In this document: piece by piece, positions 1-64,000 of the stretch
How positions within the stretch are numbered: position 1 is the first letter of the stretch
How the letters are laid out: every line of letters starts with the position of its first letter
Assembly: GCA_963920765.1 (NCBI GenBank)
Contig: OY987245.1
Location: forward strand, 4,666,727-4,730,726
Direction: 5' to 3'
Origin: Ulota crispa
Taxonomy: Eukaryota > Streptophyta > Bryopsida > Orthotrichales > Orthotrichaceae
DNA length: 64,000 bases
Translations under genes and position numbers: made by a program
The notes under the pieces: generated by a model
The model's database searches: none
What the model was told of the DNA's origin: nothing
Seen by the model: the letters and a program-made list of their open reading frames with translations, nothing else

Positions 1-865
1 CTGTTTCTTCAATTAGTGTGAGTCATGGTAATTAGCGTGAGGCGCAGTATCTGAAATACCTTCTCTACGAGACTCAACGCTGACTAAATCTAAAGTCACC
101 AGTTAAAATTTCATGCATGGTATTTGACCGCACTTAACCAAGGTACTTCGAAACTCAAAGTACTCCATCTAAACAAATCCACCATGCGACAAAACTATCA
201 AATGCATTTGGCATTCATCCACATTTGCCATGTAATTGATTGAAGAGTTGAATCTGTTGAGCTTCCATATTGGACGGGCCTTCTGGTTCTGAAACCGAAT
301 TCTATTCTCGTGTTATAGATAAAACAGCATTACTAATACTGCGCAAAGACCTCATTGTCTTGGGAGATATGTTGAGTGATGGAACGCTTTTATATGAAAA
401 CCAGCCATAGGTCTCTCAACTTGAAGAGTGTCATGCACAATATCGCAAGGGGTGATTCATCCAGACGACCTTGTGAATATAAACAAAAACATGTACATCC
501 TCAACATGTCTCAATCCATGTCCCTCATATCGTTCCTCTCACAAGATGACCAAGGGAATTCTGCTCCAAAATCTGCACTACTTTTATCTACACTAAAAAC
601 TGTAAACAATGTCACAAGTCTGCTACAACACTCGTCATACCAACTTCTGTATCACCACTTTCTGCGACTTCCGCATATGACGCATTTGCACTGTCATACA
701 CGAACCTGCAAATCCCCACATCACACTCAAAAGACATTCTCTACAAAGCAATGCAAGATTATATAATCAAAAACTAAACAGGGAACAAAAATTCTAGTAT
801 AGATGGCTAATACATGGCCAGGACAATTTAACAAGCAGAAGTGGAATTTCACGATTGAAGATGGC
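1..865. other. 3' flank of the CD2BP2-type gene, no gene seen
   Basis: Moderately AT-rich sequence downstream of the stop codon of the minus-strand gene. The open frames here are short, have no recognisable domain and no codon pattern, and I do not support any of them. I see no repeat that recurs elsewhere in the window. Confidence 0.5.
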
Positions 866-3800
866 TTAGCAAGAGACGACTTGCCATTTCCCAGATGCTG
901 CATTGCAGAAAAGGCCCGAGTTCTTGTCATAAAAGTAACCATCATCCGCGTTGTAATAGTATCTACAAACACAAACATTAATTGTGTTAATAAAAAAATT
1001 TAAAGCAGAAAACACTGCATGTTGGTACACGAAGTTATAAAATCTGTAAACAAAACGTGGTGATATTACACCCAGAAATTAGCTTGTACTGAAAAGCCTA
1101 AAGACTAACGACATGTGTTACTGGAACAGCTAAAATTCTACAGTTCAACTTGCAGACATAACCATTTCCATTGCTGTCAATTCAAAAGACAATAACAAGA
1201 TATATCTTACCCCGAATTTGCATCATATATATATCCAGGGAGCTCAGCTAATGTGTTGCTAATTTGTTCCGCTTGTGCATGCACGTTGCCAGCAGTTTCT
1301 CCTGGTGTAATGGATAATGGTGCATCTTCATCTCCACCGAACATGTCAAAAGAGTCATCGTCACCAAACATGTCTCCAGCGGTAGATGGTACCTGCCAAT
1401 CGAATGCGTTGGAATCGGCACTTCAGGATACCTTCGATTATGGCGGGTTAGAGTTGAAAAATAAATCGGACTTGAGAAACGAAATGCCACAACAATAACT
1501 AAGTTATATGACCAGATGAACCATACAGTGCAAACAACAAATGCATGCCTCAAATCTGGCTAAGGACACAACGTTGGATATCGGAAATTTTACAAATTTC
1601 AAGGAAATCTACAACCTACTCTAAATAGTTAAGCACGACAAATATTGTGATTCTGAAGTATCTTACGTGATATCCTCGTGTAAGTCCAATTTCAAGAATT
1701 TCACATGTGCTCACTCGCCCATCTAGTTCACGTGTACTACATCACAAAAATCTCAGAGCAATATTTATATGTTACCTGAGAAGAAGGCTGCATTATCCCG
1801 TTGCTAGAACTTGTTTCACCTCTTCTAGCTCGAGCAAGAGCCTCATAACCATCTGAACAAGCACCAACTAAACTCAGAACAAGAATACTCTTATGAGGCG
1901 TTTGACAAAGACAATTGTATGGATCCATTTCAAGAGAAGAAGGCATGCATACTTACCAGCTTCTCGTTGCAAAGTTTCTTTATCTTCGTGATATATATCT
2001 GCAGACACGCAAGTATGTGCAAATTTAGTAACAATGCCAATGTCGACTATTATTGAAAAGTGGAATTTCCACCAATATAGCGGTGATAGATTTGGGTAAC
2101 TGTCATGAGCTATGCATACTGGTACAAGTCAAATATATCTCACAAACTGATGTCCCTGAGATGGCACACCTCATACGTAATGTACAATTGCGCTGGTCCC
2201 TCGTTAGACTGGATATTGTTATGACTGCTTCCCGCTACTACATTCTAAATCACGGCATACTTATCTACAGCATCAGTAATTCACGTCTTTAAGCAATATA
2301 ACATTCGAGTGCTTGGCTGCAATTCAAGTGCCTGATAATCCAGCAGATCAAGAGTCTTACTGTAATCGCCATTATCTAACAGCTTCATAGCGTCCTCCGT
2401 CAGACGATCAAAGATTTGTTTGGTCTCTCCGAACATCGGTGGAGCCCATTTCTTGTCCTTCGTTACTCCTCTCAATCTCCTAAAAGCTTGCAAAATCTAA
2501 AATCCAAAGAAAGATTCTGAGTTAGTAAAATGAATACCAGTTAGGATTCGGTGCCAACACCTGAAAGTATCTTTATTTTGCAGAAGCGACCTACTGATTG
2601 ACTGAAAAGATACAATGATAAAAAGGCTTGAGATAAAACCAACCGTTTCGCCTGGAAGAAGAGTATTCGCAATTCGCTTCTGAAGTACCCACCGCTCCTC
2701 AGTTGAAAGCTCGGTATCTTCTTTTGCCATCTCCTTCTCCTTGATTTTTTTCGCTTGCAAACTCTCGTCAACTTCTGCAGTCTCGAACCATGCGTCCTGC
2801 TCCGAAAGGCATGCTTTAAGTGCAAGGGCACCACAACTTACTGAGAAATAGAAAATAAACCAAAACAACTTTGATGTAAACACTAGAGGCAGTGATCAAA
2901 TGCTTAATGAAGCTGATTAAAATCACTTAGGCCCCTGGAAATAAAATTAAGGAAAAAAGAAGAAAAGGATACGCTATCCAAAACGTACTAGTGAGACACC
3001 GTTCCAAGTATTCACTTTCTAGTCGTGGTCAGAATTCAAACTAAATGAAACAGGAGACGTATCAGAAGTAGCTACCTTCTCATCCTCATTGAGCCGATAC
3101 TCAACATAATTCCCTTGAGCATCAAAGTAGCCTTCTTCTCTTTCTTGATTCAAGTTGAAAGGCTCGATGGTAATGCCATCTTCTAACCTTGCCATAGCAC
3201 CCTGGAATCAAAAACACGTCACCACTTAACAAAGAGAAATATTGGCTTGAAGGAGAACGACTATTAAATGCGAAGAGTCAGCACTCAGAACTATACAAGG
3301 ATATACCGCAATAAGCAGAGCAAAAGAGAAACACATTTTGACATGATGCTATAGAATGATGAAGTAAAAAACACCCGAAAAACGTAAAAGGGAAAAGAAG
3401 AATGTGAACCTTCTCTTCAGCTCTAACAGAATCTTCGACCAATACGACATCCTCGGCATCAATAATCTGCTCATTGCCAACGGTACGCTGTAACGCCCGC
3501 TCCTTGGCTGCCAAACGAGGATCTGTAGCCAAAATAGGTCCTCCCTCTTCCTCTCCATACACAGGATCTTGCAACATTGCCTTCGCGCCCGAGTCCTTTT
3601 TCCCTTTAGGAAATCGAACTTTTTTGCTGCACCCTCAAATGCAACCAACTCGAAGGATTTAAATGAAAGCAAGACTTCGGGAGCTGACAAAAGCTCAAAC
3701 AAAAATGCCTGCAACCTATTTTCTTTCTCCGTAATCATCAATACTACCTCCTTTCGGATAGAAGAGTCTGATTTTGAATTTTCAACAAAATCGTAAATAC

Positions 3801-4744
3801 TTTGTTGAAAGTTTTAAAAAAACGGACTGAGACAAAGGATGAATTTGATAGTACGGTATCTTGTGCTGTAAGAACATAATTTGACGCACTCTTCAAAGCC
3901 TTCATAGATGTTCTTACAGTCGCTCAGTTCTAATTGATCAATTCGAAATTACCACTTGACAAATCGAATGGATCAGAAAGTATCTATCACAGTGTTGCAA
4001 AGTAACAAATAAGCGCAAATCTAACCAATGATCAACGTCACGAAATCTTGACGGAAAGCATAGGTCTGATGCAAGGTCAATAGAGGCTGCCGCAACCTAA
4101 ATTCATCAAGGCAAAAGGCTGAAAGTCAACTTGAATTAGGTCAACTTGCAAGACGACTCATATGCAATAATTGAATCATCCAGCGTTGCAAAACTCAGCA
4201 AAAGTGTAATACGAGCATCGGACACTAATTTTCGAAACTTCAAAAAAAATGAAACTGTTATTGGACAAAGAGAATATCTGATTAGAATGCTGGAGCTACT
4301 GAAGACACTCAAGAGATCATGGCAGGAGCTCCTGTGACAGTATTGGCACTAGAATGATTACCGTGGTGGCTCTGGTTCATCCCATAACAATGCCTCGTCT
4401 TCCACCTTGCGCTTGCTGTTGGATTTGCGCGCTCTAACACCGTCAGGTTCCTGAAACTCCGCATCGTTTTTCGCCTTCATACCGCCAGGTAAACGCAGCA
4501 ACAAGGAGCAGGAAGGGAAACGTCCGTCCTGTGAGGTAAGGAAAGAATCGTGATGTACTACGGCAGAGCCCGTCACCAATCGGATGTAGTGCGAGGGGAT
4601 ATCCGTCCGGGAAGATACGAGAGCCGCGACGCTCGCCCCGGAGACTACGACTCCACTCGGGAAGCGGAAACAGAGCGTGTGACCGTCTAACCCTTTCACC
4701 AGCATGTTGTGCCGCTCTGGAGGAGGCTTCTCCAACATCGCCAT
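866..4744 (-). CDS. CD2BP2/LIN1-like U5 snRNP protein with N-terminal Sde2-type ubiquitin-like domain
   Basis: Nine-exon model: 4744-4362, 3626-3410, 3201-3076, 2796-2644, 2496-2361, 1998-1957, 1852-1776, 1392-1211, 962-866; every junction is GT-AG and keeps frame, giving 470 codons. Residues 14-88 resemble the Sde2 ubiquitin-like fold (start MLVKGLDGH, end LLLRLPGG). Then follow basic stretches (KRKVEDE; KKVRFPKGKK at 129-138), DPRLAAKERA, the family block IEPFNLN...EGYFDA..GNYVEY in exon 3, and a helical region with TEDAMKLLDNGDY. The last 40 residues are aromatic octamers (GYIYDANS, then GYYYNADD, then two weaker ones), an OCRE domain; I see no GYF domain. CD2BP2/Snu40 proteins work in nuclear U5/tri-snRNP assembly. 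I chose the ATG at 4744; an in-frame ATG at 4804 lies inside a 10-bp repeat. The fusion is inference from exon 1 carrying both the ubiquitin-like domain and the family's basic N-terminus. Alternative: exon 1 read through alone gives a 128-residue protein stopping at 4359. Confidence 0.88.
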
Positions 4745-4780
4745 GGCCACAACAACAGGCTTACCGAACTTTCGGAGACA

Positions 4781-4818
4781 ACAATCGAGAACAATCGAGA
4801 ACAATCGAGAACAATCGA
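4781..4818. repeat. 10-bp tandem repeat in the 5' leader of the CD2BP2-type gene
   Basis: The decamer ACAATCGAGA occurs three times, followed by a partial fourth copy. On the minus strand it lies just upstream of the chosen start codon and contains an in-frame ATG at 4804, so copy number changes would alter the leader and could alter the apparent N-terminus. Confidence 0.85.
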
Positions 4819-4883
4819 CGACGTGCGACCAAAAACTTCGAACCCTCGGAACAAGCCCCGGCGAGAACGACGATGCGAAAACG

Positions 4884-4892
4884 AAACCCTAA
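4884..4892. promoter_or_regulatory. telo-box (AAACCCTAA) upstream of the CD2BP2-type gene
   Basis: An exact telo-box about 140 bp upstream of the chosen start codon. Telo-boxes are common in 5' regions of plant genes for translation and RNA metabolism. Presence is seen; regulatory use is inferred. Confidence 0.5.
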
Positions 4893-4921
4893 TTCAGGCT
4901 CTAGGACGGACTGAACCAAAC

Positions 4922-5597
4922 TAAGGTAGAAGGCTCATAAACCGACCATCTAAGGGCTGAAACTGAATTTTGGGGAGGTAGAACTTCTTGAAATATTTTT
5001 CAGTAAAATTTCCTTAACCCCTAAACGTCCGAAACGTCCGAAAGGACAAAAATTGTTCTTTGGGAAAAAAATCAAAAAAACAAAATTGAAAGTGGTCACA
5101 ATAAAATGCCACATCATTGAATGTCAAAAATAGCTACTTTCAATGCCTTCATCTTTTTTAAAACATCAATTTGTGAAAAGATGTACAAGATCCCCTAGTG
5201 CTCTTTTTGAGAGTAGCATATAGTATTGACTTTTCATTCTTTTGAAAGAATATTCTCTTCAATGGGCACATGCTATACGTTGTTTGCTATCCATGAACAG
5301 TGTATATTCCTTGGTCAGAGCCCTAGGTTGGTAGTAGGTTTGGAGCCGTCCTTTAAGGGTTAAAAGACCAGAAGAATTGACATCTAATCCAAGTTGTTTC
5401 ATATTTTTTAGAGTTTTGTAGAATTAGTTATGAAATTTTGAAGCTGAAGTGGCATAGGGCTCTATAACCGCTCACCTCCTCAAATGTACACCATTTGTAC
5501 AATTTGGAAATCTATGAAAAATTACATGTACAAAGTGAGAACACTTTGGAGGGTGAGTGGTTTTAGAGCCTGGACGTATTTCAAGCCTTCTACCTTA
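4922..5597. mobile_element. DNA transposon, TAAGGTAGAAGGCT family, carrying a nested element
   Basis: It starts with TAAGGTAGAAGGCTCATAAA and ends with AGCCTTCTACCTTA, a terminal inverted repeat. The left half, and the part after the nested 342-bp element (5018-5359), match the reverse complement of 20417-20750. No clear target duplication is seen, perhaps because another element starts at the right end. Confidence 0.7.
5018..5359 (+). mobile_element. 342-bp TTAA-flanked MITE (piggyBac-like ends), nested
   Basis: It begins CCCCTAAACGTCCG and ends CGTCCTTTAAGGG, and TTAA lies on both sides (5014-5017, 5360-5363). It is a relative, in opposite orientation, of 23683-24037. The paralogous host copy near 20652 has a single TTGA at this point and no insert, so the borders are well supported. 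Confidence 0.85.
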
Positions 5598-5598
5598 G

Positions 5599-6523
5599 CC
5601 CATAAAGGACCATTGTCCCTTTGGGGGACAAGTTGGACTTCGGGCATGTACCTATGGCTAAACTACTTTGCGTAATTTTCTGAAATTTTTATTAAAGGTT
5701 GGGATTTCAAAGATCTACGTGGGCATCTAATTTTTTCTTCATTTCGACATTTGACGAAGAAGTTATGCAAGAATTTATGAAAATTTGAGGAGGACTACCC
5801 GTCTAGGCAACCCAAAAACTTCTTTAAATTTTACTTTAAAAAAAAAAATTTGAAATTGATTCTTTCAATTCTTTTATTCATGAGAAGCTTTGAATCATTC
5901 AATTTCAATCAATGACATGAAAGTTACGAGGAGTTTTTGTTTGCGGGTAGTTATGGAATCTCTACTCTAAAATAAACTTTGAAGTTCTTTATTTTACTCA
6001 ATTTTTATTCTTTTGGAAAAAAAATTAAACCAAAGGAAGTAGATTGTTTATCAAAGCATTATTATTGTTGGGATTAGCATTTTTCATTTCCATAATTTAA
6101 TTCTTAAATATTTAGTGTTTTGACTCATTCTCTACTTCTTTTTACTTACTATTTTTTCTTATGTGTTGTACAGTTCCAATCGATTTGAAAATTCTCCCAC
6201 ATATACCTAACTTGATCTCCTACATGGAAAAAATAAAGCACAACTTTGGGTAGAGTAATTTTTTTTATTACAAGAGTGGTCAAAGGCTTCTAAAATTTTT
6301 GGGCAGCATGGAAAAAAAAACCTTCTTTTTTCACTTTAGATGTAAATATCTCACTCCTTACCATTTGAAATGAGCTGATTTTTTCCCCACAAGTACCTCT
6401 TCCAATTTAGGGCAAGACTCTACTATTGGATTTAAAACATAAAATCATTTCTACTGAACCTCCTAAAAGTGGCAATTTTTAGTGATTTTGATAAAAAAAA
6501 AAATGGGCTTGGTCCTTTAGGGG
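5599..6523 (+). mobile_element. 925-bp TTAA-type element, copy A
   Basis: Ends are CCCATAAAGGACC and GGTCCTTTAGGGG, with TTAG on both sides. It is the inverted counterpart of 8272-9176 and related to 47458-48361. It has no coding capacity that I can support, so it is non-autonomous. Confidence 0.75.
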
Positions 6524-6704
6524 TTAGTCTTTGAAAGACGACAAAGAGTGTTTTGTGCTCAAAAGCGTTTGAGATCATTTAAATTCTTTTAAAAAAATGA
6601 ATTTCTATTTGGTAGATAATTGTTTGAGGTGATTGGTGTAACTAGGGTGTTTGGTCCATTTTTAGTACGTAATGCTTTATGCACACGTTAAGACCACTTT
6701 AAAG

Positions 6705-7258
6705 TAGGGCCCAATTGTTTGCCTAATTTAAGAATCACCAAAATAAATCAATGGAATTGCTTGGATTTTTTAAGAGAAAATTTTATGGATATCCCTAAAT
6801 TTTGTCAATATTTGTATAGATAGTCTTAGTTTTTCAAAATTTGCAGAATTATCCTTGGGTCATGATTTTGAGGTGTTTGTTTTTATTGTGTACGTTACTT
6901 CCTTAGTGACCAATGTTGAAATAAGAAGTGCAATAGAACACTTTATATTAGGGCCCAATTGTTTGCCTAATTTAAGAATCACCAAAATAAATCAATGGAA
7001 TTGCTTGAATTTTTTAAGAGAAAATTTTATGGATATCCCTAAATTTTGTCAATATTTGTATAGATAGCCTTAGTTTTTCAAAATTTGCAGAATTATCCTT
7101 GGGTCATGATTTTGAGGTGTTTGTTTTTGTTGTGCATGTTACTTCCTTAGTGACCAATGTTGAAATAAGAAGTGCAATAGAACACTTTATATTAGGGCCC
7201 AATTGTTTGCCTAATTTAAGGGTTACCAAAATAAATCAATGGGATTGCTTGAATTTTT
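6705..7258 (+). repeat. tandem repeat, about 245-bp unit, 2.3 copies
   Basis: The unit starting AGGGCCCAATTGTTTGCC recurs at 6705, 6950 and 7194; the third copy is cut off by the next element at 7261. Part of the unit (GAGAAAATTTTATGGATATC) resembles the ends of the MULE-like MITEs at 43583 and 45369, so it may derive from a tandemly duplicated member of that family. Confidence 0.85.
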
Positions 7259-7260
7259 AG

Positions 7261-8267
7261 CCCCTAAAGGACCTTGGCCTTTATTTTGTCAAAAGATACT
7301 CAAAACTACCATATCTATGGCAAAGAGTAAAAAATTTGAAAATTGGTCTTATTTGCATATTCAACCATAGGATATTGTACTAGACTAGTATGAGAATATG
7401 AAAAAAAAAATCAAAACCTTTGATTGCACAAATTGTAGGATATCTATGTTAAAAGTGTAAAAAACAAGCTTTTTTGTAGCGTGCATGATTAGATTATTTG
7501 ACTTTGTACTTTTTTAACTTGAATTTTTTGCACCATAGAGTTTGGGATTTTTTTTTTTTGTGGTGGGAAGTTGAGTTGGGAATCTTGGGAAAAAAATTAA
7601 AACAAAAAATACTTAATTTTCATGCTTTGAAAAAAATTAGGTAAAGGAAGGTATGAAATTGAACAAAAATTAAAATTGTTAATAATCCTACAATGGAATT
7701 GAAACGCAACAATCCCAATAGTGAGATTGTTCTAGAAAGCAAAATTCACCTTGTCCAATAGATTGTTTTACAAAAATGTTAAACTTGCATTCAAAATGAA
7801 GTTTATAAATTATTTTTTCAAGAAAATGCTTGGATTGCCCAAAAAACAAGATTTTCCATCACTTTCTCATAGCTAGTCCAAATATAATGAACCAAAACTT
7901 TAGATGTATTTGAGAAAAAAAATGTGTCCGATTATTCTAAAATATATGCAAAGAGTACAAGTTTGTCCCAATTCTAAAAAACCGCTTTCTCAAGTCAAAC
8001 AATGACTGTTCAAATTTGATGTTAAAAACATTATTATAGAACATCTTTGAAACATCACCACACTCAAAAACTAAAATTACAAACAAAAAGGAATAAAAAA
8101 CATTGTGAGAATCATTAACTTTAATTCCATAGTTGATTATAGAAGGAATATGATATATGGATCACATTATACAATGCTCGTTTGTAAATCATTGTTTTAC
8201 TATTCTTTTGAATTGCACTTTAGGTCTCATCTTCACATTTACAAAATCTAAAGTATCCTCTAAAGGG
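7261..8267 (+). mobile_element. 1,007-bp TTAA-type element, copy B
   Basis: Starts CCCCTAAAGGACC after TTAG and ends CTAAAGGG before TTAA (8268-8271). The right-hand TTAA is shared directly with the next element. Interior very AT-rich with no supported gene; the left part resembles 29792-30701. Confidence 0.7.
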
Positions 8268-8271
8268 TTAA

Positions 8272-9176
8272 CCCTCGAAGGACCAAGCCCTTTTTTCTAC
8301 CAAAATCATTAAAAATTGCCATTTTTAGGAGGTTTAGTAAAAAGGATTTTATGTTTTGTTTTTGGAAAATTTAACTGTAGGATCTCGCCCCAGATTAGAA
8401 GAGGTATTTGTGAGAAAAAAATCAACTCATTCCAAATGGAGAGGAGTGAGATATTTTTTTCCATGCTGCCAAAAAATTTTAGAAACCTTTGACCACTCTT
8501 TTAACAAAAAAATTACTCTACCCAAAGTTGCGCTTTACTTTTCCCAAGTAGGAAATCAAGTTAGGTATATGTGGGAGAATTTTCAAATCAATTGGAACTG
8601 TACAACACATAGGAAAAAATAGTAAGTAAAAAGAAGTAGAGCATTCAAAACTCTAAATTTATAAGAATTAAATTATGGAAATAAAAAATGCAAATCCCAT
8701 CGGTGATAATGTTGTGATAAACAATCTAGTTCCTTCAATTTATTCTTTTTTCCAAAATATTAAAAATTGAGTAAAATAAAGGACTTCAAAGTTTATTTTA
8801 GAGTAGAGGATTTATAACTGCCCACAAACAAAAACTCCTCATAACTTTCATGTCACTGATTGGGATTGTATGATTCAAAGCTTCTCAGGTATAAAAAAAT
8901 CTAAAGAACCAATTTCAAATTTGAGTTAAAAAACAAACAAAAAAAAATTTCAAAAAAGTTTTTGAGCTGCCCAAATGGGCAATCCTCCCCAAATTTTTGG
9001 AAATTTTTGCATAACTTCTTTGTCAAATGCCGGAATAAAAAAGAAATTAAATGCCCACGTAGATCTTTGAAATCCCCACCTTCAATAAAAATTTCAAAAA
9101 AACACAAAAATTAATTTAACCATATGTACGTGCCTGAAGTCCAACCTGTCCCTCGAAGGGACAACGGTCCTTCTGG
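8272..9176 (-). mobile_element. 0.9-kb TTAA-type element, copy C, inverted relative to copy A
   Basis: Starts CCCTCGAAGGACC immediately after the TTAA that ends copy B, and runs as the reverse complement of 5599-6523 to GGTCCTTCTGG near 9176. The outer border is less clean than the inner one. The small frames in it are not supported as genes. Confidence 0.7.
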
Positions 9177-9502
9177 TCCCCCATATTCGATACCACTATA
9201 CTAGTTTCTGTCCGCCCTAGTTTCATCCCATACTATTTTCTGTCCATCCTCGTTTCAACTCACACTAACTTAGTTCTACCCACGCTAATTTGAAACAGCT
9301 CTTCCCGAAGTCTCGAACAAAGACCAGCACCAAGAACCGTGATCCACGAACACCCACTTCCTTAAAATGCAAGCCAAATTCCGCAGTGCAAGTAGCGCTC
9401 AATTCGGAGCTAGAATGCTTAGAGACTTTCATGATTTAACTGTCATGCCAATCCGTCCAAATTCTTGGAGCGATAGCACTGGGAAATTTAGCGATAAAAC
9501 CA
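9177..9502. other. upstream flank of PEX10
   Basis: Short C-rich and T-rich repetitive phrases (variants of TTTCTGTCC) between the transposon block and the duplicated PEX10 leader. No gene seen. Confidence 0.4.
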
Positions 9503-9978
9503 GCACAATCTCAATTAGGGTTTGAATTTCAGAGAAGAGCAATCTTTCGGTGGCTTTGTGCGCGACCGATCCGTCACAGAAAATGTGAAATCCATAAACG
9601 TAAAAGAGATTCTCCAGTTGTATGAAGAGTAACTTAATTCGAGGTGGTGATGTTCTGTGATTTCTAGAATTAGGGTTTTGTGGCTTTAGTAATAGGAACA
9701 GAGAAACCTCGTCAGATTGAATTTGCGGTTGGCCGGAGTTGCACAATCTTAATTAGGGTTTGAATTTCAGGGAAGAGTAAATTTTCGGTGGCTTTATATG
9801 CCAACGATCCGTCACAGGAACATTGAAATCCATAACGTTGAAGAAAATCTCCAGTTGTATGAAGAGTAACTTTAATTCGAGGTGGTGATGTTCCGTGATG
9901 TCTAGAATTAGGGTTTTGTGGCTTTAGTAATAGGAACAGAGAAACCTCTGCAGATTGAATTGCGGTTGGCCGGAGTTG
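9503..9978 (+). repeat. 238-bp tandem duplication in the PEX10 promoter/5' leader, with four telo-boxes
   Basis: Copy 1 is 9503-9740 and copy 2 is 9741-9978, both starting GCACAATCT and ending GGCCGGAGTT, and very similar throughout. Each copy has two TTAGGGTTT telo-boxes (9515-9523 and 9670-9678; 9753-9761 and 9908-9916). The block ends 30 bp before the PEX10 start codon, so part is probably transcribed. It looks like a recent local duplication of the native promoter/leader. Confidence 0.85.
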
Positions 9979-10008
9979 TGGTGATTTTTTTGATCGACAG
10001 AACCGTCA

Positions 10009-13000
10009 ATGGACGTCGCAGAGAGCTCCTCTGCCGCTTCGGCGGCGAGGAACGATCATTCTTCTTCTCCAAGCAGCTTCTTTTTTCCACCTGCAGCGCA
10101 ACCGGAGGTGATGCGAGCTGCTGAGAAAGACGAACAGTACGTCGCCAGCTTGTGTGATGCTTGCCATGAAGCTTTCCGTCATGCAATGGGTGAGTCGATG
10201 GCCGTCGCCTGTTTCTCTCTACTTCCGAATTGGCATTAGGGTTTAGTGTGCTCTGACGGATTCGTTCTTAGAGCGAGAGTTTGTTGTTTCTTTAGCACTT
10301 GCTTTTCTTTCTTTAGCAACGAGAGAGTTCGAATGTCGATGTTGGATATGCACATGTTTCATAGTCGACCTCTTTTACTACTCCCTCTGTCCGTCCCAAA
10401 ATGATCTTCCTATTACACAAAATGTTATAGATTAAGCTTGAAAAGATTCATTTTTCAATTTGTTTTTTTGATCTATGAATAGAGTTTGATGTCCTCCTAT
10501 TGTTCTGAAAGTTTGACTTTCAAATTAGTTTTCAAAGTATAGTTTCAAAGTGCTTGAAAATTGAATTTTTGAGGCACTTTTGAAGAGCACCAATGGCCAC
10601 TCACTTGATGACATGGGATGGGATTGATTGATTAGCATGCCCATGCTTTTGGACTATGTGCAAGTGTCGCTAGCTTCCTTCCTCCTCCAACAAGATCATT
10701 TTGGAACGGAGGGAGTATTTGTTTTTTGGAGGAAACTTGCTGCTTGAAGTAACTCAAAGGGTACTATTGCGTCACTTTAAGCATCTAATATATGTAAAGT
10801 GTGATTTTGGGAGATCATTATAGAGCTGTGGAAAGATCACTTTGGACACATGAGCCAAATCTGTTGAGATCAAAATTTTATTATTGTTTATGGATTTCTT
10901 ATGCACTAATTGGGAGGTTGAAGCCCGGTGTAATTGACAGTAGATATCCTCATTTCCATCCAAAGGTTAGTGGCAAAAGACGTGTAGCCATGCATTTCTT
11001 ACGCCACTTGCTAAATTCAACCAAGTGTAAGAGTGTACAAATTGCTGTTGGTAACTCCTTAAGGTAGAGGGTCCTGATGTCTTGGGAGTTCTTAGAAAAT
11101 TTTGGATATACCTGCGTGTAGACGATACGTAATATTTTATTCTATGTCTCATTATGGACACGGAGAGTTTTAGAGATTGGTGTATTATTGTGTGGAAGTT
11201 CAAGTACTGTTCAGAAAAACTAAAAAAACTTGGACTATTTCTCGATTTGTGATTGCCATAAGTATTTCGTGGTAGTGCTTTGATTCCTATGTGCTTTATC
11301 GTCGATTCTGAACGTGGCTGGCATTATTATCTGAGCTTGTTTGAAGTGGACTTTGATATTTTTGACAGGAACTCGACTTGCTGTCGCGTATCAAAACGAG
11401 GTTCGTGCTGATACTTGAACATATGCCTCTACTCCTTGTCTGGGCTGCACACTACCTGTTTGCAATTATGTAGCTTTAGAGCTTGTGATATTCTTGAACA
11501 CCCTGAGCAGACACAGAATTTGAATTCTTTATTGGTTTCGGTGGAACTACACGAGTTTAGCATGAAACTTACAAATCAGAGCTCTTTGTACAGACAAAAC
11601 TTGCAGGTCGGGTGCTGTACTATCTATTAACAACCGGGGCAGGCCTGCAGACCCTCGGAGAGGAATATTGTGATATTTCACAGGTGAGTAGCTGACTATT
11701 TAATGAAATTGGTGATTCATATATGCCAGTTTATTTAGTTTCTATCTTGTTTGTACAGCTTATTATTTACAAAGTTAGTGATGAAGTCTATTGTTGATGT
11801 CATTACTTGCTATGCAGGTAATGATCAGCTCAAAACTTCCAGCTACACCCGCTCGCAGGACGCTTCTTGTTTTCTATCAGACCGTCCTGCCATATCTAAC
11901 TGAACGCCTCAGGTGAGATACGTGTTAATGGACAAGAACGAACTGTTCTGTACCCCATTGTGAAATCTGGTATGGCGATAGCAGTCAATGGCAGGTTGTC
12001 AGTATTATGGTTCATGTAGTTCATAGGTATGCCGTGGTTTGCCATATCATATTGAAAATTACTGGTCATGGTGTAGATTAGTCTAAAATCATGATGTTGT
12101 TCTGATAGCTTTAGGTTAGCATAAGCTTCCGTCAATTCTTACAGGGTTCTAGTTTGCACACTCTTGTTCAACGTTAACTTCCTTTGGTGATGATTTGCTG
12201 TTGATAAATGTAGTTCACGAATGTGGCTTCTGTATGCACCTTGGAAAATTGACGGAATATGATCAATGGTATCCTTTTTTTTGGTATGCAGTACTCGAGC
12301 TGCCGCAAGAGGGAACATACTTGCCAATCAAGAAGAGCTTCGAGGAAGCGAGATAACCGGGTTGACTCAAGAATCCACCTCAGAGATTGTGGTCGAAGAT
12401 GGTGTTGGTACCCAAAGACGGAATCCTATCCAAGTATGGCGATCCTGGTCTACAAGAGCGCGGCAACGTTACAACGCAGGTCTTCAACAATGGCCCGTTG
12501 TACGTAAACTGACTTATTCTAGTTTTTGCGTAATATTCATGCGAAGAGACAATGAGCTTGGGTTTGGATACTCAAAAAGTGTGAGGGATATTCCGGCTAT
12601 GTTTTTGTGTGGATCTGTATATTTGAAGTAGAAGTTGACTGAAGAGTGTCTGCATTCTTGTTTGCAGATTCTTCCGACCGTGAAGGAAGCACTTCTGCTT
12701 GTTTTGAGAGCTCACCTTATGCTCTTTTATTTTGAAGGTACTGTATTACTTTGTGTTCCTGATGCTTGCTATACCTTTGGTTTTTGGGTTGGGTTATGGA
12801 ATTTGTATAATGCTCATGAGCATCTTGTACACTTGAGCAGCTCGTAGGATCAGGGCAATTAATTTAAAAATTGACAATCCTGAAACGCAATGGTGGCAAG
12901 CAGATACTAGCGTGAGAGCGTTGGTCTGATCTTTTTGATATCCAAAGACAGGTTCCTGTTGTTCAATTGGTCTAGGCATTTCACGTTTTTTATTTGGGAT

Positions 13001-14605
13001 GAAATGCAGGAGTTTACTATCACTTGGCGAAACGTTTTGCTGGAATACGCTACATATTCATGGGTAAACCTGCCCAACAAAGGCCAAGGTTAGTTCTCAA
13101 TTTTCTTTGTATTTTAGAGTAAGTGATGTTTCATATTATGAGGTTCTATTGGTAGGGGACGCCTATAAGGCACGAGGAAGTTTGAGACATCTGAGTACGG
13201 CTATATACATTTAGGATGTTCAGTTATACCTAGGATATCAAGAACCTCCAAATAATATTTGCTTTGGTCTTCTTGGAACAACACTATTTAATGATGACAA
13301 TGCGTTGAGTTGCATGACATTTTGCCTTTTGTTGCGGTGATTTGTCAGAAACAAATAAGGTTCCAATCCAGTGCCCTATGTGTTGATTGCGTGTGGCTTG
13401 TCCTTCAGGTATCATATGCTTGGTATGTTTCTATTGATACAGCTTAGTATCGTTGGTGGCGACTGGCTGCGTCGTAGCGTTTTGCCAGCTCTTGCCATGT
13501 CCATGCGATCCCGAATAAGAGATCCCTCGGCCACTTCCTCAGGTAAAACAGTGGGTGTAAGTTGCGTCGCTTTGCTACTGTATTATATCTCAGCGGCTAC
13601 ATTCAGTTCAGAACAGACGTTGGCAGCATTTAATGAATTTCTTGGCAGTTTTTTTATGATCCAGACGCATTAATTGCCTTCAGAAGTGTTTTGACCCATA
13701 TTCTTGAGCATATTTTGGAAGCGACGTGTTAATGCTTGCGTTGTTTTTGTAATTAGTAGTAATGCCCAGGCCTACGTTGCAGATATTACACTGTTGTTAC
13801 ATAATTTCTCATGCTACTCGCTTTTCAAAGTTCCTATCTGTCCGCCCCTTTCTTTCAGAAAACGTCTAAATTCATGAATGGTTAAGTGAGGTAATCTCTT
13901 ACGTTGGCATGTTATGAAGTCGTATCTTGTAACTTGTCTATTGACAGTATATTTTTTATTTCAGGACGACAAACTATTGCAGTTTTAGATGTTGATGGAA
14001 ACACTACCTTTAAGAAAGAGATGAAAGCAGTTGGCGAGGATTGGACGCTAGCTGCCAATACAGGAGAAAGTGAGGTAAATGCTTGGTTTCTCCATTCAGG
14101 GTTCATTGATATGTGCTACACTGGATGTACTGATTTTAACGACTCTAATCGCAATCAAACTAGTTAATCGAAATCTTTTGACCTGAAATAAGCTTTCTAT
14201 AATAACCATTTGTTGGTTGATTCGGTGTTCAGGGAGCCGGGCGAAGCAAATGTCCACTCTGTCTGAGTCCACGTCAGCACCCCACTGCAACACCTTGCGG
14301 CCATGTATTTTGTTGGTAAGTATTTCTTAGTACAATCATCTAGAGTGGGTATGTTTGTTTTCTACAGAATCAACAGGGATTCGCTTCGTCTATGCATCTT
14401 GAATGAGTCTTGAACAATCTCATAACTAGTGTAATTCTCATCGTTTATTGTCAAGTTTGCTTTTTTAAGGTGGTCTTCTTACTGAGCGTGTCACAAATGC
14501 AGGAGTTGCGTAACAGAGTGGTGCAATGAGAAGCCAGAATGCCCACTTTGTCGGTCACCTGTAACACATCCTCAGTTGGTGTGTCTTTACCATGCTGACT
14601 TCTGA
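10009..14605 (+). CDS. PEX10: peroxisome biogenesis factor 10, RING-type E3 ligase subunit
   Basis: Eleven exons: 10009-10189, 11369-11400, 11594-11683, 11818-11912, 12292-12499, 12668-12737, 13010-13088, 13409-13542, 13965-14074, 14233-14315, 14503-14605; all GT-AG, 394 residues, close to the Arabidopsis protein. PEX10 sits in the peroxisomal membrane with PEX2 and PEX12 as the ubiquitin ligase that recycles the import receptor PEX5. Seen here: the family block [17 protein letters not shown], hydrophobic segments around [14 protein letters not shown] and [17 protein letters not shown], and a complete C-terminal C3HC4 RING: Cys340, Cys343, Cys355, His357, Cys360, Cys363, Cys374, Cys377. The first ATG after the duplicated leader gives an Ala/Ser-rich N-terminus. 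All zinc ligands are present and no frame is broken, so the gene looks functional. Confidence 0.96.
10381..10715. mobile_element. Stowaway-like MITE in PEX10 intron 1
   Basis: Inverted ends CTCCCTCTGTCCGTCCCAAA and the matching TTTTGGAACGGAGGGAG, flanked by TA (10379-10380 and 10716-10717). This is the standard Stowaway (Tc1/mariner-derived) pattern of plants. It lies inside the 1.18-kb first intron, away from the splice sites. Confidence 0.9.
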
Positions 14606-16052
14606 TCCATAATTCATTCCTTTTTATTACTTGAAGACCATGCCATCAAAATGTGTATACTACGCAACAGGTGATTGTAGTCATTGCCCCAACTCAATAG
14701 ATAAGGTTGATTAGTCTTTTTTTCATCAAATATGGCACTCTTTATCTGGCAAGTTTTGCTATTATTTTCGTGTAGCAGTAGTTGCCACTAAATTCCGGCA
14801 CATTGTTTGGGTGTTTGATGTAAAATGTGACATGGAGATGTCTAATCCCTCATTGGTGACTCATGATTTAATGTGAACCGCTATGCGGGTCCGGGGTTGA
14901 CTCCTTTGTACCTCCCCATAGGCCCCCACTAATCCCTAATTGCTAATGAATATCAGCAAGGGTGTTGGGACTTACCGGAAACACGAACTAAGGTAGCGGC
15001 ACCTAAAAGGAACACTAGCAGTTTAGTGACATCTAAAATAAACCTAAATCTGCGCGTTCCTGCACCCAAATAAGACGCGTAGGCACCCAAACCAGGCACG
15101 CAAGTTAATATAAGGAAACATAAATTGTGTAAGTGGCAGTTTGGGATTGGATGTGACATGGTTTTTTTGTTGTCGCTTTTTTGGGGGTCTAGTGTCCACA
15201 ATAGGTCAATCGAAGGAGTTACCTTCAACAGTTTGTAATTTATTTATACAATCTCAAAAAATTCCAAAACAATTTTGCTTGCATCTGTGGCCATTTCCTT
15301 ACAAGCACATGTCATTAGATTCTCAAAAGACCCTCAGACTCACCACATCTCAAAGTAAGTGTCACTTTTAGGTTCTCCTACCTTATTTGTTTTGGCAAAC
15401 TTTTCTTCAATTGGAGCCGGCGGACCGCAAATTTCAGTACATAGGTGGGCCTTTTTTCTAGAGTATTGAAAATTTTGAACATTGTTGGTTCCGAATTTTA
15501 CAAATTTTTCGTTGCTGGCTGCGCAAAACCTTGGTATCCAAAGGGCGGAAATTGAATTCCTTCCCACTCTAGCTCTCTGTGCTGTCGAAGGCATAACTTA
15601 TAACCAAAGCGACCATTGGGGAACGTAAAACGTTCACAATTCCAAAAAAATTGGAGCATGATTATGGACTGGAATTTAGAAAACTTTGTGTCTACATTTG
15701 TGGAATTTGTGGAAGAATAGATTTACTGGTGGCTGAACAGTTGTTGGCAACTGTAAATGTCTGATTTCCCTACATTCTTAAATCTTGAAATAAACCTCTT
15801 GTTTGAAAGTTATCATTAAACTGTTCTTTTAGGCTATGCCTTACAATAGATCTTTGCAATTTTGAAAATTTCATGTATCTATGGTCAATAATGGATTAAT
15901 TTCTTTGAAGCTTGCCTTGATTAAAATGGATTCTAATTTCAGATCAATTATTTATAGTGAATCTTAATGTAACTTCCACATAACATTCAGTAGCCTGAAG
16001 AGAGGCTGCCTTTCCTTCTCTTCAGGTATCATCCACAAACTTCATGCTGACA
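14606..16052. other. intergenic, no gene seen
   Basis: 3' flank of PEX10 followed by unremarkable sequence. Short frames have no recognisable content. No bounded transposon identified. Confidence 0.45.
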
Positions 16053-16236
16053 CAAAAATTTTAAAAATTTTAAAAAATTTTAAAAAAATTTGACAAATGT
16101 TTTAAAAAGTTTTAAAAAAATTTAAAAAAATTTAAAAACTTAAATTTTTAAAAATAAGTTTTAAAAATTTAAAAAAAATTTAAATTTTAAACAAAATTTA
16201 AAAAATTTAATTTGATTTTTTTTTTAATAAATTTTT
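16053..16236. repeat. low-complexity AT tract
   Basis: About 180 bp made almost only of TTTAAAA-type words; simple sequence with strong self-complementarity. Confidence 0.9.
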
Positions 16237-16642
16237 TCTGACATGGTTGACCCCACATCAACAGATGTACACTACATTGAGCTTCTCTTTCATAAACTCT
16301 CTGACAAATTTAGCCAAGTGTCCTATTAGTTATTGATGGGTGTGGAATATCCTACACCCTTTAGTTAGAGAAAGGGCAGACTTGCTGAGTGCTACTAAAT
16401 GTTATGCAGATAACATTCTAGAATCATTGCTAAAGTTTCATTTTGCATTTTGAATACAATAGTTTTACAATCTAGACAATTTTGTAATTTATTGAGAATA
16501 TGAGTTAACAATAAGTTCCCATGGCTGGATCTCTAACAATCAACATCTGTTTTCTATTTTGCTTTTTTGGTCCACGTATTTTTATTATACTCTAAGAAGT
16601 TTGATTCTTTGGTACAAACATTTAGGGAATCAAATGCATTAG

Positions 16643-16699
16643 AAAATTCATTTGGGTCAAATGATCCTATGAAATTCATTTGGGTCAAATGATCCTATG
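16643..16699 (+). repeat. 28-bp tandem duplication
   Basis: A 28-bp unit containing CATTTGGGTCAAATGATCC occurs twice head to tail, ending just before the element at 16708. Confidence 0.85.
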
Positions 16700-16707
16700 C
16701 GTGGTTA

Positions 16708-17047
16708 CCCTTTAAACGTCGAGGAGGATGAAAAACATCCTCTGGCTCTTAAAAAACGTTTTGCATTATTGATTTTTTTAGAAGTGATCAGAAACACACG
16801 GTTTATCATGGAAAGCAAAATAATTGCCTCATTGGATACATTCATATTTTTAGGGAACCCAAAGTGTGAGAAATTTTAGAGACATAGTTTTAGGTCCCGA
16901 ACTGCCCTTGTTGCAAATTTCATGAGGTCGCCATGTATTATTGACTTTTGCAACTTTCTAGGCACTTGTTACACCAGCAAGAACACTCAATAATACTCTA
17001 GATCACTATATCGGGTTGGTTGTGGTGACCAGCTTGGCGTTTAAGGG
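16708..17047 (+). mobile_element. 340-bp candidate TTAA-type MITE
   Basis: Inverted ends CCCTTTAAACG and CGTTTAAGGG, flanked by TTA on the left and CTAA on the right, so the flanks are imperfect. Size fits the 342/355-bp members, but interior similarity is weak, so family membership is tentative. Confidence 0.5.
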
Positions 17048-17867
17048 CTAATAGAAAATGAACACATTTGTTGATACTTGTTTGAAGTTAATTGTTTGAA
17101 GTTGATTGTTAGATGCCTTCATAATAGTAATAGTCAATTTATCAGTTGTTGGGGGAGTTGATGTTGAATTTGAAAAATTATAGATTGAGGACATTTGTGT
17201 TTGGGTGGTTTGAGCTATTTGATAGTTGTTATTTCAAACAAATATCAAACATGTTTGTAGTTGCCACGTGGACAAATTTTGTATTATGCAAAGATCTTTG
17301 CTTTCAATTTTCTAAATGTTGTTGTTACATATGTAACAAATGTATCCAATCTTGAATGAATAAAAAAATGTCATCCATATTCAACACATGTTTCTTCCAT
17401 ATCCAGAGACACAAGTAATTTCATTACTTTGTAATAATGTTGGTTGAATTCATCCATTCAAGCCTTTGGACCGTGATTGTCACAAATGCTTTTAGAACGT
17501 CATAAATTAGGCTCAAAGGATGCAAGTGATGATATTAAGTTTTGTAGCATTGTACAAATTCAATATCACATGTTAAATTTGACATTAAAGAAAAATTTGG
17601 TGATAGTTACGAAAAATGGTCTGGAACTTTTTTCCACTTGTCAACTTCTTGACTGCCACGTGTATAAGCTTGTGACATTTTAGAATTTATCATGGAAGCA
17701 CATTCAATCATTCCTACACTCGAGCTTGGCACATTTTTAAAATTTTGACATAAATGTTATGTTCAATCAAACGTATACACATTGTGACAACTCAAGCTAT
17801 AATGAGAATGGAAATTAAAGAGGCTTGAGTATAATTTTACCCCCAACAAATTCATGATCATGGTTGT

Positions 17868-18190
17868 TACTTTGGGATAGATTTGGCTATTAGATAGCAC
17901 ATACAGACGCACAAAACGGACAGCACGGATGGACATGTGTGTGTTCTTTTTTTTTAGGACATTTTTAGAACTTCTAAGTAAAAATGAAAGAACCAAACTA
18001 CTAATTTTTATTTTTATTACGTGATATGACTTTAAATCCACGTTTTGACTTCATGTTGACAACCATGAGTGTCACTAGCATGTACAAAGTAAAAAATGTA
18101 TATATCATTTTTTGAAGTTAACTATGAGTTAACTACATTGGGTGGACATGAGCTCAATCAAGTATTTTAAATTGACATGCAAACAGATGG
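17868..18190 (+). repeat. dispersed repeat, copy 1
   Basis: About 320 bp similar in the same orientation to 63170-63500; shared words include CGTGATATG, TTTAAATCCAC, GAGTGTCAC and GACATGAGCTCAAT. Part recurs inverted near 20990-21140. Borders and class are unknown. Confidence 0.6.
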
Positions 18191-19224
18191 ATAAGTCGTT
18201 TAATGACCATGCCCATTATCTTGTTTATTTGATTTTTGTGGTTTTAATTTTAAATGTAATAGTGTCATTGAGCAATTATGATGGTAGCCTAACGTATTAG
18301 GGTCGTTTAAAGTACCAACCTGTTGAAAGTTATTGTATGTAGGAATTAAATGGTCATGCATTCAAAATTGCGATGATATTTTTATAGGCATATTGATTAA
18401 TGAAGAACCACAATGTTTTTCTAATTATGTTTGATGTTGTTAATGTAGAAACACAAGGTAATTAGTGTTAGACCATTGAGAATGAGTGATTTGTGTATTA
18501 GACTTAAACAATTCCAAATTGTTCCGAAGAGAGAAATAAGTACACTAGAGTCAAAGAGCTGCAAGGATAAAAATAAGTGCACTAAGTTAAATAGTTTCAA
18601 ATATAGATATAGATGCACTTAAGGTTAAAAAATCCAAAAAGATATATAGCATTGGATATAAATATCTCTTAATATACATGTATAAATATACATGTATAGC
18701 AATGAAATTGGATTATTACAAGGTAGTGTTAATGCTAAAACAACTCATTTTAAGTAGTCATTGTTCATTCAACAAGGAAATGGTTTTCATTCTTGATTTT
18801 CTCAAACAAAAAGTTAATGTACTTTCACACTTTGTCTTACTAAGAGAAAACTTTCATGTTAATCTTAGGATTGGAAAACCTAAAAACAAGCCAATATCAA
18901 AACATTACATAACAAACTTGGTTATTGGCTAGTACGGGCTATTATGCAAGTGAGTATCAATAATGTATCTGGCAGAAATTAGAGAAACAAACCAAAAAAG
19001 AATGAACTAAAACACCATTAAGAAAATAAACTTCTCAAGTCCCATGACTCCCACATGGCCACATCTTATTCAAATTTTAATATTTAATCGGTGGAGAACC
19101 AAAAATTGAAATTTGACAATATGTTCACACTATTTTCCAAGTCCAACGTCCAATTCATTACACTTTACTTAAATGGCAAGACTTTTTGAAAAAATGGTCA
19201 TCAAGAAATGGGGGCTTCATTTAA

Positions 19225-19294
19225 CCCCTATATGCCAGAGGCACCACATTCTGATAGTTTTTACACTAATATTTGGTGCTCAGGCATTTATGGG
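19225..19294. mobile_element. 70-bp minimal TTAA-flanked inverted repeat
   Basis: CCCCTATATGCC...GAGGCACCA at the left and TGGTGCTCAGGCATTTATGG(G) at the right are inverted copies separated by about 30 bp; TTAA lies at 19221-19224 and 19295-19298. This is the smallest member of the CCC...GGG/TTAA set in the window. Confidence 0.75.
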
Positions 19295-19842
19295 TTAAGG
19301 TTTGGACTTTGGATTGACCATTTTCTCCTGCGCAATTTTTTGCCTAGCCACGTCCTCCCAAACAATATTCATGGCTTTTTTTTAGTTGTCGCCTGTAACA
19401 ACTCAACAAAGCTGGAAAATTGCGTTGAGGGACTTACAAAGAGACGAGAAATGGGACGTAGTGTGCATCGTCTCTTAATGCTTTGACAGAACAACCCTGT
19501 CAACCATCCATGCTTAACCTCAGCAGTCAGATCTCAGTTATACCTTGCATTGTATGACACTGTATGGAATTTCCTGAGAATTATTATAAAGTACTCTTGC
19601 GAATGGCATACATCCCAGACATACTTGCATGAAATTATCCATTGCCTAGCTGGAAGATTTGTCCTTCTAAAATACCATATTGATTAAATTTGGAATAATA
19701 TCCACCTATTGGGATTATCAGCAATCTAGCATGTATATAGGCTGAAGTCTTATTATATCACCCACATTTCGGGATTATTAGCATATGTATAGGGCTATAG
19801 GCTGACGTCTTATTAGATTGCGGAAACACAAACAATGGTGAT

Positions 19843-20060
19843 AATGTAAGTGCACCCAAATCCAACCGTGTACTATCCTGTATGTATGCGAGGTGGCGAT
19901 TTTACAATTCAAATCTAGGTAAGGCATAGATAGCCTATTCTTTTGGGGTATAAAAATTAAGTCATCTATGGCCTGTCTAGATTTGAGTTGGAAAATCACC
20001 ACTCTCCGTACATAGAAATGCCATTAGGTACACGATTGGATTTGAGTACACTTACCTTAG
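19843..20060. mobile_element. hairpin MITE, about 215 bp
   Basis: Nearly the whole segment is an inverted repeat: left arm GTAAGTGCACCCAAATCCAA, right arm TTGGATTTGAGTACACTTAC, with further pairing inward to a small loop around GGGGTATAAAA. Superfamily not assigned; no certain target duplication. Confidence 0.65.
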
Positions 20061-20416
20061 TGGAACTTGGGCCTGACTTGGTATGTACCAGTGGAGTAGA
20101 GTGGAGTTGAGTTTCAAACTTGGGAATTGCTGTTTTACCAATTTTTTAAATATGGTAATCTAAATTTAGCATGGATAATTCAAGACCTTATTACGTGACC
20201 CCCTCCAGGATGATCAGTTTGTGCCACTTGACCCATGAAACCAATGCTTCCTCCTCCATACACCAGATCCACTTTCCTGCTCACCTGTAGCAACCACACA
20301 AGCCATTCAGCCAAACTTATGATATCTATACAACAAACGAGATTCAATCGCAGTAGTCACAGAATGTTTTCTCTTATAATCAACGATATCTCTTTGCATA
20401 GGAACAATAAACCTGA

Positions 20417-20750
20417 TAAGGGAGGAGGCTTGAACTCCGTTAGGGCACTAATACTGCTCACTTTTCTAAATGAACTCCGTTGATACATGCCCTTATTCAT
20501 AGCTTTTCAGAAATGTACAGCAGGTGTAAATTTAAGGAAGTGATCCATTTTAGAGCCTTATAACCTTTTCATTTCAAAATTTCATAACTAATTCCACATT
20601 GCTCTCAAAAATACAAAATAACTTGAGTTAGATGCCAATTCTTCTTGTCTTTCAAGGAAAATTTACTGAAAAATATTTCAAGATGTTTCACCTCCCCAAA
20701 ATTTAGTTTCAGCTCTTAGATGGTCGGTTTATGAGCCTCTTACATTATAA
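20417..20750 (-). mobile_element. TAAGGTAGAAGGCT-family transposon, paralogous empty copy
   Basis: Reverse-complement relative of 4922-5597, with ends near TAAGGGAGGAGGCTTGAA and ATGAGCCTCTTACATTA. It lacks the 342-bp TTAA element: at 20652-20655 it has a single TCAA (TTGA on the other strand). Confidence 0.7.
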
Positions 20751-20832
20751 TCTGCTCAAATTGGATCTACCTTTAAAATGCAGGTAAATATGTCAACATG
20801 TGTGCCTGGTTCCCAAAAATTATAAGCATCTC

Positions 20833-21040
20833 TAAGGTAGGAGGCTCGTGAATGGGTCACTTAAGCAAAAGTGCTCTTCTCTAGAAAATTCAAGGCAACT
20901 TGGTAAAATGAAAATATTTTTGGTAGAAAGCTAAAGAAGAGACAATTATGTGGCAATTTAATATGATTTTTTTGAGTTAGTATGAGTTAACTACAATTTA
21001 TCAAAGCAAAAGGTGCATAGGTAGCTTGGTCCACTTGCCT
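20833..21040 (+). mobile_element. partial copy of the transposon at 48369
   Basis: Starts TAAGGTAGGAGGCTCGTGAA and follows the left third of 48369-48976, then diverges into sequence related to the dispersed repeat at 17868/63170. The right end was not found. Confidence 0.5.
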
Positions 21041-21469
21041 CTCTGCCCAATTGTGCTCATGTATGTCCAATGTAATAAGATCATAGTTGAATTCAAAAAA
21101 TGATAAAAAAAAACTAACTTTGTACATGCTGGTGACACATGGTGGAAAAGCTCAATTCTTTTTATGAACAAATTAAAAGTAATATTTTGTCCCCTATATT
21201 AAAGTTGGTCATTTATATCCTCATTTGTGGTTTTGCCTAAACAAGGGTTTCTTAATCCAAATGTGAGTTCAAATTCCAAAATTCAATCTCTTGGTGACAA
21301 ATATCTAAACAATTACATAAGGCTCTTATTTTTCACTTGCTAGAAAACGTAAGAGTTTATATACTTATCATCATCAGATTGTATTTGAAAACTTTTAATT
21401 CTCGTTTGGATTTAGAGGCCTACTTTAAGGTAAGCTACCTCATACCTGAGCAGTTCCCAATGATGCACT

Positions 21470-21830
21470 CTACAATTGGGGTGTTCTCCACACACTCTTG
21501 AACCCAAAGTGGAGCAATGAATGCCATTTGCACAAGCAAATCCCGTCACATGTCACTCTAGGAGCTAGTTTGGGAGGATCAAGATTGGGACCATCAAGTA
21601 CATGTATAGGAACAAATCCAAACAGTTTCAACGGTAGTTTATAGTTGCTAATAGGAACCCTATGAGCTGCAACTTTGCCCTTTAATACAAAACAATCTAC
21701 AATAATTTTTTCCACAAAAACTATGTTCTATGATAGCTTGTTGAAAGGCTAACCTTATGGATTTTTTTCCTGAAATTTTCAAGACCTTGAAGTACCCTAA
21801 ACCCTTAAACCCTTGGGTATGGGTAAGGTT
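21470..21830 (-). repeat. dispersed repeat with coding-like sequence, copy 1
   Basis: The reverse complement matches 25330-25640 over about 300 bp. An 81-codon open frame on the minus strand (21715-21470) includes KLFGFVPIHVLDGPN; the other copy is interrupted in this frame. I do not recognise the product. A transposon fragment or gene relic is likely. Confidence 0.5.
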
Positions 21831-23678
21831 ACCTCAATGTAGAACCATTGAGGAGGATACAACTAAACAACAACAAATGGAGAGGGGCAAATCATTACTA
21901 AGAGCATCTCCTACAGCACATTTAAAGAAACTTCTAGAAACTAGGTTTGGAGGGGATGGGAGCAGCAAGTAGCGCAACAGGGCATGAAGTTCCCCTGCAG
22001 TCCAAAAGGTTTGAAGGCTTGCACATGCATTACAATGAATTGCAAGGATATGTTTGGCGTTGCAGCATGAACAATGCGTGAGCAGTGCTTGATCCCAGGT
22101 GGATAACTTAACGCATTTTAGATTTGATGTGCGGCATAATATAGAGAGGGGTTTATTCTTTTGAGGTAATAATTATAAAAAATCTACAATTAAGAAAGGG
22201 TTCATTCAAATAGTAAAATTGAGCATAAGTAATATAGGTAGGTTTTAAACATGCCTTGTTACTTTTTTTTTACAAGTAATTAAGGGGCCAATATTATAGG
22301 GCATCTTATGGTCCTACTATATTTATGGTGGGAACAAGGTATCCAATGTTTCAATGAGGGTGTCAAGTGTTGGGTGATGTAAAATGATGGCAACGAATGT
22401 GGAAGAAATGGTTAGGGTCTACTTCACTTTTGGGTGAAGGTTTTGTTGCTTGATATTATGGTGCACGTTCCAGCCTTCTAGATCCTGCTTGTTTCATTTG
22501 GCTTGTGCATGATAGAGTTTTCTTAATACATACATGTAAATGGAGTTCATTCATCTGTTTTGACTCTTAGTGATTTACTCTTGATTTTTTGGAGTGAAGA
22601 GGCATTTCTATTTGCATTGTATATTTCCATGAAGGATTTGATATTTGTCTTGAAATTACTTATGAAAGCATAGTGCATTCATATCCTAACTCCTAAAGCC
22701 TAATTTGTCAGATTACTTAACAATTAAATGTTTTCAATTATACAGAAGATAGCCTAAGGAAAAAAAAATTGCTGAGCCCTTATAAGTAATTAAAGAGTGC
22801 TCTAAAATTGGCCATTTGACCCAATTATATAATTATAGAGACCCTTTTATTTGGCCTAGGGAACTAAATAGCCCCTTATAAATTACCCCTCGCCGCACGT
22901 GGGTACCCAACATACAAAGAGTGATCCACCTGAGTGCTTGATAGGGACCGTGAAGGGGGCTTGGAAAAACCTTGAATTTGACGTGAAAGTGGCCAAGCCT
23001 GAAAGGCCCTGCTCCTGCACATCAACAAGTGCAGTGTTATTGGAGACTTGAATCGCAAAAGCTGTTACGGATTGAATACAAAGGACTGTTTTAACGTGCT
23101 ACATGAGATGCTCTAAGTTGTTGCCCTTGCTCAGTGTTCGGGGAGAACCGAGTTTTAGTTACAAGTCAGCCAACTTTTTCTGAGGATTGCCAAAATAAAA
23201 TGAAAGTTGGCGGATTTGCTTCCAACCATAAAAACATGGCTTTAGGAAATCAACTGAGTTACAATTTCATCTTTAGGAAATTTAGCCGAACGTGCACTTG
23301 TAGATGAGGAAATGAGCCGAATGAAATTTGAAACTATGGGAAATCAATCTATGAACTTTTCCATGATAAGGAAATTTTCCGACCTTCTAAATAAAAACCA
23401 AATGTTGTTTTATTTCACAAGCAATTATAGGGTGCTAAAAGTTCAAAAAAAATTAAAAACAAGAAACATGGGTGAGGTGGCCATGTGGGTGAGTGGGTGT
23501 GGGTGAGGTAAATGAGAGGGTGAGTAGGTGACTGTGTGATGCCTAATGCAGGGATAAACTGTGCACTTGATGGTTAATGGGATAAGAGGTGCACTTGGTG
23601 CATCAATCCTTAGAGGAAACGTGGTGCTCAATCCCAAGATGTTGAGATTTGACCTAGTTCAAATCTAGCCAAAGATAT
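21831..23678. other. intergenic, no gene seen
   Basis: AT-rich sequence with a GTGGGTGAG-type short repeat near 23480-23530. No bounded element or supportable coding region. Confidence 0.4.
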
Positions 23679-23682
23679 TTAA

Positions 23683-24037
23683 CCCTTAAAGGGCTGACCT
23701 TGAACCCGTGGCTCATACCGAGGAGAGTGCACTGTTCATGGGCAGTGAACAGCCTGTGGCATGTGTCCAAGAGAGATAATATTCTCCTCAAAAGAAGGAA
23801 AAGTCAATAGTGTATCATGCCCTCACAAAAAGGGTAGCAGGGACCTTGTACATCTCTTTACAAATTGGTGTTTTAAAAAATATGGAGGCATTGAAAGCAG
23901 CTATTTCTGGCATTCAGTGATGTGGCACATCTCTCTAACCACATTCAAGAAAAAAATTGAAAAAAAATCTTTTTCCACCCTTGGGGTGTGTTTTTGGCAT
24001 TGAAAGGACAATTTTTGTCCTCTTGGACGGTTAGGGG
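23683..24037 (-). mobile_element. 355-bp TTAA-flanked MITE, sibling of 5018-5359
   Basis: Ends CCCTTAAAGGGCTGACC and GGACGGTTAGGGG, with exact TTAA on both sides (23679-23682, 24038-24041). It aligns along its length to the reverse complement of 5018-5359. Minor indels make it 13 bp longer. Confidence 0.85.
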
Positions 24038-24723
24038 TTAAGTAACAAAAATCAACAATAAATCCTTTTAAAGTATAAAATGTTTGCATTGGTTGGGCCA
24101 CTTGATAGGTTTTTGATGTCTTGATCATTGTCTTGTTTTGCTATGCCATGCACACGGTAAGCAAAAGATTGATTTGTTTGTAGCATTTGTAAGAAAAGAA
24201 ATTGGATATAATATATTGAAATTCAGATTTCAACCAAACTATTTTCCTAAACTTAGGAAATCAATCGAGTGAAAAAATAAAACAAAAGTGATTGGCATAC
24301 CAAAAAATATATATCTAGGCCATGGCCGATGTTAAAAAAAAAAAAAAAAACCGAATATATCATAGAAGACTAGGAAATGTACCTAGTTTTTTAAAAAACC
24401 TCCCCGGACACTGCCCTCGCTTGTAATAAAAAAGCTGACCTATCCCACTCTGGCCCCAGAATGACGTTTGTGCATGTGCAGTAAACCCCGCCACCTCAGC
24501 CCACCAGCCCACCATGATGCAATAATGTCCAGGTGTGGATTACCAGTTTCTTGTCGTCTATGCATTCTGACAAATTTCTCTAAAAGTATTCTAACAGTAG
24601 TCAGCAAGTCCAGACGAATATCCAGTAAGTTAGGAGGGCATCAAATGGATGACGAGGGAGAAGGGGAAACCGGAGCTCTCCCACGTGTGACTTTCAGCAA
24701 GTACCTCAAGTGGCTACATACAC

Positions 24724-25093
24724 TAAAGGCGGCTTCACACTATGGCCAAAGGTCGAGAGGCCGTTGGTATGCACCAATCAAATTACACTATATTGAGAGT
24801 CTGGTTGTTCAATCCTTCATACTAGAGGTTAAACTTCAGAGGTCGTCATCCCTCATTTGCTTACATGGTAGCATTTTATCATTCAAGGTTGACAGCCTCT
24901 CAAAGGGAAGTTTGGGTTTAGCAAAAATGGAGATCCAAACTATGTGTGAGAGGTCATTAGTTTTCAGCATTTATTGTTGTCAGTATCAGCATTTATTGTC
25001 TATTTTCAGCAGATTTTCTTGGCTTCTTAACAAAGTTTGGCCACTCAATTTGATAGCCTCTTGACTTGGCTGATCATAGTGTGAAGTAGCCCT
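24724..25093. mobile_element. MITE with TTCACACTATG inverted ends
   Basis: Left end TAAAGGCGGCTTCACACTAT and right end CATAGTGTGAAGTAGCCCT are inverted copies. No clear target duplication. The GGG-type end would suit hAT, but this is not assigned. Confidence 0.6.
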
Positions 25094-25312
25094 AAGAGCC
25101 AATTTCCATGAGGGGTTGGAGGGGTCTGGGCTAGACCTTTAGCCTCCAATTCTGTAAAAGTTGACTTACATTCCTGGAGGCTTGGACACTTGATTGGAGG
25201 TTTCTTTCTAAACTCTATGTCTTGTAAAGATTTCAGAGTTTTTCCTTTGTTCTGCTCGGGTCAGCCTGGAGGCCCCCTCCAATTCCGGTCCCCCATGGAA
25301 AATGGCCCTAAG
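25093..25312. mobile_element. MITE with GCC(A)ATTTTCCATG inverted ends
   Basis: Left TAAGAGCCAATTTCCATG and right CATGGAAAATGGCCCTAAGG are inverted copies. It abuts the preceding MITE, so the exact shared border is uncertain. Confidence 0.55.
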
Positions 25313-25329
25313 GTAGACAAACCCACATC

Positions 25330-25640
25330 CAAATGTTTAAGGGTTTGGGATACTTCAAGGTTTCTGGAAATTCAAGAAAAAAATCCCTAGGGTTAGCCTT
25401 TCAACAAGCTATCATGGAATGCAGTTTTGTGAAAAAACATATTGTAAATTATTTATATTAAAGGAAAAAATTGCAGCTTACAAGGTCTCTATTAATAATT
25501 CTAAACTAGCCTTGAAACTGTTTGGATGTGTTCCTATAATGGCACTTGACGGTCCGAATCCCAACCCTACCAAACTAACTTAGAAACTAACATGTGGCAA
25601 GATGTGCTTTGTGCAAGTAGAGTTCATTGTTCCACTATGA
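25330..25640 (+). repeat. dispersed repeat with coding-like sequence, copy 2
   Basis: Inverted partner of 21470-21830. Shared words include CCTTTCAACAAGCTATCAT and GAAACTGTTTGGAT. Degraded relative to copy 1. Confidence 0.5.
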
Positions 25641-26116
25641 GTACAACAATTTGTGGTAAAATCCTCAAAAGTAGAGTGCAAAATTAGGGACTAATTGGGA
25701 ATGGGTGTGTCTACCTTACACTAAATGTTGCATTTTGGTTGCCTTAACAATTAGGTTGCCTTACCCTAATAAGTTACCTCATACCGTAACTCATCACTTG
25801 GCTGATTGGAGGTGCATGCAATTCTATGAATACTTGGGTTTCACATGGTTTACAATTTGGACGCCATTGGTTTGTTATTTTGCAACTTCATTGTTGTTGC
25901 CGAGTCCTTTAAAAATTGTTTGGTGAAATAATTTTTAATGATTACTGTAGCAACAATAAATAGTTATATAGTGTAGAATGCCCATAAATTAATATGGGGC
26001 AACCTAAACCCAATATTCAGTGTACTGCATGTGCTAAAATTTCAATACTAAAAGTGTGATATTTGTATTTTTCAATGGTGCATAAAAAAATTGCTAGAGG
26101 TTTTGTTGAGTTTAGT

Positions 26117-26384
26117 CATTAGGAGAAATTTGAGCCCTCTAGAGGGCCCTTATGATTCCGTGCCCAATGTGCATATAGAGAAAATTTTAGATGTCAGATA
26201 TGACCTCTGTCACGCAATCAAATCACATGACACAATGTACAAACCATGTACAAACCAGTAAATAAAAATAAAAATAAAATAAAAATAAAAATAAAAAATA
26301 ATAATTTACTGTTTTTTTCACCTCCATTATGTAGCGGGTACGCATTCATAAGAGCCTTCTAGAGGGCTCAAAATTTTGCTAATG
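26117..26384. mobile_element. MITE with TTTGAGCCCTCTAG inverted ends
   Basis: About 40-bp inverted ends: CATTAGGAGAAATTTGAGCC on the left and GGCTCAAAATTTTGCTAATG on the right. It contains an A/T simple repeat at 26263-26311. Related ends occur at 55608-56066 and near 27390. Confidence 0.65.
26263..26311 (+). repeat. (AAAATA)n-type microsatellite
   Basis: About eight imperfect units of A-rich, T-interrupted repeat inside the MITE at 26117-26384. Confidence 0.9.
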
Positions 26385-27059
26385 TAAGGGCCGCTTTACA
26401 TTAGGGGTCAAGGCCATAAAAATTTGGGGCCATTTCAACCAAAATTTGAGCTCAACTAGCCTCAAGAATAGACCCAAGAGTCCATTACAACATGAGTACA
26501 ACGGGGGCTAACTCTCTGGTGCGTAAAGGCTTTGAGGCCAAAAAGTTGAGGACAAGTGCTGGAGAAAATTTTGAAAATTTTAGGAGAAAAGGGATACAAA
26601 AAAAAAATTTGGGAGAGTCATTGATATTTTTACTCAATCCTACGGTGTTGAGTATTTCAAAAGTATGTTTTTGTTCTAATAATCATATTTTAATCAATCT
26701 AACAATGGCCCTAGGGTCAAGAATTGGCATCACATTCTTGGAAGATCCAATTTCCAAGATTGGGACCATGTCAAATCTTGTCCCTTAGATATTAACAGAT
26801 GTTTTGAAATTTTAACCTTGACACCTAGCTAGTATAGAGCCTTTGAGGTCATTTTTAGAATATTAACCAATTAGGTACCAACATTCCTAATGTCAAAGAT
26901 TGGAAACCAACCTTGACTTGTAGTGTAAGGTTGGCCCTAATATTTTAGTAATATTTGAGTAATATTTGTGAACTGGAAACTGCATCATGCATGTAGGACA
27001 AGCATCTAGTTATAGGAAGCATGTTCACTTCATAAAGTAGTAGATTTCAACTACATCAA

Positions 27060-27260
27060 ATATGCTCATTAGATTTTTGTACAATTTAGGTTGGTACAAT
27101 AGAGCCATAAATTATATTTTACTCTACTTGTGTAAACAAGTGAAGTACTTGTATAATGATTAGTGAGTACACTTACATATTTTATGAGTGCATTGCCTTT
27201 TATATTATTTTGAATTGTGCATGTGACTAAGGTCCATCATACACTGACTAGATTACCATT
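27060..27260 (+). repeat. dispersed repeat, inverted copy at 55715-55900
   Basis: Around 200 bp matches the reverse complement of 55715-55900, for instance TTGTGCATGTGACTAAGG followed by TCCATCATAC. At 55.6-56.1 kb this core lies inside a larger element ending in a GAGGGCTCAAAATTTT border; a similar border at 27384 suggests the same element here. Confidence 0.55.
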
Positions 27261-27829
27261 TTGTATACATACTTTTTGTGACGTATAGCAAAGAAGTTAT
27301 ATGAGGTAGATATACTTTACATATGCTTCTAATGTACCTGACCTAGGCTCAATAAATTTCAAGAGAGTAAGAAATTAAGTACCTCTTGGAGGGTTCAAAG
27401 TTTTACAAATGATACGTTTTATTGACTAATTATTGCCAAAAATCTTACTTGCTTTTTGGACCGGTAACCGCTAAATTCAAAAAGAAAAGGAAAAAGTGAA
27501 TGAAATTCCAAAAAACATTTCCAACAAACAGGGTTCGCCATATTTTGGCTGAAGATAATTTCTTTTTGAATAAAAATATTGATGAAAATGCATAAGTGAT
27601 GGCTTGGAGTAGGAAAATAATAGATTCGTTTTTACCCATTAGCATTTCCGGGTGTGTTCTCGTCACTTTTGTTCTACCAAAACATGAATTTTCTGTTTTA
27701 AATGTATATGCAATTTGGTAGAAATGGTTTCAATTTATTGATTATAGAAAAAGTTTCTCCTTTCGTATTTGTTAGAGTTGATATATTTAGGGAAATTCTA
27801 AAGAAGGATAACCAGGATCAATAATGAAA

Positions 27830-28586
27830 GGGGAAATTACAAAATGAGTAACAAAAAGGAAATAAATTACAATTTGGGTAACGGTTTGACACTAATTGTA
27901 ATTTGGGTAACAAAATTTGATAACCTCAATGGATTCCCCTGAAGCTGGTGTCAACAACAATATTGCAAACTTGTCATTGGTTGTGATCCTTGCTCTCTTA
28001 ATCATGATCAGTTACAACCCTTGCTTGCACCTAGCTGCCAACAACATTTGCCAAACAATTGTAGATCACACACTATGAAGGAACAATCACTTACCTTTTG
28101 TTCACAGGTACCATTTTGGAACTTCAACCTCACACGCTCAATGGTTGCATTTCACTTATGGATGTGCATTGCGCACCTTCTAATTGATTGATATTCAACA
28201 ACTATTTATGAATCAACTTGTGTTGGGAAACGGTGCATGATGCATGTCCATGAGTGAGATGCCACCATTGAGCGTGTGAGGGTTGAAGTTCCAAAGTGGT
28301 ACCTATGAACAAAAGGTAAGTGACTGTTCCTTGATAGTATGTGACTTACAATCGTTTGGCAAATGTTGTTGGCGGCTAGGTGCCAGCAAGGGTTGCAACT
28401 AATCACGATTAAGAGGACAAGGATCATAACCAATGACAAGTTTGCAATATTGTTGTCAACGTCAGTTTCAATGGTTGCAGAATCCATTGAAGTTATCAGA
28501 TTTTGTTAACCAAACTACAATTAGTATCAAACCGTTACACAAACTGTAATTTATTTCCTTTTTGTTACGCATTTTGTAATCTCCCC
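27830..28586. mobile_element. 757-bp foldback element, MULE-like, perfect 9-bp target duplication
   Basis: ATAATGAAA flanks it exactly on both sides (27821-27829, 28587-28595). The outer ends are GGGGAAATTACAAAATGAG and its near-complement. The arms (about 27830-28195 and 28215-28586) pair over nearly their whole length with a very small loop. A 9-bp duplication is the hallmark of Mutator-like elements. Both arms carry a related short frame (27929 plus, 28487 minus) encoding a hydrophobic peptide with HLAANNICQTIV, possibly a captured gene piece; I do not recognise it. Confidence 0.85.
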
Positions 28587-28986
28587 ATAATGAAAAGAAG
28601 CGATCGTACCTAAATTTTTGAACAAAAAAATATGTTTTATAAGTTACTGTATAAGTTATTTAATTCAGTCCAGTATAAAAAATAGTGTGATATCCTTTGA
28701 GACTAAGTAACGTCGGTGAACTGTATCAAATCGGTTTGGAGGAGTAGCATGCCTCCCCACCCATGCTCTCCAAGTAGGGTTTGGCCACAGTATCTTTTTG
28801 GGTAACAACTTTGAGGGAAAATCTAAGTAATTTAGCATTCTTCACACACTTTCAAGGTGAAATATGTGCTCACAGGTCTCATTGAAAATTTGACCAATTA
28901 AGTCACATTGTTTGAAATAATGTTATTTTAGTATTACAACCATATTGTGCAAGCTTAATCTAAATTACTTTACTCCATTTTATTAA

Positions 28987-29629
28987 CCCCTCAACGCCTC
29001 TAGAATTTTGGAGTATCTCAGAATTTGCTTGAAAGTGAACAAAATGCTGGCATTCTGATCAATCTTATCAAATTTTTCTAAAATGTAATCGTACAAATTC
29101 AAAGTAGACATGTTATAGATTGCATACAAAAAGAAATCACAACTATTTCACTTTTGGATTGAAAGATTATAATGTTTGATCATGAGGGTGTTAAAATTGT
29201 GAAAGTGATTTGAAGTCTTTCTATTCTCTTTTTGCATCTCAAACCTAAAATTGAGAGCACCAAAAAATATGAGTATGTAAAGTACAACATGCATAACCCC
29301 AATCAATTTACGGCTTCTCAAAATATATTCTACAATTTTTTAAATGAATTTTTAATGCAATTTTTTCTCCAAGTTCTAGTATATTTGAGGCTCATTTCCA
29401 TGAGCCTTCAACACTAGAAAGTGAAGATTTGCAATGGACACCCTTGCACAAAATCTTGAATAGACAAATCATATTAATTCATTTTCAAGATCAGACTCTT
29501 GATGCTAAAACTAGACTTCAACAACAATTTAAATATAATAATAACCATACAAAAAATCTTCAAAAAACTTTTGGTATCCGTGAACAAAATTCAAAGGGGC
29601 GAAATAAATGCCCCTTGGGTGTTGAGGGG
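28987..29629. mobile_element. 643-bp TTAA-flanked element
   Basis: Ends CCCCTCAACGCC and GGGTGTTGAGGGG, with exact TTAA on both sides (28983-28986, 29630-29633). No supported coding region. Confidence 0.75.
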
Positions 29630-29791
29630 TTAATGCTTCATGCAAATTTGCTTATTTCTTAAATTAGTGAAAATTAATGTTATTAGGGCAGAGCACAATA
29701 TTTGAAATATATTGTGATTTTTAAGTGTAAACAAGGAGTTTTTCTTTGCTCAATTTCTATTGCTAGTATTTTATTAGGGGCTCTTAGCTAA

Positions 29792-30701
29792 CCCTTGAAG
29801 GCTTTTGACTAAGTTTTCACCAAAACTGCTCCAAAATTGTCATTTTTAGTACAAGTATTGAATTTGAGAAGAAAATCATTGTTGGACACATATAACCATA
29901 AGATCTTGTAGTACACTAGTATCAAAAGATGTGAATTTTTTTTTAGAAATTTTCACCATGTAGAGTGTTAGATATTTGAGTTTGAATTAACAAAAAGCCA
30001 TTTTTTGTCCCCCCAAAAACTTGAGTAGCTACACTTCACAAGGTCATATTTGTATGAAAAAATTTCCAAAATGGTTGTAACTCTTTGGACTCATTCTTCA
30101 AGGCAAGTTGGGGCACACACTTAAAATCTTTCAAATCATTTGGAATTGTACAACACATGGGAAAATGAAGTAGAGAATGATTCAAAACAGTTTATTATTA
30201 AGAACTTAATTATGAAAATGAAAAACGCCAATTCCTACAATTGAAATATTGTATTAAGAAATCTACATCTTTTGGCTTTATCTTTTTCCAAAATATTGAG
30301 AGTTAAAGGACTTAAATTTTTTTTAGAGTAGATCCATAATTGCCTGCAAACAAAATCTCCTCATAACATTCATCCCATTGATAAATATGGAATGATTCAA
30401 AGCTTCCCATGTATGTATAAATCAAAAGAACCAATTTTGGTTTTTTTTTTTTTAGAAAAGTAATTTTAAAAAAATTTCTTTGAGTTGCTCAGCTGCCCAA
30501 CCGTTAAAAAAAGATACATATCATGCAATAACTTTGAACAATGTATTCAAAAGTTATGAAACTTATTGGACTATAAAGCTACTCCTTGAGCACATCATGT
30601 GTGAAAATTTCAAAAACAAAAAAACAAAAAAACCATTTGTAGTGAGGTGCCCAAAATTGCTATGTTGCCAAAAAAAAAAATGCTATTTGGACCTTTAGGG
30701 G
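29792..30701. mobile_element. 910-bp TTAA-type element
   Basis: Ends CCCTTGAAGGC and GGACCTTTAGGGG, flanked by CTAA and TTAG, each one change from TTAA. Interior resembles 5599-6523, 7261-8267 and 47458-48361. Confidence 0.7.
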
Positions 30702-31090
30702 TTAGCTTAACTATGTAATTTTAAAGCAACGGGTTTCCATTTTGTTATTGGCGGTTTTGCTAATGTCTTGCTAAAATGTATGAAAAATGATTACTTTCCA
30801 TGTTCTTCCGGGTTTGAGTTGAATGTTCCTATTGAAATAAAGTTAAATACTGTATCTACTGAAGAAATTGTAAAACAAATCAATGTAAGTAATATTGCTT
30901 CGTACATCTTGTTACTAGAGTTGGGTACTTACATTTGAAATGATATTTGTTCGTATACTTTGTCCTTAGATGGGAGATTTTAGCTGCAACGACGTGGTTT
31001 GTTAAGTTTGTTATTGGAAGTAACAATGCTTGGTTTTGTAAGAACAAACCTTAGAAATAAAACTTAGAAAGACTTCTAGCAACATATTTA

Positions 31091-31271
31091 TCTATATCTA
31101 TAAAAGAATCCCATGGTCTATTTTGGATGGAAAGTAAAGAGTTTGAGTGCAATTATGAGTTGCATATCATGCATGTAAGCTGCACCTTTTACATTTTCTT
31201 TATTTAACAAGTTGCACCTTTTACATTTTTTATAATGATCAACTTGTTGGTACAACGGGTGAGTAAACTAG
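31091..31271 (+). mobile_element. Helitron-like unit 1
   Basis: Starts TCTATATCTATAAAAG after an A and ends CGGGTGAGTAAACTAG before a T. The TC start, CTAG end and A/T insertion context fit non-autonomous Helitrons. Directly followed by unit 2. Confidence 0.55.
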
Positions 31272-31476
31272 TCTATGTCTATAAAATAATCCCATGGGTT
31301 GTTTTGGATGAAAGGTAAAGAGTTTGAGTGCAGCTATGAGTTGCATTCCATGCATGTAAGTTGCGCCTTTTACATTTTCTTTATTTAACAAGTTGCACCT
31401 TTTACGTTTTTTATGGGTGCACCTTTTACATTTTTTATAATGATCAACCTATTGGTACAACGGGTACGTAAACTAG
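31272..31476 (+). mobile_element. Helitron-like unit 2 (head to tail with unit 1)
   Basis: Starts TCTATGTCTATAAAAT and ends CGGGTACGTAAACTAG. Interior matches unit 1, with an extra copy of a GTTGCACCTTTTAC segment. Confidence 0.55.
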
Positions 31477-31486
31477 TATGAAAATA

Positions 31487-31692
31487 CTAGTTTACTCACC
31501 TATTGTACCAATGGAGGCATTAAATAGAAAATGTAAAAGATGCAATAATATAAAACGTAAAAGGTGCAACTTGTTAAATAAAAAATGTAAAAGGTACAAC
31601 TTACACGCATGGAATGCAACTCATAGTTGCACTCAAACTCTTTACTTTTCATCCAAAATGGGGTCATGAGATTCTTATACAGTAGATATAGA
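31487..31692 (-). mobile_element. Helitron-like unit 3 (inverted)
   Basis: Reverse-complement copy: it begins with the complement of the CTAG end and finishes with TAGATATAGA, the complement of the TC start. It is 10 bp from unit 2. Confidence 0.55.
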
Positions 31693-33533
31693 TTAGGCAA
31701 CCTTTTTTGCACTAAATTTAAAGCCCCTATTAATAAAAACAATAATTAAAATACCATTCACATGAATTTAGAAGTCACTTGATTTATCGTGAGTTGGATT
31801 TATTTTGTTTGTGACTCCTGGTAAAAATGACTTAGACAGTACACAGTAGATATTGGAAAAGATAAAAAAATCACGAAAAGTCCAAAAATATCCAAACAAC
31901 TACCAAATTTTCATCAAATGACCAAAAATCTACTAAAAGTATAACGTAAGTCAGAGTTTTTTTTTTGTTTTTTTTTGTTTTGTTTTGTTTGTTTGTTGAC
32001 CGAGTGAGCTCTGGATGTGCCGAAATATGTTGGTTCTCCGCTTAGGAATTATCGTAGCACGTGTGTACGTTACTTAGCAAAAGGTTTTGTTTCCCATCTA
32101 ATTTGAAAAAGAAAACTCATGTTTACTATCACTTTATAACCTATAGCGGTCTACAATCTGCCACTCTAAAATGATATTAGAAATTCATGCAATTTGATAA
32201 AACCAAACTTGGGTCTTGTATAAAAACATCTCCCCAAATTTCTATACATTTACCCAGAATCATACATACAAATATGAATGTGCTTTTATGTGTCGCAAAT
32301 TCAGGTACTATCGTATCCTCTTCCGTAGCGTTCCATTAGTGGTGGTGCCAGCCAGACCAGGTCAAGAACAGGTAACGGTAGCCCTTGCCGCACGTACGGT
32401 ATTCGGTATATGCACGTATTATATTGGTATACGTATAGGAAGAACCTACGGATGTCAGTATAGGATGTTCGAAACTGAGAGGAAGGACAACTTGTGAGAT
32501 ATTGGAGAACGTTCCTAACATTCCTAGTCCACACTCTAGCTTTTGAGAAGATTTGGGGTGCGACGCTGTAAGATTTTGCGTAGATCTACTGTTCACGTAG
32601 ACTGTGATTTCGAAGATTCTGGGCCCCGCACGACAAAGGCAAAGGCAAAGAAATGTATAGCATCTCCTCGAAAGCTCTCTGGCTGTGGGGGGAAGAAGCT
32701 TAAGCTTATGGCGATGGCGATGGCGATGTCGGACGTGAGTGAGGCAGAGGAGCTTAGAGAAGATTGTTATAGTGAAGCGAACAATGCTTTTCTTAATTTC
32801 TAGGCCTCGTGTGACGTTCTGTTGAAGCTCATTAGAAGAATGCAGCGCGAGCAGAGAATTAGAGGCTTACAATTGGTGGCGATGATTCTGGAGCTCGTGG
32901 CGGTCGCAGTGGTCGCTGGTGATGGCTTTGGTTGAGTGACAGGCCGCTTAATTGGCAGCAATTCGCGGTGCGCTCATCGCAAGTGTTTCGCCTGCAAGTG
33001 ATTGTAATTCCCGGCGAGGAGCACTCTTGCGCCAGAGGAGGCCTTGAAATTACTGTCGACGTTTCCCAGGCGGAAAACCGATCAGGGATTAGCGATGGGA
33101 ACGATAGGAGAATGTGTGAGAGTGCATGAGAGCAGACATGGAATCGGAGCGAATGCATGCGTGCAGGGAATTGGATTGGTATGCTTGTGCACAACGGAGG
33201 AAGAATAAGAGGCTGTAAACAAGCAAAAAGACCTTACGGATGTGGAGAGAGAGTGTTTGCGTGCAGCTCTTGCTGTGTCTTTGAATGCAGAACTTGTGAG
33301 AAGGGAGGAGCTCATAAAATGTCCGCTATGGCCAATGTCGGAAGAGTCATGAGGCTGTCAGAAACTATGTCATTGAAGAAAGGCTGCTTTGGTTCTGAAA
33401 TGAGGGAGTCTAGTGGAGGCACCGTTTAGTAGCAGAAGATTAGTCGTCATTGGCGTGTGCAGGTAGCAAAAGGCATTTGACTTTGTCAGCCCTGCAGCTC
33501 GCGTGTGGCGTATGTTCGTGAAGCGATCTGGCT
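31693..33533. other. 5' flank of NRPD1, relatively GC-rich from about 32.3 kb
   Basis: Base composition changes near 32,300. The segment holds short repeats (GGCGAT from 32709; GGCAAA near 32640) and several open frames, including a 90-codon cysteine-rich frame at 33157-33429. None shows a domain I recognise. It probably includes the promoter and untranslated leader of NRPD1. An out-of-frame ATG at 33512 precedes the chosen start. Confidence 0.4.
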
Positions 33534-36500
33534 ATGGAGTTCCAGGATCCAAAAGCTGGCGAGCCTCCTCTGGCGGAGCTGTCAGGCATTCAATTCGGCA
33601 TTCTCAGTAAAGAGGAGATAGTATGTTTTTCCACGTGCCATGCAGTTGTCTGTATTTAGCGCCTAGATCTTGAATAGTATGTAATGTCAGCAACTCGTCG
33701 CTAGCGCTGAATTGGCACTGGAATTTTGTCGCTCTCTTGGAGGTCCAGAACCATACTTTATGGCAATGGTCTGAGAACTGCAGACTCTGTCATATCTTTC
33801 CCTGAGAGATTGTAATACGATAATAAAGAAATTACATTGTCGATAGGTACTTGTTTTCCAGAACGTTCTCCTCTCGTGCCCTTAGCGATGTGTCTATTTA
33901 GCGGTTGCAGAGACTGATAGAAGTTCTGAGACAATGTACGTGTACTTTGCACATAACGCGCTTGCAGCAGAAGTTTTTTATTTACCTTTTCTGTTGTATT
34001 GAGCTTTTGCATGTGACATCGCACTTGCAGTTAAAATTTTCCGTCTATGAGGAAACTGAGACCATCAACAATGCCAAGGATCTCTGGGACAATCGCCTTG
34101 GTGTCTTCAATCTCGCGGGGAATGACAATCACTGTGGCACCTGCGGCGCCACAAATGCTAGCGCTTGTGACGGTATGCAATCATAAATGCGTAGTTTCTG
34201 TTATTCGAGAGAAAGAACAGTTGAATTAATTGAGCACCCTGGAAAACCTGACATCTATTGATCCAGTTAGTCTTGCACGTTTTTTGGTTCCAGCTTGCAA
34301 TGGCTACCTTGATACTGGTCTTAACTTACCTTGTGAAGCTCACAGTCATACTACTTGAATGGTTATTTTTGTCTGTATTGTTTCAGGGCATTTTGGACAC
34401 ATCAATCTTCCGCTCGCTATCTATCATCCTCTTCACATTCGCTATTTGAGGAACTTGCTGAGTCGAATATGCCTTGTATGTCATAGATTCAAAGGACGGA
34501 AGGTGTGATTCTTGTGCCTCGATTGCATTGTAAACATCAGCACCGACAGAGGATTGGTTGGTCGGTTCTGATGTTTACATTGTTGACGTGCTTCATTTAT
34601 CTTATCAGCCTGTTTCACAAGTATTCTAACCTCCACACATTAGATTTTTTGCGCAGCTTCTGTGATGTATAAGGCCGAGCGTTTATCTAAATGCAAGTTC
34701 AACAATTGCAGGAGGTCAAGAAAGGTACCTTTGAAGATGAAGCTACTTGGATGGAGATTAAAAGGCTGATAGAATACCGTGAATCTTCAAATGGAAGTGA
34801 CTGTGAAACAGAGGTTGCCGCTCAGAGCATTGAATTCAGTATTAAAACATCAAGCATGCAAGAGAATACGTTCACGAGCAAATCTACTTACGCTTCAGGA
34901 AAGCTAGACAGCATACCACAGTCTATCAAGCCTATAACCATGGAGATGCAAACCAAGCACATAGCTGCATATATTGGCAGGAAGGGCTGTGTCCTGCCTA
35001 GCCCTATTGATATTTCAGATGACGATTCTCCTAGATGTGCAGCTACTAAAAAAACCGCAGACAAATCTAAGAATCTTCAACCGGTGAGTGCCAAAGACAT
35101 TCTTAAGGGTATGCTTTGTGGAATTGCAGGAACTAGGAATCTTTAACCCTCGGATGCAGTTGAATGAACTGGTGAACAGTTATGACTTTCGTGATTTGAA
35201 GCGAGGTTATCTTAAGACAGTTCTGCTTACCTTCCAGGTCAAGATTTCTACAAATTCCAAATGCGCGGGAGGATTGGGGGATGAAGTGGATTCCAGTGAA
35301 TCTTCCGACGACGAAGAGGGCTGCAAGTACTGCGGAGTAAGTTCACTTTGAATTTTCCCTCTTTGACTGAAAATTTCCTGGTATTCGGTTTTTTGATCGG
35401 CAGCGACTTGCGCTGATCTTTCACTAATTTAGCCGTTTACCCGAGCCCGCTAAGTACCCTGTTCCGATTCTGTATCTAATTTATTATTTAGTTTCCTTTC
35501 TGGCAGTCATGAAGCTAACACGAAACACTGATGGTAATGTGACATTGCAGTCGAAACTTACGAAGCGTGATGAACGATATCCAAATCTAGTAGTGCGTTT
35601 GTCCAAGATCAAAGACAATGCCTACGAAACAATTGAAATGAAAGCTGATGGAAAGGAAGAAAAAATACCACTGGACTATTGGAGTTTCGTTAAAGGACAC
35701 GCAGGGGGATGTAAGAACACCAGGCCCCTGTTACCTTTTGAGGTATCTTCTTTCGCTCATCTGTTACTTGTTTAAGTGAAAAATATAAGCTGATTTGTTC
35801 TCAACTTTGTGCCACAACTCTGATAAACATAATGAATGAACCTATGTGGGCAAAGAGTGGACATTGGATTTTGAGTTTTGGTGACGTACGTTTAATACTG
35901 ACTGATGCTGTTCCCCTTTCTCTAATTTAGGTCAGTTTATTCCATTTGTTGTCATTGAATTCAGGCCTTCAATATTCTGAAGTCTTTGTCGAAAAAGGTG
36001 ATACGGAAATTAGGCATGCATGAGCTCCTTGCACGGCCCGAGTCTCTTATTATGGAAACTCTTCCTTTGCCACCTAGTGCATCTCGAATCATTGAATTGG
36101 ATTTTGGCTCGTCCTTACCGAGAGCTCAAACGGTAGGCAAACACCTCTTTACATCCATTCTCAGGTTATTCAGGACGTATGTAGAATTCAGAATAGCTCA
36201 CGTAGGGAAACAGATGCCGCTTTCATGTGCGCACTTTGTGGTGTCCTCTTATCTCTACCATTTTCTTTATATTTTGTACATCTTATCATGTTGAGATTTA
36301 ACCCTTTGCTCAATGTTTAAATTCATGTTTGATTTTTCATTATTAATTTTCAGTGGTACATGAAACCGTGAGACAATCTGGAAACTCAATCACTTCTTTT
36401 TGGAGGTGTGTAAACAGGATAGGCAACACGTGCACCTCCGACGTCTGGCGACTGAAATCAAGCAATGCCGAAATTCATTAACTGACAAGCTAAATTTTGC

Positions 36501-39500
36501 GGGATACAATAATGGCGTCATGGAGCTACAAAGTATAGCTTCTGACTATCTAACAGGTAGCAAGGTATGATAATTGTGACCACACAGCATTTTGTTGAAT
36601 GTCGTAGATGCTTTGACTTGTCATTTCAGCAATTGAAGCTGATAACAATTTCTGCCTTGCACAACCTTGCTCAAATGTGGTTTCCTTCTGCAGTGGGAGC
36701 ATGGTTTGAAACCGAAGACATATACCGCGGTCAAAAACGATGTAGAAAAAGAGGACAAGTTAATGAAGGGTCACATTTTAGCAAAAACAAACAACTCCTC
36801 TGCACGAATGGTCGTTGTTGGTGACCCCTCCATCAAGCTTGAAGAACTATTGCTTCCGCTTTTCTTGGTCGAACACTTGACTATCCCGGAAAACGTCACA
36901 TCATTAAACATTGACCGTTTGCAGCAAAGCGTAGACAATGGTCCTCGTGCAAACCTATTACGAACTGGAGCTGTCTATCTTGATAAGCCAGGAATAGGAC
37001 GAGTCCAACTTACTGCCAGTAGACTGAGAAGAACAATTCTTGAGATTGGAGACACCGTTCACCGCCACTTAAGAAACGGTGATCTGGTAATTGTGAACAG
37101 ACCACCGTCACTGTCGAAACATTCGATTATGGCTATGCAAGTACGTCTTCACCGTGGCTGTTCATTGAGCATCAACCCTCTGATATGTGCATCATTTCAA
37201 GCGGACTTTGATGGTGATTGCATGCACCTGTTCGTGCCCCAATCATCTGAGGCACTTGCCGAAGTTCATGGACTCATGTCTGTGTCCGACCAGTTGATAA
37301 ATCCCCAAGGTGGTCAGTCAAACAATGCCTTGGCTGAGGATAGCCGGCTGGGTGCATACTTGATAAGTAGTTCGTGTTTATTCCTGGAGAAGACGGAAAT
37401 GAGCCAGCTTACAAGCTCAAGCGTCGTATCACTACCTATCCCTGCCATATTAAAATCCCCAAAGCTCAACAAGCCTCTTTGGACGGGTCAACAGTTGTTT
37501 AGCACGGTACTCCCGAAAGGGATTTGTTACAGAGCGACTGAGAAGTTCAGTACCGATGTCCTGAAGGGCATTTTCATACAAGACGGTGAGCTCCTTGTCT
37601 GCGATGGAAGTTCTATCTGGTTGGGAAATTCAGCTGACTCTCTCACAACAGTCATCAGTAAGAGTCAGGGCCCAGCTACAGCACTTGCGTACCTAAACCG
37701 TGCTCAAGAACTTGCGAATTTATACCTCGGAGATCGTGGTTTCAGTGTTGGGCTACATGACTTCCAGCTAACGAGAAATCGAAGTCACTTGTTGAAAAGG
37801 AGGCTTGAAGAAGTGGCAAGAGCAAATCGGGAAGCTTTGATGCAGTCGCTTCTAGCAGATGAGCACGTTCAGAGGGAAGAACTCAAGAAGAATCCAATAT
37901 GTAAGAGAGGTATTTCGGTTGAAACGGAATGTCACAAAAGCAAGGGGTTATATCTAGGGACTGCTGGGATTGTCAAGGGAGTGGAAGGTTTGGACAAGGT
38001 TGCCATTGAAAGGTTCCAATCGAAATTTGGTCAAACTACCAATCGTTTGGCAAAGGATTATTGTAAAAAAGTAAACCCACTTCTTGTGATGATCAAAGCA
38101 GGAAGCAAAGGATCAATGAGCAAGTTAAATCAACAAGCGATTAGTCTTGGGCTCCAGCTTTACAAGGGGGAACACCTCATTCCTTGGAGTATTCAAGATC
38201 TTTGTCAGAAACAATTGACTGACTTGTCAAGTTTAAAAGCAGTTGATTTGTTACAATTTGAAAAAGGATCACCGCTGGTGAACTTGCCAGGATATTGGGA
38301 ATCGAGAGGGATCATAACTAGCTCATATTTGGATGGCTTATCGCCACTCCAGTTCTTTACGCATACTATAGCATCCCGGTATGGTTTGATGCGAGCGAAG
38401 GTTGAGCAACCCAACCTGCTGCTAAAGCGTCTGCTACTGTTCCTGCGCGATCTGTATGTTGGATATGATGGTTCTGTTCGGAGCTTAGAGGGCCAGCAAA
38501 TTGTTCAATATGAGTATGGCGGCTTGCTAGAGATGGAAGAGAAGAGGTGTGCATCCAGACCTGAGAAAAACGTCACTGATTGGTGTGAAGCTGGAGAAGC
38601 TGTAGGTATATTAGCCGCTACTGCAATAACGGAGCCTCTCTACCAACTAAAGTTGGACTCGCCAAATATGATTGGGGCAAAGGCAATTGGACCGCTGGAG
38701 CTTATCAATGTAAGTATCTATTCTATTGAAATCAATTTGTTCTTTAAACAGCTAATGGTTTGTGATGAAGCAATACGACTTCTTGACTAGGAGGCCAATG
38801 ACTTTGGTCTTGGTAGCCGTTGATACGCTCCTCGCGAGGAGAGGTGCATGGAGGTGGTTTCATACGATTTGGACCAACCTTGCTTGAGATATTGAATTCC
38901 AAAATATACTTGTTTGTCAAAATTATTAATTTAAGCAGAAAAGACAAAGAGAAAGTAAACATGATATGATCGCTTTTTGGGCTGCCTAGCTGTGGCAACA
39001 ACACAATCCGTCATAGGTTTCGACTATGGTCTTTTTCTGTAACTGTTGAGTGTTGGCAGCTGATTGCAAAATTTTCGCTCTCTCTACTATGCAAGAGGAT
39101 CGTCTTTAGATTTTCCTTAGTTGTGAACAGTCCATGTGAAGGTACGATCAGAAAGCCCAGGTGATATTATGTTAGATTTTATACAAACTGTCCCAACAGG
39201 ACATTGCTTGTTCACAAGGGAAAAATCACGGACTTGGACAAACTAAGTAAACAATGTATGCGTATGAATACATCATGTGCCTGACTCTACCTTGCTGTCT
39301 GTCAATGCTAGGAAACTTTGAGTTCAAGCAAAATTGTAAAGCTTATTGACAGGCGAATCCTCTTAAGAATGCCTTCTGCTCTGAGAGATAGACGTCATGG
39401 CCAGGAAAAAGGAGCCACAAGGATCCAACAATATCTGAAGCCAGTGTCGTTGGATATGGTAGCATCGACCACTATGATTGAGTATGTGCTACTAACAATT

Positions 39501-42500
39501 CCTTGCTTGAAGTCCTCATTGGAGGACTTTTGAACAATTGGACCACTAGTAACAATTTATAACATCTTCTGTACAGGTTTCCTCTCTTTCGAGTGTCAGT
39601 TGAAATGATATAGCTAGGCTTTAAATATGATATCTAGCTTCGGGTGGTACGAATTCTAAAATTTTCTGCCACATGCTCTTTACGTGTGGTAGGTATAGAA
39701 AAACTCAAAATGAAGTTGAAGAGGGTGGGAGAAAATCACCATGGGTTGGCCACATTCGACTCAATGTGGTAAGCGTTTTTCATTCACTGAGTTTTATAAG
39801 CCACTTCTGAACACCACATTGGGTCACATGTGCCTTATGAGTTTGCTGACTCTGACATTGAATTTTTTGTGGTGACATCTGAACAGGAAAAAATGAAATC
39901 TCACCAAGTAATGTTGAGGGAGACATTAAAAATCCTGGAGAATAATTACTCAAAATGCACATTCTCTGCCAGGTCTGATGGTGATATCATGCATTTAAAT
40001 TTGTTAATACTCTTTCGATACAACAACGCTTCCTTATGTATGCTAGATGATTCAATCAAATTCTCGTATGTATTGATCATAGTTATGGTCCGTGTTACAG
40101 CACTAGGTGTCATTTTGGATCGTCTTCTGCCAGTCAAGAGGAGCAGAGGCCGTGCATTCATTTCTTCATGGAAGTTCCGTCTTGGGTTGCGACACTTGAT
40201 GACAATGAGTATGAATCGTTCTCGTCGAGTTTGCTAGAGGCAATGAAGGGATCGGTTATACCGACCCTTCTAGGCACAAACATAAAAGGTACAATCCCTC
40301 AAAATCCAGTTTTTGTTATCTCACGTTCCCTAGGCAAGGACATCGAACGAATTCTCATGTTGTGATCGATCTTCACATGGATATACAGCTTGAAGAAGAA
40401 TTGGGTTACGAACTGCTCTCGTTCCTGGGCTTTTGAATATTATTTTGCATTAAAGGTCACGACAATAGGATGTCTGAAATGCAGGCGATGAAAGGATCGA
40501 GTCCTTTGATGTTGTGTGGGAGGAAAAGAATTGGAGCCCTAGATGCGCAAATGAGGCATTTTCTAGAAAATCTTGCAAGCGTGGAATTGGGGAACTAGTG
40601 GTCGAGGTAACTGTGAAGGCGAAATACTGCAAAGGCCGGGGCAAGGCGTGGGAAATTATTACCATGGCCTGCCTCCCAATCATGCAACTATTGGATTGGC
40701 AGCGATGCATGCCCTACAGTATCAAGGAAATAAACCATGTTTTTGGGCTGGAGGCAGCCAAAGGAGTCATGTTGCAGGTGATGTCGTGATCAATTCCTGA
40801 TGATATTAGTTCCAACACAGGTTTTCTTGTTAGAAAGTTCTCTGTTTCATTCCACAAATTCAGGGTTTCTTGAATATGCATTTAAGGTCCGAACCAGTAC
40901 TTAAACCTCTCATCTTTGATTCAGAGACTTGAGTTGGCAGTCGAAGGAATGGGGAAAGGTGTGAATTTGGAGCATCTAGAATTGATCTCGGATAGTATGT
41001 TGACCTCTGGGGCGGTCAGTGGAGCATCCATGTTAGGTTACAAAGATTTATGCAAAGCTTCATCTCGGTCCACACCGTTCTTCAATGCTGCATTTCAGGT
41101 TCGTGTTCTTTCACTTCCTTCTTTCATCATCTCTTCTTGTGACAAGCAGGTATGCTGGCACCTTGTCACTTATAATTATGCGAGGTTATGCACAGTTATG
41201 ATGTTCCGTATAGACAAGAATGCAGGGATGTTTCTTCATATAGCTATCTGGCGCTAGCCTTATCTTCTCTTGGCTTCTGAATGCGCAGAATGCCAAGAAC
41301 TCTTTTATTCTCGCAGGACGGCAAGGGGCCTATGAAACTATTGATGGAGCTCTAAGTTCAAGCGTGTGGGGAAGGGCTACTTCGCTGGGCACAGGCTCGA
41401 ATTTTGACATATTTTGGCAGCCGGCGAAGGTAATGTTGCTGGCCTATCTCAAACTTAATATTTCCAAGTGCATTTCTTTTTGGTTGACCAGCTAAGATTT
41501 AGCTTGTGAACCGAGCCTTGCCTTCTCTGTGTAAATACTGTTATAGTATGTGATTTTGTGTATCATTGGCTTGAGAATTGCAGGCGGTAAAAGAGCCTCT
41601 AGATGTTATACATAAAGGAGGTGATATTCACCAGCTTATTGCGAAGTTACCACCACCTGAACCAGTTCCTATTCGGAATAGTCTTACTAAACCACAGAGC
41701 AAAACCCCAGCTATGGCCTTTGGATACCCTATGCATCGACTTAAAGATTCATTTCCTCATGTTAGAGATCATGATGGAAGAAGATTTACTGGTAACAGCG
41801 ATGATCGACGGCTTCAACATTTGACTAGGCATGTGGAAAATTCTTTCGCACGCAGTAAGGTCTCATCTCTGCCAGCAACGGCAGGAGCTAAAGGCATACT
41901 TGGTGACGGGAGGAGTATAAAACTATCTCGGCCAGAAAGGGCAGGGGCCAACCGCGAAGTGTGTGATAGGAGGAATATAAAACCGTCTCAACCAACAGTG
42001 GCAGGGGCTAAAAGGGTACTTGGTGATTTTAGTAGTAAAAAATATTCTGACTTGGACGATGGAAATAAGCACTTGTATCGTGGTCATCAAAAGTCAACTA
42101 CGCGGGTTAAGATGGCCGCAATGGTCGGTCAGGACACTCGAGAACATGAGAATGCTACAAAGGTACTAGCAGAAGGTAATCCTGGTGAAGGAGTATCTTC
42201 TATCTGCATAGATGAGGATTCTGATGATGGATTCAATCGAAATCGAGAGCAGGGTAGAAAGGCACGTAGGCTGCGGCGCATGAGACCGTCAAGTGATGAC
42301 TTTGATCAGGTTGGCAACAATTTCGAACGAGAAAAGCACGCTTCTTATCCCGTGAAACTGCCGGATTCCGTCGGAGAAGCAGCGGGTGATCCCGGGGCTA
42401 ATGGGCTTGAAGATAGCTCATCCTTCCATACACCAAATGAGACCTTAGATCAATCTCTTAGTGCAAGCTCCAGCCCCTCCTCAACTTTTAGAAGGGATCT

Positions 42501-44319
42501 AGTTATTCCGCCTCTCTCTTTGGATTTTCATGCCTCAGAAGGCGATCAGATGAGCGGTATTGGTCAACCTCCACTGCAGACTCCAACTAATGTAGTGATG
42601 AGGTCTGAATCATGTGCAACTAGACAACCTTCTTGCAGAGTTGATCCTCTGGAGTCACCAGACGCAGTTGGTAGCGGCTCTGCATCTCCCAGTGCTAAGA
42701 GATCAAGGGATCAGGGTCCAAGACATCAATTACACTATTCAATCAGGACAGAGAGATTGAGAGCGTCTGAGGATGGGGCAAAGGATGCCTTGGAGCGTCG
42801 CAAAGAGGAGCAAAAAGGCGAGTGGGAAAGATTACTGCAGTTGTCTAAAGCTGTACAGTACATCCTGCATAAAAAGTAAACACGCATACCTGTTTTCTTT
42901 GCATTCCTCTATATGTTTGTCATGAATCCTTGGTCATCTGTTGCTCCAACTGGCCAGTCTTTTGGTTGCGATTCCAACATCCAGTATTGTTGTTAGGGTA
43001 GTGGTTGTGACATCTAAAAATAGACCGACAACGGATGTAAACTTAGCTTGTTACTAACAAAAAGTCCCCATATCGATGAGCTAGGTATGAAGCCAGCGAA
43101 AGTCTCGAATATAAGGATCAGAAGCTGATCATGGAAAAGCTCTTACCATACCATCCTGACTATGCCCAGAAGGTTGGATGTGGTGTAAAATGTATCAAGG
43201 TGAGCCGCTCTTTTGCTGTGTCAGCTTTCTTCTGTTACCGTCGAAAGCTGCGTCATCTGCAGAAGCTTTCAAGATATTGTTTCTATGAGAGAGCACTGAT
43301 CAGTTGTCCTTCTGTGAATCCGCCATGTTGTGTGCTCATTACATTTTTCTCAACATGTGTTTCGTTAATTGACGGGTGACCCTCCTATCTTCTAATATCA
43401 ATCACTAATGAAATTTAGAAATAAGAATTTCCTTTGTTTTTGAAGTGAAGCTCTCTACTCTCACTTCCAGCAGGCCTCTTGTTTGAATTGTAAAGCACCG
43501 TTATTTTATTTTTCCAAATTCTTTCAATTTTTTGCTTAGTTGAAAGAAGTGGTAATTATGGGTGCTCGCATATTAGAAACAAGGGAGAATTTCATGGATA
43601 CCCCTGAAGTTTGCAATAACTTCATAGATACCCCTGCTTTTTCAGAAATTTCACAGATACCCTTGGACCAAAATTTTCAAGCGTTTTTTTGTTGTGCATG
43701 CCACTTCCTTTCTTCCTTTGTGCGTACACATAACAAGAAAGAAGTAGTGTGCGCACAAAGGGAGAAGGGAAGTGGCATGCACAACAAAAAAAACGCTTGA
43801 AAATTTTGGTCCAAGGGTAAATGTGAAATTTCCAAAAATGCAGGGGTATCTATGAAATTATTGCAAAGTTCAGGGGTATCCATGAAATTTTCCCTAGAAA
43901 CAATTCAACATTTAGACATCAGCTAACACTGCATCTGGATGGCTCAAATATGGCAGGTGGATCATCATGAAAGCCACTCTGACTCGCGCTGCTTCTTTGT
44001 GGTCCGCCTTGATGAAACGGTATGCGACTTCTCATTTCGGAAGTGCATCAAAGGCTATGCCAATGCAAAGAGCCCTGCCTTGGCGATGCAATACGATCAC
44101 GAAGTTCTGTTCAAATACGAGCGTGAGAACTGTTCTGACTTGGATATGCCCTACTCTCCTGATTTATACCCAGACTCACCTAACGTCCACCAGCAGCTTA
44201 CTCGTGATCAGATTCCGCTTGCGGAACCCACTAAAGGTGACTGCATTGGATCAAAACTGAGTGATTCCAAACATGAGGAGAGCTCGTGTGAAACGTCGGA
44301 GCTCAAGCCAGGACTGTAA
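33534..44319 (+). CDS. NRPD1: RNA polymerase IV largest subunit
   Basis: Nineteen exons: 33534-33620, 34031-34172, 34387-34502, 34712-35083, 35238-35336, 35551-35742, 35965-36132, 36373-36564, 36694-38709, 39312-39481, 39693-39768, 39887-39972, 40101-40288, 40485-40777, 40925-41098, 41289-41429, 41584-42875, 43085-43199, 43957-44319; 2,093 codons in frame. Pol IV makes the transcripts copied by RDR2 and diced to 24-nt siRNAs for RNA-directed DNA methylation. Seen: zinc motif Cys64, Cys67, Cys75, His78, Cys105, Cys108; MVVVGDPSIKLEE; the metal-A motif DFDGD (about 627-631); SKGSMSKL; a degenerate trigger-loop region (GEAVGILAATAITEP, without the Pol II TLNTFH); and a C-terminal DeCL domain (DSRCFFVV...DFSFRKC). 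VVVGDPS and the DeCL linker favour NRPD1 over NRPE1. It is much longer than Arabidopsis NRPD1 (about 1,450) because of exons 4 and 17. The start follows an in-frame stop at 33519. The exon 8 acceptor is weak. Confidence 0.93.
41881..42060 (+). repeat. three 60-bp in-frame repeats in NRPD1 exon 17
   Basis: Three consecutive 20-residue units, each beginning AGA (41881, 41941, 42001): AGAKGILGDGRSIK, AGANREVCDRRNIK, AGAKRVLGDFSSKK. They lie in a disordered, charged linker between the catalytic body and the DeCL domain. Confidence 0.9.
43583..43894. mobile_element. 312-bp MULE-like hairpin MITE in the last NRPD1 intron
   Basis: TAGAAACAA flanks it exactly (43574-43582, 43895-43903), a 9-bp duplication typical of Mutator-like elements. 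The ends GGGAGAATTTCATGGATACC and its complement continue into arms of about 150 bp, so the whole element folds back. It lies between exons 18 and 19, which together encode the DeCL domain. Confidence 0.88.
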
Positions 44320-45359
44320 AGCACATAACTGAGCAGTGAGAGAGCAAATGACCATTCCATCCCTGAGACTGTTTCATGTGAGTAACTTTTTTCTAGTTTT
44401 GAGCGAAGATAATTTTCACGTCAAGGATTGTATAGAGTTTAATCCTAAGATTCTATGCCATGCAAAGGGAAGTTTGAACTCACAGATGTCTGTGGTGATG
44501 CAGATTGCGGTCTATTTGCACGCGAACGATGTCCTCAGAAACTCTGAAGTGCCCGGTTGTGCTTCTGTGTAGCAATTTCGTACATTTTTTGTGGATGGCT
44601 TGTGCCGCCAATGTGGACGAGCTTCAAATTGGAATCATTTTCAGTTAGCCATAGCTTTTGATTAAGTCAGTTAATCAGCCCTTAAAGGGGACTGAATTTT
44701 CAGGGGATTTTTTACTTTTGGGCAGGTCCTCCCAGGAACAATATCTGTCGGATTTTTTTCGGGTCTCTGTGAACTTTGGATTGAACATTTTTTCACTTCT
44801 GGTTGGCCTTAGATTTTGTGACAAGACCAGCCATTGAAAGGCATGGCCAACAACAGAACGTTGCTCTGCCTCGCATGACTACAAAAAGGTGCCTTCTCCT
44901 AAACCAAATCTAAATTCTAGATACCACAAAAACTAAAGCAATACAAGCTAACACTCTTCAATGCAATGCCTCTAATTCACACCAATCTATAAATGTGCAA
45001 TAGCTTAGCAAAATCAAATTGCAATTCGCACTAATTCTTCTATTGCTTTTCCACAAATGAGATGTACATTAACTAACATGTACTATCCATATCTCATTTA
45101 CTACTACAAGTAAAATTAGAGTCCACTACTACAGACGAGCAGCTTACATTCTAGGGAGTGATGAAGAAATAAGCTCCACCCCCATTGTACAGTACACATC
45201 AACAACATTTGGCTGGCTGTAATACAATTCATGGGTATCAAACAACGCGGACAGACATTAACCATCACAAAGACAGAAAATGGGTCAGGCTATATCTGTA
45301 AATTGTTTGAATCTGGAATTATAAATGAGCATACCCTGTTATCTTGAGTGATAATGCTT
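44320..45359. other. 3' flank of NRPD1
   Basis: No gene seen. A CAGCCCTTAAAGGGG word near 44686 resembles a TTAA-element end, but no partner was found. Confidence 0.4.
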
Positions 45360-45368
45360 TTGTATGAA

Positions 45369-46493
45369 GGGAAATTTTGATGGATACCCCTAAAATTTGC
45401 AATATTTGAATAGATACCCCTGGTTTTTCTGAAATTTCTGAAATTGCACAATTATCTTTGACACCTCAAAGGAGCATCTTAACCCCTGAGCGCCCCAGCG
45501 CTCCATATATCGCCTCCTATTATTTTCAATCCCTGTTTTGAGGGACTAGATCTAACTTTTTGGTCTTACTTTACACTGCAATTATGAAGGCATTCAAGTT
45601 GTCCATGCCAATGGAGTAATGGCAAGGAAAGCCAAATGTTGTACAAGTGCTACAAGAGATTTGATTGGGTGAAAACATCATATGGGGAGTGGTGGCACCG
45701 TACGAGGCGTGCTGGCAAGCAGCGTTTTACAGGCTACAACCGGTCAATATCCCTTGCAAGCTTCCTTGTGTAAGCTTTGTGGTAGCGGGAAAGTTGTTGG
45801 CAAGGGTTCAAGCATGTTCTAGACCCTTATTATGGCAACCGTCACCAATTATGCCAATCATTGTTTTCCATGTAATAGCAATTTGAAGCCCTAAAACTTG
45901 ACATAAAAAGAACTCCAATCTTCAATAATTTACAAGTGTGTGCGTTCACATCTAATCTTGCTACTCACAAAATTTGAGATGAATTTGGGGCTTGTAGAAT
46001 TTTGTAAAAATCATCAAATAGCAACTACCTACCAAAAAATGAGGTTTTGTTATCACATGTTGTTTGATCAAATGTTATAATCTCCCATCCCCCGCGGTAA
46101 AATGTTCCCAAACTTTGCAAACCATTTTCTAAGTAGGTGCTCCAATACTTTCAATGGTCACTTTTTGTGAATCATCCAATTGACCGAGATACAATGCATC
46201 AAAGTGGACGGTCTCCAAAAACCCTGATTTTTGTGAAAATGGCATGGGTGCTCAAGGGTTAAGATAGTTTATACAAGTATTATTTTCAAATCTTTTGTTC
46301 CATCTTAGTGTGTTCCTTTGCTTCACATAATTTTGTCTATGGTATGTATTCATCAAGGCATTTATTGTAAGATCTAGAAACAATGATTTTGAAAAAGAAA
46401 AATAGCTATGTCAAGGATATTTGTGTATTTTTTGAAAACCAAGGGTATTTGTACAAATATTGCAAATTTTAGGGGTATCCATCAAAGTTTCTC
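45369..46493. mobile_element. MULE-like MITE, split by a TTAA-type element
   Basis: Ends GGGAAATTTTGATGGATACC and GGTATCCATCAAAGTTTCTC, same family as 43583-43894. Flanks TTGTATGAA (45360-45368) and TTGTATAAA (46494-46502) agree in 8 of 9 bases. The middle is occupied by the element at 45483-46258. Confidence 0.75.
45483..46258. mobile_element. 776-bp TTAA-flanked element nested in a MULE-like MITE
   Basis: Ends CCCCTGAGCGCCCC and GGGTGCTCAAGGG, with exact TTAA on both sides (45479-45482, 46259-46262). Its target was the older MITE at 45369-46493. A 73-codon frame inside is not supported as a gene. Confidence 0.8.
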
Positions 46494-46502
46494 TTGTATA
46501 AA

Positions 46503-47453
46503 ATAATGGTAATGGCAAACCTCAGTCCAACTCACTAAGCTCACACCTAGCAGCTTAGTTCATGGATTTCAAGCCACATTATGGAAAATATTAAATCCTG
46601 AGCAAGGATCCATGAGCTGTGAGCCTAGATTTTTTGTTATGATATTAAATACCACCTATAAATGTGTACATAGGGCTTTATACTAGTGCACTTCAAATGT
46701 TTATGTCTTGACAAACTTGATTTTTTAAAAGTTTTTCCATTTATTTCAAGCTCTAAATTAGTTCCCACTCACAAAAACTTGGCTCACAACTCATAGACTC
46801 ACCATTTTACACTCACAATTTAGTATTGTCTAGGTATTGTAGTAGCTTAGTTATATCCATTAGTACCATTTCCTCCCTTGATGAAGCAGTAAGGTGCAAT
46901 TAGTATTGAGTCTTCTAGCTGACCTTTTATCTCAAGAGGTTGGAGCTACTAGTAAAAAATTTGCCCTAATCAAGTGGTCCTAGTCAACACAAATATGCCC
47001 TAATCAATACTATTATGTTCAAAATGTCCTAATCAAGAGGTCCAAATCAACATAATATTGTTGATTGGGTCATCTTTTCTTGTAATGATATTGATGAATA
47101 ATTTTGCTCGTAGGATATATAGTCAATATTGGATCTATTCACTAGAAGAAAAACATGCAATAAAGGACTTAGTCACGATACTTGCACAACAACTGAACAA
47201 CTATAAAACAACTATGAAATGATTGTGAAATGACTCAATTGTAGTCATGTAGTTGTTGGGTAGTTGCTGTGATTGAGTAATTTATTGCATGCTTTTCTTC
47301 TAGTGATTAGACTTTATAGTATCAAAATAGACTTAGTAAGATCTCATACAATTTACTCTTTGATAAGTTCAAACCAAGATTTATAGTTTTAAAGTCACTC
47401 AAGCTAATTGTAAAAATCACCTTTAGGAACATTATCACCAAAATTCAAGTCTA
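46503..47453. other. intergenic, no gene seen
   Basis: AT-rich sequence. There is a short inverted repeat around 47140-47310 (CACTAGAAGAAAAACATGCA and its complement near 47285) that may be another small MITE. Confidence 0.4.
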
Positions 47454-47457
47454 TTAA

Positions 47458-48361
47458 CCTTTATATGACCAAGCCCTTTTTTCACTGAAAGTCACTAAAA
47501 ATGCTGCTTTTAGGGATGAGTAGAAAGGTGGGGATTTATTTTTTTGAGACTTCAACCCTAAGATCTTCCCTAGGTTATGGGAGGTACTTCATGGAAAAAA
47601 ATCACCATTTTAGATGGAGAGAAGTAAGATATTGACATTTGAATTTTGAAGTAAAGAAAAAAAATCTCCTTCATACCTAAAAGTCATTTACCACTCTTAT
47701 AGTAAAAAAATTGCTCTACACAAAATTGAGGTTTAATTGCTCCATGTATAAAACCATGCAAGGTATGTGTGGGAGAGTTTTCAAATAAAATGGAATTGTA
47801 TAACATACTTCAAAAAACATTTGAATGTCAGTAGATTATGAATATTGCAAATACACTAAGCAAAATTGGAGACTTTATGTAAAATTTTGATATTGGAATT
47901 ACACTAATTCAAATAGGAAAAATCAAAATCTTAGCTTATTACATCTTGGGAAAAAAGTCAGAAGATAAATACACAATCTGCTCAAAATATTAAAGTACCA
48001 AATTTTACAAGGGGCAAAAAGAATAGAGGGTTGGGAGTATCCCAAGACGGGCCCCTTCCACTTCACTTCCCTTTGCCCAATTGGGCAAACCTTGTATCCA
48101 TAAGGGCTAACCCTCTTTGGAGCCAACACCCATTTACAAAAGAGATGCCCTACTTGAATTGCTCCCCCTCTCCTAGTTTTAATAAATTCTTGCATAACTT
48201 CTTTGTCAAATGTTGGAATGAAGAAAAAATTAGATGCTTACATAAGTCGTTGGATTCTTCACTTTCAAAAAAGATTTCAAATGATCATATAAACTAAAGA
48301 ACTTGTTGGTACGTGTCCAAAATCCCATTTGTCCCTTGAGGGGAGAATGGTCTTTTAGGGG
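47458..48361. mobile_element. 904-bp TTAA-flanked element
   Basis: Starts CCTTTATATGACCAAGCCC after TTAA (47454-47457) and ends GGTCTTTTAGGGG before TTAA (48362-48365). Aligns to copy C (8272-9176) and inverted copy A. Confidence 0.78.
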
Positions 48362-48368
48362 TTAAGAG

Positions 48369-48976
48369 TGAGGTAGGAGGCTCATGAATTGACCATCTAA
48401 AGGAAGGAGGACATTTGTGGAAAAATCAAGCCAACTTAGCAATTTGGAAATATTTTTTAATAGAAAGTAAAGAGAGAAAAAATTCTATGGCCATTTAAAT
48501 TGATTTTTTTGAGTTGATATGAATTAACTACACTTTATCAAAGCAAAAGGCACATGTGTAGCTATCCTGAATTGTATCTTGTAGCACTCATGGTTTAAAA
48601 GCAACTTGTAAATAGAGCACATGAGTCCAAAAAACAACCACTACATAATGGATGGTGCTCAAAGAAGTCCTTTGAAGTGTGCAAGCACCCATTTTGTATT
48701 TTGATACTCAAAGTATGATTGAAAACACATATTTATCTATTTTAATATGACATTTGTTTATACTTTACTCAAAGAAATTTCTCAAAACAATTATGATCAA
48801 TATGCACATTGAGTAGTAGCTATTCTTGCACTGCTAAGTCTCTAAGATTGTGCGTGCCCAAGGATAATTTATGAACATAGAAAGTGTGATTCATTTAAGA
48901 AGATATCTATATTATTTTTGGCAATTGTCCATGAGCAATTCTAAATGCCCAAATAAAATTTGAGCCTCCTACCTTA
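48369..48976. mobile_element. 608-bp transposon with GGTAGGAGGCTC ends
   Basis: Ends TGAGGTAGGAGGCTCATGAA and GAGCCTCCTACCTTA, with GAG directly on both sides (possible 3-bp duplication). It abuts the TTAA-type element on its left. A partial relative is at 20833. The family at 4922/20417 has similar ends. Confidence 0.7.
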
Positions 48977-48979
48977 GAG

Positions 48980-49903
48980 AGAGCAAAAAAAATTGCATAA
49001 AGAATTCCCCAATTGGAACAAAGATAAAGTCAAGACATACAAAAATGAGATTGATTTTGGCAATGTGAATGATATGGGTCCAAATAGAGTAAGAAGTTTG
49101 TCCCTCGATGCTTTGTTGTTACATAAAAGTTTCTCATTTTGTTTGCTAATAAAAAATGTGTAGGCATTTAAAGTCCATCCTTTTTGAAATGACTATGTGT
49201 GATTTTGACTTGTTACACTTATTTTGACATGACTAGAATTGCACAGATGTGGTAGAAACAATCATTACACAAATGTCATTATTTTCTATAGGTTTGAAAA
49301 ATCTACCCAACCAAAAGACATATTGATAAAGAGAGGTTACTTTTTCCATTCCCTCCTTGTTTCTCTTTTTTTTTGATTATTTCCAAACATAACTTGATGC
49401 CTTCATACTACAAATCTAGCTGCTTGTGTAACAAAGAGAGAAAAGTTAAATTATGGAGAGATTGTTCTAATAAGTTTCTTAATAAATGAAACATGTATAA
49501 CAAGCACATGATGATGAACAATTTGATGATCAACTATAAAGAAAGGTGTTGTTTAGCCTATCAAAACTTGTAGCAAAAGCATTGCAAGTACAAGATCCTA
49601 TGTGTGGCCCCTTGTGAACTCATTTTTGAAGTATGTTTATACTTTTGGTATTTGGTGCAATAAGATCAGATAAGACCTTTTATGTTGAAGCCTATACAAT
49701 GGCCTTACAAAATATTATCGCGTTTTCATCTAGAGGAAAGAGAAAAACACAATAATGTTTTTGTGAGGCCACTGTACAATGTAGAGGGACTAGTGTGACA
49801 CGTAATGTATTTTTTAGAAGGCAAATATAAATGAAAAGATTTAGGACTCAAATGAAAAAAAAGTAAAGCAATTTTCACCATCAAAACTTTAGAATTTACA
49901 TGA
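48980..49903. other. intergenic, no gene seen
   Basis: AT-rich. Short open frames only; no bounded element identified. Confidence 0.4.
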
Positions 49904-49907
49904 TTAA

Positions 49908-50818
49908 CCCCTAAAATTCTTTTGTGTTGAGAGGCCCAAAATTGCTTCAAAAAACTAGTCCCCAAACTAGGGTCAAAATATTCATTGAAACTTACTTTTT
50001 CACAAATCCAACCGTAGGATCCTTTAGTTGACTTGCACAACTACATTGTCCCAAAATTCTAAAATGAGTATCTCCACCAATTGCAAGATCAATGTGACCA
50101 AACTTCAAAATGTAGGTTTTTCTAATCCTTCTAGAAGGTGAAGTTTTGTTTTTCAAACTTTTTAGAGAAAAACACGTATGTTGTATTTCTTGTGCAATTT
50201 TTGCAATATGTTAAAAAATGGGTTGAAAGCATATATAAAAAGTTAACCAAACAAAACTTTGGATTCATTTTTACAAAAATTGTAAAGTGAAAGGTATTGA
50301 TGAATGAAAGAAGTAACTTATATGCTAATAAGTTTTGAAAGAGTTTGAAAATTGTTAATCCCAATGGTGAGAATGCTCTAACAGACAATTAGTAACTTTC
50401 ATTTTCATTTTCATTTGAAAATTTTCAAAATTGAGAGTAAAAGATAACTTCATATGTTTTTCCTACCCTCTTCCTACCTTCATTGCCCACAAAATAAAAC
50501 TTCTTTTAACTCTTACCTCATTATTTGGAATTGAGCAATTCAAATTTTTTTGAGTAGGTATCATTATGTACAATTATATAAAAATAAAAAATAAAAATTT
50601 AGAATATATTTTTTGCTGCCCGGTTTGACATTGAAATTGAAAAAACCTTATAACTTTTGCATTACTTATTGGAATGACATGAAATAAAGCTTCCCATGTA
50701 GATTATGATGAGTAGCATCCATTTTAAAAATTTTGTGAAAAAATTCCAAATTATGAAGTCAATAAAGCTTGCCCAAGTTCTCATAAAGCCCAAAGTGGGC
50801 TCCTTAGGCCTTTAGGGG
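49908..50818. mobile_element. 911-bp TTAA-flanked element
   Basis: Ends CCCCTAAAATTC and GGCCTTTAGGGG, with exact TTAA on both sides (49904-49907, 50819-50822). A more diverged member of the 0.9-kb group. Confidence 0.75.
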
Positions 50819-50939
50819 TTAAGGTATTGAATGAAAGTAAACAATAAGATCATACACGCAAAATTTTCATGTTTTCACTAATGCAAGCACAATAAGTTGA
50901 GTTTTTAAATAGTGTCAATTAGATTTTGCCTATCATGTA

Positions 50940-51810
50940 TAGTGGGGTAGAATAAGTTTCTGTCCTCCCCATTCTACTATTCAAAGGACTTAGCATTTTA
51001 TAAAATACGATTGGTATTTTTGTATCTTGTATCACTAAGCTTTAATTCCTACACAATCTTAATCAAGCATACCAGATTTGAGTTCCAAAAAAATCAAAAT
51101 CCTATTTTTGGTGAATTGTTTTAGATGAAATTCATGGTTTTATATGATAATTGATTAAAAAACATTGGTGATAAATTTTTGAGATTTGATTGCATGGGTA
51201 TGTAGGAAACATCCATAAGCACATCTTTCCTTCTAACAAATATCTTAAAAAAGTTTCAAATTTCCTTATATAGAGATTTTAATGTTGGGGTGATCATGAC
51301 CAAATTTAGTAAAATATATATTTTTGTTTTTTAATTAGCTTTTAGCAAAGTAAACATATCATCATGCTCAAAGGTACAAACTTGATCATAGTGTATGAAT
51401 CAATTAGCAAAATCTAATTACCATAAAGAAATATCTATTTTACTAAATTTGGTTATGATCACTTCAACATTAAAATCTCTATAGGAAGAATTTTGAAACT
51501 TTTTGGAGATTTTTGTTAGAAAGAAAGATGTGCACATGAATGTTTTCTACATACCCATGCAATCAAATCTCAAAAATTTATCACCAATGTTTTTTAATTA
51601 ATTATCATATAAAACCATGAATTTCATTTAAAACAATTCACCAAAAATAAGATTTTGATTTTTTGGAACTCAAATCTAGTATGCTTGATTAGGATTGTGT
51701 AGGAATTAAAGCTTAGTGATACAAGATACAAAATATCAATTGCATTCTATAAAATGCTTAGTCCTTTGAATAATAGAATGGGGAGGACAGAAACTTATTC
51801 TACCACACTG
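50940..51810. mobile_element. 871-bp foldback element with TA flanks (Tc1/mariner-like)
   Basis: Arms of about 385 bp (50940-51325 and 51430-51810) are inverted copies around a loop of about 105 bp. The ends are TAGTGGGGTAGAATAAG and its complement; TA flanks both sides (50938-50939, 51811-51812). No coding region seen, so it is a long non-autonomous foldback. Confidence 0.75.
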
Positions 51811-51812
51811 TA

Positions 51813-54800
51813 CTTGAGGTTTAGGGATAGTTGTAAAAACACCCTTGCGTTGGATGTCTTCCTTTTGATTGCCAAATATGATCAATACACTCAATTGTCC
51901 ATATCATCTTGTTCAAGTAGAACAAGCTAATTGGACAGAAGCAGTTTAAAATTATAAACAATAATCTTTTTTGAATATTGCAAGCTACTCTCACTCATAG
52001 ATCACAAAATCCCTTTACAATTCCATGGTTGAAGACTAAGGTGAATTATTCAAATACATTTGATTGTGTCCAATAATGAACTTGTCTCTTGGTGACTCAA
52101 ATGATTCTCCTATTAAAAAAACTTGTGGCAAATGTTTCTCCTATAAAAGAAATTGTGGCATGCAAGGGACGGCTCACATTATGTTCCACATCCCAATGCT
52201 CTAACTCACAATTCAATGCCACTTACAAAACCTTATTGGATGACAAAGCACAAAAAAAATGTCAAAAATGTCAAATAGGCTTAACTATCCAATATTGAAG
52301 AAATAATAATCTTAGGGCTCAACTACTAAGTTGGGTTTTGATTTTCCGACACCCAATTTTTGGAGCAAAGCCCTACTTTTTGGCACTATTTTTTCTCAAC
52401 AGTGCTAGTCACATAAAACCATCTGTAACCAAACCCCAAGTTGGAACTTGGGACATAGTGTGAAGGTACAAGTTCCAATTTTCATCTTACCTACCATTTA
52501 AATTTGATAATTTAGTAGGACTTCATACGTAGTAAGAAACTACAAATTCCAACTTTCAACGTCTCAATCAATATACATTTGAGACTCAAGTGGGACTCGG
52601 AACATTATGTGAAGGTATAAGTAAAGGATTTTCAACATCTCAATCAATCAGATTTTGAGAGTAGTGGGAACAATAACATAATTTGAACCGCCCTTTAGAG
52701 AGTGAAACCACGTGAAAGGTCACTTCACAAGTGCAATTGAAGAGTCACGGCAGCTGAAGAGTACTGAAATAATGCTTGCACACTTCTCAGTGGTGGTACA
52801 CCAGTAGGTAGCTGCCACGTACTCCTCCAGAGTTTTTGTTTTAAATTTCGTAGGCAGGGGACGTCGCCATCTGTAAGGAGGTGATGTTTAAGCTACGTAC
52901 ATTCATGAATATGGACAGAAGCTTGCATCATATAGTTTTATTCATGAAATATCCCATACTCGTCCAAACTCAAAGACATGTACATTTTACTCATAATCTA
53001 ACAGTATCCTTCAAAACTCCAACATTAGTGAGCATCTCAACAATACGGAGGATTTTTTACTAAGCATATTTTCAAAAATAGTGTATCATTTTTTAGTCAA
53101 AATTAATTGTTTAAAAACAAAAATCCTTGGTAGGTTCATTAATTGTTGAATTTTGTATTGAACTAAACCTCAAAACTTAGCGAGTGAGCATATGCTGATG
53201 TTTTTTATTAGTTATGGACTAATCATGTAGTTATGGACTTCTTATGTTCCTATGTAATGGAGGGTCTACCAATGTTTTGCATAAATCTTTTCATGTGTTG
53301 CATAGATCTTTGGATATTTTGAATATAATGTATGTAAGACATTTAGAGATATTGTAATCTTTGCAAATAATTCTGATGTTGGAATTATTTTTGGACTTTG
53401 GGTTAATTGAATTTAGTTATACATAGCATAAATGAAATTTTGAGTCACTTTTCACTTTTAAGCAAGCCCTAGTTGGTGAAATGCTTGTTAGAATATTTTG
53501 AAATGTGGTTTGGACATGTCATTACTAGATTCAAGCCCTAAATGAGCAATCCAAAGTGTAATTCAAAAGTCATATCCCAAAACAAATTTTCTTCCTAATT
53601 GTGGGCAAAATGGGTTGAGCATTTAACATTAGGGCTAATTTTTTTGATGCATGCCTTAATAGTGCATTTTTGCCAAGAAAGTCAAGGAGAAAAATATACA
53701 ACCAAATGAAGTGAGTGAGTAATGTGCACCCTTTAAAGGTTACCTATTGAATTATGAAATTTTAGGACCATCTAGTACAATTTTGTTATTTTAACTATGA
53801 TTAAAAACAAAATAATAGATGCTCCCAATTGGTTTATATTTTTATCACACACTCTCAATAACTTATGCAATACAAACCCTTGAGCTCCAAATTATAAAAC
53901 ATCATGATTTTGACTTAGGAACTCTACAAAAGAAATTCCCTCTCTAAGTAGTGTCTGAGTTTTTCAAAAATCTAATTATGTCATTGTCAATGGTAACTTT
54001 TTTGTTGGCTAGCAAAAGAAAACATGATCATACAAATCAAGTTGACTTTGAGATCATACCAAAGAAAATACGATAAAATATACAATAAATTTCCCCCAAA
54101 AAATTCCACAATAGCATTCTATGAGTTTTGGTAGTTTTGAGCACAAAACCATATGGTACTACTTATTGATTTCCTACAATTAATATCACTAATCCACTTT
54201 CACTAACTTGATTTTTTTTCACCAAGTCAGTGACCATTAAAACTTCCCTTAGAAGAAGAACAAGTTGGAGTTTATTATTGCTTGAGTAGTATAACACATC
54301 AAAAACCCTAGTAAGATGACTTCAAGTAACATCAGAAGATTTTACCTAAAAAAGTTGCAAAGAAATCACGATGTTAATCATACGACTCACAAAAAAAATT
54401 AAACACCAAAAGAATGTGCACTCAAAGTATTATTGAAAAACTACAAAACTACGATACAATCATACTAGAGAGATTTTAAAATAATATTGGCTCTCAACCG
54501 CATGGGAGGAGGTTTTGCATTGAGAGAAATTAAGATAGGAGCACTTATAAGCGTCACTGTCTTCATAACAGTCACTTCTGAAATTTTGGAAAATTTATGA
54601 AAGTGAATAGATGTAATGACAAGAATGTACAACATGTGAACATAAATTCTTAAAAGTGGTTATGGATAAAATGTCAATTTGTTCTTTAAAAATTCACAAC
54701 TTATTCTCATAGTATCCAAATAATACATTCAAAAGTGCAAACTCATTTCTTTTCTGTTCCTAATAGGATCCTATAATTTGCTAGTTGCTTATTAATAGTC

Positions 54801-55607
54801 ATCATGTTCAAAACCCTCAGTTTGACGTTTATGGGTGCTCCTACCTTACCATGAAGAAATTTGAATGTGTACTTTACTTGAAAAGTAATTTAGTGTTACA
54901 AGAACAAGACCTCTTTTAGCAAAGCTGTTATTTTGTTTATCTAAATTCATGTCAACCATATTTTGAGGACACATGTTGATCTTACAATTTAATTTTTGAA
55001 CACTGATTAGATTTTCTCCAGCTCCTTAACCCTTCAACAACCACATGTTTGTGAAATACAATGTGAATCGACCATCTACTAGTTGCGTGGTAGTTGGGTT
55101 AATCTACAATGCCATATTTTCATCCAGTAAAATATTTCTTGATTCTTGTATTAATGACAAGTTTTACTCATTCAAGACTATTTATATGACACATTTAACT
55201 AAATGCAGACTATCCAAACTACTTTAAAAAATATCCAAAAATTGCTTTGGCATGTAAAACATAAGGAGATCCTTACAAAACATTGGAAGATATAAGCAAA
55301 TCATAAGATACATGCAAAACCTAAATACATGAGCAAATATTGGTGGATTTTCAAATGTTTTGGTACATAGAAAGTTCATAATTATATGAGCAATCCATAA
55401 ATAGTTAAATGTAACATTTGTGTATTTTTGGACCTCATTGTTATCACACCTTTAATTCCCTCAAAAAATGTGAGAAAATCAAAATGTGTTATAATTAATA
55501 TCACATTAACATTACATAAAATGACATGATGTGACATTAATGGAAGTGTTGAAGAAATAGTGCAAAAAAGTAAAAAAAAGCTAAATGCACATATTTATAT
55601 TACCAAG
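51813..55607. other. intergenic, no gene seen
   Basis: About 3.8 kb of AT-rich DNA with no supportable coding region. A TTAACCCTTCAACAACC word at 55026 looks like one end of a TTAA-type element, but I could not find its partner. Confidence 0.4.
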
Positions 55608-56066
55608 TGGGGCACTTGGAATAAATTGAGCCCTCCAAGATCCCCCCAATATTTGAAAAAGGAAGTTATTATTTGGGCTAGGTATGCTAGTGTGAGTTCT
55701 AGAAAAATCACTCATATTTATTGCTATCTTGTATGATGGACCTTAGTCACATGCACAATTCAAAACAATAAAAAAGGCAATGCACCCATAAATATGAAAA
55801 TGTACTTACTAGTCATTATCCAGGTACTTCACTCATCTCTTCAAATAGAGTAAAATAGAGTTTATGGTTCTAATGTACATTTATACCCATAGCTTTGTCC
55901 AATTGGGTTGTCATACCAATATAACTTTCTTGATTGCATTGAACTCAAAGGGTGGGTAAAAATAGGGAATTAGTGATTTGTTTGTTGCAATAAGGACATA
56001 TCTCGGGATCCTTTTTGAAACTTTGGAGGGGGCTCTTGGAGGGCTCAAAATTTTCCTAATGAGGAT
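55608..56066 (-). mobile_element. about 450-bp element with TTGAGCCCTCC ends
   Basis: Left AAATTGAGCCCTCCAAGA and right TCTTGGAGGGCTCAAAATTT are inverted copies. The interior (55715-55900) matches 27060-27260 inverted. Borders are approximate. Confidence 0.5.
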
Positions 56067-57690
56067 CATCCTCCCTCACGGCATGCCATCTTCTCTAATC
56101 TTCAAAAAAAATTGGTGTAGATTGAAGCAATAAAGAACATCTAAAAATGTTGCATTACCCACATACGTCCAACTTGTGCAAAGCGTGTGCTTGTACACTA
56201 CTATGTTATAATTACATTGTTTTACAAGTGCTAGAACACATATCCGTTTCCACTACTAGTTGGAAGTAAAAAATTTATAAAATTAGTTTGCTTACTAAAT
56301 ACCAATTGGGCACTATGCATCTTTGCAATTTTCACATATTCTATTTATATTCAAAATCTCTATGCTGGTAAATATTTGAGATCTAGTTCTTGACAGAAAG
56401 TTGAAAAAACCTCTATCAAATGCTTAAGTACCCTCAATTTGAGAAGCTTAATTTCATGTTACTGATATTAGTTAGCATTATGTCAACGTCAACAATTTTT
56501 ATAATGACATTTACAGTAACTCCAAAACTTATATTTTATATGGAAAACCTAACAATTTCTTTTATTGAGTAACCAACCTCAAAATCATTTTTTCTAATCA
56601 TGCTGGCATACTCTTAAACACAAGGCTTTACAACGACTCACCATCCACATCCTTGCCAATGTCCAAAGTATCTATCAAATTGACCAATTCAAATGCTTTA
56701 TCTTTTGACTTTGTCTTCATATGCTCATTGAACTATGCACTAATGCATTCCAATCCACATGAAGAGTACTTGATACTCTTCAACAATTCTTGACTAATTG
56801 ATCTTTTGAATTCTCCCACGCAACAACACATCATATCATTGCTTGAAGAACATTAATAATGTACATGTGAATTAGGTTTGTAAGTTTTGAAAAAGCACAA
56901 AGCATGTTGATTTGTGGATAAAAAGAATTCTCCAGGCATTTTTGTAGTCACATTAACATAATGTTACATGATGATTTGATCTTCTTGTTTGTGAGCCCTT
57001 TTACTATTATAGTGTTTAAAGTTTTAGCACACGTGCTCTATAATTTAAGCTAGTTTCATCAAAGTTAAATATGTTGCAAGGCACATAGTCCTACACAGTC
57101 AATCTTTGGTACTTTTGAAGTTACAATTTTAACCTTCTTTGAATTAGCATCCCAAGACTCTACATGCAAGTGATGAAAAACTGTTTTGTTCTTTGATTTG
57201 GAATTACCAAATCAACCATAAAATAATATAATTTATCACTCAAAAATTTCAAAGTTGATTAACATAATTCCACTTTTTTCAACAATTTTGATTCATTGAT
57301 AATTCCCCTTTTTTTGGCCTTGATTTGTGCAAATCACATCAATAAGACTTTCTTTACATGATGCATTTTTGTTTCATAAACTCTTGTTTCTTATGAGAAT
57401 TTATGTCCTCTTTTAGCCACTTATTGTCTCTTCTTGCTCTTTCAAACTCTTGAAAACGGTTAACCAATTACCTAGTTTATAGCCAAGTCTATTTGTAAAA
57501 ACATACTTTACCAATTCTTCATGTGTCAATCCTAGATGCTTTTTATGGACCAAGCAAACCTCTCTATTTTCAATTTCACTTAGATCAACTCTAGCACCTA
57601 TCGTAGCACAAGAAAGTACTTATCCTCTTATTAGCATTCAAAAGTGTTAAAATGCCAATAAAGTAACCCGTTTATTGTTCCCACGTAGAT
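56067..57690. other. intergenic, no gene seen
   Basis: AT-rich; no bounded element or coding region recognised. Confidence 0.4.
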
Positions 57691-60600
57691 TTAGTTCATA
57701 GACCCTTAAAATGACCGGAACAAGATAGGAAAACCCTGTTTAGAATTTGCAACAACACACCAAGACAAACACACACACACAGAATAATTAGAATATCTGG
57801 ATGTATATCTGGATCTTTGTTATTAGATCCGGCTTCGATAGGACACTTAACTATGATAAGAGAAGTTTAGCTTCTATAGCACAGGGTTCCGCTATTTGAT
57901 TAAGGAAGGTAGCGTGAGTTCCTACCCTTTGATAGTATAGTGAATGAAGTATCACTAAACAAAACCACAATAAAGAATACAAGAATAACTTGATGCAATT
58001 ACTTTCTCACAGCCAATCCGAAAGTGATTCTAGACGGACAGGTCACTCAGGAAACCCTTACAACTCCAAATTACTACAACAACAGACCCTTCCTGACCTG
58101 ATTCCTGGTGCTAAAATGGTAACCAGATATCTAAAGGATCCTTCTTCCTTTGCTCACAATCACTCTTGGTAGTAGTGGAACTTTTCAATCGTCAAGTAGC
58201 ATGCATCAGGATTGCTATCCGGATTGCATCTAATCTAAGACTGGCTATCCCTCACAAGAGTATCCAGATCGTAAATCCAAACATGAACTGCTCCTTAGAA
58301 CACGTAGTTTTCCAACCACTTCAATAATGCTACAAAAACCTAATTGGACAAGATCTGGAGATTGTCTTTGTTTCCTTCACACTCAACGTGTGGCTACCCG
58401 CACAAAACAATGGTTCTAGCACTGCTAGCATACCAACATTGCACCAAATCATCAACTCATGACTTTGAAGTGGAAATCCGGAACTTGTTGTGCACAAAGA
58501 AAATCAAAAATATAAAATTGCCCAAGGCAACAATGGTATAGTCGCCCCTCTTAACTAATCCCTAGGAATCATCAAAAAGCTTCTTGAAGGCAAAGTCACT
58601 AATCAAAGAATGACACGTTTCATTCTCTGATCCACAAAAAAAGGTCTGAACTCCCACCGTAAGCAGCCCTTAAAGGTGGATCTCAAATTCTCAAACCCAA
58701 GATCTGCAATCTTGGAAAATAGTAAGACAGGAGGCAATTCCTAACTTCTTGTAAGAACCTCCTCTTTATTTCAAATTACAAGCTACCACTCTATACTAGG
58801 AGATATCTAATTATTATTATTAATTTTTTTCGCTGGAAGTGCTGCCGGTTTGGCAGCGCTCTTACGTGGCTGGAGTCGTTGAACCGGAGTTCAAGAACTT
58901 CCTGCCACTTCCCCTTTCTTCTTTGCGCGCTTCCTCTTTGTTAATTTTACAGCTTCCGGGTCCGTGTTCCCAAAAGATTCCATTGAAGTTTTGGTCTCTT
59001 CCTCAAAACTTGTGCTAGAGGCAAAGGGTTTGTCATCCAAGTCAATTGTCAGGACGGGGATGTCAACTCTCTAGAATGTTGAAGAGTACGTTTCCTCTTG
59101 ACAAGACTTGGTATTCGGATGACACCTCCATTGTCAAGAGTTACCTGGGTCTGACTCCGGATACGTGATCCAGACATAGACCATTCTCCAGGTCCAAAGT
59201 CGACTTTGCTGGGCAACCGCACGGAATGAGGTGTCCTCACTTCCTCTGGTCTCTTCTTAACAGTAGGGTGAGGAAACTGCGAAGGTGGAGTTTTCCGGGC
59301 AGGTGTGGCTTCCTTCCTCCCGGATCCTTCTCATTCCTCCGGCATCTTGCTCTAACCATGCAGGATCGTCCCCATCTCCTGCAACGTATCTTCCATCTTT
59401 CTTGCATATTCCACCAACATCTCCACAAGCTTGGCACTCATTGCTGATCCCATCTTCAGCACTTCCTCATTGAACAGCTTAGCCTTCACCACCACGTCCT
59501 TTGGAATGGCGACCATACTCTAGAGTCAAGTAATATCTTGGTAGGCGCGTTGGGCTGACTTGTCTTCCTCTAATTGCTGTTGTAGTTGTGAGATGAGGGT
59601 TGTCACCTGTCCGGATAGGTTTTGTACCTCCATCTGGCTCTTCTTCCTGGTCCAATAAAGATCCTTCACTGTATCATAGAGCTCGTTTTGATGAACATCG
59701 ACCGTCAATACAAGCAATTTGTAGAGAATATCTCTATCAGACATGACTACCTCATGGATCCCTTGAATTTGATTAATAATATCAATAAAAGGTTCCTTAT
59801 CCTGGTAGTTCCTTGGGTCTTTCCTGACCGGCTTTGCCAAAGATCTGGAAGCTTCAGCAAGTTCCTCGCCCTTCCGTCTGGCTTGCTCCTGTCTCTTCGG
59901 TTTGAGGGGTTCTTCTGCCTCTGCTTCTGGTTCTTCTTCCTGCTCCGGTTCTTATTCTGGTTCAGGTTCTGAGGTGATGTAAAATCTCATCATCATCTTG
60001 GCAGCTTCATAGGCTCTACTCTCCTTGTCCTTTAATAATTCTAGATGTTTATACAAATAGAACAAGAAGGGATTGAGCCTTGACGGTTTAGTGTTCCATA
60101 TCGAGTTCACTAATTTCAACACTAAATCTTTGACAACTATCTCCCAATTCACCGCTCTCTCCGAGGATAGTGCACCAAAGATGCTGTTAGCATAGGTAAG
60201 TGTGAGGGTGGTAGGTCTATCTGGAAGCAAAATAGAAACTAGGAATTCCACAACTTGCCTCTCCCAATCTTTTTTACAATCGGCAATCAAGTACCCATTC
60301 TTAGAGTCTGTTGCTGTTGCAAACTTTCCTTTGCTATACTCCTCTTCCCAAGGGCAAAGCCCCTTTTCTGCACTTGCAAAGGAGTATACTCTAGTCCAGA
60401 CTTCTTTTGACCAAGTATCCGGATGGGCTCGTTTAGAGTTGTCCCATTGACTTGCGGGATCCCCTAACAATTCCTTGATCATCTCCTCGTCTTTTAAACC
60501 CCAGGAACCTTAAGGAATCCCTTGCAACCCATCCGACGCAGATCCTCCCCTAACATCTTTCTCTCATCAAGATCTGCAAGAACTCTCGGAACTACCGACC

Positions 60601-60970
60601 TAAGCGCAATTGGCGCTTCCTCTCCCTTATCCATCCTACCCATGGCTTTGGAAGTGGGTGAAGAAAACCTGCAACCAACAACTCACTCTATAGGATAGCC
60701 TACCGCTCACAGCGCCTCCATACTCTTCTCACAAAACAAATGCGCAAAAAGCAAAGATCAAGAAGCAAGATGAATGAGACTTTGGAAATGAACTTGCCTT
60801 CTCCTTTACAAGCTCATGATTAGGATTCCTCCACTGAACCGTTGCAACCATTTTTGTAATGATGATTACGGGATAAATCGTTGTCACAATTCCTAATTCT
60901 TCCGTTAGTGACCATTGGTCACTAGGCGGCGCGTTTACCGTTTCTGAAATTCGTCCCACCGGTGCTATAT
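57691..60970 (-). pseudogene. degraded transposon-derived coding region (fossil)
   Basis: About 3.3 kb with clearly higher G+C than its surroundings. On the minus strand between about 60.65 and 58.85 kb it has stretches of protein-like sequence with ordinary plant codon use: an N-terminal part, a helical tryptophan-containing part and a glutamate-rich, coiled-coil-like part. It resembles the poorly characterised proteins carried by plant transposons or retroelements. No polymerase, integrase or flanking long repeats were recognised. It is broken in several places and is treated as an old relic; its family is not assigned. Confidence 0.45.
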
Positions 60971-63169
60971 AATCCAGTTTATAATTCCGGGCAAACGTTT
61001 TTGGTTGAATAGGAAACTATTTCCGGTTTGACAGGAAATTTTAATCTCCTGTTAATTGTTTTAACTACTTAAGGAATTGCAAAGTTCCTTAATTGATAAT
61101 TTCAATAAACTTCTCCTTTTTACTTTGTAAAAACAAAAAAATATTTGAATAGGAAGATTTTACATATTTTTATTGTCTAAAATCATGAAGTTGATTTTTC
61201 AGGTTGCAACAGCACCTTACAATTTATCTAAAATAATCAAATCTATTGCTATTTTAAAGGACCTAAGAAATCAAGCAAAGAATCTAACAACTTATTACCT
61301 AAGTTAGTGTTTCAATCATTAATATAACATCACTTATAAAGAAATCATAGCTCAAATTTACAAATAAATTTGATTTTCAAAACATCAAACAGTCATTTTT
61401 TGTGCAATGAAAATGCAAGAGAAATTGAAAAGAACCTACACAAAGAGTAAGACAATTGTCTTTGCTATCGAAATCTCCTTCTCCTTGGCTTGTTGTTTCT
61501 TCAATTGTTATGTTCTTCACTGAAAAAAGAAGTTATGTACATCTTACAACCCTAGAGTAAATGCACATATTTCAAACCCTTAGAGCAACTATCTTAATTT
61601 GTCTCATCTACATATCCCTCCTCTCTCTAAAACAAATAGCAAGCCTGCAAAAAAGAGCCACAAAGCGTAATTAGACAAGAGAAAAGAGAGCGGAGAGAAG
61701 AAAGATCCTACACTTTTTTGAAGTACACATTTTTTCAAGTTTCACACCTACTTTGTTTGTAAACCTCTAAAAGCCCATTGCACCTACTAGGGACAAAATA
61801 GATTTTGAGCAAGCTTATTATATTAGGGTTTTTGATTATTTTCTTTGAATTTTTGTTTTGAAATAGAGTTTTACAAGGGTTACGTATGAGTATCATTTTT
61901 ATTGGAATTGGAGTTACACTTCAAAAGTTATTGATGTTTTAAGGGTTGTTTTTGTTCAAGGGGCAGTTTGGGACATTGGGTAAATCATTTTTCATTGACT
62001 TCTCCTAAAAGCAACCAATGAAGGCATAACCCTTTATTAGAGTACATCTAAAGCAATAGTGCATTGCATTAAATATTGTGTTTAGGTTGTCCCACATTGA
62101 TTTCTTGACATTTTACATTGTTTAAATACGTAACACTTTTACAGTAATTTCATCAATGATTGATGCAATATCTTTCTTTAAAGAGGCCCAACAACAATAA
62201 TGATGTTGCTAAAAAAACAAATTTGATGCGTCCATATCATAAACCACATGAAATCCTAGATTTTTGAGAGTTGCATGATCCTCCAAGTGGCCAGATGATG
62301 AGTCATGAGGTAACTTCCTAGGATAAAGCAACCTAATTGTCAAGGCAACCTAAATGTAGTATTTAGTGTAGATAAATACATTATTTTTTACAATAAACAC
62401 AATAGCATTTGAAATGCAATGGTTACTCAAGCTTTGGTTTCTTTTTCAAGAAAATTCTAGTAGTTGTCAATAAAAGTAAAGTCTTTCAATCTACCATTTA
62501 GATTTTTGTATCTCAATTAGCCCTCAAAAAGTTGGTTTGCAAAAAATCCCAATGTAGTGTGAATTTCATGTTTGCAATGCATGGCCATGACTTTTATGCT
62601 AGAAAGGACATGATTTGTTGTGATATGGCATGATGTGTTGATGATACTTGGAGTTTGAACCAACTATTTTCACATTTTTGAAACATAGCTAGAAAATATA
62701 TTTTGTATTTTGATAGGCAAGATAGCTACGCTAATCTGAATATTAGTTTTTTTTATTTTTGCATTGTAGATAAATGTGAAATTTCATATATGTTTTTCAT
62801 CATTTATAAATTTTTGTGATACATTTTGTAATATATATTGTGTAATTTGCAAATTTGATTTTTGAAGTGAATATTTTCATGTGAAGTAAATGTTAATCTA
62901 ATCAAATTATGCTTTTATTTTTCAGTATTGTCATTTAAAAATAGCTCCTTTCTAGTGTTTTTGCTTTTATCTTGAAAATGTAGATTGCATTCTTCAAAAG
63001 CTTAAAATGTTTGTTTAATATAGTTTTGTTTTTACATTTGTTATCATCTCAAATTTGCAACACAAGCTTTCTATTTTTTTTGTTTCTAATTTGAAAATAA
63101 TGCAATGTCAATTTGCAATGAATTACAATTTTTGAATTATAAAACATTTTGTTTGTATATAACGTTGTT
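60971..63169. other. intergenic, no gene seen
   Basis: Strongly AT-rich sequence with no supportable coding region or bounded element. Confidence 0.4.
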
Positions 63170-63500
63170 ACTTTGGGCAATTTTAGGCTGTTAGAAAGCA
63201 CATGAGTGATAGGATGGACAAATTAGACCGGATAAGCACACGGAAGTGTCTGTTTTTGTTTTTTAGGGCATCTTTAGGTGTTTTTGGCCTAAAAAGGCAA
63301 GAATCAAATCACTATTTTTCATTTTTACTCCGTGATATGGCTTTAAATCCACATTTTGACTTTGTGTTGGTAACAATGAGTGTCACCAACATGTATGAAG
63401 TAGGTTATTTTTATCATTTTTTATCATTTTTTGAAGTCAACTATGAGTTGATTACATTGGACAGACATGAGCTCAATTGAGCACTTTGGGCGTACAAGTA
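63170..63500 (+). repeat. dispersed repeat, copy 2
   Basis: Partner of 17868-18190 in the same orientation. The 92-codon frame here is not supported: the equivalent frame is not preserved in the other copy. Confidence 0.6.
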
Positions 63501-64000
63501 ACCAAAAGCACATGCGATCCAATGAGACAACAAAGCTTGTATTTACTTATTAAATGAATCTTAGCTTATAAATTTAGGTTTATGTTTTTTTTATTTAGAC
63601 AAAATGAACTAATTTCTAACACTAAATGTGAATTTGTACAAAATTCATACTTCCAAAAATTACAATAGTTGACAAGTAGTGTATAGGTTGACATTTATTG
63701 TTGGTAACATTAGAATATTAGCAAGATCATTAAAACTAGTGTTGGGCTTTGTAATTAGTGTTGTCAACACTAAACATCATTATTAGTGGGGAATTAATAT
63801 GCGTACCACACCTTCTTGACTATCCCACCACACCCGGGGTAAATTTTAGATTTCTACCATCAAAAACCTGAATTTGAGGATTCAGAATTCAGATTTGGAC
63901 TCAAAGACTTGGATTTTGTTTAGAACCATATAAAAATGTTGTAATTGAACAACACCCAATGAAAAAGCTTAGCTTAGGGGAAAATATTACTTTTATTTTT

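Follow-up and report, generated by a model that had tools for sequence, protein, structure and literature searches.

A candidate ubiquitin-like leader on a CD2BP2-like protein with an OCRE domain

The minus strand of the window (the whole 64-kb stretch of DNA analysed) carries a predicted ten-exon gene running from 4744 to 612. Its complete model, with exons placed by eye from sequence and homology, encodes 495 amino acids and includes a stop codon (Table 1). Eight of the nine introns have GT-AG borders and one has GC-AG borders; the latter is the last intron, with the donor GCAAGT at window 883-884. A tblastn search of the window with the protein (E ≤ 10) returned its own exons alone, with no second copy of either the ubiquitin-like (UBL) or the CD2BP2 portion. 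No relatives of exon 1 or of the whole protein were found in the viral contigs searched, and none of the whole protein among the bacterial and archaeal genome contigs searched.

On the plus strand, the region at about 34691-44319 probably holds a gene for a protein resembling the largest subunit of RNA polymerase IV/V, with outer limits that are an impression from the reading frames. The PDB search for this gene covered 36685-38790, and the closest match of the frame at 36646-38790 was DNA-directed RNA polymerase IV subunit 1 (E = 7.8e-76). RNA polymerase IV is a plant enzyme, and the window accordingly comes most likely from a plant. Downstream of this Pol IV-like exon, the open frame 41575-42879 contains a 60-nt (20-codon) tandem repeat at 41864-42027, present in 2.7 copies at 70%. 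Scans of the 64-kb window for tRNAs and Rfam families returned nothing at their thresholds.

Table 1 Features of the minus-strand gene model, with positions in the window
Feature	Position	Strand	Basis
Exon 1, with start codon, ubiquitin-like module and tail; donor ACG|GTAATC	4362..4744	-	Sequence and codon usage
Ubiquitin-like module, residues 13-88, ending LLLRLPGG	4481..4708	-	Ubiquitin similarity, pairwise
Codons Gly88 and Met89, predicted cleavage point	4478..4483	-	Sequence
Met89, possible internal start codon	4480	-	Sequence, start context
Tail KAKNDAEF...KRKVEDE...EPEPPR, residues 90-128	4362..4477	-	Translation and human CD2BP2 alignment
Intron 1, 735 nt, GT-AG, phase 2	3627..4361	-	Gene model
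Exon 2, beginning KKVRFPKGKK	3410..3626	-	Gene model and human CD2BP2 alignment
D1-D2-matching stretch including introns, residues 189-354	1848..3445	-	Match to human CD2BP2 65-231
Exon 3	3076..3201	-	Gene model
Exon 4	2644..2796	-	Gene model
Exon 5	2361..2496	-	Gene model
Exon 6	1957..1998	-	Gene model
Exon 7	1776..1852	-	Gene model
Exon 8	1211..1392	-	Gene model
Exon 9, followed by GC donor	885..962	-	Gene model
Exon 10 including stop codon	612..705	-	Gene model
OCRE-encoding stretch including introns, residues 431-478	666..1236	-	Pfam PF17780

Exon 1 starts with an ATG and runs for 127 codons and two further nucleotides without a stop. It encodes NMLVKGLDGHT...LLLRLPGG, Met89 and KRKVEDE ahead of a GT donor, and the final codon of its tail (residue 128) is split by intron 1. 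Joined to the AG acceptor at 3626, the frame continues as R-KKVRFPKGKK. The original prediction had described exactly this layout, with a ubiquitin-like stretch up to LLLRLPGG, then KRKVEDE and a phase-matched join to KKVRFPKGKK, and the sequence confirmed it; the Met that it placed right after Gly-Gly is read directly as Met89. KKVRFPKGKK requires an upstream exon because the exon 2 frame meets an in-frame TGA at 3637-3635, just upstream of exon 2.

Several measures bear on whether exon 1 is coding. Of 5000 dinucleotide shuffles of the exon, 48 left its frame free of stops and 335 left at least one of the six frames free of stops. Scored against codon usage learned from exons 2-10 together with the nearby Pol IV-like ORF, the modelled frame was the best of six (-0.042 per codon vs -0.247 for the next), a score equalled by 1 of 2000 base shuffles. 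The coding signal was clear in the tail alone (residues 89-127; 0/2000 shuffles) and weaker in the ubiquitin-like part alone (4/2000), where the same strand offers a second stop-free frame that scores -0.237 vs -0.191 for the modelled frame. The context of the first ATG (gtggccATGgcg) is stronger than that of Met89, and one other ATG lies within the 200 nt upstream.

The protein downstream of the module had been predicted to be of the CD2BP2/U5-52K type, and this assignment was borne out by a match to the core of the human protein and by an alignment to its N-terminus. The part of human CD2BP2/U5-52K that binds PRP8 (residues 65-231) is matched by residues 189-354 here (phmmer E = 3.7e-14), with 8q91_F (human residues 65-231) and 8q7q_G as the PDB matches. 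In the human 20S U5 snRNP, CD2BP2 contacts PRP8 through D1 (62-130) and D2 (150-233) (PMC11102862), and the matched human stretch takes in most of both. The local alignment to human CD2BP2, whose sequence was checked against the PDB, begins with PRKKVRF (127-133) on PKRKVTF (human 2-8), which aligns P127-R128 with human Pro2-Lys3. Exon 1 supplies Pro127 and two of the three nucleotides of the Arg128 codon, so its 3' end reads like a CD2BP2 N-terminus, mild evidence that involves two residues only.

The C-terminus is an OCRE domain (residues 431-478; PF17780, E = 4e-15; PDB matches 2mxw and 5mf9) and was the sole Pfam family at E ≤ 1, with no RRM or zinc finger. A GYF domain was not found in the 495-residue protein by Pfam at E ≤ 1, and the same type of search finds GYF in human CD2BP2. 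The original prediction had mentioned neither the OCRE domain nor the missing GYF. Because GYF was not found, we file the protein as CD2BP2-like, which qualifies the plain CD2BP2 label. It shares the D1-D2 core with human CD2BP2/U5-52K (yeast Lin1), along with PRKKVRF in the place of PKRKVTF, whereas the human protein begins at that motif and ends in GYF and the protein here has about 125 extra N-terminal residues and ends in OCRE. With RBM5 and RBM10 it shares the OCRE domain, but here OCRE is joined to a CD2BP2 D1-D2 core, with no RRM or zinc finger in Pfam at E ≤ 1. The OCRE domain of RBM5 binds the Pro-rich tails of SmN/B/B', and the same paper states that CD2BP2 has been linked, via its GYF domain, to binding of Pro-rich motifs of this kind in SmB (PMC5127646). 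An exchange of GYF for OCRE may therefore keep a function.

The module (residues 13-88) was compared to reference UBLs using an in-house pairwise test consisting of a global alignment, with Z calculated from shuffles. Against ubiquitin the module had Z = 7.1 (0/2000 shuffles), with 20 identities across 76 residues and the register kept through to Gly-Gly; minus its last six residues it had Z = 5.2 (0/2000 shuffles). It ranked top of 234 pieces translated from the window when scored against ubiquitin (41.5 vs 17.5 for the next unrelated piece), and the background of 30 pieces from residues 129-495 gave Z ≤ 4.45. Comparisons to NEDD8, parkin, and FUBI (Z of 4.0, 3.5, and 3.1) and to the C-half of ISG15, RAD23A, and human SDE2 (2.7, 1.9, and 1.3) all fell short of the 4.45 that unrelated pieces reach against ubiquitin, so the ubiquitin comparison alone stands out. 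The five UBLs other than SDE2 score far higher against ubiquitin than the module does (Z of 11.6-27.5). In the alignment, the module retains the equivalents of ubiquitin R42, L43, L69, L71, R72, L73, G75, and G76, has Pro at the position of R74, and contains a single Lys. Its motifs are VKxLDGxT, IPxxxxRL, and LLLRLxGG.

Database searches gave a more mixed outcome. With exon 1, phmmer against the PDB (E ≤ 10) returned five matches, four of them ubiquitin-eS31 fusions, with a best E of 0.17 and none significant; the matched stretch, residues 14-112, takes in part of the basic tail. Ubiquitin-eS31 (RPS27A) likewise has a UBL with a basic tail after Gly-Gly, and the module here differs in its 20 identities to ubiquitin over 76 residues, its one Lys, and a partner that is spliceosomal rather than ribosomal. 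The module alone had no phmmer match in the PDB at E ≤ 10. Pfam at E ≤ 10 assigned it no UBL family, while in the controls ubiquitin matched PF00240 at 2.9e-33 and the UBL of human SDE2 was also detected. In a search of 1190 window frames with a six-UBL HMM (E ≤ 50), the module was absent though unrelated frames appeared. This miss is given little weight because human SDE2 also reaches just 0.4 bits with the same HMM, but it is still a result against the ubiquitin-like reading.

Structure models of the module were of low confidence. AF2 predicted exon 1 (127 residues) with a mean pLDDT of 50.9 and the order strand-strand-helix-strand. A Foldseek search with this exon-length model (E ≤ 10) had a best E of 0.38 and none below 0.001, and 42 of the best 50 of 478 rows were titled ubiquitin, UBL, or Elongin B/C complex. 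Residues 10-90 alone were predicted with a mean pLDDT of 52.4 and a second half that differs from the exon-length model, and for this trimmed model a ubiquitin variant made up 1 of the best 50 of 197 rows. The two predictions disagree with each other. On the balance of the pairwise, profile, and structure results together with the shape of the sequence, we consider the module very probably a divergent UBL.

A comparable LLLRLxGG ending in plant SDE2 UBLs offers a lead, and the original prediction had called the module an Sde2-type ubiquitin-like domain. The ubiquitin-like half of that description stands on the Z of 7.1 against ubiquitin. The Sde2 half is not established: Gly-Gly is followed by MKAKND here vs KGGFGS in three SDE2 sequences from the PDB, and the comparison to the human SDE2 UBL was at chance level (Z of 1.18 and 1.26). 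The SDE2 domain PF22782, which matches human and two other SDE2 sequences, had no match to the 495-residue protein (E ≤ 1) or the module (E ≤ 10), nor had the other SDE2 Pfam models. No Sde2 UBL family matched the leader in Pfam at E ≤ 10, but the UBL of human SDE2 itself matches just a vertebrate-specific model, PF22781. The contrast in Z between SDE2 and ubiquitin is not diagnostic, because the human SDE2 UBL itself fails against ubiquitin in the same test (Z of 1.60 and 1.76), which therefore does not separate the two families. A wheat gene is catalogued under the InterPro entry 'Sde2, N-terminal ubiquitin domain' (PMC10952099), and therefore some InterPro model covers a plant. Human SDE2 is an accepted UBL whose PIP box is discussed in PMC5131917; by inspection, this box has no obvious counterpart here. 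Sde2 and the protein described here share an N-terminal module with a terminal Gly-Gly before a splicing-related protein, but differ in the residues after Gly-Gly and in PF22782. With KGGFGS and PF22782 absent, we dropped the filing of the module as Sde2 and regard the label as unproven.

The sequence contains one continuous frame with ubiquitin similarity, Gly-Gly and then Met, and homology to D1-D2 and OCRE. We read this as a plausible fusion, in one gene, of a UBL to a CD2BP2-like protein with a D1-D2 core and OCRE and with a predicted cut after Gly-Gly, and give this reading a probability of about 0.52. For its processing, we infer that the module would fold as a beta-grasp during translation and that a deubiquitinating enzyme would cut after Gly88, yielding a free UBL of 88 residues and a CD2BP2-like protein of 407 residues that starts Met-Lys. 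The latter would bind PRP8 via D1-D2 and Sm tails via OCRE, and the leader would either chaperone it in cis or control its entry into the U5 particle. At LRLPGG-MKAK, Gly-Gly is followed by further residues as in processable UBL precursors. Gly-Gly-Met is also the junction of polyubiquitin. The retained equivalents of R42, L43, R72, L73, and Gly-Gly would fit recognition by a ubiquitin-type protease.

Established systems offer parallels for such a leader. Sde2 is made inactive and is activated by a deubiquitinating cut at GG-K, and its exposed Lys also shortens its lifetime (PMC9508853). Under the established N-end rule, the predicted cut product is expected to be stable, as it would start Met-Lys; the Met N-terminus, unlike the Lys on Sde2, should not create an N-degron substrate. 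For the ubiquitin leaders on eS31 and eL40, a cis-chaperone role has been proposed, with ribosome assembly hindered if the leaders stay in place (PMC8122580).

A fusion that is real and never cut, in which the CD2BP2-like protein would keep the leader for good, for docking or regulation, is in our view unlikely. Cleavage may be hampered by the Pro that stands where ubiquitin has R74, and in NEDD8 the L73P change, one position off from this Pro, blocks deconjugation by CSN (PMC5419743). Human CD2BP2 tagged at its N-terminus with 3xFLAG-TEV-SBP is able to enter the 20S U5 snRNP and was used to purify it (PMC11102862); cutting therefore need not be required, and a leader need not block assembly. 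An uncleaved Ub-eS31 fusion in Giardia provides a precedent (PMC8122580). Against a permanent leader, the exact terminal Gly-Gly and the equivalents of R72 and L73 are kept, and a plain docking domain would not need them. A more elaborate version of the cleavable fusion would have U5 snRNP assembly gated by the leader, with UBL-CD2BP2 inactive until a deubiquitinating cut licenses it to bind PRP8 and sets free a ubiquitin-like modifier specific to the lineage; we regard this as quite doubtful.

It is similarly improbable that the fusion is an artefact of the model or a minor isoform, with CD2BP2 translated from Met89, or derived from a different donor or an alternative first exon, and the UBL a separate product. 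This explanation is kept alive by alternative donors, the Met89 start, and a stop in the retained intron. Met89 has a fair start context. We scanned 40 ATG-to-donor combinations with phase-2 GT from 3700 to 6000, several of which share a donor, using a donor matrix whose weights were entered by hand. On this scale a donor internal to exon 1 at 4692, which would omit the UBL, scores 6.55 vs 6.53 for the modelled donor, and a 20-nt candidate first exon and a 122-nt candidate at 5647-5526 score 6.64 and 7.27. If intron 1 were retained, TAA (CGG-TAA at the donor) would end exon 1 after 128 codons. The weaker coding signal of the UBL part relative to the tail also points this way. On the other hand, the context of Met89 is weaker than that of the first ATG, which has a single other ATG in the 200 nt before it, and the leader is an open, in-frame stretch of 88 codons that resembles ubiquitin.

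That exon 1 encodes no ubiquitin fold, its likeness having arisen by chance in a disordered N-terminus, would fit the missing matches from Pfam, the six-UBL HMM, and module-alone phmmer, the two low mean pLDDT values, and a trimmed model unlike UBLs, but is very improbable given an in-register Z of 7.1 to ubiquitin (0/2000) vs ≤ 4.45 for 30 other pieces, and lower scores (1.60 and 1.76) for human SDE2, an accepted UBL (PMC5131917).

Among the matches listed from open-licence PMC papers, no UBL-CD2BP2 fusion appears in titles or the starts of abstracts, which agrees with the claim of the original prediction that no CD2BP2 with such a leader has been described. Sde2 is the sole splicing factor activated by removal of a UBL leader in the open-licence papers examined (PMC9508853). 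If true, the fusion would be a second UBL leader, placed on a U5 assembly factor, and would suggest that such maturation occurs repeatedly in the spliceosome; deubiquitinating activity would also be linked to snRNP biogenesis. Its weight is tempered by the subtle effect that CD2BP2 knockout had on U5 assembly in human HEK293T cells (PMC11102862). One of the listed papers records CD2BP2 as not found in Stentor (PMC9505925).

A perfect 10-nt tandem repeat (AACAATCGAG) in 3.9 copies, at window 4780-4818, lies a short way ahead of the start codon of the UBL-CD2BP2-like gene, in what is presumably its 5' leader. Window 4921-5598, some 180 bp ahead of that codon, is likely a MITE-type insertion, with 28-nt inverted ends (CTAAGGTAGAAGGCT.../...AGCCTTCTACCTTAG) that are 79% complementary, and parts of it recur at 20417-20747 and 23710-23948. 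This insertion may influence the promoter of the UBL-CD2BP2-like gene. Window 5594-6526 is a dispersed repeat with copies at 8269-9172 (81%), 30129-30488 (73%), and 48177-48366 (74%). On the minus strand at window 59526-60509, two long frames resemble part of a gag-type retroelement gene, an impression from the frames.
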